64,000 nucleotides of DNA from an uncultured SAR116 cluster alpha proteobacterium (GTDB lineage: Bacteria > Pseudomonadota > Alphaproteobacteria > Puniceispirillales > Puniceispirillaceae): assembly GCA_902622515.1 (NCBI GenBank), contig CACNQE010000003.1:124001-188000 (forward strand), in the 5' to 3' direction. Shown here piece after piece: positions 1 to 64,000 of the stretch (positions are counted from its first letter, which is position 1; every line of letters begins with the position of its first letter). A model generated the notes under the pieces. That model was not told the origin of the DNA. It made no database searches and saw only the letters and a list, made by a program, of their open reading frames with translations. A program made the position numbers and the translations under genes.

Positions 1-570
1 CCATTGAATAGGCCCAAAGCCTTCTTGTCTTTCACCGTTAAAGTCTGGGTTATATTTATACCCCGCTTCAATCCCCGCGCTAATGTAAGCTTCAGCAATA
101 GGATGTATTTCAGCAGGATCACTAACCCATAATGCTCCTCCCGTACCATGATAATTATCCTCTCCTCTTTGCTGGTTTTGAGATTTTTTGAAATAGGGAA
201 GAACATCATCAAAACCCCATCCAGAATTACCTAATTGTTGCCAGTGATTGTAATCGTCAGGATTTCCACGCATGTAAACCATACCATTAATTGAGCTCGA
301 ACCACCAATTACCTTTCCCCGAGGGGTAGGCACCCCATTTTTTACCCAATTTTCACCTGGCTCTGTTTTAAACATCCAATTAATTTTCGGATTTCTAAAG
401 TTCCTTCCATACCCAATTGGGATATGTATCCATGGATCTTTATCTTTTGGTCCCGCCTCAATGAGCAAAACGTGATGAGTTTTGCATTCAGTTAATCTAT
501 TAGCTAGGACACATCCAGCACTGCCACCACCAATAATAATAAAATCGGGATTTACTTTGTTTTCTTCCAT
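1..570 (-). CDS. GMC family oxidoreductase (choline dehydrogenase-like), C-terminus cut by window edge
   Basis: I read this by translating the minus strand from the ATG at 570. The first residues after MEENKVNPDF are IIIGGGSAGCVLANRL, the FAD-binding Rossmann motif, and about residues 78-104 carry the GMC signature (RGKVIGGSSSINGMVYMRG). Glucose-methanol-choline oxidoreductases oxidise alcohols to aldehydes or acids with FAD; related proteins are usually 530-560 residues, so about 190 residues, a third of the protein, are visible and the active-site histidines lie outside. The substrate cannot be told. The LVIVD-family gene starts just upstream on the same strand (stop at 593), so the two may form an operon. 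Confidence 0.9.
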   Translation of the reverse strand, partial: MEENKVNPDFIIIGGGSAGCVLANRLTECKTHHVLLIEAGPKDKDPWIHIPIGYGRNFRNPKINWMFKTEPGENWVKNGVPTPRGKVIGGSSSINGMVYMRGNPDDYNHWQQLGNSGWGFDDVLPYFKKSQNQQRGEDNYHGTGGALWVSDPAEIHPIAEAYISAGIEAGYKYNPDFNGERQEGFGPIQW

Positions 571-592
571 TTAATATCTTTTTTGGCTAGCC

Positions 593-1825
593 TCAAATAT
601 CCATTTCAAGAATATAGAGCCCACCAGCCCACCTGTCGCCTGCGTAAATAATCCCATTTTCATCTGCATATACTTCATTCATTTGGATTGAGGGTACCCT
701 TGAATTTTCAGGGCCCTCTGGAACGAAGTAAGCAATAGTTTCTGGTTGATATGGATTTTTAATATCATAAACCCTTATGCCTGCGTTAAAAAAACATCCA
801 ATTATTATCTCTTCACTATGAAAAGAAGGACCTGGTCTATTTTCGTGCACATTGTGTGATCCAAAGCGACCCCCTTTCTGAATATATTCTTCTACAGGAG
901 GAAGAGGTAGCGTACTTATTGGTACAAGGTTTTGCTCATTTCTAGCATCAAGTATCCATGTGAGTTTTGGCCAATCTGCACCATCATCTTTTATGCACTC
1001 ATCTGTTACAACTATCAGTCCCCTATCAAATAGGGGCATCACTGTATGGGTGAAACCAGGATAAGGATTATGTGGTGACCAGTGAGAAACTACCTTCGGT
1101 TTACTTTTATCAGCTATATCAAGTATGAAGGCACCACCATCAATATATCCTAAATATGCCCTGTCAGGATGTGATGGATAAACATTGGCATTATGTAGTC
1201 TGAATGCATCACCACCACGAAGATTTTCTAGAGGTTCTGGAATAATTCTCTCCGGTATTGGCTCTTCATCTTCTTTTTTTGTTCCTGGCATCCACCACCT
1301 ACCAGCCTCTTCCATTTTTGAGGGATTTCTTACATCAATTATCTGATATATCTGATCATCTCTTGGATGTTTTGGCGTAAAATCTGGTGCCCCGCTTGCC
1401 ATATGTATATATTCGCCATCAACAAACCATAAGCAATGTACTCCCCTAGAATGAGGCCCTGCTGTCGAATAAAAATTAATTGATCTAGGGTTTTCCGGAG
1501 TACTTATATCGAATAATTCTACTCCAGCTTCTGGAAGTCCTAGCTGATACACTTGATAAGCAACAGCTAGAATGTCACCACATACCTCCAGTGAATTAGA
1601 TCTCATATTACCGTGCCGTAGTTCAGTCTGACAAACTACACTAGGATGTCTAGGATCGGTTACATCTACCCCAGTAAAATTCTTAGGTGGACCCTCATGT
1701 GCAATCCAAAGAATTCGTCTTCTATCTTTGGTGACCTGCATAGACATACCCTCTCCTACACCTCCAAATCCGTTAAGCGAATTATGCGCTAAAAGTTTCA
1801 TGTTTTTTGAGAGTGTTGAGCCCAT
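593..1825 (-). CDS. LVIVD-repeat beta-propeller family protein, copy 1
   Basis: The protein has about 410 residues, no signal peptide, and repeated strands of the form 'LFDISTPENP', 'IIDVRNPSK', 'ILDIADKSKPKVV' and 'VYDIKNPYQP', which is the LVIVD repeat pattern of predicted beta-propellers. Conserved His/Asp-rich stretches (AGPHSRGVHCLWF, GSHNVHENRPG) could bind a metal, but the activity of this family is not known to me. The frame can start at 1855, but GGAG at 1834-1837 sits eight bases before the ATG at 1825, and the paralogue at 13285 aligns from that point, so I prefer 1825. A close paralogue lies at 13285-14532; the two bracket the two TTT transporters, which suggests a shared substrate class. 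Confidence 0.85.
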   Translation of the reverse strand: MGSTLSKNMKLLAHNSLNGFGGVGEGMSMQVTKDRRRILWIAHEGPPKNFTGVDVTDPRHPSVVCQTELRHGNMRSNSLEVCGDILAVAYQVYQLGLPEAGVELFDISTPENPRSINFYSTAGPHSRGVHCLWFVDGEYIHMASGAPDFTPKHPRDDQIYQIIDVRNPSKMEEAGRWWMPGTKKEDEEPIPERIIPEPLENLRGGDAFRLHNANVYPSHPDRAYLGYIDGGAFILDIADKSKPKVVSHWSPHNPYPGFTHTVMPLFDRGLIVVTDECIKDDGADWPKLTWILDARNEQNLVPISTLPLPPVEEYIQKGGRFGSHNVHENRPGPSFHSEEIIIGCFFNAGIRVYDIKNPYQPETIAYFVPEGPENSRVPSIQMNEVYADENGIIYAGDRWAGGLYILEMDI

Positions 1826-1855
1826 TTTGTTTTCTCCAAATAAGTCACTACTCAT

Positions 1856-2039
1856 ATCTCTTTGTTGTAAGAGTGACTTGAAGTTCAGAAACTGTCAATT
1901 TTTTATCTACAGTTTAGGTTTAAATATTAAATCTATTTTTATCGGGTAATATTTAAAAAATTTTTATATGTTTTTAATTGAAAAATTATGAATATTATAT
2001 TCAGGTCTTTAACGTAAATTCACAAATGGGAGTTAAGAG
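1856..2039. promoter_or_regulatory. Divergent intergenic region between LVIVD gene and cupin/TTT operon
   Basis: These AT-rich bases separate the minus-strand LVIVD gene from the plus-strand cupin gene and must hold promoters for both directions. GGGAG followed by TTAAGAG just before 2040 serves as the cupin ribosome-binding site. I could not assign -35/-10 boxes with certainty. Confidence 0.35.
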
Positions 2040-2435
2040 ATGCCGATATACAAAGCAAACGAAATGAAAGAAACGCCTGATGTAAAACGCCCACATATTA
2101 GTATGATTCAATATGGTGGAGATTTAATTAAAGCAGGTCTTGTTACTTATTATGAAGGTGATGCACCTCCTCCACATTATCATCCCAATGATGAACAATG
2201 GATTTTTTTACTCGAGGGTAGTCTAGCCATTCTTATGGGTGATGAGGTAGAAACAGCAAATGCTGGCGACTTAATTTACGTTCCAAGGAATACAGTTCAT
2301 GGAATTCGGCTACTCAATGATAAATGTAGATTTTTTACGTGCAAAAGTCCTGCGGGAACAGGTGGACTTAGCGAAGATTATCAACCAATTTCTAACCTCG
2401 ACGAAATTACCAAAAAATTAAACGAACATGTTTGA
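2040..2435 (+). CDS. Small single-domain cupin protein
   Basis: The 131-residue protein is one cupin barrel. Motif 1 is visible as PPPHYHPNDEQWIFLLEG (about residues 42-59), with the two histidines and the Glu expected to bind a metal, and motif 2 as GDLIYVPRNTVHGI (about 78-91). Such small cupins act as isomerases, dioxygenases or ligand sensors; the reaction cannot be read from sequence. It lies directly before a TTT binding-protein gene and probably helps handle the transported carboxylate or senses it. A hairpin follows the stop codon. Confidence 0.85.
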   Translation: MPIYKANEMKETPDVKRPHISMIQYGGDLIKAGLVTYYEGDAPPPHYHPNDEQWIFLLEGSLAILMGDEVETANAGDLIYVPRNTVHGIRLLNDKCRFFTCKSPAGTGGLSEDYQPISNLDEITKKLNEHV

Positions 2436-2437
2436 AA

Positions 2438-2470
2438 AATTATCGATAACTTATTGAAATATCGATAATT
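2438..2470 (+). terminator. Inverted repeat with two ATCGAT cores after the cupin gene
   Basis: AATTATCGATA (2438-2448) is repeated as its exact reverse complement at 2460-2470, giving an 11-bp stem with an 11-base loop, and a T run follows at about 2480-2485. It could end cupin transcription or, since each arm is itself nearly palindromic, be an operator for the tctC gene 134 bases downstream. Confidence 0.45.
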
Positions 2471-2603
2471 ATTAAAATCTTTTTTACTGGATTATTATTA
2501 TATATCATAATTTGAGCTATAAAAAAAAATAATGCCAAAATTACTTTACAATTATTTTTTTTTAGTTTTACCATTTAAAATGTTAATTTAAAGGGAGGAA
2601 AAT

Positions 2604-3530
2604 ATGAAATTTAAAATAGAAAATGTAATAAAGGGGGCTTTGGCGTCTTTTATTGGTGCTTCTATGGCTTTTACCGCGAATGTAGCATTCGCAGATTATC
2701 CTGATAAGGACATAACCTTTATTGTCCCTTATTCACCAGGTGGTGGTTCTGACCAAATGGCAAGACGTCTACAACCTGGATTGGAAAAGGCTCTTGGTGT
2801 CAACGTGAAGATTGTCTATAAGACAGGTGGTGGTGGAGCTGTCGGCTTTAGTGAATTACACCGCTCGAAGCCAGACGGATATACCATTTCAAATGTGGTT
2901 GTTCCTAACGTCATCATAACTTCCAAAGGCGATGGTATTGGATATAAGCCAAAGGATTTCTCTTATATTGGAATGACTGAAGCAGCTGTTGGCGCATTAA
3001 TGGTACCAAATGACAGTCCATATCAAACATTGGACCAATTTGTTGCGGCTGCCAAAGAAAAACCGGGTATGTTAACAGTTGCTGGCGTTGGCAGTACTGG
3101 TGCAAATCGTTGGGGAGGACTAGCTGAAATTTTAGGAATTGAAACTACTTATGTTCCAGTTTCAGGAGGCGTTGGTAAAATGATGCCGATGCTAGCAGGG
3201 TCGCATGTTGATGGCGGAATGACTGCGTCAAACCATGCTACTAAGCACAAAGCTATCGTAAAAGCTCTTGTCGTTGCTGGTAATGATGAAGTGGCAACAC
3301 TACCTGGAGTTCCAACAGAGCCGGCTTGGACATATGTCACCACATGGGGAATTATGGCGCCTCCAGGCACACCAGCAGATATTGTTGCAAAACTTAATTC
3401 AGCTCTACGTGAAGCCGCTACAGATGCCTCTGTTCGCGATGCACTCGTAAAGGGTGGTTATAACCCAATCATTCAAACAGTTGACGAAGTGAATGCATTC
3501 ATGGATGCTCAAATAGCAATTTATGAATAA
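2604..3530 (+). CDS. tctC: TTT (Bug/TctC) periplasmic substrate-binding protein, system 1
   Basis: This is the periplasmic receptor of a tripartite tricarboxylate transporter. A signal peptide ends near residue 30 (AFTANVAFADYPDK), followed by the typical first strand ITFIVPYSPGGGSDQMARRL, where the loop after the first strand cages a carboxylate through water molecules. At 308 residues it is slightly short for the family. A strong ribosome-binding site (GGGAGG, 2593-2598) precedes the ATG. It heads the order C-A-B, with the permease genes following after a hairpin. Family members bind carboxylates such as citrate, tartrate or aromatic acids; the ligand is unknown here. Confidence 0.93.
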   Translation: MKFKIENVIKGALASFIGASMAFTANVAFADYPDKDITFIVPYSPGGGSDQMARRLQPGLEKALGVNVKIVYKTGGGGAVGFSELHRSKPDGYTISNVVVPNVIITSKGDGIGYKPKDFSYIGMTEAAVGALMVPNDSPYQTLDQFVAAAKEKPGMLTVAGVGSTGANRWGGLAEILGIETTYVPVSGGVGKMMPMLAGSHVDGGMTASNHATKHKAIVKALVVAGNDEVATLPGVPTEPAWTYVTTWGIMAPPGTPADIVAKLNSALREAATDASVRDALVKGGYNPIIQTVDEVNAFMDAQIAIYE

Positions 3531-3550
3531 AATCATTTTGAAACATTAAA

Positions 3551-3586
3551 ATTGTTCCAGCATTATTTTTCTAGTGCTGGAACAAT
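3551..3586 (+). terminator. 12-bp perfect hairpin between tctC and tctA (system 1)
   Basis: ATTGTTCCAGCA at 3551-3562 pairs perfectly with TGCTGGAACAAT at 3575-3586 across a 12-base loop. No T run follows, so it looks less like a full terminator than an attenuating or mRNA-stabilising stem that would leave more tctC message than tctA/tctB message, as is common for binding-protein operons. Confidence 0.7.
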
Positions 3587-3649
3587 CACAGAGATTTGTA
3601 ATTTACCAAAAACTTTTTCGATGAATAAAGTCATTGATAGGGCCACAAA

Positions 3650-5146
3650 ATGATAGATGCTTTTTTCCTAGCAATTAGTCCTTCATATCTAATGTTCATG
3701 ACTATCGGCGTTTTATTGGGTCTTGTTGTTGGAACATTACCCGGTCTAACGGCAACGATGGGAACGGCTTTATTGGTTCCATTTACCTTTGCTCTTCCTA
3801 CGGGAGAAGGGATAGCTATGTTGGGAGGCCTTTATGTTTGCGCAATGTTTTCTGACGCTATACCAGCTTGTCTGGTAAACACTCCAGGAACTCCCGCAGC
3901 TATGGCAACTGGATTTGATGGACATCCGATGGTTCAACAAGGCAGAGGACAGGAAGCAATCGTAGCTGCTTGTTTTAGCTCTGCGCTTGGAACCATGTTT
4001 GGAGCAGCCTGTTACCTTTTATTGGCCTGGCCTATGATTTCTATTGCTCTTCAATTTGGCCCACCAGAATTTTTTTGGCTAGGAATATTTGCACTCACTA
4101 TCATTGGAAGCTTAGCTGGTGACTCCATACTAAAAGGTTTAGCTGGAGGTGCCATAGGATTATTAATAAGCTGCGTTGGGATAAGCCATGCTGCTGAACT
4201 AAATCGTTTTACACTAAACATACCAGAGCTTCGCGGCGGCGTTTCGTTGGTAGCGGCGCTAATAGGCGTTTTTGCAGTCCCGCAGGTGTTGTCGATGATA
4301 TTAGGGCTTAGAAAACAAGAATATGTAGCCGAATATAAATCCGAAAAAGGTGTCGTTCTCAAAACAATACTAAAGGTATTATCAAAGCCCGTACACTTTC
4401 TTCGGTCAGCTAGCATTGGAAGCTTCATTGGTATATTGCCAGGGGCAGGAAGTCCTATCGCCGCTATCGTTTCTTATAATGAGGCTGTTCGGTGGAGTAA
4501 AAAGAAGGAAGAATTTGGCAAAGGGAATATTCATGGGGTAACAGCATCTGAAATAGCCAATAATTCAGCTGCTCCCGCTGCTATGATCCCATTAGTTACT
4601 TTAGGAGTACCAGGCTCTTCTCCTGCTGCTGTGATAGCTGGCGCACTTATGCTCCGTGGATTAAACCCAGGACCAGAACTTTTTGCTACCGATGGAACGT
4701 TAGTATATTCTTTCGGGTGGTCACTTTTTATTGCAGGTATCGTTGTATTTTTTATTGGAATGCTAGCAACACCACTTCTGGTTAGAATCATTAAGATACC
4801 TCTTCGACTATTAGCCCCCCTCATTATGTTTTTAGCCATAATTGGCGCATATGCTATTCGAAACAATATATTTGATGTCTATTTAATGCTCACAATTGGA
4901 ATTTTTGTCTTTTTGGTTCGACGAATTGGATTCCATCCTGGCCCTATAGGATTAGGATTTATATTAGGGCCGATCATTGAACCGTCATTGGTTCAAGCTC
5001 TATATATTTCCGACGCTTTGGGTGTTGGAAAAATTTTCTTTAGTGGCACTATTAATATCACATTAATCAGTTTGTCAGTAATCTCGGTTTCAGCGGTTGC
5101 TATATCGAGAATCAGAGCTCGGAAGCTGGCAAAAGTTAACAGCTAA
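3650..5146 (+). CDS. tctA: TTT large membrane subunit TctA, system 1
   Basis: This is the large permease subunit (498 residues, about 11-12 hydrophobic segments) that moves the carboxylate across the inner membrane using an ion gradient. Family motifs are present: GTLPGLTATMGTALLVPFTF near residue 28 and LVNTPGTPAAMATGFDGHPM near residue 76, with a second PGAGSP repeat (about residue 263) in the internally repeated half. It lies 119 bases after tctC and 21 bases before tctB, so all three are likely one operon. Confidence 0.93.
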   Translation: MIDAFFLAISPSYLMFMTIGVLLGLVVGTLPGLTATMGTALLVPFTFALPTGEGIAMLGGLYVCAMFSDAIPACLVNTPGTPAAMATGFDGHPMVQQGRGQEAIVAACFSSALGTMFGAACYLLLAWPMISIALQFGPPEFFWLGIFALTIIGSLAGDSILKGLAGGAIGLLISCVGISHAAELNRFTLNIPELRGGVSLVAALIGVFAVPQVLSMILGLRKQEYVAEYKSEKGVVLKTILKVLSKPVHFLRSASIGSFIGILPGAGSPIAAIVSYNEAVRWSKKKEEFGKGNIHGVTASEIANNSAAPAAMIPLVTLGVPGSSPAAVIAGALMLRGLNPGPELFATDGTLVYSFGWSLFIAGIVVFFIGMLATPLLVRIIKIPLRLLAPLIMFLAIIGAYAIRNNIFDVYLMLTIGIFVFLVRRIGFHPGPIGLGFILGPIIEPSLVQALYISDALGVGKIFFSGTINITLISLSVISVSAVAISRIRARKLAKVNS

Positions 5147-5167
5147 TGTAAAAGAAAAACACTTAAT

Positions 5168-5650
5168 ATGACGAAATTTTTTAAATTATTCCAAGATACT
5201 GATTTTTTAACAGGAGTATTGACCCTTGTGATAGCCTCCCTTAGCTATGCTGGTATTGGTGACGATATGAAAGATTGGGTCTTTCCTTTGATGGCCTGTT
5301 ACACCCTATTTTCTATTTCAGCAGTATTTTTTATCAAATCCCTAATAAAATTTTTCCAAAATAACATTGAAAAAAATATAATTATATCGCAAGAACAAAT
5401 TCCCTCAATTCTCAATGTGATTTTTTTCAGTTTAATTGTATTCGGCTTTTTATTTGCCCTTTTTGCTTTTGGTTTTTGGATAGCCAGCCTTTTATTGTTA
5501 TGGGTGAGCATAAGTTATTTTAGCGTTGAAAAAAACGTTCCAACGTATATCAAATCGCTAGTAATTTCGCTGATTGCATGTGGCGTAGCCTATATTGTGT
5601 TCACCCATATTTTTTATGTGCCATTTCCAGAATCTCGCATTTTTGGATAG
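5168..5650 (+). CDS. tctB: TTT small membrane subunit TctB, system 1
   Basis: This 160-residue protein has four predicted hydrophobic segments in the arrangement of TctB, the poorly conserved small subunit that pairs with TctA. The identification rests mostly on size, topology and its place right after tctA. A charged loop (about residues 58-75, NNIEKNII) separates the two helix pairs. Confidence 0.88.
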   Translation: MTKFFKLFQDTDFLTGVLTLVIASLSYAGIGDDMKDWVFPLMACYTLFSISAVFFIKSLIKFFQNNIEKNIIISQEQIPSILNVIFFSLIVFGFLFALFAFGFWIASLLLLWVSISYFSVEKNVPTYIKSLVISLIACGVAYIVFTHIFYVPFPESRIFG

Positions 5651-5739
5651 ATATTTCTAGATCTCATCAGATTAATCAAAAAAACAACACAGGTTTAATT
5701 TTATTATATAATACGAAATGACCTAGGAATAAATTATTA

Positions 5740-6504
5740 ATGGAAATTATACAGTCACTTATCGTATTTCCTGATGAGCTAACATCTATTCAAATTTCTT
5801 CATTAGTTCTTGTCTCGTTTTTAACCTGTTTCTTCAGTGGCATTATTGGAATTGGGGGAGGACTGATTTTATTAGCATTCTATGCTACAGTATTGCCAAT
5901 TACAGCTGTTATTCCTATTCATGGTTTTCTTCAATTCTGGAATAATCTTTGGCGTGCTATTTTAACTAGGGACTATCATGCCCCAATTTTACGAAGCTTT
6001 TTTTGGGGGTTTATACTTGGCACCGGCATAAGTATGTTATTTGTTGTAAGTCTATCTGCTCCTATTTTACAAATAAGCATTGGTATTTTTGTTCTTTATT
6101 CGGTGCTTGGAAAAATCCCAGAATTATCTAAACGCTATTTATTCCTTGGCTCAACTATATCAATGATTTTATCATTTATTATAGGAGGCACAGCTCCTCT
6201 AATAGCGGCTATGCTCAATTCTTTCTCTTTACAAGCCAAACCCTTTATTTCAACACTCGCTTTAGTACTTGCTTTCCAACATGGTCTTAAAGTAATTACT
6301 TTGGGATATTTAGGCTTTGACTTCTCAGAATATTTATTTCTTATGGTATGTGCCATTTTAGCAGGGATGGTTGGTACTTACTTTGGTGTCATGATAATGT
6401 TCAAATTACAAAATGAATTTTTAACACGAGTAGTTAAAATAGCACTAATTTTATTAGCTCTAAGGTTAATTTACCTTGGAGTTACTTCTTTCATTTTTCC
6501 ATAA
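5740..6504 (+). CDS. TauE/SafE (TSUP) family membrane transporter
   Basis: The 254-residue protein has about eight hydrophobic segments and the family's N-terminal motif FFSGIIGIGGGLILL (about residues 31-45). TSUP proteins export or import small anions such as sulfite, sulfoacetate or other organosulfur and C2 compounds; which one cannot be told here. It is 89 bases after tctB on the same strand and converges on the panE-like gene, from which it is separated by only 11 bases. It may export a sulfonate or carboxylate product made from the compounds taken up by the neighbouring TTT systems. Confidence 0.85.
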   Translation: MEIIQSLIVFPDELTSIQISSLVLVSFLTCFFSGIIGIGGGLILLAFYATVLPITAVIPIHGFLQFWNNLWRAILTRDYHAPILRSFFWGFILGTGISMLFVVSLSAPILQISIGIFVLYSVLGKIPELSKRYLFLGSTISMILSFIIGGTAPLIAAMLNSFSLQAKPFISTLALVLAFQHGLKVITLGYLGFDFSEYLFLMVCAILAGMVGTYFGVMIMFKLQNEFLTRVVKIALILLALRLIYLGVTSFIFP

Positions 6505-6515
6505 AAGGTTTTTTC

Positions 6516-7508
6516 TCAATTATTATACAGACCTAAAGTTCGTGCTTGCAACTTAAGTAATGATGAAACTGAGGTGAGCATTGGTGTTTCTATATTCAGA
6601 TGTTGAGCCAACTCAATTAACACTGTTACAAGAGGGTCTATCTCTAAGGGACGTCCCATTTCAATGTCTTGTCTTGTAGATGGTTTATGTCCGATTATTT
6701 TCCCTGCACCATTTATTCTATCTTCTATAGAAACCGCGAATCGGATTGATAACCTTTCGCCGATCTCCATGCATTCCTGCATTATATCTCTGACGATTTT
6801 CCGTGTGGAGAGGTCTTCCGCTATTTTATCCAGAGATGCACCGGTTAGCGCACTTACTGGATTAAAAGAGCAATTACCCCATAACTTAATCCAAATCTCA
6901 TCTCTTATTCTTTTTTTCTGAGGCGCTTTGAGTCCCCCTTTTATCATCAGCTCGGATAAAATTTTCATTCTTTCAGTCATTTCTCCAGAAGGTTCTCCAA
7001 GTGAAATGCGCTCACCTTCAATGTGCGTTATTATTCCGGGCTCACTAATCTCACAAGCAGGGTATACAACACATCCGATAGCACGCTTTGCTCCAATCGA
7101 ATTCCAAATTTTACCGTCTGGGTCTACAGACTGCAGATGTTTATCATCCAAATCTGTATTTGTATCAGCCTTAAAAAAATACCACCATGGCAATCCATTC
7201 ACTGCGGATACAACTGCCGTATTTGGCCCCAATAATGGATTGATTTCTTCTGTAATATGAGTGATCCCGTGTGCTTTTAGTGCAATGATTATGTAATCTT
7301 GCTCTCCAAAATCACTTGGCGCATGGCTCGCTTTGAGGTTGTAGTGACGGGTTTCTCCTCTAATTTTAAGTTTTAAACCATGATTTTCAATTGCCGCAAG
7401 ATGAGGGCCTCTGGCAATAAGGCTTACCTCTGCCCCCGCATCATGTAGACAAGCAGCTAAATATCCACCTATAGCTCCGGCTCCATAAACACATATTTTA
7501 ACTGCCAT
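6516..7508 (-). CDS. 2-dehydropantoate 2-reductase family protein (ApbA/PanE-like)
   Basis: The 330-residue protein begins with the NADP-binding motif KICVYGAGAIGGYLAACL and carries the catalytic lysine region (IIALKAHG, about residues 75-82) and the C-terminal family segment IWIKLWGNCSFNPVSALTGA. True PanE reduces ketopantoate to pantoate, but proteins in catabolic islands often act on other 2-keto acids. Its ATG overlaps the TAA of the upstream ligase gene by one base (TAATG at 7506-7510), so the two are translationally coupled. That context favours a catabolic role over pantothenate synthesis. Confidence 0.88.
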   Translation of the reverse strand: MAVKICVYGAGAIGGYLAACLHDAGAEVSLIARGPHLAAIENHGLKLKIRGETRHYNLKASHAPSDFGEQDYIIIALKAHGITHITEEINPLLGPNTAVVSAVNGLPWWYFFKADTNTDLDDKHLQSVDPDGKIWNSIGAKRAIGCVVYPACEISEPGIITHIEGERISLGEPSGEMTERMKILSELMIKGGLKAPQKKRIRDEIWIKLWGNCSFNPVSALTGASLDKIAEDLSTRKIVRDIMQECMEIGERLSIRFAVSIEDRINGAGKIIGHKPSTRQDIEMGRPLEIDPLVTVLIELAQHLNIETPMLTSVSSLLKLQARTLGLYNN

Positions 7509-9037
7509 TAGCTATCCTCTAAACCAAGTTTCTTTGCTAACCCTATTCGCTGCATTTTACCTGTTGCCCCTTTGGGAATCTCCTCTAAAAAACAAATATG
7601 CTTAGGAATTTTAAACCGTGCCAACTTTTCACTTGCAAAGGCTTTCAACTCCGTTTCTGAGAGTTGTTGACCATCAGTGAGCACAACCGCTAATCCAATT
7701 TCCTCTCCATAGGTTTTATCAGCTACAGCAAACGATACAACTTGTTGAATCAATGGATGTTCCATAAACACATTGTCAATTTCTAATGGGGAAATTTTTT
7801 CTCCGCCTCTATTAATGATTTCCTTTAATCTTCCAGTAATTTTGAGATACCCATCCTGATCAAATACACCTTGGTCACCAGTCCTAAACCAGCCATTAGT
7901 AAAACCTTTGGCATTTGCCTCCGGGTTATTATCATATCCCGGAGTTACATTTTCTCCTTTAATGCATACTTCTCCTGCATTTCCCTGCTGCAATTGAGTT
8001 CCTTCAGAATCCATGATGCATACCTCGGGACCAGCCGGTAAACCAACCAACCCTGCTTTTTGTATTTGGGGTGGCAACGGATTTGACGTCATTTGATGTG
8101 CAGCCTCGGTCATTCCATATGCCTCGATTACTGGACAATTAAATAAATCAGCTAATTCTTCAAATACTGCAGGTGGTAGAGAGGCGGATGAAGATCTGAT
8201 AAACCGCAATTTAAGAGCTTTAGCCGCATCTACCTGACGCTGTCCACGAAGCAGAATAGCTTGATGCATAGTTGGAACACCTGAATACCAAGTAATTTTT
8301 TCACTTGTTGCAAGGTCAAAAAATTTCAGTGCATTGAAACCTGGTGTACAACAAATGGAAGAGCCAGAATATAAACTTGCACAAAGCACCGCTATTAATC
8401 CATGAATATGAAATAGTGGCATAATATTTAAAGAGTGGTCAGCTTCACTCAGCTTTAATGTATTTGAAATATTTCCTGCTGATGCGACAATATTTCCTTG
8501 AGTTAGGGGCACAACTTTTGGTCGAGATGTAGTGCCAGAAGTATGCAACACAAGAGCTTCAGTATTTTCCGAAGGCAATGGAATTTCACTCCTTGTGTCA
8601 AATAAAGAAAATTCACCAGCTGCTGCATTTTTTGAGACTTTAATTTCAGCTACTGGAATAGATAATTTTAGTGCAGCGTGCCTCACTGGATTACTACTAC
8701 CTTCCTCAATCATTACTAATTTAGGTTTAAGATCTTCCAGATAGAACTCATACTCTGATTGTTTATATGCTGGATTTAAAGGTGCGGCAGACATAAATGA
8801 GGACACTGCTAAAAATGTTGTTGCCATTTCTGGCCCATTAGGTAGCACAATAGCCACTCTGTCCAAGTTAGTAAGACCTTGGCCGGCCAATTGACCACCA
8901 ATTCGATCTACATGTTTAATAAGTGCTTCATATGTTAATGCTGGCCTATTTGGAGCTGTAATAACAGTAAGATTTTTAGGGCCTGCATTTAACAAATTGT
9001 AAATATTTTTTTTGGGCAATCTACTTACTCCGTTCAA
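7508..9037 (-). CDS. AMP-forming acyl-CoA synthetase, oxalate-CoA ligase-like
   Basis: This ANL-superfamily enzyme of 509 residues activates a carboxylate to acyl-AMP and then to its CoA thioester. Visible motifs are the phosphate loop LHTSGTTSRPK, the adenine motif EAYGMTEAAHQMTSNPLPP, GWFRTGDQG, the hinge region NRGGEKISPLEID and the catalytic lysine in PKGATGKMQR. The YGMTEAAHQMTSNPLPP stretch and the lines after it recall AAE3/Pcs60-type oxalate-CoA ligases, as I remember that family; this suggests a short dicarboxylate such as oxalate, but I could not align it. The gene is coupled to the PanE-like gene and faces the CobW gene across a shared promoter region. Confidence 0.87.
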   Translation of the reverse strand: MNGVSRLPKKNIYNLLNAGPKNLTVITAPNRPALTYEALIKHVDRIGGQLAGQGLTNLDRVAIVLPNGPEMATTFLAVSSFMSAAPLNPAYKQSEYEFYLEDLKPKLVMIEEGSSNPVRHAALKLSIPVAEIKVSKNAAAGEFSLFDTRSEIPLPSENTEALVLHTSGTTSRPKVVPLTQGNIVASAGNISNTLKLSEADHSLNIMPLFHIHGLIAVLCASLYSGSSICCTPGFNALKFFDLATSEKITWYSGVPTMHQAILLRGQRQVDAAKALKLRFIRSSSASLPPAVFEELADLFNCPVIEAYGMTEAAHQMTSNPLPPQIQKAGLVGLPAGPEVCIMDSEGTQLQQGNAGEVCIKGENVTPGYDNNPEANAKGFTNGWFRTGDQGVFDQDGYLKITGRLKEIINRGGEKISPLEIDNVFMEHPLIQQVVSFAVADKTYGEEIGLAVVLTDGQQLSETELKAFASEKLARFKIPKHICFLEEIPKGATGKMQRIGLAKKLGLEDS

Positions 9038-9192
9038 TATGGAAATCTTATTTTATACTAAAAAACAATGAGATATCATAATTAGGATACCAAAAATTTA
9101 ATATGTTTTTACACGCTCATTTGTTGAAATAATCCTTATTATGTGTAAATATTTTATATGAGTATTGTCCAGCAAATAATTTCTTTTTAATT
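9038..9192. promoter_or_regulatory. Divergent promoter region, ligase gene / CobW-type GTPase gene
   Basis: These 155 AT-rich bases lie between two divergent genes and must drive both. I looked for a Zur-type dyad because CobW genes are often zinc-regulated and did not find a convincing one. Confidence 0.3.
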
Positions 9193-10182
9193 ATGAAAAA
9201 AATTCCCGTCTCTATCATTACTGGTTTTCTTGGAAGCGGGAAAACAACACTTTTGTCTAGATTGTTAAATTCAGATGAATTGCAAAATGCAGCACTTATT
9301 ATCAATGAATTTGGTGAAATTGGCATTGACAACCTTCTAGTAAAGTCCAGTGTGGAAAACACGCTTCTCCTGGAGAATGGGTGTGTTTGTTGCTCCATTA
9401 GAGGAGATTTATCTGACACCATATCTGGATTATTTTCCCAAGTAGAAAATCAAGATATTCCATATTTTGATATCATTTTAATAGAGACAACAGGGCTTGC
9501 TCAACCAGGCCCTATTGTACAAACAGTTCAAACTGATATATCAATCAATAATAGATGTAGATTTGATAAGGTCATTACAGTTGTCGATGTGCTTGCTATA
9601 GAGCAGCAGCTTAAGCTTCATCAGGAGCCCTCTACGCAGATAATTCAAGGCGACATTATATATCTCTCAAAAACTGATATTGCCAAAAATGAAAAAATAG
9701 AAAACGCTCATAATCTTATTACAACCCTCAACCCAACAGCATCAATAAAAGATAAATTAAATGCAGCCGAGCTAAGAGAATCAATTATTTCTCTGCATCT
9801 TCAAAATCACTGTTTCATTTGTGGTCATAATGAGCACTCTCACAAACACGAACATTTAAATGAGGTTGAGAAGCACTTATCGAGCTTTAATAATTGTTCT
9901 TTAATATCTGAAATACCTATTGATAAAGAATCTTTTCTAAATTGGCTTTCAACCTTATATTCTTTCTATCCATTATCAATATTGCGGTTAAAAGGTTTTG
10001 TACGATTTAAAGGAACAAATGAGAGTTTTCTAATACAGGCTGTAGGCCCAGTATTCTCTGAGATAGAAAGGCTTGAGACCAACGACAATTCAACACCTGA
10101 GACGTCTGTTGTTCTAATTTTTAAAGGTCTGAATAGTGCAGAAATTAAAAATAGCTTTTCTCAACATGTGCTAAATAATTGA
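9193..10182 (+). CDS. COG0523/CobW-type G3E GTPase, putative metal chaperone
   Basis: G3E GTPases use GTP hydrolysis to place metals in target proteins or cofactors. The Walker A is GFLGSGKTTLLSRLL (about residues 11-25), followed by the metal-binding CxCC motif in ENGCVCCSIRGDL (about 61-73), the switch region ETTGLAQPGP (about 98-107) and the base-recognition motif SKTD (about 156-159). Around residues 203-220 is an extra Cys/His cluster (HCFICGHNEHSHKHEH) likely to bind metal. The CobW C-terminal domain follows. The target is unknown; the neighbouring metal-using candidates are the cupin and the LVIVD proteins. Confidence 0.9.
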   Translation: MKKIPVSIITGFLGSGKTTLLSRLLNSDELQNAALIINEFGEIGIDNLLVKSSVENTLLLENGCVCCSIRGDLSDTISGLFSQVENQDIPYFDIILIETTGLAQPGPIVQTVQTDISINNRCRFDKVITVVDVLAIEQQLKLHQEPSTQIIQGDIIYLSKTDIAKNEKIENAHNLITTLNPTASIKDKLNAAELRESIISLHLQNHCFICGHNEHSHKHEHLNEVEKHLSSFNNCSLISEIPIDKESFLNWLSTLYSFYPLSILRLKGFVRFKGTNESFLIQAVGPVFSEIERLETNDNSTPETSVVLIFKGLNSAEIKNSFSQHVLNN

Positions 10183-10279
10183 TTTTGCGATATAATATAA
10201 ATTAAATACTTGTCTATTTCAAATTTTGCTCTCATACTTAATCTCCAGAATTAGAAACATAATTTATAGGGAGGAAATA

Positions 10280-11266
10280 ATGAGGAATATAAAACGTTTT
10301 ATTTCGAGTATTATCGTTGCGTCAGCAATGGTATTATCAACTGTTGGAATTAATGTTGCTTATGCTTATCCAACTGAGCCAATTCAGCTTGTGGTTCCAT
10401 TTAAGCCCGGCGGAGGAGCTGACCGAACATTTAGACTATTCGCTCCATATCTTTCAGAGGAATTAGGAGTTCCAGTGAACGTTGTTAACATTGCAGGCGG
10501 CGGCGGATGGGTAGCTTGGGCCCAAGCTGTAAAATGGGATGCTGACAAAGACGACCATAAACTACAAGTTGTTAATCTACCCCACGTATTATCAATGTTA
10601 GACCCAAGAATGAAGCGCACTGAAACTCTTGAGGATTTTAACTTTTTAGCATGGCACTCTCTGGATCCTTGTATTTGGGCAGTGCGAGAGGGAGACGAAA
10701 GGTTCCAGTCTTTAGCTGAATTTCTTGATTATGTAGCAAAAAATCCAAATGAAGTCATAATCAGTTCAACTGCCGTCGGTTCAGATGATCATATGGGTAT
10801 TGCTTTTGCTGAAAAGAATATCCCTGATTTTAAGGTCAGAAAAATTTACGCAAATGGAGATTCTAAAAAGATCCAAGAGGTATTAGCAGGTACTTCCGAT
10901 GCAGTGGCAGGAAATGTAGGATATTATGTTCCTCAATTTATGGAGGGTAAATTACGTCCAATAGCGGTTCTTAGTGCTGAGAGATCACCTAACCTTCCTT
11001 CAGTTCCCACATTCGCTGAAGTTACAGGGCTAATGAATATTTCATATGCTGGTCGTACACTAGCTACCGCCCCTGGTTTATCAGAGGAAAAAAGAACTAT
11101 TCTTTTAGATGCTATTAAACGTGCACTCGCTAATCCAGAGTACGTTATGAAAGAAATGAACAATAAAAATCCACTGATGTTTAAAGAAGGCGATGAGTTA
11201 TGGGCAACTCTTCGTTCATCTAAAGCAATGGTGGAAAAAGTAAAATTCTGGGAAATGGAAGAATAA
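10280..11266 (+). CDS. tctC: TTT (Bug/TctC) periplasmic substrate-binding protein, system 2
   Basis: This is the receptor of the second TTT system, 328 residues. The frame could begin at 10226, but GGGAGGAAA (10269-10277) stands directly before the ATG at 10280, which gives a clean signal peptide (MRNIKRFISSIIVASAMVLS... cleaved near VAYA-YPTE). The first strand and loop IQLVVPFKPGGGADRTFRLF match the family. The protein is only distantly similar to the system 1 receptor, so ligands may differ. An intrinsic terminator-like stem follows the stop codon. Confidence 0.93.
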   Translation: MRNIKRFISSIIVASAMVLSTVGINVAYAYPTEPIQLVVPFKPGGGADRTFRLFAPYLSEELGVPVNVVNIAGGGGWVAWAQAVKWDADKDDHKLQVVNLPHVLSMLDPRMKRTETLEDFNFLAWHSLDPCIWAVREGDERFQSLAEFLDYVAKNPNEVIISSTAVGSDDHMGIAFAEKNIPDFKVRKIYANGDSKKIQEVLAGTSDAVAGNVGYYVPQFMEGKLRPIAVLSAERSPNLPSVPTFAEVTGLMNISYAGRTLATAPGLSEEKRTILLDAIKRALANPEYVMKEMNNKNPLMFKEGDELWATLRSSKAMVEKVKFWEMEE

Positions 11267-11283
11267 TTTTTAGAAATTAAGAG

Positions 11284-11310
11284 AGGCGGCCCTATCAGGT
11301 CGCCTTTTTT
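11284..11310 (+). terminator. Terminator/attenuator between tctC and tctB (system 2)
   Basis: AGGCGGCC (11284-11291) pairs with GGTCGCCT (11298-11305) with one G-T pair and a six-base loop, followed by a T run to 11310. It looks like an intrinsic terminator that is likely leaky, since tctB begins 18 bases later without an evident promoter, so the binding protein would be made in excess. Confidence 0.8.
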
Positions 11311-11328
11311 AAAAAAGGATAAATAATA

Positions 11329-11781
11329 ATGCAAATTGTTATTCCGTTAAAATTAGCAGCCTATTTAACATCATTATCGTTTATCTGCTTATCAATATTT
11401 TTTGGATTAGAAAGTCTTAATTTTCCTGCAGGTGGTGAATTATTCCCTCTATTTTTATTTGGCTGTATAATTCTTTTATCGTGCTTACTCAGTTTAGAGT
11501 CATTTTTAAAAAAAATGAAACAGCAGTCGGTTCAAATAAAAATCGACTTTTTCACTTGGAAGCCACTGTTTGTTTCCATAGCTGTCATCATTCACGTGAT
11601 TTTCATTTTTATTTTAGGATACTTCACGTCTTCATTTTTATTTCTAATTGGATGTTCAATTCTTATAGGTTTGCGCGATGCTCGCGCAATGGGTATAACC
11701 GCAATAGTATTATTTCCACTCATGTATGCTTTTTTTGAGGGATTCCTGAATGCAGGGCTACCTAAAGGTATTTTATTTTAG
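11329..11781 (+). CDS. tctB: TTT small membrane subunit TctB, system 2
   Basis: This 150-residue protein has four hydrophobic segments and the size and position of a TctB subunit, 10 bases before tctA. It has little obvious similarity to the system 1 TctB, as is usual for this subunit. Here the gene order is C-B-A, unlike C-A-B in system 1. Confidence 0.88.
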   Translation: MQIVIPLKLAAYLTSLSFICLSIFFGLESLNFPAGGELFPLFLFGCIILLSCLLSLESFLKKMKQQSVQIKIDFFTWKPLFVSIAVIIHVIFIFILGYFTSSFLFLIGCSILIGLRDARAMGITAIVLFPLMYAFFEGFLNAGLPKGILF

Positions 11782-11791
11782 GATATAGACG

Positions 11792-13276
11792 ATGGATATT
11801 ATTGCTCTTAATTATCTTGGAAATATTTTCGATGTAGCAAATCTCCTTGCAATGTTGCTTGGAGTTTTAGTCGGACTTGTGATTGGTGCTATACCTGGAT
11901 TAAGCCCTCCAATGGCAATTGCGTTAATGATACCAGTATCGTTCCAGTTTCCACCTGAGACTGCATTAATTTTGCTTGTTTCCTGCTTTGCAGCAGGAAT
12001 ATATGGAGGATCATTTTCTGCCATTTTGCTCAGAGCGCCTGGTACATCTGCTTCAGCTGCTTCATCTATTGAAGGGTATGAAATGACCAAAAGGGGAAAA
12101 GCTATCCAAGCAATAAGAATTTCGACATTTGCATCTGTCGTTGGAGGAATTATAAGTGGCTTTGTGCTCTTAATTCTTGCCCCACCCCTTGCACAAGTAG
12201 CTTTATTATTTGGGCCAGCAGAATATTTTTTAGTAGCCATACTTGGACTAACCGCAATTGCGTCTGTTTCCTTTGGTTCTGTTTTCAAGGGACTTTTATC
12301 TGGAGCATTTGGTCTTTTGATTTCTACAATTGGAATCGATCAATATTCTGGTTTTCCTCGCTTTACTTTTGATTTTGTAGGATTTGAGGCAGGACTTGGT
12401 ATTCTTCCCGCAATTATTGGCTTATTTGCTTTTGCTCAAGCGTTGGAATTAAGTGAAGGAGAAGCAAAAAATACTATTTCTGGCGTCCAAAAATTAAGTT
12501 GGCGAATTTGGCCTGATTTGGGAGAAATTTTTCACCTCCGCTGGTCTTTAATTAGAGGATGGTCTGTTGGATTAGTTATGGGAGTAATACCAGCCGCAGG
12601 CGGAAGCGTTGCTCAATGGATCGCTTACGCATGGGAAATTCGTCGGGCAAAACCAGGTGATATATTTGGAGAGGGTGAACCAAAAGGGCTGGCTGCAACA
12701 GAGGGCTCTAATAATGGTGTAACCGGAACCTCACTTGTTCCCATGTTTGTTTTAGGAATACCAGGAGGTATTTCAGCTGCAGTCATTTTTGGCGCATTAA
12801 TGATACATGGTCTTCAGCCAGGACTTCGCTTATTCAAGAACTCTCCTGAGATAATTTATACAATTATGTGGGGATTTATTGCAGCAAATGTTATCATGGG
12901 CTTCTTCGCCATTTTCCTTGCAAGAATAATGGCCTATCTTACAGTGATCCCCAGAGGTTTAATTGCCCCTCTTATTATGATCTTCAGTGTAATAGGAACT
13001 TATGCAGGCACCAATAACATCTATGATGTGTGGATCATGATCGGATTTGGAGTAATTGGATACTTAATGATGAAAACGAATTTCTCAACGGCTGGATTGC
13101 TCTTAGGATTAATTTTAGGACCAATTGCGGAAGATGGAATGCGAGACTTATTAATTGTCTCTAACAATGCTCCAGTGAGTTATATCCTTACTAGACCTAT
13201 TTCATTAGTATTAGTAGTTAGTATTGCTTTCATAATTTACATTTCTTTTAAGCCACAACCGTGGCAGGAAAAATAA
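11792..13276 (+). CDS. tctA: TTT large membrane subunit TctA, system 2
   Basis: This 494-residue polytopic permease carries the TctA motifs GAIPGLSPPMAIALMIPVSF (about residues 32-51) and LLRAPGTSASAASSIEGYEM (about 78-97); in the second motif an acidic residue of system 1 (D in GFDGHPM) is replaced by E in SIEGYEM, hinting at a different substrate. The repeated half begins near PAAGGSVAQWIAY. It ends eight bases before the frame of the second LVIVD gene, so the four genes probably share a transcript. Confidence 0.92.
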   Translation: MDIIALNYLGNIFDVANLLAMLLGVLVGLVIGAIPGLSPPMAIALMIPVSFQFPPETALILLVSCFAAGIYGGSFSAILLRAPGTSASAASSIEGYEMTKRGKAIQAIRISTFASVVGGIISGFVLLILAPPLAQVALLFGPAEYFLVAILGLTAIASVSFGSVFKGLLSGAFGLLISTIGIDQYSGFPRFTFDFVGFEAGLGILPAIIGLFAFAQALELSEGEAKNTISGVQKLSWRIWPDLGEIFHLRWSLIRGWSVGLVMGVIPAAGGSVAQWIAYAWEIRRAKPGDIFGEGEPKGLAATEGSNNGVTGTSLVPMFVLGIPGGISAAVIFGALMIHGLQPGLRLFKNSPEIIYTIMWGFIAANVIMGFFAIFLARIMAYLTVIPRGLIAPLIMIFSVIGTYAGTNNIYDVWIMIGFGVIGYLMMKTNFSTAGLLLGLILGPIAEDGMRDLLIVSNNAPVSYILTRPISLVLVVSIAFIIYISFKPQPWQEK

Positions 13277-13284
13277 TTTTTTAA

Positions 13285-14532
13285 ATGGATGAGAAAGAAA
13301 TGTCGGATACGCTTATCAAAAATATGACCCTGCTCTCGCAAAATACACTAAATGGCTTTGGTGGAATTGGTGAGGGTGTTTCGATGCAAGTCACACAAGA
13401 TGGAAGAAGAATTATTTGGCTTGCACATGAGGGAGCGCCAAAAAACTTTACAGGCGTGGACGTAACTGATCCCAAAAATACTAAAGTTGTTTGCCAAACA
13501 GAATTACCACATATGAAAATGCGTTCCAATTCGCTTGAAGTATGTGGTGATGTTCTTGCAGTCGCCTATCAAGTTTACGAAAAAGGTTTAGAGCCAGCTG
13601 GCATGGAACTATTCGATATTAGTAAACCAGAAGAACCCAAATCCATTGGTTTTCACTCGACAGCTGGACCTCATTCAAGAGGAATGCATTGTTTATGGTT
13701 TGTGGATGGTAAGACTGTACATTGTTCTAGTGGAGCGCCTGATTTTGAGCCCAAACATCCACGAGATGACCAATTCTATCAAATACTAGATGTCCAAAAC
13801 CCCAATAAAATTGAAGAAATTGGTAGATGGTGGATACCTGGTGCAAAAATGGGTGATGTAGAGGAACTTCCGCCTCGCGTAAATCCAGAAGAAGGTGTCG
13901 ACCCAATGGGAAGTGATGCCTTTCGGCTTCATAATGTGAATGTTTATGAAGAGCGTCCCGACAGAGCCTACCTAGGATATATTGATGGCGGTGTGTATAT
14001 TCTTGATATTAACGATAAGTCTTCACCAAAGGTAGTTAGTAATTGGAATCCCCATAACCCTTACCCAGGTTTTTCTCATACTGCACTTCCGCTTTTTGAT
14101 CGTGACCTTATCATAGTATCAGATGAATGTATCAAAGATGATGGAGCAGATTGGCCAAAACTAACCTGGATACTTGACGCTAGAAATGAGAAGAATTTAG
14201 TGCCCATTAGTACACTCCCGTTACCTCCGGTCGAGGAGTTTGGACTTAAAGGGGGGCGTTTTGGCTCTCATAATCTGCATGAAAATAGACCTGGTCCATC
14301 ATTTAAAAGTGAAGAAATTTTAATTGGTGCATTTTTTAATGCTGGTATAAGAGTTTATGACATCAACAATCCTTACCAACCAAAAGAAATTGCTTATTTT
14401 GTTCCACCGAAACCTGCTAACTCTAGAGTAAATGCAATTCAAATGAACGATGTATACGCAGATGAGAACGGAATAATATATGCCGTAGATCGATGGTCAG
14501 GTGGCCTATATGTTCTTGAGATGAATATTTGA
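13285..14532 (+). CDS. LVIVD-repeat beta-propeller family protein, copy 2
   Basis: The 415-residue protein is a close paralogue of the product of 593-1825, with near-identical blocks such as ECIKDDGADWPKLTWILDAR and GRFGSHN-HENRPGPSF. It has no signal peptide, so it should act in the cytoplasm. The first ATG at 13285 has no ribosome-binding site; the ATG at 13300 has GAGAAAG before it and aligns with the likely start of copy 1, so 13300 is a fair alternative. It follows tctA by eight bases, tying this family to TTT uptake. The reaction is unknown to me. Confidence 0.87.
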   Translation: MDEKEMSDTLIKNMTLLSQNTLNGFGGIGEGVSMQVTQDGRRIIWLAHEGAPKNFTGVDVTDPKNTKVVCQTELPHMKMRSNSLEVCGDVLAVAYQVYEKGLEPAGMELFDISKPEEPKSIGFHSTAGPHSRGMHCLWFVDGKTVHCSSGAPDFEPKHPRDDQFYQILDVQNPNKIEEIGRWWIPGAKMGDVEELPPRVNPEEGVDPMGSDAFRLHNVNVYEERPDRAYLGYIDGGVYILDINDKSSPKVVSNWNPHNPYPGFSHTALPLFDRDLIIVSDECIKDDGADWPKLTWILDARNEKNLVPISTLPLPPVEEFGLKGGRFGSHNLHENRPGPSFKSEEILIGAFFNAGIRVYDINNPYQPKEIAYFVPPKPANSRVNAIQMNDVYADENGIIYAVDRWSGGLYVLEMNI

Positions 14533-15291
14533 TTGATAGCTTTTCAAATGTCGACTGCACCCTCTCCAATTTTAATTTATGGGATATGCGAGACACCCTC
14601 TATTCTCTGGAATGCACATTGTCTTAATCTACAAAAGGATAATATAAACAGACAGTATATCTGCTTAAATGACGAGCCGTTAACTCTCAGAATCGGCAGC
14701 AAGGGCTGGATTGATTTAAAACCAGAACAACTTTTGCAATTTCAATCAAATAACGAATTAAACGCCTACACCAAAGAAATACTTTTATCAAAAGTTAACG
14801 CATTTAGTAGGCCAATAAAAAGTGCATTGGTATCTTATTTTACTTGGATTGAAAATGAATGCGTCAAATTTAGTGAGGGTAACTTATCCTCCAAAACTGA
14901 TGTATTATTTGCAAAAGCTGACCACCTTTTTTATAGCGCTTTTCTGCCATTACCTCATCCTAAAATTGTCATAAGTGACAAAAATGGAGTGTTTCAAGGC
15001 GTCGCACACTTTGATTTGGGTTTTTGTATTAGCGGCAAAATATACCTTTTAACTTTTTCAGAAGGACAGTTTATCCGAAAAACTGAACGTGCATTTAGAG
15101 AAAAATTATTTGAAGAAGGGAAAGATAAATTTATATACAAAGATCTATCAAAACCTGCAAAAAATAATGGGTTTGATGTAGAATTTATTAACCAACTGAT
15201 AAATACAATTCCAAGTTTGGAGCACTTTTTTCGGCAAGAAAAAATGCCACACGGGATTTATTATCCAGAAGGGTTGAATATTAATCCATAA
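14533..15291 (+). CDS. Protein of unknown function following LVIVD gene
   Basis: I do not recognise this protein of about 250 residues. The frame opens with TTG directly after the LVIVD stop; the first ATG is at 14548 and neither has a clear ribosome-binding site. It has no signal peptide or membrane segment. The start (ILIYGICETPSILWNAHC) looks like a soluble alpha/beta fold, and a segment VISDKNGVFQGVAHFDLGFCISG sits near residue 150. Its immediate position after the LVIVD gene suggests co-transcription and a role in the same catabolic system. An imperfect stem follows the gene. Confidence 0.7.
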   Translation: MIAFQMSTAPSPILIYGICETPSILWNAHCLNLQKDNINRQYICLNDEPLTLRIGSKGWIDLKPEQLLQFQSNNELNAYTKEILLSKVNAFSRPIKSALVSYFTWIENECVKFSEGNLSSKTDVLFAKADHLFYSAFLPLPHPKIVISDKNGVFQGVAHFDLGFCISGKIYLLTFSEGQFIRKTERAFREKLFEEGKDKFIYKDLSKPAKNNGFDVEFINQLINTIPSLEHFFRQEKMPHGIYYPEGLNINP

Positions 15292-15311
15292 ATAAGTTTG
15301 CTGAATAATAA

Positions 15312-15341
15312 TTCAAGTGTTTGATAATGCGCTCACTTGAA
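15312..15341. terminator. Short inverted repeat between converging genes
   Basis: TTCAAGTG (15312-15319) pairs with CACTTGAA (15334-15341) with a 14-base loop, between the end of the unknown gene and the end of the glycosyltransferase pseudogene. No T run is adjacent on the plus strand, so it is a weak terminator candidate. Confidence 0.3.
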
Positions 15342-15367
15342 CATGAGCTGGAAAAAGTTTTTCGCCC

Positions 15368-16135
15368 TTATCTACCAGCATTCATATATTCACTGCTATT
15401 TTCGATATTAAAAAAACGAATAACTAATTTTTCTGCAAGTATAAACTGAGGGTAAGATAGAGAGGTGTTATTTGCGTGAATAAAATGCATACACAGGCCA
15501 ATATTATCAAATACGCCACCGATTTTGAATTGCTCCCTTACTTTGAGCGCAAACTCAACATTCTCTCTCCAATCTAAATCTGGTATATTAATTTCTTTCC
15601 AAACACTTTTTTTAAAAGCGTATCAAAAACCATAACTAATTTAGAGATTGAGTATCAATTCCCTTTTTGAAACATCAAACATAACAGATTTCAAATCATT
15701 TGGACCAAATTCAAAATGAAGCCCGTTCTGTTTTGATAAGTCCCAACAAACGTATTTATCTGATATACTGTGGTGTAGGAAAAATCCCCTTAAATTCAAA
15801 AAATCAAAGCCATTTTGTTCAACAATACTTACAATATGACTAACATAATTAGGTGAATTATAGTCATCATCATCAAAATTTATAATGATATCTCCTTTAG
15901 CTTCAGAAACAACGATGTTTCTCTTCTCCCCAATAGTAATTTTTTTATCAGAATAAATATATTTTATATTGGAACTCATTTTTGTCTCAAATGGCTTAAA
16001 AGGTTCATTAGAGTCGTCTAATTTAAGCCGCTCCAAGTTTTCAAAATTTTGGTGTTTTACGCATCTTTGAATAAGTGGAAGAAAATGATGCCTATTTTTT
16101 GTAAGTGTATTTTTCGTTACTTTTGGGCTGGACAT
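15368..16135 (-). pseudogene. GT2-family glycosyltransferase broken by two in-frame stop codons
   Basis: From an ATG at 16135 with GGAAG before it, one reading frame encodes a GT2 glycosyltransferase: TKNRHHFLPLIQRCVKHQNF, LDDSNEP, IGEKRNIVVSEAKGDIIINF and the sugar-nucleotide motif DDDDYNSP. The frame meets TAA at 15641-15643 and TGA at 15623-15625, but continues unshifted as YAFKKSVWKEINIPDLDWRE and FKIGGVFDNIGLCMHFIHAN to a natural stop at 15368. The conserved tail (family acceptor end) after the stops shows the gene was once about 255 codons. Two different stop codons make recoding unlikely. Only the first 164 residues would be made. Confidence 0.8.
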
Positions 16136-16166
16136 TTTTACTTCCAGAATCCTCTAATAAATAACT

Positions 16167-17135
16167 TCATGAGGTTTGAGATTTATTTAATTCCCTGATC
16201 AAAATATCAATCGCTCTTGATTTTACTAAACTTGCAGTCTGATAATCTCCGTAAGAATGTAGCAATTGAGCCTTTTTAATAATTTGCGATAAGATTGTTA
16301 TTGGCGTCAATTTTATATTTTTGGTTGCGGCTAGCTTTGCGTATTGCATCCAAAGTTCACAAAAAGGTGGTAGGTTCCATGATTGCCATGGTTTAATATC
16401 ACCAATAAAATGCAAGATCGAGTTATTTAAATTATTAATTTTTTTATCAACAATGTCCTGTTTTTCTGAATACCTAGCAAAAGTATTAAACCTTTCTGGC
16501 AGACTATATTTGTCTGATTCGAGTGTCAAATTAATCAAATCTTGATCATTAAATTTTATTTGAGAAAAATATTCTTCATAGGCCCCCTTACATTTAGAAA
16601 CAAAATTTATTTTACGTAGGCCTTCTAAATTCATCAGCAGAACACCCGCATTTATGTAAACACCTTTCCTATAGCCGAAAATATCCTCTTCATTCTCCTC
16701 AAGAAATGCTGAAATGCCGTCATCAACAACACCAGCTATCAAATTTCCTTTTATTTCATATTCATATAAATCTTTCAAACATGCACCAACTAATGTATCA
16801 CAATCTAAAAATATGACCCTATCTTCTTGAATAAGTTCCGGTATAAAAAGCTTTAGATATGTAGCATTCGAAAGAGAAGCGGTTGACTGAGAGCTATTTC
16901 TATAGCTCAAATTTCCAAGACTCCAATTTACTTTATTATCATCAACAAGATAGTTCTTATACTGCTGATCCTTTAATGAAATTTCTTTATTTAAGAGTTG
17001 CAGGTTGCGATTATTTTTTTTAAACGTAATCAAATGAAATTTGATATTAAAATTATTATTTGTAATACATGATAGTATGGATACCAAGGCGGCATCGCTA
17101 AAATTCTCGTCAAATACATAAGCAACATTTATCAT
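16167..17135 (-). CDS. GT8-family glycosyltransferase
   Basis: The 322-residue protein fits family GT8, retaining galactosyl- or glucosyltransferases that build LPS core or surface glycans. It starts NVAYVFDENFSDAALVSILS, has the DxD metal site in VIFLDCDTLVG (about residues 107-117), the conserved FNDQDLINL (about 196-204) and the HFIGDIKPW motif (about 243-251) that binds the nucleotide sugar. The C-terminal 50 residues are basic and helical, suited to membrane association. The broken GT2 gene follows on the same strand after 31 bases. Confidence 0.88.
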   Translation of the reverse strand: MINVAYVFDENFSDAALVSILSCITNNNFNIKFHLITFKKNNRNLQLLNKEISLKDQQYKNYLVDDNKVNWSLGNLSYRNSSQSTASLSNATYLKLFIPELIQEDRVIFLDCDTLVGACLKDLYEYEIKGNLIAGVVDDGISAFLEENEEDIFGYRKGVYINAGVLLMNLEGLRKINFVSKCKGAYEEYFSQIKFNDQDLINLTLESDKYSLPERFNTFARYSEKQDIVDKKINNLNNSILHFIGDIKPWQSWNLPPFCELWMQYAKLAATKNIKLTPITILSQIIKKAQLLHSYGDYQTASLVKSRAIDILIRELNKSQTS

Positions 17136-17334
17136 AAAGTTATTTTAACCCAAAAAAGCTATATTTCTAGAATTTTTCACATCTGTGTAAACATCAACTC
17201 GTAAAACTATGATGTTGAGGGTTTTTTGGTTATTGGTGTTTTATAACAAGTCATAGAAGGCATGCATTTTTTTAGCAATTAGACTAGTCGTTTTATCAAA
17301 GAGAAGCTAGGCTTACTTAAAAAAGGTAGATAAA

Positions 17335-18009
17335 ATGTCAGCTAAAAATGTTCCAAAGGTGTTAGATAGTAGCTTTTTAGAAAAACTCTTGTCCGGTGTT
17401 AAAGAACCAGCTCAAAGAGATTTACTTGAGAAACAACTTAACATATCCGTCAATACTTTCTTAGGGTTTTGTCACGCAAGAGAGGACCAAACCAAATTCA
17501 AAGATGGTACAGTAAACAATGTAGAGTTTGATGGGTTAAAAAGGTTAGCAAAGGAGGCATGCAAATTTAAAGGCCCTATAATTGAAATTGGCACGTTATT
17601 TGGATATTCAACGATGGCTCTTGCAATAGGAAAAACAAAAAATAAATCATTGTATACAGTGGATAGTTTTACCTGGAACCCGATAGGGATCACATCTAGG
17701 CGGCATGAGGAGTTGACGAGAAAATCTCTGTGCTTTTTAACTGAAACTCAAAACGTCAAGATAATCAAAAACTCTTCAACAGATTTTTACGCTAAATACG
17801 ATATTGAGTCACCCTCATTGATCTTCATAGATGCAGCTCATGATTATGAATCAGTGAAACAGGATATTGAGTTTGGCCGCAGGGTGCAATCAAACATTAT
17901 TTGCGGACACGATTATAATTGGCCTGGCGTAAAACAAGCGGTTGAAGAGAGTTTTGGAAATATGATTGAGACTATTGGAGAAATTTGGGTTTGGAGGGAA
18001 AAATCATAA
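17335..18009 (+). CDS. Class I SAM-dependent methyltransferase
   Basis: This 224-residue protein has the SAM-binding motif I in IIEIGTLFGYSTMALAIG (about residues 82-99), an acidic residue ending strand 2 (LYTVDSF), and the metal-type motif PSLIFIDAAHDYESVKQDIE (about 160-179), followed by GHDYNWPGVKQAVEE. This arrangement fits the Methyltransf_24-type O-methyltransferases found in glycan gene clusters. The acceptor is not known; the neighbours suggest a sugar hydroxyl. Confidence 0.85.
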   Translation: MSAKNVPKVLDSSFLEKLLSGVKEPAQRDLLEKQLNISVNTFLGFCHAREDQTKFKDGTVNNVEFDGLKRLAKEACKFKGPIIEIGTLFGYSTMALAIGKTKNKSLYTVDSFTWNPIGITSRRHEELTRKSLCFLTETQNVKIIKNSSTDFYAKYDIESPSLIFIDAAHDYESVKQDIEFGRRVQSNIICGHDYNWPGVKQAVEESFGNMIETIGEIWVWREKS

Positions 18010-18069
18010 GTCAGGCATTACGATATATAGCTTGTTATAAAGCTTTTTTATGAAGAAGGAGAAAATAAA

Positions 18070-18798
18070 TTGTCTTTAACAAATAATAGTATTGGACATA
18101 AAAATGACGTTTTTAATTATGGGTTTTATATACAATACCTGAAGAATGATAGTTCCCTTTTAAATACTCTTTCTGATAAATATGGGTCGGATAAAGGAGA
18201 GGTTTCATCAAATTTAAATCCTTATCCTTGGCCTAGCCATAACTATACCGATTTTTATAGCCTTGTTTTTGGACTTCGAAGAAACGAGGTCAAAACTGTA
18301 GTGGAGTGCGGTATTGGTACAAATAACCCAGCCCTGAAATCTTCTATGGGAGTTGCGGGAAAGCCAGGCGCAAGTTTAAGATTGTGGAAGGAATATTTTC
18401 CTAATGCCAATATCTTAGGATGTGATATTGATGATGATATTTTATTTTCTGAAGAACGTATTAATACCTTTCATTGTGATCAAACTTCCCCAGAATCAAT
18501 AAAATCCTTTTTATCAAACGCTGAAATAATAGAGGGCTCAGTAGACATCATCATAGATGACGGCCTCCACGAGTACTATGCCGGTGTTTGCTTTTTTGAA
18601 AACATAATTGCGTCACTTCGTCTTGATGGTATTTATATTATCGAGGATGTCACACATGATGATATCATTAAATACAAAAACTATTTTTATGAAAATAATG
18701 CTGCCTTTGAAGCAAGGTTTGTGTTTTTAAAATCCCCTTTAAGAACTTGGGGCGACGACAATAATCTCATTTGTATAACTCGAAAGACAATTCTTTAA
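18070..18798 (+). CDS. Class I SAM-dependent methyltransferase with TTG start
   Basis: The gene begins at a TTG with a strong AAGGAG ribosome-binding site (18056-18061) eight bases before it. The 242-residue product has LSDKYGSDKG near residue 33, motif I as VVECGIGTNNP (about 77-87), a strand-2 acid in ILGCDIDDDILF and IIIDDGLHEYYAG (about 158-170), a metal-dependent methyltransferase pattern like that of MycE-type sugar O-methyltransferases. It follows the first methyltransferase by 60 bases and is probably in the same operon. Confidence 0.83.
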   Translation: MSLTNNSIGHKNDVFNYGFYIQYLKNDSSLLNTLSDKYGSDKGEVSSNLNPYPWPSHNYTDFYSLVFGLRRNEVKTVVECGIGTNNPALKSSMGVAGKPGASLRLWKEYFPNANILGCDIDDDILFSEERINTFHCDQTSPESIKSFLSNAEIIEGSVDIIIDDGLHEYYAGVCFFENIIASLRLDGIYIIEDVTHDDIIKYKNYFYENNAAFEARFVFLKSPLRTWGDDNNLICITRKTIL

Positions 18799-19179
18799 CG
18801 ACATTACTTCTTGCTTCAGATGCTTCATTGACCTTATGAAGTTTTGGGCCTTTTGTGTTACCAAAAGTTTACCTTATAAAATTATATAAATTTTATTTTT
18901 CCCTTATCTAAACGGTTTGAAATCTACTGTTAATGCGAAATCTGGACGCGTGATTGAGAATATCGGCAGAATAAGGGTTCGGAGAAAAGAAATAATAAGA
19001 TAGCTATAATAGTATTCGGGGCAAAACCTCTGAAATGCTATTTTTAAGTTTTCTTTTGAAACCTTTGTAGTTCAAAATCTTTTAGCATATTTTCAAATCA
19101 TTGAAAGATAGTCAAAAATGTCGTAAATTTTTAGCCTGTTTTTGGTACCAAGTCCCAATAACGAATCATTTTAAATGTT
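18799..19179. other. Intergenic region with a possible glycosyltransferase remnant
   Basis: This 381-base stretch has no intact gene. A plus-strand frame at 18890-19003 reads FFPYLNGLKSTVNAKSGR and then VIENIGRIRVRR; its FPYLNG block matches the same block in the GT92-like protein encoded at 46744-47922, where a conserved segment of that fold lies. It may be a small remnant of a related gene. The rest shows nothing I recognise. Confidence 0.3.
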
Positions 19180-19878
19180 TTATGGCTTTATGATTAAACG
19201 GCATGTATAGTCTATATAATGCATCCATAAATTTTTTCCTTTAAAATATTCATCTACCGCTTTTCTAGCACCCTGATAATGCCCATAATCATCGATTATT
19301 AAGATACCGCCGCTTTGGAGCCTCGGGTATAAAACCTCTAGCTCTATTTTGGTGGATTCATACCAATCAGTATCCAGTCTTAGCAAAGAAATCCTCTCGG
19401 GTATGTTTTCTACAACTTTAAGTGTATCTTCCACTGCACCCTTCACAAGCCTTACATTGTTAATATTAAGCTTATTTAAATTATTTTTAACTTGTTCAAG
19501 AGAAGCATAGCAGTGAATATTTGGAATTCTCTCATCTTTTACAGAGTTACGCATAATCTCGTTTGCAGAGTTATTTAAAAAATCTTTGTCTATTTCTTCT
19601 GCCTTTGGCATACCCTCAAAGGTATCAAAACCAATTATTGATTTTTTTAATCCCAGATTTTCTGAGTATTTTGACATTAGAGCTAGGTTTCCACCTCTCC
19701 AAACACCACACTCAACACATGAACCATCTACAGAATTTTGTTTTATATGATTTAGCGACTGCAAAACAGACCACATTCGGATAGGCCCTGTCATAGATAA
19801 CTGTGAACAGATATTGATAAGAGCCCTTTCAAAATCATTGGCCTCTACAGGAAGTACAGGGGGGGTAAAAGTACTCAT
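19180..19878 (-). CDS. TylF/MycF-type O-methyltransferase
   Basis: The 232-residue protein fits the TylF (macrocin O-methyltransferase) family, which methylates sugar hydroxyls using SAM and a divalent metal. Evidence is the N-terminal TGPIRMWSVLQSLNHI, motif I SCVECGVWRGGNLALMSKY (about residues 57-75), IIGFDTFEGMPKAEE (about 85-99), LLRLDTDWYESTKIELE (about 164-180) and the metal motif GGILIIDDYGHYQGARKAV (about 190-208). It is transcribed away from manB and faces the other methyltransferases across 381 bases. Confidence 0.9.
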   Translation of the reverse strand: MSTFTPPVLPVEANDFERALINICSQLSMTGPIRMWSVLQSLNHIKQNSVDGSCVECGVWRGGNLALMSKYSENLGLKKSIIGFDTFEGMPKAEEIDKDFLNNSANEIMRNSVKDERIPNIHCYASLEQVKNNLNKLNINNVRLVKGAVEDTLKVVENIPERISLLRLDTDWYESTKIELEVLYPRLQSGGILIIDDYGHYQGARKAVDEYFKGKNLWMHYIDYTCRLIIKP

Positions 19879-20260
19879 TTCATTCCAAAAACTAAATTTA
19901 AGTTAGATATTTTATACTCCTCACTCAAAACTATGAGCTAGTGTATTATTTTTTTAAAAGCTTTTTTAGCATACACGGTCACATTTTTTTCCCTATTCAC
20001 AAGTAAATTTCTCAACATTTTTATTGTAAAAATTAGCAATTGACTCTAAAAAAATAATGTATGCCCAAGCTTAAGAGAACAGTTATCAAAACTCAGAAAT
20101 TCTGCTACTTTATTATAGTCTAACGCATTCCAATCTACCACTGCAACCTTAAGCTAATTTATCTACCTTTACTTTAATCATTGAAACATATTGGTTATAT
20201 TCTAGATGTATAAAGAAAAGTCTTATGCTAATGAAGTCTAAAAGTAACAGGATACGCAGA
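19879..20260. other. Intergenic region upstream of manB with a short coding remnant
   Basis: The 382 bases divide divergent genes. TTGAAA near 20183 with a TAGATG-like box 16 bases on may be a manB promoter. On the minus strand 20046-20153 stays open and reads KVAVVDWNALDYNKVAEFL and LKLGHTLFF before its stop; this looks like the C-terminal tail of an enzyme, perhaps a sulfotransferase-like one, but it is too short to be sure. Confidence 0.3.
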
Positions 20261-21628
20261 ATGGCGAAACTTACTTGCTTTAAAGCCTATGATATTAGAG
20301 GCGAGCTCGGTGTCAACATAGATGCAAAAATTGCCTACCGCATCGGTCGTGCCGTTGCTGAGCATTTCAGCTCAAAAAAAGTCGTGGTTGGATGGGACGC
20401 GCGTGAGACCTCTGCTGAATTTGCAGAGGCGGTATCAAATGGCATAATGGATGCAGGCGCAGATGTATTAGACATCGGGCTTTCAGGGACAGAGGAAATG
20501 TATTGGGGTGTAACAGAATTTAAAGCTGATGCCGGCATAGTTGTAACCGCCTCTCATAATCCTATAAACTATAATGGGATGAAAATCGTTAAATCAGACT
20601 CGCGTCCGCTTGATGACGAAATTGATTTTAAAATTATTAAAAAATTAGCTGAAGATGAAGCGTGGGAGAAAAATATTCGCAAAGGAGTACGCTTAGATAT
20701 TGCTGTGAAGGCCCGTATGAAATACGTAAAACAAATAGTTGGCTTTATAGAAATTCGAAAACTTAAACCTCTTAAAATGATTGTTAATTGCGGAAATGGT
20801 GCTGCGGGACCAACCTTTGATGCCATTGCAGACTCGCTTATAACAGATGGGGCGCCTCTTGAAATTATCAGGATACATCACGAGCCTGATTACACCTTTC
20901 CAAATGGTATTCCAAATCCCCTTCTTGTTGAAAACAGGCCTGCAACTGCAAATGCTGTTGTGAATAAAGGGGCTGACCTAGGCGTTGCTTTCGATGGTGA
21001 TTTTGATAGATGCTTCTTCTTTGATGAGACTGGAGCCTTTATTGGAGGGGAATATGTACTGAGCCTTCTTGCAACGAGCTTTTTGGAGAAAAACCCAGGG
21101 TCTAATATTATTCATGATCCAAGAGTGATTTGGAATGTTCAAGATATTGTCAAAAGTAAGGGCGGTAAAACAATACAGTCAAAAACTGGGCACGCATTTA
21201 TCAAGCAGGAGATGAGACGGACACAGGCCATCTATGGTGGCGAGATGTCAGCCCATCATTATTTTAGAGATTTTGCTTATTGTGATAGTGGTATGTTACC
21301 GTGGCTATTAATCATAGAATTACTCTCAACAACTGGCATGACTTTAAGCGCGCTTGTGAAATCACAATTCGAGGCCTTCCCAAGTAGCGGCGAGAATAAC
21401 TTCACTGTTAAGAACGCAGATGCTGCCATTGAAAAAGTCTTGCGAAAATATAAACCATCTGCCCTTTTTATCGACAATACGGACGGGGTGAGCCTTGCTT
21501 TTGAGGATTGGAGGTTCAATTTGCGCAAATCCAACAATGAACCACTAGTGCGCCTTAATATCGAAGCTCGGGGTAATTCGGTTGATATCAATCAAAAACT
21601 AGCAGATATTAAGAGGCTTATTGTCTAA
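20261..21628 (+). CDS. manB: Phosphomannomutase/phosphoglucomutase
   Basis: This enzyme interconverts mannose-6-phosphate and mannose-1-phosphate, the step before GDP-mannose. The ATG at 20261 has AGGA (20249-20252) before it and gives a 455-residue protein whose first residues, MAKLTCFKAYDIRG, match the CpsG/ManB type; starts at 20225 or 20231 would add an unneeded tail. The phosphoserine loop is VTASHNPINYNGMKI (about residues 93-107), the metal loop FDGDFDRCF (about 244-252) and the sugar loop GGEMSAHHYF (about 326-335). It is the only intact manB here; two broken 3' copies lie at 26328 and 29964. It works with manC. Confidence 0.93.
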   Translation: MAKLTCFKAYDIRGELGVNIDAKIAYRIGRAVAEHFSSKKVVVGWDARETSAEFAEAVSNGIMDAGADVLDIGLSGTEEMYWGVTEFKADAGIVVTASHNPINYNGMKIVKSDSRPLDDEIDFKIIKKLAEDEAWEKNIRKGVRLDIAVKARMKYVKQIVGFIEIRKLKPLKMIVNCGNGAAGPTFDAIADSLITDGAPLEIIRIHHEPDYTFPNGIPNPLLVENRPATANAVVNKGADLGVAFDGDFDRCFFFDETGAFIGGEYVLSLLATSFLEKNPGSNIIHDPRVIWNVQDIVKSKGGKTIQSKTGHAFIKQEMRRTQAIYGGEMSAHHYFRDFAYCDSGMLPWLLIIELLSTTGMTLSALVKSQFEAFPSSGENNFTVKNADAAIEKVLRKYKPSALFIDNTDGVSLAFEDWRFNLRKSNNEPLVRLNIEARGNSVDINQKLADIKRLIV

Positions 21629-22149
21629 TCAATTTTACTAAAACGTTCTCTTTATGTAAGATAAAAAAGAATTTGTTCTAAACATTCTTCTAATAAGAAT
21701 TTTGTTATCAATAATAGTTCTTTTTTGTGGCTCCTTAGCTGATAGTTGGAAATCAATTGAAACGGGGAAAGAATATATTAAAACGGGTTAACTTCCAAAA
21801 TCCCTAAGTTTTTCAGAACTAAAAATTAAAAAATGCTGTTGATTTAAACTCCTTAAACACCACAGACAAATCTTTTGTTGTTAAAATATAAAGTTCATGA
21901 TTAAACATTAATGGTAAACAATTACTTCAAATATAACTAGCGCAGATTTTTAACTGTTTTGGCGAGAGTTTTACTAGTAGTTGAGAACAGGCATATATTG
22001 TTCCACCTGTAAAAAAGTATGGGTGTCATTTACAAATATCTTTTTAGTTATGAATTCTATTTAAAAAAAATTAGAAATATCCAAGACAATAATTTAAACT
22101 AATGTCAATACTTATGCACTTCGAATATTGATTATATGAAAGACACTCT
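21629..22149. other. Intergenic leader of the CMP-sugar cassette; source copy of a repeated segment
   Basis: No gene is seen in these 521 AT-rich bases. The segments 21784-21850 and about 22101-22140 recur at 29721-29787 and 29788-29826, joined to each other there. The join falls at ATTTAAACT, which stands at both ends of the 250 bases missing from the second copy. The 22101-22140 part ends nine bases before the SDR start, so it probably holds that operon's promoter or leader. Confidence 0.6.
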
Positions 22150-22890
22150 ATGACTACGAAAACCAGAAAAGCGGTTATACTTACTGGAGCAGCAGGGGGT
22201 ATCGGAACAGCTATTTACGATGTGCTTAAAGAGAATTATGAAGTATTGGGTTTTGATTTAATTACAAATGAGAAAATAGAGTTTCTAGATTTAAATGAAT
22301 TTGCAAAATCTGAAAAAGCCCAGAATCATTTCTATGAAGCTATAACTAACAAATGCCTTAAAAATAATTTAACAATATATGGTATCATTAATAACGCCGC
22401 AATCCAAAAGTTAGGTTCGCTAGAACAATTAAATTTGAATGATTGGGAGCAGACCATTTCCGTCAATCTGACAGCTCCTATGTTCCTATCCAAAATTTTT
22501 AAAAAAGAATTAAGTTTGTCCTTTGGAGTAATTATCAACATTTCAAGTGTGCATGCTTTAAGTTCCAAATATAATTTTAGCTTTTATGCAACCAGCAAGG
22601 CTGCTTTAAGCGGACTTACACGTTCGCTAGCCCTAGAAATGGCACCTCATGTTAGAGTTAATGCAATCCTACCAGCTGCAATGGAAACAGATATGTTAAA
22701 AAAGGGGTTCTTAAATAAAGAAGAGCAATTGAACTTGCTGAAAGATTACCATCCGTTAAAAAGAATTGGTCAGCCCTTTGATATTGCAGCCCTCGTCAAG
22801 TATCTACTATCAGATCATTCTAAATTTATTACTGGTTCAAACATACCAGTTGACGGCGGGATATTATCTAGGCTGCACGACCCTGATTAG
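22150..22890 (+). CDS. Short-chain dehydrogenase/reductase (SDR)
   Basis: This 246-residue classical SDR has the cofactor motif LTGAAGGIGTAIYDVL (about residues 11-26), NNAAIQKLG (about 82-90), the catalytic serine in INISSVHALSS and the YATSK pair Tyr/Lys (about 142-146), and ends in the usual TGSNIPVDGG. It oxidises or reduces a hydroxyl/keto group with NAD(P). It opens a five-gene operon (SDR, lactonase-like, GT2, cytidylyltransferase, 2-hydroxyacid dehydrogenase) with touching or overlapping frames, so it likely acts on a sugar or sugar acid that is later CMP-activated. Confidence 0.9.
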   Translation: MTTKTRKAVILTGAAGGIGTAIYDVLKENYEVLGFDLITNEKIEFLDLNEFAKSEKAQNHFYEAITNKCLKNNLTIYGIINNAAIQKLGSLEQLNLNDWEQTISVNLTAPMFLSKIFKKELSLSFGVIINISSVHALSSKYNFSFYATSKAALSGLTRSLALEMAPHVRVNAILPAAMETDMLKKGFLNKEEQLNLLKDYHPLKRIGQPFDIAALVKYLLSDHSKFITGSNIPVDGGILSRLHDPD

Positions 22891-22899
22891 GGAAATATT

Positions 22900-23676
22900 A
22901 TGATTGAAAAATACAATAAACAACGCTGTCTTCTCGGAGAAGGGCTTTATATTTTTGACGGAATTCCCCACTGGGTCGATATACTTGATAGAAAAATTTA
23001 TATTGGGGAGGAGGAAACAATTAAAGTTGATTTCATTCCAAGTAGCGTTTTGTTTGCGAATAAAGATTTTTTAATTCTGGCTGGTGATCAAGGAATTATC
23101 AAATTAGATGGAAAAGGAAATATAATTTCTACAAAAGAAATTTCAGGTCACAATCCTGAAACACATAGAATGAATGATGCCGTTTTCTTCGACGAAGATT
23201 TCCTCATTATTGGTTCAATGTCAAAGGAAAACCCAGAAACAATTCCTGGATATATTTATACTATTTCTAAGGGAAAAATTAAAAAATTAGAAAAAGAAAT
23301 TTTTATTCCAAATAGCTTTATTAAAATTGATGAAAACGTTTTAATAACGGATTCTAAAACTAAAGAAGTATTTAGGCTAGATCTTTCAAGAGAAAAATTT
23401 GACCTTTGGACTAAATTTAATGGTATTGGAACACCGGATGGCGGGTGTCTCAATGAAAGATCAAATCCAATTTTTGCAATTTGGGATGGGTCTTGCCTTC
23501 AAGAATACAATCGCTCGGGGGAAAAGTTAAATAGTGTTAAGTTACCAGTTAAAAGACCAACTAATTGCAAATATAGCAAACAACACAATTGTTTTTTTGT
23601 TACCTCTGCTTCTGATGGTCTTTCACCAGCTACCAAATCAGATCTGAATGGGTATTTGCTAAAGATAACATTATGA
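22900..23676 (+). CDS. SMP-30/gluconolactonase-like beta-propeller protein
   Basis: The 258-residue protein follows the SMP-30/gluconolactonase pattern: LGEGLYIFDGIPHWVDILDR at residues about 12-31 (family start with the metal Glu), HRMNDAVFFDEDFLIIGSM near 88-106 (the RxND metal motif), IFIPNSF and LITDSK near 131-147, and TPDGGCLNERSNPIFAIWDG near 177-196. Such enzymes open sugar lactones using Ca or Zn. AGGGAAAT precedes the ATG and the SDR stop is nine bases away. It could hydrolyse a lactone made by the SDR or the dehydrogenase. Confidence 0.8.
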   Translation: MIEKYNKQRCLLGEGLYIFDGIPHWVDILDRKIYIGEEETIKVDFIPSSVLFANKDFLILAGDQGIIKLDGKGNIISTKEISGHNPETHRMNDAVFFDEDFLIIGSMSKENPETIPGYIYTISKGKIKKLEKEIFIPNSFIKIDENVLITDSKTKEVFRLDLSREKFDLWTKFNGIGTPDGGCLNERSNPIFAIWDGSCLQEYNRSGEKLNSVKLPVKRPTNCKYSKQHNCFFVTSASDGLSPATKSDLNGYLLKITL

Positions 23677-24554
23677 AAAAAATATCAATTATAATAAGAA
23701 CATTAAACGAAGCTAAATATCTTCCAGAGCTTCTCGAAGGGATTAAGCAACAGTTATTACCAGAAATTTCAATTGAAACAATAATAGTGGATAGCGGGTC
23801 TAAAGATGAAACAATCAATATTGCAAAAAATTATAACTGTAAAATAGTTCATATTGCTAAATCTGAATTTTCATTTGGCAAATCACTAAATATTGGATGT
23901 GAAGCAGCTAATGGTGAAATCCTAGTGTTTGTTAGCGGTCATTGTGTTCCAGTCGACATAAATTGGATAAAGAATCTTATAAACCCAATCCTAAAGGGCA
24001 AGGCATGTTATGTTTATGGACGCCAAATTGGAAGAGATACTACTATGTTCAGCGAAGAAAGAGTATTTAGTAAATTCTTTCCAGAAGATGGCAAGTATAG
24101 TTCACCAAGCTATTTTTGCAATAATGCAAACTCCGCAATAAAAAAAACTATTTGGTTGAAGTATAGATTTAACGAAGAGGTTACTGGATTGGAAGATCTA
24201 GAACTGGGTAAACGATTGACTGAAAATAGTGGTAAAATCGAATATTCAAATGAATCATGTGTTTATCACATTCATAATGAATCATGGATTAAAATAAAGA
24301 ATAGATATGAACGAGAAACGCTTGCTTTCTTAAATTTTGAGCCCTCAATGAAACTCTCATTTTTTGAAGTTATAAAAGGATTTTTATTAAGCCTATTAGA
24401 TGACTTAAGTAGTGAGGGGTTTAAGTTAAAAATTTTACGTAAAATTATGAGTATTTTGTATTATAGGTCTGCCCAATATATAGGTTATTGGCTTGGAAAC
24501 AAACGCGGGAAAAATATAACTGCAAAAACAAAAAATAGGTTTTATTATCCATGA
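23673..24554 (+). CDS. GT2-family glycosyltransferase
   Basis: The 293-residue protein is a GT-A fold inverting glycosyltransferase: ISIIIRTLNEAKYLPELLEG at the N-terminus, the nucleotide site IIVDSGSKDETINIA (about residues 38-52), and the acceptor region GLEDLELGKRL (about 168-178). The usual DxD position reads FVSGHCVPVD, so its metal use may be atypical. The ATG overlaps the previous stop (ATGA), so it is coupled to the lactonase-like gene, and the next gene overlaps its own stop the same way. It probably transfers the CMP-activated or another sugar of this cassette. Confidence 0.87.
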   Translation: MKKISIIIRTLNEAKYLPELLEGIKQQLLPEISIETIIVDSGSKDETINIAKNYNCKIVHIAKSEFSFGKSLNIGCEAANGEILVFVSGHCVPVDINWIKNLINPILKGKACYVYGRQIGRDTTMFSEERVFSKFFPEDGKYSSPSYFCNNANSAIKKTIWLKYRFNEEVTGLEDLELGKRLTENSGKIEYSNESCVYHIHNESWIKIKNRYERETLAFLNFEPSMKLSFFEVIKGFLLSLLDDLSSEGFKLKILRKIMSILYYRSAQYIGYWLGNKRGKNITAKTKNRFYYP

Positions 24555-25237
24555 CACATTACAACATTGTTGCCTTGATGCCAATGAAGGCTGAAAGTCA
24601 AAGAGTGAAAAACAAAAATTTTAAATTACTTGCTAGTAAGCCTCTTTTCCACTGGGTTTATGATAAACTTAATAATATAGAAGAAATAGAAAAAATTATA
24701 ATAAACACAGATGCTCCAGAAGAAAAAATTTTAACTAACTTAAAAGATACATCAAAATTAATTATTAGAAAAAGAAAAAACCACCTTATTGGTCATGAAA
24801 TATCAATGAATAAAATATTGATGGATGATATTATGAATGTAAAAAGTGCAATATATCTGATGACACATTCTACAAACCCTTTAATTTCTGAAAAAACTCT
24901 CTCTGAAGCAATAAATAAGTTCAAGACAATAATATGTGAAAATGAATATGATTCTCTTTTTTCTGTTACAAAAACGCAGGAACGATTTTATAGAAGTGAT
25001 GCGTCTCCAATAAATCACGACCCTAATAATCTTATTCAAACACAAGATTTAGAACAGTGGTATGCCGAAAATTCAAATCTTTATCTCTTTACCGAAAATA
25101 GCTTTAAAGCAAATAATGCACGAATAGGAAAAAACCCTTTTTTATTTGAAACTTCTAAAAGAGAGACAATTGATATTGATACTGAAGATGATTGGTCAAT
25201 AGCTGACAGGATAATGAGTTTAAATGAAAAACATTAA
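24551..25237 (+). CDS. Acylneuraminate/Kdo-type cytidylyltransferase (NeuA-like)
   Basis: The 228-residue enzyme should activate a 2-keto sugar acid as its CMP derivative. The N-terminal signature is VALMPMKAESQRVKNKNFKL (about residues 7-26), a variant of the family's P-loop-like A-R-x-G-S-K-R-x-x-x-K-N; the glycines and serines are replaced by KAESQRVKNKN, as in several bacterial relatives. IIINTDAPE and LMTHSTNPLIS follow, and ETIDIDTEDDW near the end holds the metal aspartates. No NeuB/KdsA-type synthase is in the window, so the substrate must be made elsewhere or be unusual. Confidence 0.87.
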   Translation: MTHYNIVALMPMKAESQRVKNKNFKLLASKPLFHWVYDKLNNIEEIEKIIINTDAPEEKILTNLKDTSKLIIRKRKNHLIGHEISMNKILMDDIMNVKSAIYLMTHSTNPLISEKTLSEAINKFKTIICENEYDSLFSVTKTQERFYRSDASPINHDPNNLIQTQDLEQWYAENSNLYLFTENSFKANNARIGKNPFLFETSKRETIDIDTEDDWSIADRIMSLNEKH

Positions 25238-26162
25238 AACAAAAATATTGGTGACTTGCCCTCCAATGATACAGGCCAAAAAACATTTTCTGCCTTTATT
25301 TGATAAATTAGGTTGGGAAGCAGTCATTCCCGAGTTTAATCAGATTGTTTCAGAGGAAAGATTGTGCGAACTTGTTAAAGATGTAGATGGTTGGATTATA
25401 GGTGATGATGAGACTACATATAATGTAGTCAAGTCGGGAAAAATGGGAAAACTAAAAGGGGCCGTAAAATGGGGAGTTGGAACTGATAATATAAATTTCA
25501 AGGCATTCGAAGAATTCCAAATTCCAATAACAAATACCCCAGGAATGTTCAACGATGAAGTGGCTGATATCGCTATAGGTTACTTACTATCATTAACTAG
25601 AAACATAAAATCAGTTGATGAAGAGGTAAGAAGAGGCAATTGGTATAAACCTCAGGGTATGTCAATCAGAAATAAAACTGCTGCAATTGTAGGATTTGGA
25701 AATATTGGCAAGAATTTAAATAAAAAATTAAAAATATTTGGAGTCAATACCTTTGCGTTTGATCCTAAATATGAAACACAAAAAAAGTTTGATAATATAC
25801 CAATAAATTTATGGCCAGATAATTTAGAGAAAGCAGATTTCATATTTTTTACATGTGCTTTAAATAAAAATAACAAACACATGTTCGATTTTGAAACCTT
25901 AAAAAGGGTAAAGAAAGGCGTAAAAATAATCAATGTTGGTCGAGGCCCTTTAATTCTTGAAGAGGCTCTCATCCAAGGGATAAACTATGATATCATTTCC
26001 TCTGCTGCATTGGATGTATTTGAGGTGGAACCTCTAAGTTTAAAAAATAAGCTTACAACTTTAAAAAATTGTATCTTAGGGTCTCATAATGCTTCGAACA
26101 CTAAAGAGGCTGTAATAAAGACTAACGAACAGGCAATAAAAATTTTAAAGAACAAACTATAA
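25224..26162 (+). CDS. D-isomer-specific 2-hydroxyacid dehydrogenase (SerA-like)
   Basis: This 312-residue NAD-dependent enzyme oxidises a 2-hydroxy acid or reduces a 2-keto acid. Its landmarks are the substrate loop WGVGTDNINFKAFEEF (about residues 78-93), NTPGMFNDEVADIAIGYLLS, the NAD motif VGFGNIGKNL (about 155-164), the catalytic Arg in INVGRGPLI (about 234-242) and Glu/His (DVFEVEP; GSHNAS near 291). It overlaps the cytidylyltransferase gene by 14 bases. A 3-phosphoglycerate role is unlikely in this context; a sugar-acid substrate is more probable. A diverged internal fragment lies at 29827-29963. Confidence 0.88.
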   Translation: MKNIKTKILVTCPPMIQAKKHFLPLFDKLGWEAVIPEFNQIVSEERLCELVKDVDGWIIGDDETTYNVVKSGKMGKLKGAVKWGVGTDNINFKAFEEFQIPITNTPGMFNDEVADIAIGYLLSLTRNIKSVDEEVRRGNWYKPQGMSIRNKTAAIVGFGNIGKNLNKKLKIFGVNTFAFDPKYETQKKFDNIPINLWPDNLEKADFIFFTCALNKNNKHMFDFETLKRVKKGVKIINVGRGPLILEEALIQGINYDIISSAALDVFEVEPLSLKNKLTTLKNCILGSHNASNTKEAVIKTNEQAIKILKNKL

Positions 26163-26327
26163 GCTGATTCAATTACCAAAAAATTAATGCAATCAAAACT
26201 TTTAACATTAAACTAAATTGGAAATGCTATTCAAAAAATAAGGAATGTTAAATCTAGTATTTTAGACTATTTTTGTGAATTACTTTTATTTAATTGAAAA
26301 AAATAACTCATGTATAAAACTATTCGT
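26163..26327. other. Intergenic spacer between dehydrogenase gene and manB remnant
   Basis: I see no coding sequence or clear regulatory site in these 165 AT-rich bases. They lead directly into the degraded manB fragment. Confidence 0.4.
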
Positions 26328-26589
26328 TTCGCGATACTGGTATGGCTCAATGGCTGTTAATCATAGAATTACTCTCAGCCACAGGCCTGTCTCTAAGCAC
26401 ATTTGTGAAATCACAGTTTGAAGCGTTCTCGAGTAGCGGCGAAAATAACTTCATCATTTAAACGCGGATGCTGCCATTGAAAGAGTGTTGCAAAAATATA
26501 AACCAGATACGCTATCTATCGGCGAGACAGGTGGTGTGAGCCTTGCTTTAGATAATTAGCGGTCACAACGCAAATGTTATAATGAGACT
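26328..26589 (+). pseudogene. Degraded 3' fragment of manB (unit 1)
   Basis: These 262 bases align without long gaps to manB from about 21278 on: both read CTGTTAATCATAGAATTACT- or its near-identical form, then GAAATCACAGTTTGA, AGTAGCGGCGAAAATAAC and GATGCTGCCATTGAAA. Stops and small deletions break the frame (for instance TTTAAACG where manB reads TTAAGAACG, and TAG where it reads TGG). It shares several changes with the second fragment at 29964 that the intact gene lacks, so both come from one already broken copy. It runs at about 26589 straight into a cysD fragment. Confidence 0.85.
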
Positions 26590-26647
26590 CTGCTGCAACT
26601 TCACGAAAAATGTGAATTGCTTCTGCTTCTAAATTAAATCGCGCCAA
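26590..26647 (-). pseudogene. Degraded 5' fragment of cysD (unit 1)
   Basis: The minus strand from TTG at 26647 reads [20 protein letters not shown], matching the start of CysD encoded at 32176-33066 ([20 protein letters not shown]), including the unusual TTG start. After about 19 codons it is cut off by the manB fragment. The bases 26648 to about 26760 still resemble the region upstream of the intact cysD. The rest of cysD and all of cysNC are missing from this copy. Confidence 0.87.
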
Positions 26648-26798
26648 TGGATTGTAACTTATTTTGAACTTCCTTATTTAACCCGTTCTTAGCAAAAATA
26701 TTTTGAAATAACGAGAAAATTATAAAGAAATAAACTTTTTCAAGTGTCTGTAAAATTGCTATTTTGGTTGTGTAATAAATATAAATGTAACTTATAAT
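26648..26798. other. Diverged copy of the cysD upstream region, before galE end
   Basis: This stretch resembles 33067-33236 (shared TTCTTAGCAAAAAT / TTCGTAGCAAAAAT, then an ACGAGAAAA block), so it is the old space between galE and cysD in unit 1. No gene is visible. Confidence 0.6.
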
Positions 26799-27809
26799 TT
26801 ATTTATAACCTTCTTGATTTTTTGACTGCCAATGCCAACTATCCCTGCAAATATCGTCAATGGTATAATTAGCTGACCAACCTAAAAGATTGTTTGCTTT
26901 TTTAGACTCTGCCCAATAGGCTGGCAAATCCCCATTCCGCCTTGGTGCAATATGAAAGGGAATATCTTTGCCGCTCGCTTGTTTAAAGGCTTCGACCACC
27001 TCAAACACAGATATCCCGTTGCCGGTGCCAAGGTTAAAAATTTCAACACCGCTCATTTTGGTAAAATAATTTACGGCTGCCGCATGGCCATCTGCGAGGT
27101 CTGATACATGGATATAATCCCTTATGCCTGTGCCGTCTCTCGTATCATAATCATCTCCAAATATGTTCAAGTGCTCAAGCCTTCCAACGGCCACCTGGGC
27201 TATAAAAGGAAGTAAATTATTTGGGATGCCATCTGGGTCCTCGCCTATCTCACCTGAGTTATCCGCTCCAACTGGATTAAAATAGCGAAGTAAAATCGCC
27301 TTTTTATTATTATCTGTTTTGGTCCAGTCTTTTATTATTTCCTCTATGAAATATTTAGTGCGACCATATGGATTAATGGGAGCAAGGGGATGCTTCTCAT
27401 CATAGGGTAAATAGCAGGGCTCTCCGTATACCGTCGCGGAGGATGAGAATACGATTTGACGACAATTACATGCATCCATTGCTTTTAAAAGACTAATAGC
27501 ACCGCTAATATTCTCATGATAATATAAAAGAGGGTCTCGCTCTGACTCTCCAACAGCCTTTAATCCTGCAAAATGAATAACTGCCTCTGGTTGAAATTTA
27601 GTAAATACGTTAGATAATTCAGGGCCATTACCAATATCTAAATCATGTTGCTCAAAATCATGATTGGTCAGCCTTCGCACCCTATCAAGGGCTATGGGAG
27701 AGCTATTTACATAATTATCCACCACACAAATCTCATGCTCTTTTGATAAAAGAGAGATAAGCGTGTGAGAGCCGATATATCCGGCGCCACCAGTTACTAA
27801 AATGCGCAT
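26799..27809 (-). CDS. galE: UDP-glucose 4-epimerase
   Basis: The 336-residue enzyme interconverts UDP-glucose and UDP-galactose using bound NAD, providing galactose for the polysaccharide. The extended-SDR features are GGAGYIGSHTLISLL (about residues 7-21), IHFAGLKAVGES (about 79-90), SSSATVYGEP (about 121-130) and the catalytic YGRTK (about 148-152), with the family's full length. It is followed by unit 1 debris and preceded, 341 bases upstream, by manC. Its 3' end appears to survive as a scar at 33237-33264. Confidence 0.95.
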   Translation of the reverse strand: MRILVTGGAGYIGSHTLISLLSKEHEICVVDNYVNSSPIALDRVRRLTNHDFEQHDLDIGNGPELSNVFTKFQPEAVIHFAGLKAVGESERDPLLYYHENISGAISLLKAMDACNCRQIVFSSSATVYGEPCYLPYDEKHPLAPINPYGRTKYFIEEIIKDWTKTDNNKKAILLRYFNPVGADNSGEIGEDPDGIPNNLLPFIAQVAVGRLEHLNIFGDDYDTRDGTGIRDYIHVSDLADGHAAAVNYFTKMSGVEIFNLGTGNGISVFEVVEAFKQASGKDIPFHIAPRRNGDLPAYWAESKKANNLLGWSANYTIDDICRDSWHWQSKNQEGYK

Positions 27810-28150
27810 CTGCTAACCTTTTTATTATTTGGAAACCACTAGAACAAAATGGCGCAGAAAAGCCTATTTTGCAATGATTGGTTTGCTCACAGTTTCTACT
27901 AATCTTTCTAAATCAAGAAGTGCCTAACTGCGCCTTGCTATTAATTTGCGCTCAGGGCGATGCCCGGACTGTAATTGATGCCAATAATGCTCAAAGTTAA
28001 AGGCAGGCCAAAACGTTGGCTCAGCGCAAGACCTGCTGGCAACGGCTCAAGCCTGCCCCAAATCATGCTATCTGGTGGCTGGAAATCAACAGACTCGGTG
28101 ATTAAAAATTTTGAAAAGGCGGATATGAGTTTTATCAATGAGCTCAGAAG
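27810..28150. other. Intergenic region between galE and manC with a richer-GC open frame
   Basis: About 340 bases part two same-strand genes. Within them 27941-28138 (minus) is an open frame of 65 codons with visibly higher GC than its surroundings, ending GINYSPGIALSAN. I do not recognise it; it has no clear ribosome-binding site and may be the tail of a lost gene. The matching place in unit 2 has only about 20 bases. Confidence 0.35.
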
Positions 28151-29557
28151 CTAACGATTATAGGGGTCAGATACACGTACGATATCATCCTCACCAAAGT
28201 AACTTCCCATTTGCACTTCAATTACAATTACATCCTCATCAGTATCATTGCCAAGCGCGTGTTGAGCGCCAAGCGGTATATCAATCGATTGCCCGGGTTC
28301 CAAATAAAGCGTCTCGTCTTCTAATTGCACTGTCGCTCGGCCTTGCACCACAACCCAGTGCTCGGAGCGCTTATAATGATATTGAAGCGATAGATGATGG
28401 CCAGGATTTACCGTTAATCTCTTAACCTTGCATATTTTACTATCAAGTAAGTTTTCAAACATACCCCATGGGCGATATTCGAAACTATGCTCAGTTGCCG
28501 CCGGTAGGTTAAGGCCCTCTAGCATTTCCAGGGCGTCCTTTACTTTTTCTGATTTACCTTTTTGGACAACAAGGGTGGCATTGTCATCATCCACGATGAT
28601 GATGTCTTTTACACCCACAGCGGCAATTGTTCTTGATGATGCGTGGATGAAAGTATTTTGAGTATCAATCTGAACACTGTTGTCTGATGAGTGCCCGTCA
28701 GGCTTATCTGCATCAATCAGTTTAGACAAACTATCCCAACTTCCAACATCACTCCAATGACCCTCAAATGGCACCATCGCAATATTAGCTTCCTTTTCTA
28801 AGATGGCATAGTCAACCGATATGGAAGTGATTTTTTCTAAATGCGCTTTGCGAAGCGTAATTTCATCCTTGTTAATATCTTTATTTTCCCAGCAAGTGAC
28901 TGCTGCTTGATATAATTCTGGCTGATGCTGCTTGAAGCTCTTAATACATTTCTGAGCACTAACAACAAATATTCCAGTGTTCCAGTAGTAATTACCCTCA
29001 GCCAAATAGCTCTTAGCTGTTTTTAAATCTGGCTTCTCTGTAAAACTAACAACTGCCCTTTTCTCACCTTTACCGATAGCTTGGATATATCCATATCCCG
29101 TTTGCGGCTCAGTGGGCTTAATTCCAAAGATAACCCAGCGGTCCTCAGAAGCAGCGATTTTAGAGGCAGTATGAATGATTTGAATGAACGGACTACTATC
29201 CTCTATCCAATGGTCTGCAGGCATGATTACCAATATATCATCTTTAGTAGCATTAAGGGCAGCCATTAAAATAGCGGGCGCTGTATTCCTGCCTACTTCT
29301 TCAAGAATATAAGATGCCGCTCTTTTCAGCTTTTTTAATTCTTTGCGACATAAAAAATTATGAGCCTTATTACTAACAATTGTAATTCGTGCGTTTTGAG
29401 TGGTATTTACTCTATTTAAAGTATCACCAAAAAGTGTCACTCCTTTTTGGAATTCTATGAATTGCTTTGGAAGGGACGCCCTGCTAGAAGGCCACAAACG
29501 GTAGCCAGACCCTCCGGAGAGAATTACATAAGTTAAGTTTGATTGACTAAGAAGCAT
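28151..29557 (-). CDS. manC: Mannose-1-phosphate guanylyltransferase / mannose-6-phosphate isomerase
   Basis: This 468-residue bifunctional enzyme makes GDP-mannose and can also isomerise fructose-6-phosphate to mannose-6-phosphate. The nucleotidyltransferase domain (about residues 8-290) has ILSGGSGYRLWPSSRASLPK and VVSFTEKPDLKTAKSYL; the type II isomerase cupin (about 350-465) starts EYRPWGMFENLLDSK and holds LSLQYHYKRSEHWVVVQG. It is the intact one of two manC copies; the other at 33285-34685 has a stop where this one has the Trp of RPWG. It supplies GDP-mannose together with manB. Confidence 0.94.
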   Translation of the reverse strand: MLLSQSNLTYVILSGGSGYRLWPSSRASLPKQFIEFQKGVTLFGDTLNRVNTTQNARITIVSNKAHNFLCRKELKKLKRAASYILEEVGRNTAPAILMAALNATKDDILVIMPADHWIEDSSPFIQIIHTASKIAASEDRWVIFGIKPTEPQTGYGYIQAIGKGEKRAVVSFTEKPDLKTAKSYLAEGNYYWNTGIFVVSAQKCIKSFKQHQPELYQAAVTCWENKDINKDEITLRKAHLEKITSISVDYAILEKEANIAMVPFEGHWSDVGSWDSLSKLIDADKPDGHSSDNSVQIDTQNTFIHASSRTIAAVGVKDIIIVDDDNATLVVQKGKSEKVKDALEMLEGLNLPAATEHSFEYRPWGMFENLLDSKICKVKRLTVNPGHHLSLQYHYKRSEHWVVVQGRATVQLEDETLYLEPGQSIDIPLGAQHALGNDTDEDVIVIEVQMGSYFGEDDIVRVSDPYNR

Positions 29558-29720
29558 TTAATTGGCTCATCACCATTTTAGTTCATATACCCCTAATTTA
29601 CCTAATTTTTTATAATAGAAAACCTAAAACATAAGAATAAATAATTTGATGACAGCCCACTTTATTCCTAGGACTCAGAAAATTATTCGCCTCCTCAACA
29701 TTCCGTTTATAATATATCAA
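29558..29720. promoter_or_regulatory. Spacer upstream of manC (unit 1)
   Basis: This AT-rich spacer must hold the promoter of manC on the minus strand. I could not define the boxes. The unit 2 debris begins at its right end. Confidence 0.3.
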
Positions 29721-29826
29721 CGGGTTAACTTCCAAAAATCCCAAATTTTTCAGAATTAAAAATTAAAAAATGCTGTTGATTTAAACTAATTTCAATACTT
29801 ATGCACTTCGAATATTGATTATGTGA
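29721..29826 (+). repeat. Second copy of the cassette leader, with an internal deletion
   Basis: Bases 29721-29787 match 21784-21850 (CGGGTTAACTTCC at the start, AAAAAATGCTGTTGATTTAA near the end), and 29788-29826 match 22101-22140 (CAATACTTATGCACTTCGAA, ATTGATTAT). The 250 bases between in the first copy are absent, and the join lies at ATTTAAACT, present at both edges in the first copy. It points to a deletion between short repeats. Confidence 0.85.
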
Positions 29827-29963
29827 ACTTTTTAGAGATGTAGACGGTTAAATTATAGGCGTCGATGCGGCTACGTGTAATGTGGTCAAGTCGGGAAAGG
29901 TGGGAAAACAAAAAGGGGCTGACAAATGGGGAGTTGGTACTGATAATATAAATTTCAAGGCAT
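29827..29963 (+). pseudogene. Degraded internal fragment of the 2-hydroxyacid dehydrogenase gene
   Basis: This stretch aligns to about 25372-25510 inside the intact gene: both contain GTCAAGTCGGGAAA and AATGGGGAGTTGG followed by ACTGATAATATAAATTTCAA and GGCATTC. It has an in-frame stop (TAA where the gene reads TGG) and several substitutions. It joins the manB fragment at a shared TTCTC-like stretch. Confidence 0.87.
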
Positions 29964-30271
29964 TCTCAGCCACAGGCCTATCTCTAAGCGCATTTTGTGA
30001 AATCACAGTTTGAACCGTTCCCGAGTAGCGGCGATAATAACTTCATCGTTTAAAACGCGGATGCTGCCACTGAAACCGTCTTGCAAAAATTTAAGCCAGA
30101 TGCGTTATCTATCGACGAAACAGATGGTGTGAACCTTGCTTTTGATAATTGGCGGTCACAATTTTGCGCAAATCTAATAATGAGCTACTGGTGCGCCTTA
30201 ATATAGAAGCGCGCGGCAATGCGTTTGATATCAATGAGAAGCTAGAGGATACCAAGGGTCTCATAACCTGA
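29964..30271 (+). pseudogene. Degraded 3' fragment of manB (unit 2)
   Basis: The sequence matches manB from about 21330 to its stop; the last codons read LNIEARGNAFDINEKLEDTK and then GLIT, against LNIEARGNSVDINQKLADIK and RLIV in the intact enzyme. A one-base insertion near 29990 and TAA in place of the AAG lysine codon break the frame. It shares the variants CAGCCACAGGCCT and GTTTAA or TTTAA with the fragment at 26328. Its stop lies nine bases from the end of cysNC, which converges on it. Confidence 0.88.
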
Positions 30272-30279
30272 AGGGGCCG

Positions 30280-32175
30280 TTAAGCATATCCTCTATCAGA
30301 TAGATACGATAAAATCTGCTCCGCGCATTCCTCAGCTGAGTGTTTTTCTGTTTCAACAATGATTTCCGGGGTTTTTGGCTCCTCATAGGGGCTATCAATA
30401 CCTGTAAAATTTTTAAGCTCACCTGAGCGTGCTTTGGCGTACAACCCTTTAACGTCTCTTCTTTCCGCTTCAGCAAGAGAGCTTTTAACATACACTTCGA
30501 TAAATTCGCCCTCACCCAAGGCTTGTCTCGCGCTGTCACGCTCTAAGGCAAATGGCGAGATAAAGGAGACAAGTGTAATAAGGCCTGCCTCAACCATTAG
30601 CTTACTTACCTCGGTAACGCGACGTATATTCTCAACCCTATCCTGATCAGTAAAGCCTAAATCGCGATTAAGTCCGTGCCGCACATTATCGCCGTCAAGC
30701 AGCATGGTGTGCCTTAAATTGGCGTTAAGCTTTTTCTCAACAATATTAGCAATAGTGGATTTACCTGAACCTGATAAACCGGTAAACCATAGCACGCACG
30801 GCTTTTGTGATTTTGCTTCTGAGCGAGCCGCTTTATTTATCTCAAATGCCTGCCAGTGAATATTAGATGCGCGCCTTAACGCATAGTGAATAAGGCCTGC
30901 CCCGACGGTGGCATTACTCTCTCGGTCAATTAGAATAAAGGAACCTGTGATTCTATTTTCTTCATATGGGTCAAAGACAATATTACGGTCGAGTGATATA
31001 TTACATGAGCCAATATCATTGAGTTCCAAAACATCTGCTGGAAGCCTTGCATAATTATTCACGTTAATTTTATATCGAGGCTTTGCAATCGTGGCGTTTG
31101 CGGTTCCTCCCTCGATTTTTATGATATAAGAGCGACCAGGTATCATCTCCTGCTCATGCATCCAGATAATATTAACCCTAAATTGGTCGGATAATTCTGC
31201 AGGCCCTCCTGCTTCAACAATCATATCCCCGCGCGAGGCATCCACCTCATCTTTTAGCGTTACCGCAATTGATTCACCCTCTTGGGCACTTTCAAGGACC
31301 CCATCCATCGATGTAATTTCTGCTATGACTGTCTCAACCCCGGATGGAAGTATCTTAACCTTATTACCAGGCGCGACGCTTCCGGAAGCCACTCGGCCGG
31401 CGTAGCCGCGATAATCTAGGTTAGGGCGCAGCACATATTGTATGGGGAGTCGAAGAGGGCCTTTGCCTTTTGCTGTATTTTCAACCGTCTCAAGCCAATG
31501 TATAAGGGTTGGCCCCTGATACCAGGGAGTATTATCAGAAAGCTCAATTATATTATCACCCTTTAACGCGGATAAAGGAATTGCTTGCACATGCTCAAAC
31601 TTCAAATGCTCTTTTTGAATTACATCAAAGTCATCTGATATCTGCTTAAACACCTCATCACTGTAATCCACTAAGTCGAGCTTATTAACAGCGAGGATAA
31701 TCTGCTTAATGCCGAGTAAAGAGCTAATAAATGCATGCCGGCGCGTTTGCTCTAATATCCCCTTGCGCGCATCAATCATTAAAATCGCAAGTGATGCGGT
31801 GGAGGCGCCCGTTGCCATATTGCGCGTATATTGCTGGTGGCCGGGTGTGTCTGCTACGATAAATTTGCGCTTATCAGTTGTAAAAAAGCGATAGGCAACA
31901 TCGATGGTTATCCCCTGCTCTCGCTCTGCAGCAAGGCCGTCAACCAAAAGCGCAAAATCAATCTCATCTCCCTGCGTTCCAAATTTAGAGGAATCTTTCT
32001 GCAAGGCTGATAGCTGATCATCAAAAATCATCTTTGATTCATATAAGAGCCTGCCAATGAGGGTGGACTTACCATCATCTACAGAACCGCAAGTTATAAA
32101 ACGGAGCGTATCTTTTGCTTCTTGATTTGCGATATAAGTATTTATATCTGAGGAAATAAGGTCTTTTTCAGACAT
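30280..32175 (-). CDS. cysNC: Fused sulfate adenylyltransferase large subunit / APS kinase
   Basis: The 631-residue protein joins two enzymes of PAPS synthesis. The CysN GTPase part (about residues 1-430) has GSVDDGKSTLIGRLL, DTPGHQQYTRNM and NKLDLVD and drives APS formation with CysD; the CysC kinase part (about 440-631) has the P-loop LWFTGLSGSGKSTIANIVEK and LDGDNVRHGLNRDLGF. Its ATG lies directly after the cysD stop (TAAATG), so the two are coupled. The same fusion is known as NodQ in rhizobia, where PAPS feeds sulfation of a surface signal. No reductive sulfate-assimilation gene is nearby, so sulfation of the polysaccharide is the likely role. Confidence 0.95.
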   Translation of the reverse strand: MSEKDLISSDINTYIANQEAKDTLRFITCGSVDDGKSTLIGRLLYESKMIFDDQLSALQKDSSKFGTQGDEIDFALLVDGLAAEREQGITIDVAYRFFTTDKRKFIVADTPGHQQYTRNMATGASTASLAILMIDARKGILEQTRRHAFISSLLGIKQIILAVNKLDLVDYSDEVFKQISDDFDVIQKEHLKFEHVQAIPLSALKGDNIIELSDNTPWYQGPTLIHWLETVENTAKGKGPLRLPIQYVLRPNLDYRGYAGRVASGSVAPGNKVKILPSGVETVIAEITSMDGVLESAQEGESIAVTLKDEVDASRGDMIVEAGGPAELSDQFRVNIIWMHEQEMIPGRSYIIKIEGGTANATIAKPRYKINVNNYARLPADVLELNDIGSCNISLDRNIVFDPYEENRITGSFILIDRESNATVGAGLIHYALRRASNIHWQAFEINKAARSEAKSQKPCVLWFTGLSGSGKSTIANIVEKKLNANLRHTMLLDGDNVRHGLNRDLGFTDQDRVENIRRVTEVSKLMVEAGLITLVSFISPFALERDSARQALGEGEFIEVYVKSSLAEAERRDVKGLYAKARSGELKNFTGIDSPYEEPKTPEIIVETEKHSAEECAEQILSYLSDRGYA

Positions 32176-33066
32176 TTAAAAATACCCCTCCTGCTTCTTC
32201 TGCTCCATAGAGGCACCAACATCGCCATCAATCACACGGCCTTGTCTCTCAGAAGTAGTTGAAAGCAGCATTTCTTGTACAATCTCTGGAAGTGTTGTCG
32301 CACTCGATCGAACCGCGCCCGTTAGTGGATAGCAGCCAAGTGTTCTAAAACGCACCATCTCATACCTTATCTCAGATTTATCTTTAATAGGCATGCGTTC
32401 ATCATCTACCATGATAAGTGTGCCATCACGCTCTATAACGGGGCGCTCCTTAGCTAGATATAAATCAGGAATGGGGATGTTTTCAGATAGAATATATTGC
32501 CAGATATCAACCTCAGTCCAATTAGATAGCGGGAACACACGTATGGTCTCACCAAGTTTTTTGCGAGCATTATATAAAGACCAAATCTCAGGTCTCTGAT
32601 TTTTTGGGTCCCATCGATGCTCAGCGGTTCTAAAAGAGAATATCCGCTCCTTTGAGCGTGATTTTTCCTCATCCCGCCGTGCGCCCCCAAAGGCTATATC
32701 GAATTGATGTTCATCCAGCGCCTGCTTCAAGGCGACCGTCTTCATAATATCGGTATGCATCACAGAACCGTGGTCAAATGGATTTATGCCTCGCTTTATC
32801 CCATCAGGGTTGGTATGAACGAGCAGCTCAAAGCCTAAATCAGCCATGATCTTATCCCTAAAGGCAATCATCTCCTTGAATTTCCACTTTGTATCCACAT
32901 GCAGAAATTTAAAGGGCGGCTTCGCAGGATAAAAGGCTTTGCGGGCAAGATGTAACATCACAGCACTATCTTTACCAACTGAATATAGAAATACAGGATT
33001 TTCTGCCTCAGCTGCTACCTCACGAAAAATGTGAATTGCTTCTGCTTCTAAATTAAAATTTGCCAA
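32176..33066 (-). CDS. cysD: Sulfate adenylyltransferase small subunit
   Basis: CysD makes APS from ATP and sulfate with CysN. The 296-residue protein starts [20 protein letters not shown], then has the PP-loop [20 protein letters not shown] (about residues 27-46) and [20 protein letters not shown] (about 126-145). The start codon is TTG at 33066: an in-frame TGA lies only three codons upstream, no ATG is near, and the broken copy at 26647 keeps the same TTG. No strong ribosome-binding site is visible. Confidence 0.95.
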
Positions 33067-33236
33067 CGGATTTCAACCTGTTTAAAGCTTTTCTAACCAC
33101 ATTTTGTTCGTAGCAAAAATCACCAAAAATCACGAGAAAAATCGAGTGAAAGACAAATTTTTAAGTTTTTGTATAATCACTAACTTAGTTAAGATATTTG
33201 TGGAAATTATATCTTATATTTTTTTGTAGAGCTCCA
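33067..33236. promoter_or_regulatory. Region upstream of cysD
   Basis: This AT-rich region precedes cysD and has a diverged counterpart at 26648-26798. It probably holds the cysD-cysNC promoter; the boxes are not clear to me. Confidence 0.4.
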
Positions 33237-33264
33237 GATTTTTTGAGTGCTAATGTGTGCTTTC
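33237..33264 (-). pseudogene. Probable 3' scar of a deleted galE copy (unit 2)
   Basis: Read on the minus strand, these 28 bases give E-S-T-H-stop-H-S-K-N against D-S-W-H-W-Q-S-K-N at the end of the intact GalE, with 21 of 28 bases equal and the ending TCAAAAAATC identical. It sits between the cysD upstream region and manC, just where galE sits in unit 1. The match is short, so the position supports it as much as the sequence. Confidence 0.55.
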
Positions 33265-33284
33265 CCCAGAATCATAATCAAAGG

Positions 33285-34685
33285 TTAGCGTTTATAGGGG
33301 TCTGACACACGCACAATATCATCCTCACCAAAGTAGCTCCCCATTTGTATTTCAATTACAATTACATCTTCATCAGTATCATTGCCAAGCGCATGCTGAG
33401 CTGCGAGTGGAATATCTATCGATTGGCCAGGCTCCAAATAAAGCCTCTCTTTTTCTAATTGCACGGTTGCTTTGCCTTGTACAACCACCCAGTGCTCTGA
33501 GCGCTTATGATGATATTGAAGCGATAAATGTTGGCCTGGATTTACCGTTAATCTCTTTACCTTGCATATTGCGCTATCAAATAAGTTCTCAAACATGCCT
33601 CATGGTCGATATTCAAAGTTGTGCTCTCCAGCGGCAGGTATATTGAGCACCTTTAGCATTTCCAGGGCGTCTTTTACTTTTTCTGATTTACCTTTTTGAA
33701 CAACAAGCGTTGCATTATCATCATCCACGATAATGAGGTCTTCCACACCCACTGCAGCAATTGTTCTTGATGATGATTGAATGAACGTATTCTTGGTGTC
33801 AATCTGAACGCTGTTATCTGATGAGGAACTGTTTGTCTTATCTGCCTCCAACAATTTTGACAAACTATCCCAGTTTCCAACATCACTCCATTGACCCTTA
33901 AATGGCACCATCGCGATATTTGCTTCCTTTTCTAAAATGGCATAATCAACCGATATCGACGGTATTTTCTCTAAATACGCTTTACGAAGCGTGATTTCAT
34001 CTTCGTTAATATCTCTGTTGTCCCAGCACTCTTTTGCTGTTTCATATAATTCTGGCTGGTGTTGCTTGAAGCTCTTGATACATTTACCTGCACACACAAC
34101 AAAAATGCCTGAGTTCCAGTAATAATTGCCCTCCGCCAAATAGCGCTTGGCTGTTTCTAACCCTGGTTTCTCTGTAAAGCTTACTACGGCCCTTTTCTCA
34201 CCTTCACGATTAGCTTTGATATATCCATATCCCGTTTGCGGCTCAGTGGGCTTAATTCCAAAGATAACCCAGCAATCCTCAGAAGATGCTATTTTTGAGG
34301 CAGTATGAATGATTTGATTGAACGCATTGCTATCCGCTATCCAATGATCTGCGGGCATAATCGCTAACACATGATCTTCGGAAGCATTTAGTGCAGCCAT
34401 TAAAATAGCGGGCGCCGTATTCCTGCCTACCTCTTCTGAGATGTAGGAGGCTCCGATATTTAGCTTCAATAATTCTTTACGGCACAAAAAATTATGTGCC
34501 TTGTTACTAACGACCATAAGTTGTTTACCTTCACTACAATCAATCCTTTTTAGAGTATCACTAAAAAGTGAGTGTCCATCTCGAAACTTTATAAATTGCT
34601 TTGGAAGAGATGCCCTACTAGAAGGCCACAACCTCGAGCCAGAACCGCCAGATAAAACAACAAAATTATTTTTAAGTTTTTTCAC
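33285..34685 (-). pseudogene. manC: Second manC copy, split by one TGA at the domain boundary
   Basis: One frame from the ATG at 34685 encodes a full-length paralogue of the manC at 28151-29557, with LSGGSGSRLWPSSRASLPKQ at the start and LSLQYHHKRSEHWVVVQG in the cupin. At 33600-33602 the codon TGA replaces the TGG of the conserved RPWG, so translation gives a 361-residue nucleotidyltransferase domain. Two codons later an ATG at 33596 could restart a 103-residue isomerase cupin (MFENLFDSAICKVKRL). Because the stop falls exactly between the domains, both might still work separately; otherwise this is a young pseudogene. Confidence 0.82.
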
Positions 34686-34873
34686 AATGTTTTATATTCA
34701 TTTTATAAGTTGATTTCTAGTTAATTAGGTATTTATGATTATCGAATTGCAAGATTTCAAATTTGCACCACGAGTATATAGGGATAAATAATAACTGAAA
34801 CTTTTAGGCATTAAAATAATTTCTAAAAGATAATGTCATTTTTTGGTACATTTCTTATTGAGAGTGAAAATTT
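34686..34873. promoter_or_regulatory. Divergent region between manC copy 2 and wecB
   Basis: These 188 AT-rich bases separate divergent genes and should hold the promoter of the long plus-strand series that starts with wecB. GAGAG at about 34859-34863 can serve as the wecB ribosome-binding site. Confidence 0.35.
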
Positions 34874-35995
34874 ATGCGAACAGTTAAAAAAAAAATACTA
34901 ATTGTTTTGGGGACTAGACCTGAAGCCATTAAATTAGCTCCGCTTATTATTGAAGCCAAAAAAAACTCGGCTTTTGAAGTTAATGTTTGCTTAACCGGCC
35001 AGCATCAAGAAATGGTTAGACAAATTTTTGATTTTTTTGAAATTAATGAAGATTATAATCTATCAATTATGCGACCAAATCAAACTTTAGGACATATTAC
35101 GAGTAGTATCCTATGTGAGCTGCCTGCAGTAATTGATAAAGTAAATCCAGAAATTATAATTGTTCATGGGGATACTACAACGAGCTTTGCTGCTGCACTA
35201 TGTGCATACTATTCAAAAACAAAAGTAGCTCACGTAGAGGCAGGACTCCGGACTTGGAATAAATACTCTCCGTTTCCAGAGGAAATTAATCGAAAATTGA
35301 CTGGTTCGATTAGTGATTTTCATTTTGCTCCAACAAACTTAGCACTTTCCAATTTGATTAAAGAAGGTGTTCCCAAAGACAAGATTATTGTAACAGGTAA
35401 TACTGTTATAGACGCCCTTTTTCTTGCTAAAAACAAAATTGAAAATAACAAATATGAATCTATTCAATTTGACCCGCTAATTCTCAACAAACAGATTGTT
35501 TTGATTACTGGACACCGAAGAGAAAATTTTGGAGATGGTTTTCTTAATATTTGCAAGGCCGTAAGAAATCTCGCTATAAGATATAAGGAAGTTCAGTTTA
35601 TATATCCTGTTCATCTTAACCCCAACGTTCAAAAGCCTGTTTATGAAATTCTTAATAAGGATAGTAACATTCATCTTATCCCACCTGTCGACTATAAGGA
35701 ATTTGTTTTTTTGATGAGTAAGTCATACCTTATTCTTTCGGATTCTGGTGGTGTGCAAGAAGAAGCACCTAGCCTAGGTAAGCCCACTCTAGTAATGAGA
35801 GATACTACTGAACGGCCAGAAGCCTTAAAGGCAGGAACAGCTAAACTCGTTGGGACAGACGCTAACGAAATTGAGAAGAACGTAAGTATTTTGCTAGAAA
35901 ATAGAGATGAATATAAAAAGATGTCCTCAGCAAAAAATCCATATGGAGATGGTTTGGCATCCAAAAGAATATTAGAAATGCTAGAGAAAAGCTAA
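34874..35995 (+). CDS. wecB: UDP-N-acetylglucosamine 2-epimerase (non-hydrolysing)
   Basis: This 373-residue enzyme turns UDP-GlcNAc into UDP-ManNAc. Family landmarks are VLGTRPEAIKLAPLI (about residues 11-25), VHGDTTTSFAAAL (about 97-109), HVEAGLRTWNKYSPFPEEIN (about 119-138), the substrate site TGHRRENFG (about 212-220) and LSDSGGVQEEAPSLGKP (about 288-304). It is followed after 17 bases by wecC, which uses its product, so the two provide UDP-ManNAcA for the polysaccharide. Confidence 0.94.
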   Translation: MRTVKKKILIVLGTRPEAIKLAPLIIEAKKNSAFEVNVCLTGQHQEMVRQIFDFFEINEDYNLSIMRPNQTLGHITSSILCELPAVIDKVNPEIIIVHGDTTTSFAAALCAYYSKTKVAHVEAGLRTWNKYSPFPEEINRKLTGSISDFHFAPTNLALSNLIKEGVPKDKIIVTGNTVIDALFLAKNKIENNKYESIQFDPLILNKQIVLITGHRRENFGDGFLNICKAVRNLAIRYKEVQFIYPVHLNPNVQKPVYEILNKDSNIHLIPPVDYKEFVFLMSKSYLILSDSGGVQEEAPSLGKPTLVMRDTTERPEALKAGTAKLVGTDANEIEKNVSILLENRDEYKKMSSAKNPYGDGLASKRILEMLEKS

Positions 35996-36012
35996 TAGTT
36001 CGGGAAAATAAA

Positions 36013-37242
36013 ATGAAAGTTTGTGTCATAGGATTAGGTTACGTTGGTCTACCTGTAGCTTCAATTATTGCAAGTCATGGTTTCGAAGTAGTGGGATACG
36101 ACAAAAATAAAAAAATAATAGAAGCACTAAAATTAGGTCATACAATAATATCTGAAAAAGGATTAGATATGGTTGTTAGGGCTTCTGTGGAAACAGGAAG
36201 GCTAAAAGCGATTGAAAAATTAGAACTCGCAGATATTTATATTATCGCTGTACCGACCCCAAAGCTAAATGATAATTCACCCGACCTTTCATATGTGTCA
36301 GAAGCCGCGGCAGAAATAGCAGAAGTGATAAATGGTGGTGAGCTTGTGATCTTAGAATCCACGGTACCTGTAGGGACAACGGAAAAAATCCTTAATATTA
36401 TCAAAAATAACAGACCCGATTTATTCAAAAAAAATAACAATAAAGTTATTAATATCGTTCATTGTCCAGAAAGAATTCTACCGGGTAATACTCTTCATGA
36501 ACTGGTTTATAATGACCGAATCATAGGTGGCCTTGATGAGGAGGCTACTAAATTAGCAAATGATTTCTATAAAACATTTGTTAAAGGCAATATCTACTTA
36601 ACTGATGCAAAAGTTGCTGAATTAAGTAAACTGACAGAGAATGCGTATCGAGACGTAAATATAGCATTTGCAAACGAGCTTTCGATACTTTGTGAAGAAC
36701 TTCACATAAACATTAAAGATGTAATTAAATTTGCAAATAAACACCCTAGAGTAAATATACTTAACCCGGGAAGTGGAGTTGGGGGACATTGTATTCCGGT
36801 GGACCCATGGTTTATAATTAATAACAATGAGCATTTAACGAAATTGCTTCAAACTTCAAGAGAGGTGAATTTAAATAAGACTATTTGGGTATCAAAAAAA
36901 ATACAGGAAACTGCATCAAAAATCGAAGAAAAAATTAAAAATAGAAAAGTTAAAATTGCATTATTGGGACTTAGCTACAAACCAAATATCGACGATTTGC
37001 GAGAGAGTCCATCAGTGGATATTGCAAAAATCTTGTCCCAAAAGAGAAAATATGAGATATTTGTAGTCGAACCAAACATTCATTCTTTGCCTAAAGAACT
37101 TGAAAATAAGCAGAAATTATACGAATTTAATGATGCTTTAGATAAGTCCGACATAGCGGTCATATTAGTGTCACACAAACAATTCAACAGCCCATCAAAA
37201 TGGCAAGAATTTGAAGGAATTGTTTTAGATTTTAGTGAATAG
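36013..37242 (+). CDS. wecC: UDP-N-acetyl-D-mannosamine dehydrogenase
   Basis: The 409-residue enzyme oxidises UDP-ManNAc twice to UDP-ManNAcA with NAD. It has the N-terminal NAD motif VIGLGYVGLPVASIIA (about residues 4-19), LTENAYRDVNIAFANELS (about 212-229), the catalytic cysteine in GVGGHCIPVDPWF (about 257-269) and SYKPNIDDLRESPSVDIA in the C-terminal domain. A weak GGGAAAA precedes the ATG. The related UDP-glucose dehydrogenases are alike, but the wecB neighbour favours ManNAc as substrate. Confidence 0.92.
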   Translation: MKVCVIGLGYVGLPVASIIASHGFEVVGYDKNKKIIEALKLGHTIISEKGLDMVVRASVETGRLKAIEKLELADIYIIAVPTPKLNDNSPDLSYVSEAAAEIAEVINGGELVILESTVPVGTTEKILNIIKNNRPDLFKKNNNKVINIVHCPERILPGNTLHELVYNDRIIGGLDEEATKLANDFYKTFVKGNIYLTDAKVAELSKLTENAYRDVNIAFANELSILCEELHINIKDVIKFANKHPRVNILNPGSGVGGHCIPVDPWFIINNNEHLTKLLQTSREVNLNKTIWVSKKIQETASKIEEKIKNRKVKIALLGLSYKPNIDDLRESPSVDIAKILSQKRKYEIFVVEPNIHSLPKELENKQKLYEFNDALDKSDIAVILVSHKQFNSPSKWQEFEGIVLDFSE

Positions 37243-37248
37243 ATAAAA

Positions 37249-40200
37249 ATGCCAAGAAAAAAAACATTATTTTCAATAAGGGTTAACAATAAAAAGGTAA
37301 AATACTATCTACCTAACGCCGCCGAAGATTACATACAAAAATTTATCTCAGAAAACTCCAAACCCTACGAGGAAGAACTTTTAAAAACTATATCTACAAA
37401 ACTTAATGACGATGACGCAGTAGTAGATATTGGGGCAAATATTGGCAACCATTCTTTATACCTAGCAAAAATCACAAATTGTAAAATATTTGCTTTTGAG
37501 CCGAACTCTGAAACTTTTTCAATCTTTCAAAAAAATATCTTAATTAATTCCCTTCAAAATAAAATACAGACTTTTAATTTTGGAATTTATTCTGAAAATT
37601 GTATAGGAAATCTAAACGAAGTATCTAACTCCAATTTAGGTGCTCAAACAATTGATGTTATTGAAAACCCTAAACGGCCAGTTGAATTAAAAAAGTATGA
37701 TGACCTAGAAATCTCTGAGAAAATAACCTTATTTAAAATAGATGTTGAAGGACATGAATTAGAAGTTATTAAAGGTGCAGAAGAAACCATAAGAAGAGAC
37801 ACGCCTTATTTAGTGGTGGAATGTTTAACAGAAAATTCCTTTAATGAGATTTATTCCTTTCTAAATAAACTCGACTATCATCCCATATCAAATTTTAATT
37901 ATTCACCCACAATATTTTTCGTTCATAATAACAAAATTGAAGGAAAAAGATTAATACAAATACAATTACGGAACGACATATTAAGGAGCTATCGGGAAAC
38001 CGAAGAGCTCAAATTAACAAAAAATATCTTAAATGAAGCCAATCTTAAATATAGAGCTTCAAATGAACAAATTGATATTTTGAAGAATAAAATTGAGGAC
38101 TTAAACGATAGGTTAACATCTTCAAATGAGAAACTTAAAGAGGCTAACAGTTTAGTCTCATCTGAACAAAAACAACTAAAAACACAAATAAGTTTAAACC
38201 AAGGCTTTGAAAAAAAAATTGAGGATTTAACCGAAGAGCTCAAATTAACAAAAAATATCCTAAATGAAGCCAATCTTAAATATAGAGCTTCAAATGAACA
38301 AGTTAATATTTTGAAGAATAAAATTGAGGACTTAAACGATAAATTAGCATCCTCAAATGAGAAGCTTAAAGATGCCATCAGTATGGTCTCATCTGAAAAA
38401 AAACAATTAAAAACACAAATCTCTATTAATCAAAGAATTGAGAGGGAGAATAAACAATTAAAAACGATATTGAAAACTGACGCTTCTATATTTAACGAAT
38501 TTAAGCCAGAACTTATAAACGGAAAAACAATATTTGAGAATGAGACATTAATGCTGTCAAATTTAAAGATAGCATGTATTTTAGACGAATTCAGCTTTGA
38601 CTCTTTTAAACATGAAGCACATTTTCTCCAACTTGAGCCTGGAAAATGGAAACAACAAATTGCTAATTTTAATCCTGATTTTGTGTTTATAGAGTCTGCT
38701 TGGCGAGGAAAAAACGGGTTATGGAATACAAAAATTAATTTTGTTCACCCAGAAATTAGTGAGCTAGTTGATTTTTGTAAATGGAAGGAAGTACAAACAG
38801 TATTTTGGAATAAAGAAGATCCTGTCCATTTTGAAACATTTCTTAATTTTGCAAACATCTGCGATTATGTGTTAACAACTGATGCTGATTGCATTGATCG
38901 TTATAATGAAATCACAAAAAAACAAAACGTATTTTTTCTTCCATTTGCAAGTCAACCAAAAGTTTTTTATCCAACGTCATTATTTAACAGAGAGATAGGA
39001 GCAAGTTTTGCCGGCGCATATTATAAAAAATATACTGCGCGTAACGAAAATTTTGATGCTATTTTTGAGAGTTTAAAAAATAATTTTAATCTAACTATTT
39101 TTGACCGAAATTTTTCAGCATCTGATAAGTCTAGTAACTTTCCGAAAAAGTATCATCGTTATATAAAAAGAAAATTGAATTTTTCAGAAATAACGAAAGC
39201 CTACAGTAGCTATAAAATTTCTGTGAATCTAAATTCTATCAAACAATCGCAAACTATGTGTGCAAGAAGGGTTTTTGAATTAATTACCTCTAATACTTCA
39301 GTAATTAGTAATTTTTCCAGAGCAATAAAATTGTTCTTCGGTGATCTTCTTATTACAAGCGATGACCAGTCTAGTCTGCAAAAAGAGATATCATCTTTTC
39401 AACAAATACCACCTATCAGAGAGGATAAAAAACGCCTAATTGCTCTAAGAAAAACTCTACTTGAACATACTTACCAAAATAGATTAAATTATATTACTCA
39501 CAAGGTTTTAAAAAAAGATTTGTGTTCATTATCACCATTTATTGCTGTTTTTGCTTATGTTGAAAACCAAGAAGAATTGGGTGTTTCAATAAAATTTTTC
39601 GAAACTCAATCCTACCAAAATAAAAAATTAATTATTCTTTTTAATAATAACGAGGGTCATACTTTCCTTTATAGCGATGATATATTAATACTGAAATTTT
39701 CAGAGATAAGAGCTTTCAATTTAGAAAATGAATTTTTTGGATTTGATTTTTTCTGTTTTATAAATGTGAACGATTATTATGGACCAGATTTTTTAACAGA
39801 TTTAGTCCTAGCTGGAAAGTTCACAAACAAAAAAATCATTGGTAAAACTTGTTTTTATGACGCGATATCTAAAAAGAAAATAAAATTACGAAAGGAAGTT
39901 TCTGAATATAAGACAGATAATCTAGCGCCATTTCACTCCTGCCTTTTTCACTATTCATTTGCTAAGCATATTTACAATATTTTAGAACTAATATGCGAGA
40001 CAGATGAAAAGATTTTTGAAATTTTTAAAGGCTTTGACATTCAGGGCATAGATAAATTTAATTATTGCAAAAACGGAATAAAATTTGGATCAAATGTTTC
40101 TGACATACAAAGTAATATTTCCGTAAAATCAGGAATATCACTTCAAAAAATTTACGATTTAACAGATTCTGAGAAAAACTGGACTACCATATCACAAGAG

Positions 40201-41745
40201 TTTTCCAAGAATAACGTAGCACACTTGGATCTAAAACATTGCATTTCAAAATTAAATAATCCAACCCCTGAAGAAATTGAAATCCAATTAGAAGAAGATT
40301 ATTTATCTTTCAAATCCAACCTTGGAGAAGAAAAACATAGCTACACATACTTGAACCAGGATTTTCGATTGAAAAACAAATCATTCAAACTTTTTATGGA
40401 TAAAACACCTGGGTTAAAAATTGAGATGGTAATTTTTTTCTTCAACCACAAGAAGGAGAGAATTGATTCACAGATATGCAGTGCAAACACGAACCTCAGC
40501 ATTTCATGTCCTAAAAATGCTACCTCTTTTAGATTAGGGTTCAGAATATTTAGTTCGGGAACCTGTTTGGTGAAATCAATTGAATTCAAACATAGAATTT
40601 TACAACCAACTAAAATCTTTTCAGAAAACAGGTTTCTTTTAGTAACTAATCATTATCCTCATGCAGGGGATCTCTACAGAAATGGATTTATTCACAGAAG
40701 AATAAAAAAATATGCGGAATTAGGATTATATTTTGACGTATTCAAATTAAGAAAGGAACAACAACTAACCTTTGAAGAATTTGATTTAGTCGATATATTT
40801 TCTGGTTCTCATGAGGCTTTAAAAAATATTATAGAAACAAATCAATATCGTTCAATTTGCGTGCATTTTCTTGATATGGAAATGTGGTCAGCAATCGATA
40901 AACTCGACGAAAACATTAAGAAAGTTATTTGGTTCCATGGTGCTGAAATCATAAAACCATCCAGAAAAAAATGGAATTTTGATTCTCCTGAGGCATTAGA
41001 AGAGGCAGAAAAATTGTATAATGAGAAAAAGCAATTTTGGAAAAATTTATTTTTATCCGATAGGAGAGACAGAAAATTTATTTTCGTTTCCGAACATTTC
41101 GCACAGGAGACATTTGATGATCTTAAAATTATTCCCAGACCAAACTCATATAATGTTATACATAATCCCATTGATACTGAGCTTTTTACCTTTTTAAAAA
41201 AAACTGCCTCACAACGAAAAAAAATTTTATTAATAAGGCCATTTGCGAGTAAACAATATGCTAATGACCAAGCTATAGAATGTATTCAACATTTGTCTAA
41301 GGAAGCATTTTTTGAAGAATTAAAAATCAAAATAATTGGTGATGGAAATTTATTCGATACCTTGACTAACTCTGTAAAACATTTCAAAAATGTATCCATA
41401 CATAAAGGTTTTTTAAGGCAAGAGGAAATAGCCCAAGTTCATAAGGATTATGGGATTTTTCTTTGCCCAACAAGGTGGGATTCCCAGGGTGTTTCCAGAG
41501 ATGAAGCCATGGCATCCGGTTTAGTTCCAATAACAAATAGAGTGGCGGCAGTACCTGAATTTTTAAATGAGGAAAGCGGATTTTTGGTAGACCCTGAAAA
41601 TTCAAAATCATTAGCGTCTAGCATCAAGAAATTATTTTATGATGAAAAATTATTTTTAAAAATGTCCGCAAACGCAGCCAAGCAAATTAGAAATACCAGA
41701 ACATCTGAAATTATAATAGAAAAAGAGACCTTATTATTTTCATAA
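37249..41745 (+). CDS. Multidomain FkbM methyltransferase - coiled coil - glycosyltransferase protein
   Basis: This 1498-residue protein joins several enzymes. Residues about 50-210 are an FkbM-type SAM methyltransferase (VVDIGANIGNHSLYLAK, IFAFEPNSET, LFKIDVEGHELEVIKGAEE). Residues about 232-420 form a charged coiled coil built from two tandem 77-residue repeats. About 430-700 resemble CgeB-like glycosyltransferases (VFWNKEDPVHFETF; MCARRVFELITSNTSVIS). About 760-950 look like a weak GT2 domain (FIAVFAYVENQEELGVSIKF), then a beta-rich linker. About 1125-1498 are a GT4 enzyme with GFLRQEEIAQVHKDYGIFLC and the E-x7-E motif in DEAMASGLVPITNRVAAVPE. It is six bases after wecC. It likely makes and caps or methylates a glycan chain, with the coiled coil setting spacing. 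Confidence 0.85.
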   Translation: MPRKKTLFSIRVNNKKVKYYLPNAAEDYIQKFISENSKPYEEELLKTISTKLNDDDAVVDIGANIGNHSLYLAKITNCKIFAFEPNSETFSIFQKNILINSLQNKIQTFNFGIYSENCIGNLNEVSNSNLGAQTIDVIENPKRPVELKKYDDLEISEKITLFKIDVEGHELEVIKGAEETIRRDTPYLVVECLTENSFNEIYSFLNKLDYHPISNFNYSPTIFFVHNNKIEGKRLIQIQLRNDILRSYRETEELKLTKNILNEANLKYRASNEQIDILKNKIEDLNDRLTSSNEKLKEANSLVSSEQKQLKTQISLNQGFEKKIEDLTEELKLTKNILNEANLKYRASNEQVNILKNKIEDLNDKLASSNEKLKDAISMVSSEKKQLKTQISINQRIERENKQLKTILKTDASIFNEFKPELINGKTIFENETLMLSNLKIACILDEFSFDSFKHEAHFLQLEPGKWKQQIANFNPDFVFIESAWRGKNGLWNTKINFVHPEISELVDFCKWKEVQTVFWNKEDPVHFETFLNFANICDYVLTTDADCIDRYNEITKKQNVFFLPFASQPKVFYPTSLFNREIGASFAGAYYKKYTARNENFDAIFESLKNNFNLTIFDRNFSASDKSSNFPKKYHRYIKRKLNFSEITKAYSSYKISVNLNSIKQSQTMCARRVFELITSNTSVISNFSRAIKLFFGDLLITSDDQSSLQKEISSFQQIPPIREDKKRLIALRKTLLEHTYQNRLNYITHKVLKKDLCSLSPFIAVFAYVENQEELGVSIKFFETQSYQNKKLIILFNNNEGHTFLYSDDILILKFSEIRAFNLENEFFGFDFFCFINVNDYYGPDFLTDLVLAGKFTNKKIIGKTCFYDAISKKKIKLRKEVSEYKTDNLAPFHSCLFHYSFAKHIYNILELICETDEKIFEIFKGFDIQGIDKFNYCKNGIKFGSNVSDIQSNISVKSGISLQKIYDLTDSEKNWTTISQEFSKNNVAHLDLKHCISKLNNPTPEEIEIQLEEDYLSFKSNLGEEKHSYTYLNQDFRLKNKSFKLFMDKTPGLKIEMVIFFFNHKKERIDSQICSANTNLSISCPKNATSFRLGFRIFSSGTCLVKSIEFKHRILQPTKIFSENRFLLVTNHYPHAGDLYRNGFIHRRIKKYAELGLYFDVFKLRKEQQLTFEEFDLVDIFSGSHEALKNIIETNQYRSICVHFLDMEMWSAIDKLDENIKKVIWFHGAEIIKPSRKKWNFDSPEALEEAEKLYNEKKQFWKNLFLSDRRDRKFIFVSEHFAQETFDDLKIIPRPNSYNVIHNPIDTELFTFLKKTASQRKKILLIRPFASKQYANDQAIECIQHLSKEAFFEELKIKIIGDGNLFDTLTNSVKHFKNVSIHKGFLRQEEIAQVHKDYGIFLCPTRWDSQGVSRDEAMASGLVPITNRVAAVPEFLNEESGFLVDPENSKSLASSIKKLFYDEKLFLKMSANAAKQIRNTRTSEIIIEKETLLFS
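38002..38463 (+). repeat. Two tandem 231-bp repeats coding an 11-heptad coiled coil
   Basis: Copy 1 (38002-38232) and copy 2 (38233-38463) both start GAAGAGCTCAAATTAACAAA and stay near-identical for about 120 bases before drifting. The period is 231 bases, 77 residues or 11 heptads, so adding or losing a copy keeps both the frame and the coiled-coil register. Confidence 0.92.
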
Positions 41746-41807
41746 TTCAAGATAACTTAGTTAGTTTGATTTTAGTTCCTTTTTAATAGTCCGGAAAAAT
41801 CAGAAAA

Positions 41808-43979
41808 ATGATAGACATTGTCGGTGAAATCAGAGAGGCGTTGATAGATCGTAATATTTTAGAACAATATTATGCTGCAATAATGGATTCACAATCTATA
41901 TCTTCGGATCAAATAAGCCGAGTCAATAACAAGAATTTCACAGGAAATGGTTTGTTTGAATTAAACTCTGATTTTATTATGGCGAGCTTTAAAGCTGGCC
42001 AAGGTGGCCAGAATAATATCTATAAATTTAAAATAAAAATACCTACAATTAATATTACGTCTGCCAATGGCTTTACCCTAAAATTTCAGTTAAGTGGCTG
42101 GGATTCCATTCGCTATTTTGCAGTTGGACATAGTTCTTCGAAAGTTTTCAGACATGTAAAAATTAACAATCCTTCTCAAGATGAATGGGTTACTTTTTCC
42201 CTAGGTTACAATGACTTTATTTATGGTCTACAAAATGACTGGGAAATACCATCTCCTGAAAAGATTGTGGAGCTGTGTTTATTTATGTCTGGCATCCCGA
42301 GCAAAAATAACTCTGATATAAAAGTTCAATGGTTTTCAATTTGGCTAGAACACCTTCCTAAAATACACCCTTTTCAGGCAATCAATCACCCGCCAAACAC
42401 CAAATTTAAAACAGTTTTGTTAAAATATTTTATAGGCCAGAAACCAAATTTTGAAAAAGGAGTACAGGAATATTTAACTACGTCAAATTTAGCGTTAGCT
42501 GAAACAGTTACTATCGATTGGCTATTTAGCTCGCCAAAACCTGAGACTATTAATAGCAGCACATCCTTTCGCTATATGTGGCATTCACTACATCATGTTA
42601 TTTATTTGATAATCCAATATTCTCAGAAAGCAGATTTAGCAAGTCTATTCGCTGCCAGAGATTTTGTGACAGATTGGATGGAACGCAGTTTTTTTAATTC
42701 TGATGAAGATTTAAAATATACTTGGTATGACCATGGCACTGCGGAGAGATTAATAGCATTTCTTTTAATGAATGAAATAGGAAAAGAACTTAATTTCGAC
42801 AAAAGGTTTATGTTACGGCTAAGAAAGACGATTTTAATACATGGTCAATTATTGGAGTCTGAGGCATTTTATGCACGACACCAACTCACTCGTTATCATA
42901 ATCACGCTTGGTTTCAAGATATTGGCTTAATAGCGTTAGCCTGCGCATTCCCAAAGAATCCAGCGTCACCACGTTGGCTGAAAAGGGGTGTTCAGCGCCT
43001 GACTAATCAAATTAACAATATGATAATAAGGGAAAGTGGGTATTCTATTTTTGTTGAAAATTCTATCGGTTACCACAACGGAGTAAAGGAGTTGATTTTG
43101 CTCGCTGGTAAATTGGTTACCCTTTGTGGAATAGAATCTGATTTTCCAAAAATTTATCATGAAATGAATGCATGGACGCATTATTTTGTTTATCCTAATG
43201 GAATTTCGCCGAGTAATGGAGATAGTTTGAGAATCCCAAACTCGGATTATATTAGTAGACGAGTTCAACGCGAACAAAAAACCTTGCTAATGCCTAAATC
43301 TGGCTATGCAATAGTTAAGGGTATTCATGAAGAAATTCCTTTTATGATGTGTATGTTCGCTACATCGATTAAAGAAACCCATAAACACCAAGATCACCTT
43401 AGCATAACACTTTTTTTTGATGGAATTGAATGGTTAATTGATCCGAGCTATTATTCCCATGATTATTCTCAAAAGCGGCCAAATTATTTACGCTCCGCTG
43501 AAGCACACAATAATATTTATCTGCCTAACAAAGCTTATTCAATTGAACCCGGCAATTCTGAAATAACGGGTTCGATAGATACCGATAGGTTTGACTTCTC
43601 AGGAAAACATACTGGCTATGAAAATATTTCTGTTTTCCGTCGGATATTAGGGAGGATTGATAAGTTAATGATAAGGGTGAATGACCACATTGTTTGTAAC
43701 AATGCAAAAGAAATAAAAAATGCACGATTAGTTTTTCACTTTGGTGAAGATGTAATACCTAAGGTTGAAAGTGATGGTGTTCTGCTAAGCCATCCCTCAA
43801 CCAAACAAAAACTGAAAATTACAATACCAATGTTAAGACCAAAGTTAGTTTTTGGAGAAGAAAAAGAACAAATCAGTATTGCAGGTATTAGGTTTATGGA
43901 AAAGAAAGATACTTACAGTTTGTTGTTGCCCCTATCGGAGAAAGGTGAAATTGATTGGGATGTGCATCCTATTAAGTAA
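41808..43979 (+). CDS. Heparinase II/III-family polysaccharide lyase-like protein
   Basis: The 723-residue protein has the two-part build of this family: an alpha/alpha toroid (about residues 230-480, with MWHSLHHVIYLIIQYSQK, HDHGT-like DHGTAERLIAF and RHQLTRYHNHAWFQDIGLIA) and a beta-sandwich (about 490-720, with THKHQDHLSITLFFDGIEWL and AEAHNNIYLPNK). The N-terminal 200 residues look like a beta-rich carbohydrate-binding module. No signal peptide is seen, so it may act in the cytoplasm or on a glycan handled at the inner membrane. Family members cleave uronic-acid polysaccharides; ManNAcA and sulfate in this locus would suit such a substrate. Confidence 0.84.
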   Translation: MIDIVGEIREALIDRNILEQYYAAIMDSQSISSDQISRVNNKNFTGNGLFELNSDFIMASFKAGQGGQNNIYKFKIKIPTINITSANGFTLKFQLSGWDSIRYFAVGHSSSKVFRHVKINNPSQDEWVTFSLGYNDFIYGLQNDWEIPSPEKIVELCLFMSGIPSKNNSDIKVQWFSIWLEHLPKIHPFQAINHPPNTKFKTVLLKYFIGQKPNFEKGVQEYLTTSNLALAETVTIDWLFSSPKPETINSSTSFRYMWHSLHHVIYLIIQYSQKADLASLFAARDFVTDWMERSFFNSDEDLKYTWYDHGTAERLIAFLLMNEIGKELNFDKRFMLRLRKTILIHGQLLESEAFYARHQLTRYHNHAWFQDIGLIALACAFPKNPASPRWLKRGVQRLTNQINNMIIRESGYSIFVENSIGYHNGVKELILLAGKLVTLCGIESDFPKIYHEMNAWTHYFVYPNGISPSNGDSLRIPNSDYISRRVQREQKTLLMPKSGYAIVKGIHEEIPFMMCMFATSIKETHKHQDHLSITLFFDGIEWLIDPSYYSHDYSQKRPNYLRSAEAHNNIYLPNKAYSIEPGNSEITGSIDTDRFDFSGKHTGYENISVFRRILGRIDKLMIRVNDHIVCNNAKEIKNARLVFHFGEDVIPKVESDGVLLSHPSTKQKLKITIPMLRPKLVFGEEKEQISIAGIRFMEKKDTYSLLLPLSEKGEIDWDVHPIK

Positions 43980-44151
43980 GGAAAAGCGTTTCTTCCATAG
44001 AAATTTTCCACAGAAATGTGAAATATATGTTTTAAAAAATCAAATTTAATTTTTCATTTAAATTCCAGATTTTCTGCTAATACTTTATAATTTAAGAATG
44101 TAGACCAGTTATTTTGCAAATACATCTTAAAATACTAATTGAAATCGCGAC

Positions 44152-45423
44152 ATGATACTTAATCGAATAATTGCCAACACACCAAAGAATTTAAATAATC
44201 AAAGCTTCTCTAAGTTTATTGACGAAGTAAATATGAAGTGTGGGAGCTTAAATGAGAGAGAGTTTGAGGCAAGTTTACAAAGTGTAGATTTTGAAAATCT
44301 AGAACCTATTATCAGACTAATTGCTATCTTTGGGATTGGATTAAACCTTTTAAGAACCAATCGAAATACCTCTAAAATCATTGAGCTAAGTAAGCGTGAA
44401 TTAGAATTTATACGTGAAAACAGCAACTCGACTCTGATTGACGGTATCTGCCATTCTTTATTCCTCAACCCATTAATCAGTGAAAAATCAAAAGAATATC
44501 TAATTAAAACAAATTCTATAAACCTATCTACAACCCTGAAAAATCTACTTTCATTAAAATCATCTAATTATTTATTCCCTGGAGGTTACCGTTTTTATCA
44601 ACAAAACTTTAAACCAGATACAGAAAAATTTTCAGACTTGTCAACCTTTAATAGACCACCTTATTTTACAAGCTCTGATCCATTAATTACAATCTCGCTT
44701 GCTCATCATAACGATTTTGAAAATCTTTTAAATATTTCAATTCCCAGTCTATTAAATCAATCAGAAAAAAGATTTAGATGTTTTGTTTTTGACGATAACT
44801 CAGTGGGGATAGATAAATGGATAAAATTAAGGAATATTTTTAAAAATGATAACCGTTTTATTTTCCTCAGAAACAAAACAAAACTTGGTCCTTATTTAAT
44901 AAGGAACTTTGTATTAAAAAATGCTAATACAAAATATTTCACAGTATGTGACTCAGATGACTATCAAATGGAATATAGATTTGAGAAACAACTAGAGGAA
45001 ATTAAGGGAAATTTGGGTATAATAAATTCCTGGATAAAATGTAAAGAGACCGGAGAGTTTGCAATAAGGGAAGATGGATACATAGCTAGCATGGCTACTA
45101 ATAGTTTTTTTCATAAAACCGAATTAAGACAAAAAATTGGTTATTACTTTAATATAAAATTTGGTTCGGATAGTGAATATTTAGAACGGTGCAAGTTAGT
45201 GTGTAAAAATGAAATTATTGAATCCAAACTTATAGTCACATTGGGGTTAGATACTAGTAAAAATTTATCAAAACATGGTAAATCAGCAAGGGTTCAGTTT
45301 AAAGCGAGCTATCAAAAATGGCATAAATATTCAAAGAAACTTTATGTTAATTTAGAAAATCAGCCAAAAATTAGTATTGCTCAAGACTTAGCCATATGTT
45401 CACAGGAACATAAACATGAATGA
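44152..45423 (+). CDS. GT2-family glycosyltransferase with N-terminal helical extension
   Basis: The 423-residue protein carries a GT-A domain from about residue 178: LITISLAHHNDFENLLNISI, FRCFVFDDNSVGIDKWIKL, KLGPYLIRNFVLKNANTKYF and the metal motif TVCDSDDYQMEYRFEKQLEE (about 264-283). The first 170 residues are helical and unlike anything I recognise. The stop overlaps the next gene by eight bases, so the two are coupled. The donor and acceptor are unknown. Confidence 0.84.
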   Translation: MILNRIIANTPKNLNNQSFSKFIDEVNMKCGSLNEREFEASLQSVDFENLEPIIRLIAIFGIGLNLLRTNRNTSKIIELSKRELEFIRENSNSTLIDGICHSLFLNPLISEKSKEYLIKTNSINLSTTLKNLLSLKSSNYLFPGGYRFYQQNFKPDTEKFSDLSTFNRPPYFTSSDPLITISLAHHNDFENLLNISIPSLLNQSEKRFRCFVFDDNSVGIDKWIKLRNIFKNDNRFIFLRNKTKLGPYLIRNFVLKNANTKYFTVCDSDDYQMEYRFEKQLEEIKGNLGIINSWIKCKETGEFAIREDGYIASMATNSFFHKTELRQKIGYYFNIKFGSDSEYLERCKLVCKNEIIESKLIVTLGLDTSKNLSKHGKSARVQFKASYQKWHKYSKKLYVNLENQPKISIAQDLAICSQEHKHE

Positions 45424-46600
45424 AAAAATCATAGCAGGCATGGCAACGACAGGAGAAAGAAATTCTCTTAAAAAATCGATTTATTCTATTTGTACACAAG
45501 TAGATGAACTTATTGTATACTGCAATAATGGTTCATTCCCCGAGAATTTTGAAAAACCAGACAATGTAGTTTTTGTTTATGATGAAGCTCTAGGCGATAT
45601 TGGGGATTTAGGTAAATTTTACTCTTTAATTAAAAAATCTGGTATATTGATAACGGTTGATGACGATATCATTTATCCAGAAAATTATGTAAATACCCTT
45701 AAACCTAGGGTTTCGCGAGAAAAAGTTTACGGCGTGCACGGCACTATATTTAACTTCCCAATTTTAGACTATTATACCAAGAATAGAAATGTTTATCACT
45801 TCGAATCTCATTGTACAGAAGATATTAAAGTAGACGTAGTTGGCAGTGGAACCGCTATATTTACTGATGAGTTACTGGAAGATTTTGATTTAAATTCTCA
45901 CTTAAAGTATAAAAATATGGCTGATCTTTTACTTTTAGAGCTAAGCTTAAAAAAAGGAATTAAAAGATATATCATCGAGCGGCCGAGGGGGTGGTTGAAA
46001 GAGGTTAAAAATGATAATTCTATTTTTTCGCATTCAGTTCTCGATAAATCCACAAAATTTAACACAGGATACCTTCAAACCTACTTCATCAATAAATTAA
46101 TTAAGGTTCCTTCGAACTTAAATTTAGGTATCCCAATAAATTTTGGCGGAGTGGAACATATAAATTACTTTAACAATTTCGTTAGCAAATTAAATATTTC
46201 TGATGAACATTATATTGTTTGTAAAATGGAAGATTATGTAAAAATGAAAAACTGGACAAACCCAGTCCGTTTGCTATCTGACATATATTTTGAAAATGGT
46301 TATTTTGATGTTCACTATAAAAATTATGATATTTACTCATTCTCAAATTTAGATGTAATTAAAAAATCTCCTCTTAACAGATTGGTTACAAAAAAAATAA
46401 ATATTAAGAAACGGATAGAAAGTGTAGCGCAAATGATAGAGATATGTGAATTTTGCATTAAAAACAAAATATTGTACCTAGACATTGATACAGAAAATTT
46501 ACATTCAGAGGTGTCTAAATCTCTAAACAGTAATAGCAGTAAATTAGACGCAACACAAATTTTCGATTTTGTTTTGAAAAATAAATTTCAATATTTATAA
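45416..46600 (+). CDS. Putative GT2-like glycosyltransferase
   Basis: The 394-residue protein has a GT-A-like start (IIAGMATTGERNSLKKSIYS, then ICTQVDELIVYCNNG) and an acidic metal motif ILITVDDDIIYPENYVNTL (about residues 78-96), with GSGTAIFTDELLEDFDLN (about 143-160) and ADLLLLELSLKKGIKRYIIE later, the acceptor side of the fold. The C-terminal third (after about 235) is not familiar. It starts within the end of the previous glycosyltransferase gene, so the pair is probably co-made. Confidence 0.78.
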   Translation: MNEKIIAGMATTGERNSLKKSIYSICTQVDELIVYCNNGSFPENFEKPDNVVFVYDEALGDIGDLGKFYSLIKKSGILITVDDDIIYPENYVNTLKPRVSREKVYGVHGTIFNFPILDYYTKNRNVYHFESHCTEDIKVDVVGSGTAIFTDELLEDFDLNSHLKYKNMADLLLLELSLKKGIKRYIIERPRGWLKEVKNDNSIFSHSVLDKSTKFNTGYLQTYFINKLIKVPSNLNLGIPINFGGVEHINYFNNFVSKLNISDEHYIVCKMEDYVKMKNWTNPVRLLSDIYFENGYFDVHYKNYDIYSFSNLDVIKKSPLNRLVTKKINIKKRIESVAQMIEICEFCIKNKILYLDIDTENLHSEVSKSLNSNSSKLDATQIFDFVLKNKFQYL

Positions 46601-46743
46601 CTATTTAGTTATGGTAAAGGTTTTTAGACGAACGAAACACCAAAGACGAATTTTAATTTTTGTTTGTTGATTCTGAAAAAAAAATAATGTCTAACTTATT
46701 ATCGATGCGTATAAAAATAATTATTGGACTTTCATAGAAAAAG

Positions 46744-47922
46744 TTGGAAATATTGTTTCAAATTATATCTAAGCAGCGCAATGAAGGTCTTTATCTTCTT
46801 GATTGGATATCGTGGCACATCGCCACTGGTATTAAGCATTTTCATATAACTAGCAACGATTGCTCTGATTCTTCAGATGAACTTCTTAAAACAATTAAAT
46901 TTGAAACGAATTATATTTCTCTACATAAATTTACTTTAGAAACTTTGAATAAACAAAGCATAGGTGAGAGTGCTCTATTAATTTTTAATGAAATAGTTGC
47001 CAAAAATAAAAATGTTTTTTTTTGCTGCTTAGATATCGATGAATACCTGTGTTTTGTAAACCAAAAAACCATAAATATCTCAACATTAAATTTTGTAAAA
47101 AATAGCGTTTATGAACTCCCTTGGCTTAATTGCGTGCAAGAAAATTCTTTCTATGACTCTCAACAACCGGTATATCACCGAAACACTCATGCCATCACTA
47201 AAAAGAATAATGTCTTTCCTTATCTAAACGGCTATCGAGGCAAGCAACTTCGGTTTAATGACAATGGAGTGAGTTTAGGAAATTTCCATCATTTTAGTGT
47301 CAATGGTGAAGAAATAAAAAAAGGTGAAACATCAGGAATCTATCTGAAACACTGTGTTGTGAATTCATTAGAAGAATTCATGATAAGAAGTGATAGAGGT
47401 CAAGCATCATCTTTCCGTGAAACAGGACAAAATCAGAGAGAAAGAGAAAAAGCAAATTACAAATATGCCATTGACCTGTATTTGATGTATATAAGTCAGG
47501 AGACCATGCCAAACATCCTCCCCAATAAAGTTATCGCTGACAAGGCAGCTGAGATTAAGTCAGAGCTTTTATCAAACCCCAAAATAAAAGCAGCACAAGA
47601 TAAAATCGATGCCTATTATAAACGCAAATTCGCTAAAATTAAAAAAAGCTACATCCCATCTATTTTTAGAGAGTTAAATATCCGCCATATTGACGATTTA
47701 AAAACTAGGGAACTCGAAAAATTTAATAAACAATTTTTCTCCTCAAAATCAAAAAAGCCACATGATTACTATGTTTTAATGAGTTTAACTAATTTATTTG
47801 AAAAAAATCACGAGAAAGCGCGCCAGTATGCAACGGAAGGTCTCATGATTTATCCTTCTTTTAAACTTCTCTTAATGGCGCAATCATCGATATTACAAAA
47901 TCCCTATTATGCTGTCCCTTGA
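46744..47922 (+). CDS. GT92/Glyco_tranf_2_4-like glycosyltransferase, TTG start
   Basis: The 392-residue protein opens LFQIISKQRNEGLYLLDWIS followed by WHIATGIKHFHITSNDCSD, the typical start of the GT92-like family, with the metal motif FFCCLDIDEYLCF (about residues 95-107) and WLNCVQENSFYD and FPYLNGYRGKQLRF further on. The frame starts at TTG (46744); no upstream ATG gives a better start and the ribosome-binding site is weak. The tail (after about 270) is basic and repeat-like helical. Its stop lies six bases from the end of the converging secretion operon. Confidence 0.82.
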   Translation: MEILFQIISKQRNEGLYLLDWISWHIATGIKHFHITSNDCSDSSDELLKTIKFETNYISLHKFTLETLNKQSIGESALLIFNEIVAKNKNVFFCCLDIDEYLCFVNQKTINISTLNFVKNSVYELPWLNCVQENSFYDSQQPVYHRNTHAITKKNNVFPYLNGYRGKQLRFNDNGVSLGNFHHFSVNGEEIKKGETSGIYLKHCVVNSLEEFMIRSDRGQASSFRETGQNQREREKANYKYAIDLYLMYISQETMPNILPNKVIADKAAEIKSELLSNPKIKAAQDKIDAYYKRKFAKIKKSYIPSIFRELNIRHIDDLKTRELEKFNKQFFSSKSKKPHDYYVLMSLTNLFEKNHEKARQYATEGLMIYPSFKLLLMAQSSILQNPYYAVP

Positions 47923-47928
47923 GGTAAA

Positions 47929-48432
47929 TTAATGAAGGGGCGTAGATGTCGGTGCGGCCATTGGCGTAATATCCGCAAACCACTTAGCTTTACCTGCTAT
48001 CAAATTTACTAAACTATGAACTTTAAGCATTAAATCCGGCTGAACATTTACGCTCACGGTTTTGCCTATTTTCAGAATAAATTGAATTTTATACATCGCA
48101 CCAACAAGCTCAACTTTAATCAAAGATACCACTTCTGGCCCCTCTCCTATTGGAAATTCATTTCCTTTTATAAACTCAGGTGTTTGAGGTTTAGGTGCAT
48201 CTTTCGAACTTTCTGATTTTAGTGTTTTACTTTCTTGTTTTTTTTCTATTTGTTTCTGAAGATCTTCTTGAATTTGCTCACCTTGCTCTGTCTGTCTTGG
48301 CAACACATCGAGCAACATATCAGTAGAGCGCCTCGTTAACCAAAAACGAAATTCTTTAAGGTCCTTCGTATTGAAACGAAGTAAAATGCGGTCCTCTGAG
48401 GGGTCATAATTTGCGCTAAATTGATTGATCAT
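47929..48432 (-). CDS. Small protein of unknown function at the end of the type I secretion operon
   Basis: I do not recognise this 167-residue protein. It has no signal peptide. The N-terminal part (NYDPSEDRILLRFNTKDLKE, then FRFWLTRRSTDMLLDVL) looks like a small alpha/beta domain, followed by a Lys/Glu/Pro-rich linker (about residues 55-88) and a C-terminal beta-rich part. It lies 15 bases after the HlyD-type gene and is surely in the same transcript, so a helper role in secretion or retention of the adhesin is possible. Confidence 0.72.
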   Translation of the reverse strand: MINQFSANYDPSEDRILLRFNTKDLKEFRFWLTRRSTDMLLDVLPRQTEQGEQIQEDLQKQIEKKQESKTLKSESSKDAPKPQTPEFIKGNEFPIGEGPEVVSLIKVELVGAMYKIQFILKIGKTVSVNVQPDLMLKVHSLVNLIAGKAKWFADITPMAAPTSTPLH

Positions 48433-48447
48433 CTTTTATAAACCCAA

Positions 48448-49788
48448 TTATTGCTCTGTAAATGCTTCTTGAAGTGTAGCCGTAATAGGAGCAGTCACAT
48501 AAGATAATATTGTTCTTTTACCAGTGATTACGTCAACTTGTGCTTCCATACCAGGAACTAACGCTAGTTTTTTACCCGTAGATGATTCACTACCAAATGG
48601 CTTAATTTTTACTGGATAATAGGCAGGAGAATCCCCATCTTCAACACTATCAGAGCCAACTATTCTTACCTCACCTTCGAGAAAACCAAACATCGCAAAA
48701 TCATATGCCGATAATTTTAATAGTGCTTTCTGTCCTGGTACTATATACGCAATATCCATAGGCATGATTTTAGCCTCAAATAGTAGTTCATTATCCTCAG
48801 GCACAATTTCAACAAGAGGTTCACCACCGCTTACAACACTATCGAGGGTTGCAACAAGTACCCTGTTGACTGTTCCATCAATAGGACTTCTTATAACTGT
48901 TCTATCTGTCTTATCTGCTGATACAGAAAGCTGTTTCTCGAGTTGTGTCAGTTTTAAATTAGCATCTGCTAATTCTCCTAAAATAGACGCCTTATGCTCT
49001 TCAATAGCGATAGAGCGTTGCTCATTTAGCTGGTCAATTGATGCTCTTATACCCTCTACTTTAGCTGTTGCCTCGGCAAAGGTTTTTTCAGCTCTCACAG
49101 CCTCTAATTTTGGCTCTAAGCCCTTTGCTACAAGCTGCAAGATTACTATGCGCTCTTCTTCAATAAGAGAGAGAGTTCTCTCATTTCCTCTTAACTCACT
49201 TTGTTTTTGGGAAAGTTGTGCGTCAAATGAAGCCATATTGGCATTAAAACTAGCCCTACGCGCATCTCTTAATAAGAGCTGATTACGTATCTGTGAAGGC
49301 GCAATTTGTGTCATCTCTTCTGTAAATTTTGGCTCTGTATTTGTATATTCTCCATTTAATCTTTGAACTATTATCAGTGTTTCTATAAATTCTGAGCGCA
49401 ATGATTCATAATTTGCCTCATCCTCAAGAGGGTCTAATTTAAGGAGAATTTCACCTTTTTCTACCTTTTGACCAACTTCAACATTAATTTCGCTCAATAT
49501 ACCACCACCAAAATGTTCAACAGTTTGAAGTTTTTTTGATGGAACAAGCTTTGCTTGCCCGGTCACATTTGTTTCAAACTCTGCATGATAGGCCCAATAG
49601 CCAAAGCCTGCAAATGTGGCAACAACAATCAATAAAAAAAGTCTACTTAAACCTGATGCACCTTGATTACTGCCGCCAAAAAGGGCCAACGCAAAAACAA
49701 ATATCGCCGATAAAAAACGAAAAATAGTAATTGGGAAGAAAACTACAGCCGAAATAAATCGAAGCAATCTATATAATATTTTTTTCAT
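48448..49788 (-). CDS. HlyD-family type I secretion adaptor
   Basis: This 446-residue membrane fusion protein links the ABC exporter to the TolC channel. A single inner-membrane anchor lies near residues 47-68 (LFLLIVVATFAGFGYWAYHA), followed by the lipoyl half GGGILSEINVEVGQKVEKGE (about 94-113), a long helical hairpin (about 125-285, where the substrate tunnel contacts TolC), the second lipoyl half IRSPIDGTVNRVLVATLDSV (about 299-318) and the family tail GMEAQVDVITGKRTILSYV. Only two bases part it from the ABC gene's stop. Confidence 0.93.
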   Translation of the reverse strand: MKKILYRLLRFISAVVFFPITIFRFLSAIFVFALALFGGSNQGASGLSRLFLLIVVATFAGFGYWAYHAEFETNVTGQAKLVPSKKLQTVEHFGGGILSEINVEVGQKVEKGEILLKLDPLEDEANYESLRSEFIETLIIVQRLNGEYTNTEPKFTEEMTQIAPSQIRNQLLLRDARRASFNANMASFDAQLSQKQSELRGNERTLSLIEEERIVILQLVAKGLEPKLEAVRAEKTFAEATAKVEGIRASIDQLNEQRSIAIEEHKASILGELADANLKLTQLEKQLSVSADKTDRTVIRSPIDGTVNRVLVATLDSVVSGGEPLVEIVPEDNELLFEAKIMPMDIAYIVPGQKALLKLSAYDFAMFGFLEGEVRIVGSDSVEDGDSPAYYPVKIKPFGSESSTGKKLALVPGMEAQVDVITGKRTILSYVTAPITATLQEAFTEQ

Positions 49789-49790
49789 AA

Positions 49791-52133
49791 TTACTTCTTT
49801 AATTGAGCCGGATCAAATTTAGGTTTGATACTAAAGCTCTGATTTGATGCGCTATTTCTCTGCGGAAATTTAGCCTCATTAGCATTCTTAACAATCTGAG
49901 CCGCACTTTGATGGTCAGTTTGAGCCTTAAGGAATTGGTCGGTTGACCCAATACCAGCTACTTTACCGTTCTCCATAATAATCACTTTTTCAACCAGAAC
50001 CAGCAAAGAGGTTCTATGTGTAATAACAACCAATGTTGTATCATAATCAGATTCTTTGAATTTTTTGACAAATTGTGTCTCTGACTTAGCATCCATTGAG
50101 CTAGTTGGCTCATCTAATATTAGAATAGATGGTTTTTTAACAAGCGCTCTTGCAAGAGAAACTGCTTGCCTCTGGCCTCCAGAAAGGGATTCACCTCTTT
50201 CCTTTAGCTTCATTTTATATCCATCTGGATGCCTATTAGTAAGTTCAGATACTCCAGAGATATCACCTGCCCAAAGAATTGTTTCTGGGTCAACTTTTAC
50301 TGAGCCCAATGAAATGTTTTGCTCAACAGTATCTGACATGAGCCACACATCTTGAGCGGATATACCCATATGTTCTCTTAAATCGGAAGGAGCAATCTGT
50401 CTTATGTCAACGCCATCAATAAGGATTTTCCCAGAATCTGCTTCATACAAACCAGCAATTAATCTTCCAATTGTCGTCTTACCAGAGCCTACATGACCCA
50501 ATATTGCAACTTTTTCTCCTGGCTCAATTTTAAAAGATATATCATCTAAAACTGGCTCTGACTGGTCAGGATAAGTGAAGGTAACATTTTTGAATTCAAT
50601 AGAACCATCAAAGCGGCCTCTTGGAAGAAAAAAGTTGTCTTTGGGATGCTCTATATCCTCTCCCATAAACTCTTTTAGCACTTCATAACTTTTTCCTATT
50701 TGGTTTAATCTAACCAAAATGGATGAGAGTTGTGCGAAGGGTGAGAGTGCTTTTCCAGATAAAATCATACATGCGATAATCACACCAAATCCCGCCTGAC
50801 CGGTAGAAACCAAAATAGCGCCAAGTCCAACAACAGACATTTGCATCAGCTGCTGCACACTCGCCGTAACATTGGAGGCAAAATGGCTAACATCTTTCGT
50901 TTGCTCTGAAATATGAGCTTGTTTTTCTAACACACCCCTAAGCCTTCGACGCATGAAACCGCCCGCACCAATCATCTTCAATGTTTCAAGACCCGTTAAA
51001 GACTCAACCATTACCGAACTCTTTATCTGACCCTCCTCAAAAGATGTATCAGATAGTGCCTTCATTTGAGGCTGAATATATAGGGTCGCTACAATAACTA
51101 AAACAATTGCAATTATGACAGGTGCGATCAGCCAACCACCTACCATGTAGATTACAAGTAAGAATATAAAGGCAAACGGTACGTCAATTAGCGAAGTTAG
51201 TGTTGCAGAAGCAAAAAATTCTCGGATGTTTTCAAACTGTTTGAGTGTATCTGCAAGCGCGCCGACACTGCCCTTTTTTGATTTGTATTTTATATCCATA
51301 ACTTGAGCGAATATTCGGTCTCCAAGTGTTAGGTCCGAACTCACACCAGCGATGCTTAAATAATGATTTCTTATTGCTTTAGTTACATAATCGACAAATA
51401 CGAGAACTACTAAACCAGATGCTAACACAAACAGACTATCGATAGCATTTGATGGAATAATCCGCCTATAAACAATCATTGAAAATAATGAGACCCCTAG
51501 AGCAAAAATATTTGTCATAAGGGATGCCAAACCTGATTGAATGTATAATGACCGATTATCCCAAATAGTTGACCAAAACCAATGTGACTCAATACCAGGT
51601 ATAAATGCTAGTTTAGTCTCAGCTTTTTTAAAACAATCTACAAAAACCCAATCTGATTGTGTCTCATTAAAATATTTATCTAAATTATCTTCAGGAACCG
51701 TTATTTCTGGGTCTGAAGAAAAACCACGTATTTTATCGATATTATCATCGTGATTAAAAAAGAAGGCATGACCTTCTTTGAGAGCCAGATAAATGTGATT
51801 GACACCATTTCCTGAATAAATATCACGCTCAATTTTCTTCCAAGTTGTCTCCTCAACAACTAAATTCCTAGCCTCCATTATTTCTTTTAAATCGCTTAAT
51901 TCCCAGTGTTCGAGGTTTTGAAATTCCAAAGACCTAAACTCAGACGCAGCAACAGATTGATTTAAAGAAGAGGTAATGGATGCGCCTAAATCAGCTAACG
52001 AAAAATGAAAGGAGCCCTCTTCCTCTAATTCAACAGGCGCACTTTTTTCCTCGGCTAATTGCTCAGCAGTAACAGTTTTTAAATCAATTTTACCTAACTC
52101 AGTTGTTGTTTCCAAGGTAGTTAATTTCCTCAA
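49791..52133 (-). CDS. Type I secretion ABC transporter, LssB/LapB type
   Basis: The 780-residue exporter drives secretion of the adhesin. An N-terminal C39-like domain (about residues 75-175) lacks a catalytic Cys in its first motif, as in exporters that bind but do not cut their substrate. The membrane domain spans about 185-480 and the ATPase follows with Walker A GHVGSGKTTIGRLIAGLYE, signature SGGQRQAVSLARAL and Walker B SILILDEPTSSMD. The frame begins with TTG at 52133 inside the tolC-like gene (35-base overlap); no ATG occurs for about 85 codons, so TTG or a nearby TTG (52115) is the start. Confidence 0.92.
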   Translation of the reverse strand: MRKLTTLETTTELGKIDLKTVTAEQLAEEKSAPVELEEEGSFHFSLADLGASITSSLNQSVAASEFRSLEFQNLEHWELSDLKEIMEARNLVVEETTWKKIERDIYSGNGVNHIYLALKEGHAFFFNHDDNIDKIRGFSSDPEITVPEDNLDKYFNETQSDWVFVDCFKKAETKLAFIPGIESHWFWSTIWDNRSLYIQSGLASLMTNIFALGVSLFSMIVYRRIIPSNAIDSLFVLASGLVVLVFVDYVTKAIRNHYLSIAGVSSDLTLGDRIFAQVMDIKYKSKKGSVGALADTLKQFENIREFFASATLTSLIDVPFAFIFLLVIYMVGGWLIAPVIIAIVLVIVATLYIQPQMKALSDTSFEEGQIKSSVMVESLTGLETLKMIGAGGFMRRRLRGVLEKQAHISEQTKDVSHFASNVTASVQQLMQMSVVGLGAILVSTGQAGFGVIIACMILSGKALSPFAQLSSILVRLNQIGKSYEVLKEFMGEDIEHPKDNFFLPRGRFDGSIEFKNVTFTYPDQSEPVLDDISFKIEPGEKVAILGHVGSGKTTIGRLIAGLYEADSGKILIDGVDIRQIAPSDLREHMGISAQDVWLMSDTVEQNISLGSVKVDPETILWAGDISGVSELTNRHPDGYKMKLKERGESLSGGQRQAVSLARALVKKPSILILDEPTSSMDAKSETQFVKKFKESDYDTTLVVITHRTSLLVLVEKVIIMENGKVAGIGSTDQFLKAQTDHQSAAQIVKNANEAKFPQRNSASNQSFSIKPKFDPAQLKK

Positions 52134-53544
52134 ATTGATTACATAAATATATTAACTGATATTTTGACAACGCCCTATCAATAATGCTGTCAATTAAGTT
52201 TTTTCCAGAATTAAAAAGTTCTTCCTGTGCAGCTAAGACCTCAAATAAGCTAATTCTACTGTAAGAGTAAAGCTCTTTTGTAATATTGTAGCTGTCCTTT
52301 GCTCCTTCAAGTACTAACATTTTTGATGAAACAGCAGAAACTTTACCATCATATTCAGAAAATGCGTCTTCTAGCTGTTGCTTTAATGAAATTCTAATGC
52401 GCCTTTCCTCAAACGAAAGGTTTGATAGATTTAAACGAGCCTGTTGAATATTTGTATCTGCGATACCACCGTCAAACAGACTAGTGTTATAAGATAGGCC
52501 AAAAGAAAGAGTGTCAGAAAATATTCCAGAAGCTTCACTATAACTTCTAGCAACGCGAGCTGATGAATTAATGGAACCATATTTTTCTTGCTGAAGCGTT
52601 TCGAGCTCAAGATTTGCAATATCTATGTTTAACTTTACGAGTGCAAGGTCGGGATTGCTTTCAATGTATTCGTCAATATTTGTAATATCAAAATTCTCAG
52701 TATCGAATTCTCTCGGTAAAATGTATGGGGCTGCCTCTTTTGCAAAGATTTTTCTATAGTTTGCTCTAGCTACCGCTAAATTCTCTAGAGAGCCTGCAAG
52801 CGCTCCAAGGGCTGCAGCTACTCTTGCTTCAGCTCTGATCACGTCGGCAGAACTACTGGCACCTAAATCCATTCTCTGTCTAATGAAATTAACAAATGTT
52901 TTTCGAGATGCTAAGTTCTCTCTAGCAAGTCTTGTTTGAAGCAATGCCCTTTGCACTTCATAGAATGCTGACATTGCCTGAAGAAACAAGTCATCATTTG
53001 CTTTTTTAAAATTCACTTCAGTAATTTCAAGTCTTATTTTTTCCTGTTCTTTTTTAAGGTCTAGTACTCCAAAATCATATATTCTCTTATTTGCAGTAAT
53101 ATTAGGATTTAAAGAGCCACCCTGGTTTGATGAACCATTCGAATTTTGCGTAATACTGTAATTAACGCCACCTCCTGCGTTAATGGTAAAGTTCCTTGAA
53201 TTGTCAATTTGCTCAATATTTAAAAGGCTTTGCGATACTGCTACTTCTGCTTTGTTTATGATTGGTGATATATCTATCGCTGTAAAAATATCCTGCAACA
53301 ACGGCTCAATATCAAGCCTCTGGGTAGGGTCCTGCTCACCAAAAATTATTTGGTCAACAAGAACAATCATGTCTCTTCCTATATTTTCAATACCTTGAGG
53401 TACATCAGTAGCTAGGTCAGCACTTTTTGTGGTTTCTTCTTGTGCTAACTCTGGAGGTTCTAATTGCGCTAATGCATGAGAAACCAAAGAAATAGAAACT
53501 ACCAATGGTAGTGATATACGCCAGAGATTTTGCAAAAAATACAT
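52099..53544 (-). CDS. TolC-family outer-membrane secretion channel
   Basis: The 481-residue protein begins with a signal peptide (ISLPLVVSISLVSHALAQ) and then a spacer of about 70 residues. Two TolC repeats follow, each with a long helical hairpin: one around VNFKKANDDLFLQAMSAFYE and LRQRMDLGASS-like FIRQRMDLGASSSADVIRAE (about 160-235), the other around RRIRISLKQQLEDAFSEYDG and YSYSRISLFEVLAAQEELFN (about 385-455). It forms the trimeric outer-membrane channel for the adhesin. Its ATG overlaps the adhesin stop (TGATG at 53542-53546). Confidence 0.92.
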   Translation of the reverse strand: MYFLQNLWRISLPLVVSISLVSHALAQLEPPELAQEETTKSADLATDVPQGIENIGRDMIVLVDQIIFGEQDPTQRLDIEPLLQDIFTAIDISPIINKAEVAVSQSLLNIEQIDNSRNFTINAGGGVNYSITQNSNGSSNQGGSLNPNITANKRIYDFGVLDLKKEQEKIRLEITEVNFKKANDDLFLQAMSAFYEVQRALLQTRLARENLASRKTFVNFIRQRMDLGASSSADVIRAEARVAAALGALAGSLENLAVARANYRKIFAKEAAPYILPREFDTENFDITNIDEYIESNPDLALVKLNIDIANLELETLQQEKYGSINSSARVARSYSEASGIFSDTLSFGLSYNTSLFDGGIADTNIQQARLNLSNLSFEERRIRISLKQQLEDAFSEYDGKVSAVSSKMLVLEGAKDSYNITKELYSYSRISLFEVLAAQEELFNSGKNLIDSIIDRALSKYQLIYLCNQFEEINYLGNNN

Positions 53545-56500
53545 CAGACCGCGTCGACTTTATCGAAATCTGCCATTCTTAAATTAAATGCAGAGTCAAA
53601 TTCTCTAACAAAGGATAAATCGAAGTAAATTGTTAGGCTTTCCTGCAATGGGTCTGGGCCGCTAATTTGAGCGGTTTGAATATTATTTTCATCAACGTCT
53701 GATAATTCGATTTCGTGATTATCGTAGCCCACGAGTGTTACTCTATCACCCTCATAACGATTAAAGTCCTCTAATCGAACCTGGTAAATTTTCTCTAATG
53801 TTTCATTAATTTCTTCTGGATTAATTAAAACAAAATTATCTGAGCCTGCTCCCCCAAGAAGATAGTCTTCATCACCCACATTACCTCCAGTTGCAATTAA
53901 TGTATCATTTCCAAGACCGCCAATAAGTCTGTCACTTCCAGTATCTCCAAATAATACAGAATCTGTATCTTTTGCAACTAAGGTATCGTCATTTTTAGAG
54001 CCAGATAAACCAACATAAGCATCTGCTGAGCCTGCTAAATCTATTTTTTCGCCATTAGCAGGAACATTGATGTTCATAGCTCCAAGCTGGGTTTTATAGG
54101 CATAATCAAATTTTGCATCAGCAATAATACCTAAAGCATTGCCGATATCATCATAGGCAAAATCATCTCCAAAAAAGGCTTCTCGAGTTGCTTCTGAACC
54201 CGCAAGTGAAATAATTGACTGGTCGAAATCAAACTCAAATGCACTATTAAACGGATTTTCTGAGGTCACATCTATTTTTTCATCAAAACTAATCGCGTCT
54301 CTAATTTGTGTAATAGCTGTTTGTTCGTCAGCCGATAACGCATTAGTGTTTTCGATGATAACAAGCGAGGTGAGCATATTAGCGCCGACTTGTTTTTGAA
54401 TGGATATTTCATAATTACCTGATATTTGGTTTTTTGAAATAGATGCCTCTGAGGGCAATGAACCATCCTGACTTTTGCTTATTCCAAAACCAGTAAACGC
54501 TATAATATCACTTGGATTGAAATCTGTTATGACATCGGTTCCAGCGTCTCTTTCACCATCCTCATCAGAAACAGATATAATAAACGTATCATCTCCATCT
54601 GAACCAGTTAGAACATCATCACCTTTACCACCCAAGAGAATGTCTGAGCCAGCAGCACCTACTAAATAATCGTCACCACCCTTACCTGAGAAGGTAACAG
54701 AAGAGGTTTGGCCACCCTTCGCAACCATTGTATCATCTCCTGACGTGCCTACTATTGTCTCTATAGAAGAAATATCCCTATTTGTTACAGCAGAATTAGA
54801 AGTTGCCGTGCTTGGGTTAGATAAATAGAGTGTGCCTGCATTTAAATCTACAATTGCTTTTCCACCAGAAGCCACAGTATTGGTTAACGATAAAGTATCA
54901 TTACCTGCACCAGCATTAATGGAACCAGAGGAGCCACTAACAGGTATGATAATATCATCTCCACCACCAGCATCTATGTTTGACACCGTATTATCGACAA
55001 TCACATTATTATCTAATCCATGGGCAACCGCAAAATTATAGTTGAACTCCACAAATCTAGAGTAGGCATATCGTGTTGCAGCAGACTCCACAACAATTCC
55101 ATCAGGAATGCCAACTCTCGTTTTAAAATCAAGATTTTCAGTTCCTAATGCTGTTTCCGGTGAGAGCTTGATTACCGCTGTATCTAAATCAGAGGCTGAT
55201 AATCTAACACCATAAAGCGGTTCAGGATTATAATTTGTCGCTATTTCAAAAATCTGATTTGAAGGTATTGCAGCTCCATCTACTTCAATTGAAATATTTT
55301 GAGGCAATGAGACAAGTTCGAGTATATGATTTGCGTTCATTTCTGGAATACGAACAATATCTGTTACGTTCAATCCATTTGCCATTAAAGATGCAGCAGA
55401 AAGTTCTGCATCCGTTAAGTCTGTATTGAACCCAACATGAGGAACTGGAGGTGTGTCGCTTTGAATATCAATATTCTCGGACTCAAAACTTTGAGAACTT
55501 ATATTAGGCTTGTTTGCAATTGACACCTCTGCATTAATAGTTCTACTTCCAAAGCCGATTTCGGTTTTTGGAAGGGAAACGAGTGCTTTATCGACCGCTA
55601 CAAAATTATTTCCATCCCCTGCAATATAAATCTGGTATGCCGATGTTTTACCTACCTGTTGAGCTGCAAAAGTAGTTGACCCTATCGTTATTTCCGATCC
55701 GTCCACAATAGACGAGCCAGACAAAACTACTCCAACACTATCAGAAGAATTCACACTCGAAAATTCAGCTATAGAAATATTAAACTCTACGTTTTCACCA
55801 GTGTCGGTTCTTCCATCGTTAATAAGTGCTTCATCTAGTAGCTCTGAAGCTGTGCTATTCTCATAAATTTGAATTAAATCCGCGGCAGTATTAAACTCAA
55901 ACCCGATATTTGATGATTGAACCATCCCGCTCGCAGCATCTGTTTCACCAACACTTACAGTTATTGCTTCAACCAATACATCTGCGGTGCCTACAAAATT
56001 ACCCGTCTTTCTGAAAAGAGCATCTTGACCACCCGTGGAGAGTTGTTCTCTCGTTAAAGTAAGGGGCTCAGTGAATGGAATAAATTCAGTGGTACCTGCT
56101 GGCTTAATTTCTAAAAAGCTATTCTCTGCAATTTTTACTTCTAGTAATTCCTCGTTACCAGGGTCTGCAAGAGATATTAAGTCTGAAATAAGAAATTCGC
56201 TTTCTGAGACAATTAAATCTGAAGTAAAGCTAACACCATCAAGTGCCGGAATTACATCTACAAAAAATGACGAAGGCGCTGAATTTCCAGCATCATCAAT
56301 AGGAAATTTCTGAGCCAGTAAATTATTGTTTTCATCAAAATAAGAGGCCTTAGGAATAACGCTGAAATTTATATCTTGACTTCTATTCAACGCGGAGGCG
56401 TTTGCCGGGTCGGGGCCAAATATAACTCCTTGTGTTAATTGACCAGCATTTACGCTTAGAACACCGCCTGTCTCAACAAGCGTTGAACCACCTATCGGCG

Positions 56501-59500
56501 TAATTTGGAACCCTGATGGTATGCCGATAAATTCAATGTCAACGTTGTCAGGATTTATTCGACCATTCACAGAAGCAGCAATGTCGAAAATAGCCGTTTC
56601 TCCCTCAGTCAATGTAAATGTAGCTGATATAGGGCTTCCATCACTGGCCACTAACTCTGGTATAGAAAGAGGCGTACTAGATATGAATATTTGCTTTGAA
56701 ACAGACGCAGATAAACTATCTGGATTATCAATTGAAGCAGCTGATGCGTTTACACTGAAGGAGGGTTGCTCGTCAGATGTCTTTATTTCGATGCTGTTTA
56801 AAAAGGATGATATTTGAGTTTGAGTACCAGATAGTGTAACTGGTTCTGTTAAAAACTGACTAGATGAAGTGTCATAAAATCCTGAAGAGCCGTTAATTTC
56901 AATAAACTCTGAGGAGAGAGTAAGGGTAAGCTCCAACGATTCATCAGAATCTATCGGTGATAAAGCCTTGATAATGGATGACAAAACAACAGACTGACTG
57001 CCAAAGATAGCCGTACCGGATACGCTAAAGCTATCCGCGTCAATACCATCACTTATACCCTCCACCGTAAACGCTTGAGAAGCTTCATCTATTTTTGATT
57101 TTGAAGTGTCTTCCACTTCGATTGTAACGGCCTCTGCCCTTACAACAATATTACCGTCAAAATACTGTGGTGTTTTTATATTGCCTGTAATATTTACAGA
57201 CTTTAGCCCGGCGTTGTTTGTTATTTGATAGAAACTCTCATCCAGCTGAAGGCTATACCCATTGAAACCACTATCGGTAACACCAGTAAATTTAATTTCG
57301 CTCCCATTCGTCGAAATGAACGATGGCGCAGTATCTAATCCATTTCCAGACACAAATAATGTTACGGTACCAACTTCTTCTGAGCCGTCAGTATCTTTGG
57401 GATTAATTGAGATATTCACCGGAACTAATCCTGTGGCTTCAGTGATCGTTGTGCCCGCACTATCTATTAAAACGTCTGACCCTTGAGCAACCGCTCCTAT
57501 AGTAAAGTTTAGAGGTATATTATCAATTATACTCTCGCTTGAGCCATCTATTGACTTTGCTGATGCCTTAAGCTTGAAATCACCACTTAAATAAGCTGGA
57601 ACTGTGACCGATAAATCACCGGCATAAATTGGGTATGGTAGGGTTATGGTCCCACCTGATGATAGAATATAGCTGTTTCCATTTAGCGAAAATGTTAGAT
57701 CAGGATAAGTACTGGAGGCATCTGCTGCCTCAATTGTAACTTGAACATCTTCACCAATATCCGTTTTCTCAACGCTAAATTCATCAAAAATAATGGTAAC
57801 AGGAGAAGCTGCCTCAAGACCTTCCTCTGCGGATTGAGAGACATTTACCTCAAGTCTGTCAGCTACAGCTTCAACTTGCACTGTTACTTCTCGGCTTACA
57901 GTCCTTGTATCGCCTGTCATCGCATCAATCAATGCAGTCGCTGAAATTTCTAATTCTAAATCGCCAGAGAAATCTTCCCTTGTAAAAATTCTCAATCTTT
58001 CAAGAACTTCGGTAGGTGCTGTGGTTGTTCCATCCCAAATGGTAAGCCAGGTTTCAGTAGGCTCACCCTCCAGACGCGCTCCTTGTGATAAGTTAAAATA
58101 CGTTCCTGCATGCTTGGCGCGAACAGCAACTAAAATATTTTCGGGCAATGTTTCACCAGCACTCAGATTAAATTCAGTTGCCCAATTACTTGTTCCTTCA
58201 TTGAAAATGCTTGAAATATCAAAGCCATTTTCTTCATCTTCAAAATAAGTTGTATCCGTAGCGACCGAATTATTTAATGTAACTGCATCCATTGCCCCAG
58301 TTAATGAAGAAGTACTATTTATTGGTAACCAGATATCAAACATAGAAGAATTAGCAGTGAATGCACCAACATCCGATGATTGATTCCCTGTAGAGTCTAA
58401 ATGAGCAAAATTACCCGAAATAGCTCCTGATGTTGTGCTTCCTGCTATCAGGACGTTATCTTGTTCTACGTTTGTCTCAGAGTACTTTTTTAAATCAATT
58501 TCAAGGGATGTAATTTTTGCTAGCTCTTCAAAAGATGCATCACCCAAACCATTGGATGCTTCGTCAAACCATAAAAATGCTTTTTTATTCGTGTATGTTT
58601 CTATATCCGCGAGACTTAGCATACCATCAGTTGATATTGCTAATAAATCATTGACCGCATCTGTGCTTGCATTTCCCTCGCCCGAACCGGTGCTGTATCT
58701 GTCAAAATATTCCGTAATTAGATTACTTCCATCAATTTTTACTGAGCCAGAAGTAAGAGTTGGTATCCCATTTTGGTCGACATCAAGCAAGACAACAAAT
58801 CCGTCATTCGTTCCATTTGACGATAACCAGCCTACATTATCGGTATCTCCATCCGCATCAATATCGAAATCAACCGAAGGTAGAAAATCTAAACCATCGC
58901 CATCTACATCAATAACAATCGGGTCGGCAAGTGCGGAAGCCCCTGTTGAATTAGATACAAAATCAATTGCAAAACTATCATCAGAAGCTTGGTTAGTAAT
59001 ACCAATTTTATCGACCGAAAATGCCTGGAATGTTACATTTGTTAGTGCCGCGTTAGAGGTCAAAGTAATTTCATCAAGGCTCGTCAAATCAGCATCTTGG
59101 TAAAAATCCTCCATTGAGAATACAAATACACCATCCACGTCTGCAGGAGCACCGATTGTATTTCCAGCAGAATTTGTAAAGGTAGCTCCTGTTGCACCCG
59201 TTACAAGAACACTAACGAGATCCGTTGAATTTCCATCGTGATTAGTAAAATCAATTGTAAACTTGTTATTGGTTGCATCAGTATGTGCCAAAGTAAAGGC
59301 TGGCTTTGTTGCAGGCTGCAAAAATTCAACATTTAATGCCTTACTACCACCATCTGTGGCAAAATCCATTGATGTATCGTCGCCGTTGATTACTTTTGCG
59401 CCGTTGATTACGGATAATTCTGTTGCAAATGGCGTGTTAGCTGTTTCGAAGCCTCTATCAACACTAACCGCCTCGACTATAAAATCATCGTCAAATGCTC

Positions 59501-62500
59501 CATCTGATGCCGGGCGCGAAATTTGTAAATTTGATAAGTCAGACGCCTTTATAATAAAAAAGTTATTAGTGCCATCATTGTGGAATACAATATCATCTCC
59601 ATATTGATAATTGCCATCAGTAGTAAGAGAGGCATTTGTTACCCCGCTCTCTTCACTGAAGTATGAACTTCCATTGATTAAATAAGCAAAATCATAAACG
59701 GAGCCTGAAGCACCCGAAGAATCGGTTTGGGGAGCTGAAACCTTAATAAACAAACTCTCAGACCCATCTGTATCCTCTAGAGCCGCTGTCGCCGGTATTT
59801 TTACAACTGTTTTATCAGCAAACTCAGCAGGCACCGAATCATTTACTAATCCACGAACTTTCGTATCCATTGAGAGAATAGGGGCATCCGCGTCAGCACT
59901 TATTTTAATACTTGTCGAAAATTCACCGACGTCTGCTGGAACAAGATCTGAGACCTCACCAGTTGGCTCTCTCGAGAAAGCCTTAACATAAAAAGACGAA
60001 TTAGGAAGATCCGCATCGCTCTTTAGCGTAACAAAAGCGTTTAGCGCTTCTGCCTCAGATAATTCAATCGTGCCAGCGCTATCGACCACGCGCCCAAGAC
60101 TTGCTCCTGATGAGTCAACTACCGACAGACCAAGAACAGTTAGATCATATAATCTAAAAAAGATAATTTCGTCAGTATCATTATTCTGTATCGAGGCATT
60201 ACCTTCAAAAAGTTTCTGTAATGACAGAGCCTGATCTTCAACCCCAGATGTAAAATCTAAATCAGCAGCTGGAATTGAAAAAGTTACACCATCTGCCTCT
60301 GGTTGATAGTCATGAGAGTGAGTAATCGGATTACTTAATGAAGCAAGTTCAATTCCGTTACCATCTAGAGCTCGAACATTAATAGACACGTCAAGGTTTG
60401 ATTTAAAGTTCCCATTACCAGGGTTTATAACTAAAGAGTTAATTTTTGTTAATGCCTCAGTAGTATCAGCAACAGCGCCTAAACCAACGTCTAATACAAA
60501 TCTTTTTGCAGACACACCCTCTATCGTTACATTATGAGATGAATGCGTTAGCGTCACCGGATCAGTCAGATTTTGAAGCTCTGTTATAAGATTAGTCATT
60601 GAGGAAAAAGTACCAGAGCTAATTGTTCCAAGCTCTAATGTACTCTGAATATTAGAAAAATTATCCGATGTTATATCAACAATGACTTGTAAGTCTGCAT
60701 TTTCACCAATTGCATTGACTTGCATCCCCAATGCGACATTATCGCCTTCAACTGGATCAGAAACAACGGCCTTTGCAACGTCCAGTCCATAAGCCCCACC
60801 AATATCTAGAGAAAAAGAAACTGTTGTTCCAGTAGACGCAGTCACCCCATCTGCTTTGGATATAATAACGGCCCTTGTATCTTCAAAAAGGCCAAACTGG
60901 CTTTGAATAAGAGCTTCCGTTCCAGTAAATGCCACTGCTTTACTAGATGAGCTATCTACAACAAAGCTTACCTTTCCACCTGATACATTTGTAAGATTAC
61001 CATCTATATACACCGATATTCCATCTGGAAGGTTTGCCAGCTGTATGGTTCTTGTTTCGCTTAAGTCTCCGCCATTTATTGAAAAGAATTTCGTTTTAGC
61101 ATTTGCAAGGTTTTCAACAACAGATAAAATGCCTGATTCCAATGTTGTTGCAATGGCATCAGCAGTGTCTGATATTACAATTGTACCTGCATCGCTTCCA
61201 CTCTCTGATACTGGTAAAACCTCAACCACTTGGTCAGTAATTTCCGATACATCAGAAAAACGCCCATTACCAGCAGTAGAAATAAGTTTATAGCTTAAAT
61301 TCAAACTACCGTTGAAGTTCGTTGGAGCGGAAATAAAAGCAGAACTTAAGTCTAAAACCTGAACAAAAGGATATTTAAAATTACCGTCAGAAGAGACCAC
61401 TAAGTCAGTAATTATTGTATTGCCGGAAGCGTCAACATCGTGGAGCTTAAAACCAGTCTGCTCAACCCCAGAGAGTTTTACAAAAAATCTCTCTGATATT
61501 GCAGTTGATGTCGTTTCTACATAATCAGTCTGGCCGGCAATGCTAAGTGTGTTGTCTTCATCCACAGATGTAACAGCCGAAGCAGAAATTGCTAGTTCCT
61601 GGAAGCTTGGTTCCATGGAAAGCTTAATTACACCATGACCTTGGTTATTATCATTTGCCGCGATATAGTTTATTCTTAACTCTTCAATAGCGTCGGACGA
61701 ACCTGTTATTTGAAGATTCCCATTGCTATTAATATTTAAAATAAGGTCCGAGCCGTCTGATAAGCTATATGGACCAGCAGCTTTAATGGAGGGGCCATGT
61801 GTGCCAGCATCCTCGTCATTATTAATTTTAGTTCCATCCTGTCTTTTAATATAAAACTGGTCCGAGTTATTTGGATTTGATTCAATCACATAAAGAGAGG
61901 GAGCAAGTGGATGCGCAGATGCCAAGGCTTGCTTTAAATTTTCGACCATATCTAAAGAGGTGTCTGTCCTTTGAAAAACAACGGTAAAATGATCAATCGT
62001 AACTTTTACAAACCCATTTAAATTATCTGGCAAGCTGGTTTTATCAAAGTAATAAGTTGTCTCATCTCGATTTATTGGGTTGCCCTCTGGGTCAGTTAAA
62101 GGATTTCCTTCTGGGTCCGTATCTTGGACTGAGACTGTATCAATATTGGAAGCATATAAACTTGTATAATCGCTTGGTGCAAAAAGAGGCTCAACGGCAA
62201 TTAATTTTAATTCCCCAGTTCCAAGATTTTTATCATTGCTCAGGATAGTCGAACTTAAAATTTCCGTTGGCGTGTTACTGGCAATGATTGAAACATTATC
62301 AACACCAGTTATCATTCCTCCGCCGGAAGCTGCCTGCTGTTGAATATTTTGCTTATATACATCTAGAAAGTTAGCTTTCACGGACGCTGCATCACGATAT
62401 TGATTCAAAGCAGATGCTATATCTGCTGAATTGACCGTAGGGTCTAGCCTTCCAATTGTTCTAAAATTGCTAACTAAGTCGTCCTGCGATATTAGAGCCG

Positions 62501-64000
62501 CAGCCTTTGCATCGTCTGATAATTCAAAAACGGCTGTAGAATTTGTGTCTGGGATATATTCACCAATCAACGAATTTACAGTTACAATGTTTGAGGCCGC
62601 GTATTCAGCAAGCGTAATATCAGCACCGCCGTCAGGATTCGCTACTGTGGTTGTGCCATAATCTGGAAATAACTCAGTCAAAAGTGTTGTGAAAACCGCA
62701 GAGTCACCTCCTGATGCGCCAATTAAATCTGATAAATCAGAAATATTGGAAATTGCCTCTATTACCCTTTCAATCGCAGTTGTAGTATCGACACCCTGCT
62801 CTTCGGCAAGAGCAACCATTGAATTAACTACGGCAAAGATTTGCTGAGCTTGAAGAAGAACTCTTCCGGCGGTAACAGTGTCTCCTGTGGCTTCTTCAAT
62901 GGCAGCCACGGGATCGTAACTATCAAGCGTAATATCGCCTGAGATACCTAATGCGGTTAAAATTGCTGTCGCATCAACACCATATGCGGAAAGAAGCGTC
63001 AAGGGAGTAACCGTAACTTCTGTAGTGTCGGTCACATCACTTAAGCTAATAACCATGGTATCAACTTCAGCACCCGTTTCTATATCAACGCCACCATCGA
63101 TAACAATTTGACCGGTGGAGCCCACTCCATCTAGTTCGAAAGTACCATCATTATTTGTAGTTGAATAAACCTCTCCACTATTAAGAATACCGTCGCTATT
63201 TGCATCCCACCAAACCGTTGCACCACTGACGTATCCGTCAATTCCAATACCAGATATTAATCGTGAAGCCGCTCCGCTACCAATTGCAGAAAGCAATCCG
63301 CCGCCGCCGCCGCCGCCGCCACCAAACCCGAGAAGTCCAAGAAGACCATAAGAATTGAAACCACCTTCTTCAGCCTCTGCAAGGATAATATCCTCATTTG
63401 TTTTAGGTTGTTCAATTGCTTTTTCTTCGCCTTTTTTTGCAATTAAAATCTCTAATTCTTCTGCGAACAACTGCTGCATTTTTTCAAGAAATTTATCTGC
63501 GGCATTTTGCATTCGTTCCAATGCGTCCTGATATGTATCTTCGACATCTATCTCAAGCTCAATTTGACTTTCTGATGTTGCAATAGATGCTTGAGAAAGA
63601 TAGTCGGTAATTGATCCGTCAATATTATTTAAATCTAGTGACCAAGAACCATTTTCATCCTCATTGACATTTAGTTTATTTTTTGTGGATACGAGTTTTT
63701 GTTTAACCTCTTCCTTATTATCTGGGTTTAGCAGGAAGGACCTTACATTAGTCACAAGGCCGGATAGGTACAAAGTCTCGGCAGACATGCCAGCGATTGG
63801 AGTAAGAATCTCTCTTGCTAAATCTTTAGTAAGTTTAGGTAGTTTTAATTCACTAGTTTCGAGGTTCAGTGCCTGAGTAGGTGAAACCCTGTTTGATAAT
63901 ATAGCTAAACAAGCAACAAGACCAAAGGTGTCTGCAACAGTTAACCCTGGAAGGTTTCCTATTCCTCCTGCCTTTGGCCTGCCCTCAGCATTCTTGTTAC
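53544..64000 (-). CDS. Giant RTX-type adhesin secreted by the type I system, N-terminus beyond window
   Basis: The frame ends at 53544 and stays open to the right edge, past the first ATG at 63788, which has no ribosome-binding site, so the true start lies outside and at least 3484 residues are visible. An acidic N-terminal part leads to a run of nine glycines (about 63298-63323), a common feature after the retention module of LapA-like adhesins. Then come the Ca-binding-like ATVWWDANSDGILNSGEVYS, long beta-sandwich-like repeats, a DVDGDGLDFLPSVDFDIDAD segment at about 58860-58920 and, near the end, RTX nonapeptides (GGKGDDVLTGSDGDDTF; GGLGNDTLIATGG; GGAGSDNF). The last 200 residues hold the secretion signal. 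It should fold outside the cell with calcium and mediate attachment. Confidence 0.93.
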   Translation of the reverse strand, partial: NKNAEGRPKAGGIGNLPGLTVADTFGLVACLAILSNRVSPTQALNLETSELKLPKLTKDLAREILTPIAGMSAETLYLSGLVTNVRSFLLNPDNKEEVKQKLVSTKNKLNVNEDENGSWSLDLNNIDGSITDYLSQASIATSESQIELEIDVEDTYQDALERMQNAADKFLEKMQQLFAEELEILIAKKGEEKAIEQPKTNEDIILAEAEEGGFNSYGLLGLLGFGGGGGGGGGLLSAIGSGAASRLISGIGIDGYVSGATVWWDANSDGILNSGEVYSTTNNDGTFELDGVGSTGQIVIDGGVDIETGAEVDTMVISLSDVTDTTEVTVTPLTLLSAYGVDATAILTALGISGDITLDSYDPVAAIEEATGDTVTAGRVLLQAQQIFAVVNSMVALAEEQGVDTTTAIERVIEAISNISDLSDLIGASGGDSAVFTTLLTELFPDYGTTTVANPDGGADITLAEYAASNIVTVNSLIGEYIPDTNSTAVFELSDDAKAAALISQDDLVSNFRTIGRLDPTVNSADIASALNQYRDAASVKANFLDVYKQNIQQQAASGGGMITGVDNVSIIASNTPTEILSSTILSNDKNLGTGELKLIAVEPLFAPSDYTSLYASNIDTVSVQDTDPEGNPLTDPEGNPINRDETTYYFDKTSLPDNLNGFVKVTIDHFTVVFQRTDTSLDMVENLKQALASAHPLAPSLYVIESNPNNSDQFYIKRQDGTKINNDEDAGTHGPSIKAAGPYSLSDGSDLILNINSNGNLQITGSSDAIEELRINYIAANDNNQGHGVIKLSMEPSFQELAISASAVTSVDEDNTLSIAGQTDYVETTSTAISERFFVKLSGVEQTGFKLHDVDASGNTIITDLVVSSDGNFKYPFVQVLDLSSAFISAPTNFNGSLNLSYKLISTAGNGRFSDVSEITDQVVEVLPVSESGSDAGTIVISDTADAIATTLESGILSVVENLANAKTKFFSINGGDLSETRTIQLANLPDGISVYIDGNLTNVSGGKVSFVVDSSSSKAVAFTGTEALIQSQFGLFEDTRAVIISKADGVTASTGTTVSFSLDIGGAYGLDVAKAVVSDPVEGDNVALGMQVNAIGENADLQVIVDITSDNFSNIQSTLELGTISSGTFSSMTNLITELQNLTDPVTLTHSSHNVTIEGVSAKRFVLDVGLGAVADTTEALTKINSLVINPGNGNFKSNLDVSINVRALDGNGIELASLSNPITHSHDYQPEADGVTFSIPAADLDFTSGVEDQALSLQKLFEGNASIQNNDTDEIIFFRLYDLTVLGLSVVDSSGASLGRVVDSAGTIELSEAEALNAFVTLKSDADLPNSSFYVKAFSREPTGEVSDLVPADVGEFSTSIKISADADAPILSMDTKVRGLVNDSVPAEFADKTVVKIPATAALEDTDGSESLFIKVSAPQTDSSGASGSVYDFAYLINGSSYFSEESGVTNASLTTDGNYQYGDDIVFHNDGTNNFFIIKASDLSNLQISRPASDGAFDDDFIVEAVSVDRGFETANTPFATELSVINGAKVINGDDTSMDFATDGGSKALNVEFLQPATKPAFTLAHTDATNNKFTIDFTNHDGNSTDLVSVLVTGATGATFTNSAGNTIGAPADVDGVFVFSMEDFYQDADLTSLDEITLTSNAALTNVTFQAFSVDKIGITNQASDDSFAIDFVSNSTGASALADPIVIDVDGDGLDFLPSVDFDIDADGDTDNVGWLSSNGTNDGFVVLLDVDQNGIPTLTSGSVKIDGSNLITEYFDRYSTGSGEGNASTDAVNDLLAISTDGMLSLADIETYTNKKAFLWFDEASNGLGDASFEELAKITSLEIDLKKYSETNVEQDNVLIAGSTTSGAISGNFAHLDSTGNQSSDVGAFTANSSMFDIWLPINSTSSLTGAMDAVTLNNSVATDTTYFEDEENGFDISSIFNEGTSNWATEFNLSAGETLPENILVAVRAKHAGTYFNLSQGARLEGEPTETWLTIWDGTTTAPTEVLERLRIFTREDFSGDLELEISATALIDAMTGDTRTVSREVTVQVEAVADRLEVNVSQSAEEGLEAASPVTIIFDEFSVEKTDIGEDVQVTIEAADASSTYPDLTFSLNGNSYILSSGGTITLPYPIYAGDLSVTVPAYLSGDFKLKASAKSIDGSSESIIDNIPLNFTIGAVAQGSDVLIDSAGTTITEATGLVPVNISINPKDTDGSEEVGTVTLFVSGNGLDTAPSFISTNGSEIKFTGVTDSGFNGYSLQLDESFYQITNNAGLKSVNITGNIKTPQYFDGNIVVRAEAVTIEVEDTSKSKIDEASQAFTVEGISDGIDADSFSVSGTAIFGSQSVVLSSIIKALSPIDSDESLELTLTLSSEFIEINGSSGFYDTSSSQFLTEPVTLSGTQTQISSFLNSIEIKTSDEQPSFSVNASAASIDNPDSLSASVSKQIFISSTPLSIPELVASDGSPISATFTLTEGETAIFDIAASVNGRINPDNVDIEFIGIPSGFQITPIGGSTLVETGGVLSVNAGQLTQGVIFGPDPANASALNRSQDINFSVIPKASYFDENNNLLAQKFPIDDAGNSAPSSFFVDVIPALDGVSFTSDLIVSESEFLISDLISLADPGNEELLEVKIAENSFLEIKPAGTTEFIPFTEPLTLTREQLSTGGQDALFRKTGNFVGTADVLVEAITVSVGETDAASGMVQSSNIGFEFNTAADLIQIYENSTASELLDEALINDGRTDTGENVEFNISIAEFSSVNSSDSVGVVLSGSSIVDGSEITIGSTTFAAQQVGKTSAYQIYIAGDGNNFVAVDKALVSLPKTEIGFGSRTINAEVSIANKPNISSQSFESENIDIQSDTPPVPHVGFNTDLTDAELSAASLMANGLNVTDIVRIPEMNANHILELVSLPQNISIEVDGAAIPSNQIFEIATNYNPEPLYGVRLSASDLDTAVIKLSPETALGTENLDFKTRVGIPDGIVVESAATRYAYSRFVEFNYNFAVAHGLDNNVIVDNTVSNIDAGGGDDIIIPVSGSSGSINAGAGNDTLSLTNTVASGGKAIVDLNAGTLYLSNPSTATSNSAVTNRDISSIETIVGTSGDDTMVAKGGQTSSVTFSGKGGDDYLVGAAGSDILLGGKGDDVLTGSDGDDTFIISVSDEDGERDAGTDVITDFNPSDIIAFTGFGISKSQDGSLPSEASISKNQISGNYEISIQKQVGANMLTSLVIIENTNALSADEQTAITQIRDAISFDEKIDVTSENPFNSAFEFDFDQSIISLAGSEATREAFFGDDFAYDDIGNALGIIADAKFDYAYKTQLGAMNINVPANGEKIDLAGSADAYVGLSGSKNDDTLVAKDTDSVLFGDTGSDRLIGGLGNDTLIATGGNVGDEDYLLGGAGSDNFVLINPEEINETLEKIYQVRLEDFNRYEGDRVTLVGYDNHEIELSDVDENNIQTAQISGPDPLQESLTIYFDLSFVREFDSAFNLRMADFDKVDAV
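63298..63323 (-). repeat. CGG/GGC trinucleotide run coding nine glycines in the adhesin
   Basis: Seven uninterrupted CCG units on the plus strand followed by CCA encode a glycine run between FGFGG-like flanks and LLSAIGSGAASRL. A slip by one unit would lengthen or shorten the linker by one glycine without breaking the frame. Confidence 0.9.

Follow-up and report, generated by a model that had tools for sequence, protein, structure and literature searches.

A cassette of five genes on one strand of the 64,000-nucleotide stretch of SAR116 cluster DNA analysed here (the window) probably, if by a narrow balance, dispenses with a PEP-condensing synthase in making a CMP-activated 2-keto-aldonic (ulosonic) acid, which its products also use, as far as can be judged from sequence. 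The cassette opens on the plus strand with an SDR oxidoreductase (22150..22890, 246 aa; Pfam adh_short_C2, 3.6e-41), a candidate NAD-dependent aldose 1-dehydrogenase, followed by a lactonase of the SMP-30/gluconolactonase type (22900..23676, +, 258 aa; SGL, 2.9e-21) and a GT2 glycosyltransferase of GT-A fold (23673..24554, +, 293 aa; Glycos_transf_2, 9.5e-21) that is a candidate CMP-sugar transferase. A NeuA-like cytidylyltransferase (CT; 24551..25237, +, 228 aa; CTP_transf_3, 9.4e-19), the putative CMP-2-keto-aldonate synthetase, precedes a D-2-hydroxyacid dehydrogenase of a “TCPPM” subfamily (HADH; 25224..26162, +, 312 aa; 2-Hacid_dh/2-Hacid_dh_C, 4.1e-44 for 2-Hacid_dh_C), a candidate aldonate C2 oxidase. 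A gap of 9 bp and overlaps of 4, 4 and 14 bp, in this order, separate or join the genes. All five open reading frames were found where the original prediction had placed them, their products exceed the curated Pfam cut-offs, and the set is indeed devoid of both NeuB and KdsA genes.

In the proposed pathway, the SDR would use NAD+ to oxidize C1 of an unphosphorylated aldose, giving a lactone (step 1), which the SMP-30 enzyme, replaced elsewhere by a UlaG-like metallo-hydrolase (MBL), would open to the aldonate (step 2). HADH may then oxidize C2 with NAD+ to give the 2-keto-aldonate (step 3). After ring closure, CT could join the anomeric hydroxyl to CMP from CTP (step 4), and the GT2 enzyme would finally transfer the ulosonate from the resulting CMP-ulosonate to a glycan. 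Both dehydrogenases would hence work in the oxidative direction.

The gene set recurs widely. Of the loci around the 80 best relatives of CT in GTDB genomes, 70 have GT2 and 71 HADH near CT, while an SDR and a lactonase, counted within 6 kb, accompany 46 and 43, respectively. GT2 is located immediately upstream of CT in 69 loci and HADH immediately downstream in 70, and these partners and their order are found in about ten phyla. The full five-gene set is also present in Pseudoalteromonas sp. T1lg23B (L111) and in a Rhodobiaceae MAG (L080), with 31-53% identity to the window proteins and with the SDR last rather than first; because of this recurrence, the five genes do not represent a chance array. 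Against the proposed pathway, nearly half of the 80 loci lack the SDR and/or the lactonase within 6 kb. Where they occur, these two tend to occur together (Fisher P 4e-6, uncorrected for relatedness). Across 289 genomes of the class, the cassette HADH subfamily is confined to the same five genomes that hold a close CT, and close relatives of the cassette GT2 are found solely adjacent to CT; both restrictions are partly circular as evidence because A3 and A7 include some of these rows. MptE-like proteins, encoded near 45 of the 80 CTs, might at other loci be the actual transferases of the CMP-sugar; as a fixed partner of the cassette they are ruled out by their absence from the genome carrying the window. 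Three clusters of the neighbourhood map (12, 17 and 21) overlap CT or GT2, and the two that were scanned gave no Pfam match; the three resemble antisense artefacts in GC-rich loci and were rejected as genuine partners. No CT relatives were found in phage records, and no description of this gene combination was found in the open-access literature. The cassette is best explained as a widespread, horizontally exchanged set that probably serves surface polysaccharide formation.

For step 1, the window SDR has its best NCBIfam match in the “aldose dehydrogenase” profile PRK06398 (157.9 bits, below the cut-off of 341) and scores 152.5 against a curated glucose dehydrogenase profile, likewise under the cut-off of 215. 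Its catalytic tetrad N106/S133/Y146/K150 is complete and the NAD-type D36 is present. The lactonase of step 2 belongs to the SGL family (76.7 bits, cut-off 26.3). Its metal and substrate residues E14, R90, N92, N138 and D180 are invariant across nine cassette SGLs, and among PDB entries the family profile has its best matches in 7plb, 2ghs and regucalcin. At the 80 CT loci, the lactonase role is taken by an UlaG-like MBL in 30 cases and by SMP-30 (SGL) in 13, and never by both together (hypergeometric P 0.001, relatedness uncorrected). Among PDB proteins to which an activity is assigned, the MBL, which is fused to GT2 in 11 loci, comes closest to UlaG, the L-ascorbate-6-phosphate lactonase. 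This substitution of SMP-30 by an unrelated lactonase fold strengthens the lactone-opening step. As to the sugar, the SGL of Roseobacter loci on plasmid polysaccharide clusters is paired with an SDR whose best match is D-xylose 1-dehydrogenase (XylB), albeit below cut-off. D-Xylose was rejected as the substrate and is retained as a mere hint because of this sub-threshold match, an identity of 29% over part of the window SDR, and the lack of the catalytic Lys in two of the XylB-like SDRs (L064 and L090).

The CT of step 4 is a member of the CTP_transf_3 family (PF02348; 68.5 bits, gathering cut-off 22.6), falls short of the equivalog thresholds for PseF (TIGR03584; 66.8 against 205.7 bits) and KdsB (TIGR00466; 18.1 against 155.2 bits), and forms with its relatives a distinct clade outside the NeuA and PseF clades (support 0.999). 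Its predicted model (pLDDT 90) is most similar in Foldseek to the CMP-Kdn synthetase 9t4z (TM 0.82, 20% identity). With a fold nearest to NeuA-type enzymes, CT might be an ordinary CMP-nonulosonate or CMP-Kdo synthetase that receives its substrate from a NeuB or KdsA outside the cassette, with the dehydrogenases and the lactonase making or modifying another part of the glycan. We regard this as unlikely. The nucleotide and metal residues are retained in the CT family, but the sialate/Kdn-CT positions Q104 and R165, which we take to be substrate-contact residues of the sialate pocket in NeuA-type enzymes, are occupied by H and T throughout the 28 family sequences (rechecked for three). At the sequence level, the pocket is therefore not that of an obvious sialic acid or Kdo enzyme, the feature named beforehand as speaking against the original prediction.

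The genomic distribution of NeuB bears on the same alternative. A search of the whole genome (G000, 2.1 Mb) placed no NeuB in the cassette but gave four matches, so that the enzyme is missing from the cassette yet present in the genome. Three adjoin a cytidylyltransferase of their own (contigs C4, C5 and C25). The fourth (C1:312814), which could favour an external supply of substrate to CT as no CTP_transf_3 match was found on contig C1, lies between open reading frames with a formyltransferase domain and DUF218 near guaA/guaB; it was set aside as an unlikely partner since these neighbours show no link to the cassette. Moreover, a NeuB- or KdsA-type gene does not always co-occur with the set, the second observation held in advance to count against an oxidative route. 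Of 46 cassette genomes, 21 gave no NeuB match and five more a weak partial one, leaving 26 without full-length NeuB, and only one of the 80 cassette CTs has a NeuB nearby, at a locus that also holds a second CT-like gene. As Gram-negatives have KdsA for Kdo, the corresponding KdsA test is informative solely in the cyanobacteria and a Chloroflexota MAG; two cyanobacterial MAGs contained neither full-length NeuB nor a KdsA above cut-off. The plasmid cluster of Thalassovita does include kdsA together with the cassette, but also its own KdsB gene.

HADH, the proposed step 3 enzyme, contains both Pfam domains, has a SerA-type PGDH as its nearest profile, and shows an R240/E269/H288 triad and an NAD-type D180 that are invariant in 25 sequences. 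Among the 80 CT loci, five of those that lack HADH encode a pyruvate-type HpcH aldolase beside CT instead. As an alternative source of a 2-keto acid, this aldolase supports the 2-keto-acid logic of CT. It also counts against the proposed chemistry, as the HpcH variant would normally yield a 3-deoxy acid, a product not expected from an oxidative route that lacks a dehydratase. The substrate of CT could accordingly be a 2-keto-3-deoxy acid formed by an HpcH-type aldolase or by aldonate dehydration, with HADH serving another step such as hydroxypyruvate formation or decoration with a hydroxy acid. HADH and the aldolase are not always alternatives, since L039 and L040, two more distant loci (CT 36-37% identical), carry both, L040 along with a NeuB-like open reading frame; these two loci and the HpcH locus L074 also encode a HAD phosphatase, which would fit a 3-deoxy product. 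However, neither an aldolase nor a sugar-acid dehydratase is encoded in the cassette or among the recurrent neighbour families of HADH-type loci, and HADH directly follows CT in the great majority of cases, which makes a 3-deoxy substrate improbable.

Even less credence is given to a product in which CMP carries a 2-hydroxy acid or another small acid, for which HADH would act as a reductase and CT would activate a non-anomeric hydroxyl group. D-2-Hydroxyacid dehydrogenases are reversible and their direction is not fixed by these data, but both window dehydrogenases have the NAD-type Asp, CT matches the anomeric CMP-ulosonate synthetases in fold and metal site, and the lactonase would be left without a clear role. 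That the five genes are unrelated neighbours in a hypervariable polysaccharide island, as their low G+C content (28-36% versus 41-42% in adjacent genes) and a pmm fragment following the insert, both typical of island turnover, might suggest, is scarcely credible and already contradicted by the same partners and order in some ten phyla, the lactonase-GT2 fusion and the overlapping genes.

Taken together, the oxidative route to a CMP-ulosonate advanced by the original prediction is partly supported: lactone opening is strengthened by the exchange of folds and NeuB appears not to be required, while oxidation at C2, the nature of the sugar and its coupling to CMP are inferred. The GT2 enzyme may be the CMP-sugar transferase on sequence grounds. 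Its predicted model (pLDDT 91) matches GT-A folds, and an SGHCxP motif occupies the place assigned to DxD, no DxD being recognised; S88, H90 and P93 are invariant, and G89 and C91 occur in 24 of 25 sequences. Conceivably, though we would sooner doubt than assert it, the cassette defines a CMP-ulosonate pathway spanning about ten phyla, in which non-3-deoxy 2-keto-aldonates arise via two oxidations and a lactone opening, and this GT2 subfamily would be the first of GT-A/GT2 type to use a CMP-sugar donor.

To our knowledge, CMP-sugars such as those of sialic acids, Kdo, legionaminic acid and pseudaminic acid all arise by addition of PEP to a sugar. If the proposed pathway is true, many bacterial groups would have another chemical way of making CMP-activated acidic sugars, and hexulosonic or pentulosonic acids would be expected components of many polysaccharides. 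The current names of two cassette genes, “acylneuraminate cytidylyltransferase” and “phosphoglycerate dehydrogenase”, would then mislead in hundreds of genomes. The swap of lactonase folds and the aldolase variant yield concrete predictions.

Among known systems, the NeuA-type synthetases of CMP-Neu5Ac, CMP-Kdn and CMP-Pse (PDB 1eyr, 9t4z, 9ftb) have the fold, the nucleotide-binding residues K21/N22/R71 (1eyr numbering) and the DxD metal site in common with the cassette CT, which differs in its identity of only about 20%, its own clade, the exchange of Q104/R165 for H/T, the lack of a NeuB partner, and its association with HADH, SDR, lactonase and GT2. The Kdo pathway (KdsA-KdsC-KdsB) resembles the proposed route in that CTP activates a keto acid directly to the CMP-sugar, whereas the cassette has no PEP condensation, no KdsC-type phosphatase, and a CT with weak similarity to KdsB. 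SerA/PdxB-type dehydrogenases oxidize C2 of sugar-acid phosphates in biosynthesis and include the PGDH nearest to HADH; in contrast, HADH constitutes a subfamily of its own that is tied to CT, and its expected substrate is an unphosphorylated aldonate. UlaG shares the conserved H-x-H-x-D-H metal motif with the cassette MBL, which, absent from the window, sits in a polysaccharide cassette or is fused to its GT2. Finally, oxidative non-phosphorylated D-xylose catabolism by XylB/XylC likewise combines an SDR aldose dehydrogenase, of which XylB-like forms occur in some loci, with an SMP-30 lactonase, but continues with a dehydratase, whereas the cassette instead has CTP activation and a glycosyltransferase in a biosynthetic setting.

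Five forward-strand genes of the window form a tight cassette encoding an SDR-type oxidoreductase (22150-22890), an SMP-30-like lactonase (22900-23676), a GT2 glycosyltransferase (23673-24554), a NeuA-like cytidylyltransferase (CT; 24551-25237) and a 2-hydroxyacid dehydrogenase (HADH; 25224-26162), with a 9-bp gap between the first two and overlaps of 4, 4 and 14 bp thereafter. Each exceeds its Pfam family cut-off, and the existence and exact placement of the five ORFs in the original prediction are thus borne out. A search with five CTs retrieved at least 574 relatives from GTDB genomes, of which the best 80 were extracted with flanks of up to 10 kb per side. These best 80 loci, many of them from MAGs, belong to Pseudomonadota, Nitrospirota, Verrucomicrobiota, Planctomycetota, Cyanobacteriota, Bacteroidota, Chlorobiota, Chloroflexota, Desulfobacterota and Acidobacteriota. 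Within 6 kb of the CT, they encode a GT2 (70 loci), an HADH (71-72, depending on the score threshold), an SDR (46), a UlaG-like hydrolase of the MBL fold (30), an SMP-30 protein (13) or an HpcH aldolase (5), the GT2 lying directly 5' of the CT in 69/80 and the HADH directly 3' in 70/80. The exact five-gene set, for which a neighborhood search had been proposed, recurs in Pseudoalteromonas sp. T1lg23B and a Rhodobiaceae MAG at 31-53% identity. Of 289 genomes in the class to which the window belongs, five contain an HADH of the cassette subfamily (E < 1e-80), and the same five harbor a CT at E < 1e-39; three have GT2 proteins above 360 bits, adjoining the CT every time. This coincidence is partly built in, because some of these sequences belonged to the query alignments, but the lack of such proteins in the remaining 284 genomes does not have this origin. 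We are highly confident that the cassette constitutes one functional CMP-sugar unit.

The cassette insert has a G+C content of 28-36%, compared with 41-42% in the adjoining pmm and galE. Just 3' of it, a phosphomannomutase (pmm) remnant with an in-frame stop (about 26318-26604, forward strand), 57-66% identical to the intact upstream pmm (20225-21628), marks a recombination border; insert and remnant appear to be a polysaccharide-island segment that was exchanged recently. Further downstream, an intact mannose-1-phosphate guanylyltransferase gene (28151-29557) adjoins a second copy (33285-34685, reverse strand) that a stop codon splits into two same-frame ORFs of 361 and 103 aa. A 3414-aa ORF (53544-63788, reverse strand) with calcium-binding RTX repeats towards the C-terminus, located close to an ABC exporter gene (49791-52133), probably encodes a giant protein with type I secretion.

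The structure model of the CT (CYTIDYLYLTRANSFERASE; pLDDT 90) best matches CMP-Kdn, CMP-Neu5Ac and CMP-Pse synthetases (TM 0.73-0.82, about 20% identity), whereas KdsB is a poorer match. A tree that includes representatives of NeuA, PseF and KdsB places the 28 members of the CT family in one clade (support 0.999). The window CT retains the equivalents of the NeuA residues K21, N22, R71, D209 and D211 (numbering of the NeuA-type structure 1eyr). However, at Q104 and R165, which we take to be sialate contacts, the family carries H/T instead of the Q/R of sialate and Kdn enzymes or the Y and S/T of PseF-type enzymes. Fold, separate clade and pocket positions hence indicate a CMP-sugar synthetase that cannot plainly be assigned to sialate, pseudaminate or Kdo, and the question of a pocket built for Kdo or sialic acid is answered in the negative at the sequence level.

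An alternative is supply of the keto acid by a condensing enzyme encoded elsewhere. NeuB gave no match in 21 of 46 cassette genomes and nothing better than a weak, partial match in five more; isolates make up roughly a dozen of those 21, among them Luteimonas lumbrici, Flavimaricola marinus, Sulfitobacter undariae, Desulfobulbus rhabdoformis and Methylobacillus caricis. Within the fetched stretches of the best 80 of at least 574 loci, NeuB was found once (L084), in a locus that also has another CT-like gene (cluster 18). Most Gram-negatives have KdsA to make Kdo. Two cyanobacterial MAGs of unstated completeness (G323 with locus L098, G335 with L096) contain neither KdsA above the cut-off nor full-length NeuB; in each, a single gene, which probably encodes a DAHP synthase, accounts for the sole weak hit to both profiles. 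The whole-genome search thus revealed no obligatory NeuB partner, although the genome containing the window does encode NeuBs, three with a CT of their own and one without. The latter (contig C1, 312814-313527), which has a SAF domain, is flanked by formyltransferase-domain and DUF218 ORFs near guaA/guaB, and no CTP_transf_3 match was found on its contig. The pathway is very likely NeuB-independent.

In an oxidative route, the SDR would convert an aldose into a lactone with NAD+, an SMP-30 or UlaG-like enzyme would open the latter to the aldonate, and the HADH would oxidize this to the 2-keto-aldonate with NAD+; after cyclization, the product would be activated by the CT with CTP and transferred by the GT2. 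Among the best 80 of at least 574 loci, the gene 5' of GT2 encodes an MBL-fold hydrolase in 14 and SMP-30 in three, while in 11 further loci (L048, L050, L078, L087, L095, L099, L101, L102, L104, L110 and L116) the GT2 carries the MBL domain as an N-terminal fusion (about 551-595 aa). The MBL family has an invariant His/Asp motif, and its nearest solved relative with a named activity is the L-ascorbate-6-phosphate lactonase UlaG (2wyl, 5e-23), slightly below the unnamed hydrolase 3bv6; for the SMP-30 family, the matches are SMP-30 enzymes and regucalcin. Both lactonase types co-occur in none of the best 80 loci (hypergeometric P 0.001, relatedness ignored), and a lactonase accompanies 35/46 SDR loci versus 8/34 others (Fisher P 4e-6, relatedness likewise ignored). 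The strongest argument for lactone opening, which probably takes place in the pathway, is this exchange of one lactonase fold for another in an unchanged role. In Roseobacter loci, SMP-30 has as its partner, or in its vicinity, an SDR that scores highest against the D-xylose 1-dehydrogenase profile (274-280 bits versus a cut-off of 400); on a Thalassovita plasmid, for instance, the two lie between kdsA and a gene for an MptE-like (PF01973) protein. This hints at a free aldose substrate rather than D-xylose specifically. On the Thalassovita gelatinovora plasmid pAge77 (L126), KpsF, KdsB and KdsA directly precede the SDR/SMP-30 pair and GT2-CT-HADH, and one capsule may use both Kdo and the new sugar.

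The window enzymes retain their catalytic residues: N106, S133, Y146 and K150 with an NAD-type D36 in the SDR; E14, R90, N92, N138 and D180 in SMP-30 (invariant across nine sequences); and R240, E269 and H288 with an NAD-type D180 in the HADH (invariant across 25 relatives). An NAD-type Asp favors the oxidative direction, short of proof. The HADH is closest to SerA-type PGDH. SerA and PdxB oxidize sugar-acid phosphates at C2, and GhrB-type enzymes interconvert gluconate and 2-ketogluconate, which places aldonate C2 oxidation within reach of the family; we lean towards this role for the HADH. Compared with the original prediction, lactone opening has been strengthened by the fold swap, while C2 oxidation is still inferred. 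In five Verrucomicrobiota loci (L074, L085, L108, L119 and L125, including Opitutales), an HpcH/HpaI aldolase adjoins the CT in place of cassette HADH, SDR and GT2, accompanied by a HAD phosphatase in L074. By gene content, these are candidates for an aldolase-based variant of the CMP-ulosonate pathway. As both enzyme types give 2-keto acids, they support such an acid as CT substrate; with pyruvate, the aldolase would afford a 3-deoxy acid, unlike the oxidative route. HADH and aldolase are not strict alternatives, since L039 and L040 carry both HADH and HpcH (CTs 36-37% identical), L040 also with a NeuB-like ORF.

The GT2 model (pLDDT 91) adopts a GT-A fold and matches GT-A structures, with S-G-H-C-x-P at the expected DxD place in 24/25 sequences. 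We know of no CMP-sugar transferase from GT2. Tight linkage and the lactonase fusions make the cassette GT2 the best transferase candidate here, especially as no MptE-like gene was found in the whole genome containing the window; the chances that it transfers the CMP-sugar appear even. MptE-like proteins, encoded within 6 kb of the CT in 45 of the best 80 of at least 574 loci, may serve this purpose elsewhere. Those near the cassette, possible CMP-sugar transferases, bear a GNGPSL motif (e.g. L061, 14397-15278) and may resemble GT42 or Maf enzymes.

Taken as a whole, the synthesis part of the chain is slightly favored, and the chain including GT2 transfer is less probable than that. No paper on the gene combination or on an oxidative CMP-ulosonate route was found in the open-access full-text literature, and the novelty of the pathway is provisional. 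Bacterial polysaccharides do contain hexulosonic acids: going by the title of Dengler et al. 1988 (cited in PMC10433991), the E. coli K3 antigen contains a 4-deoxy-2-hexulosonic acid.
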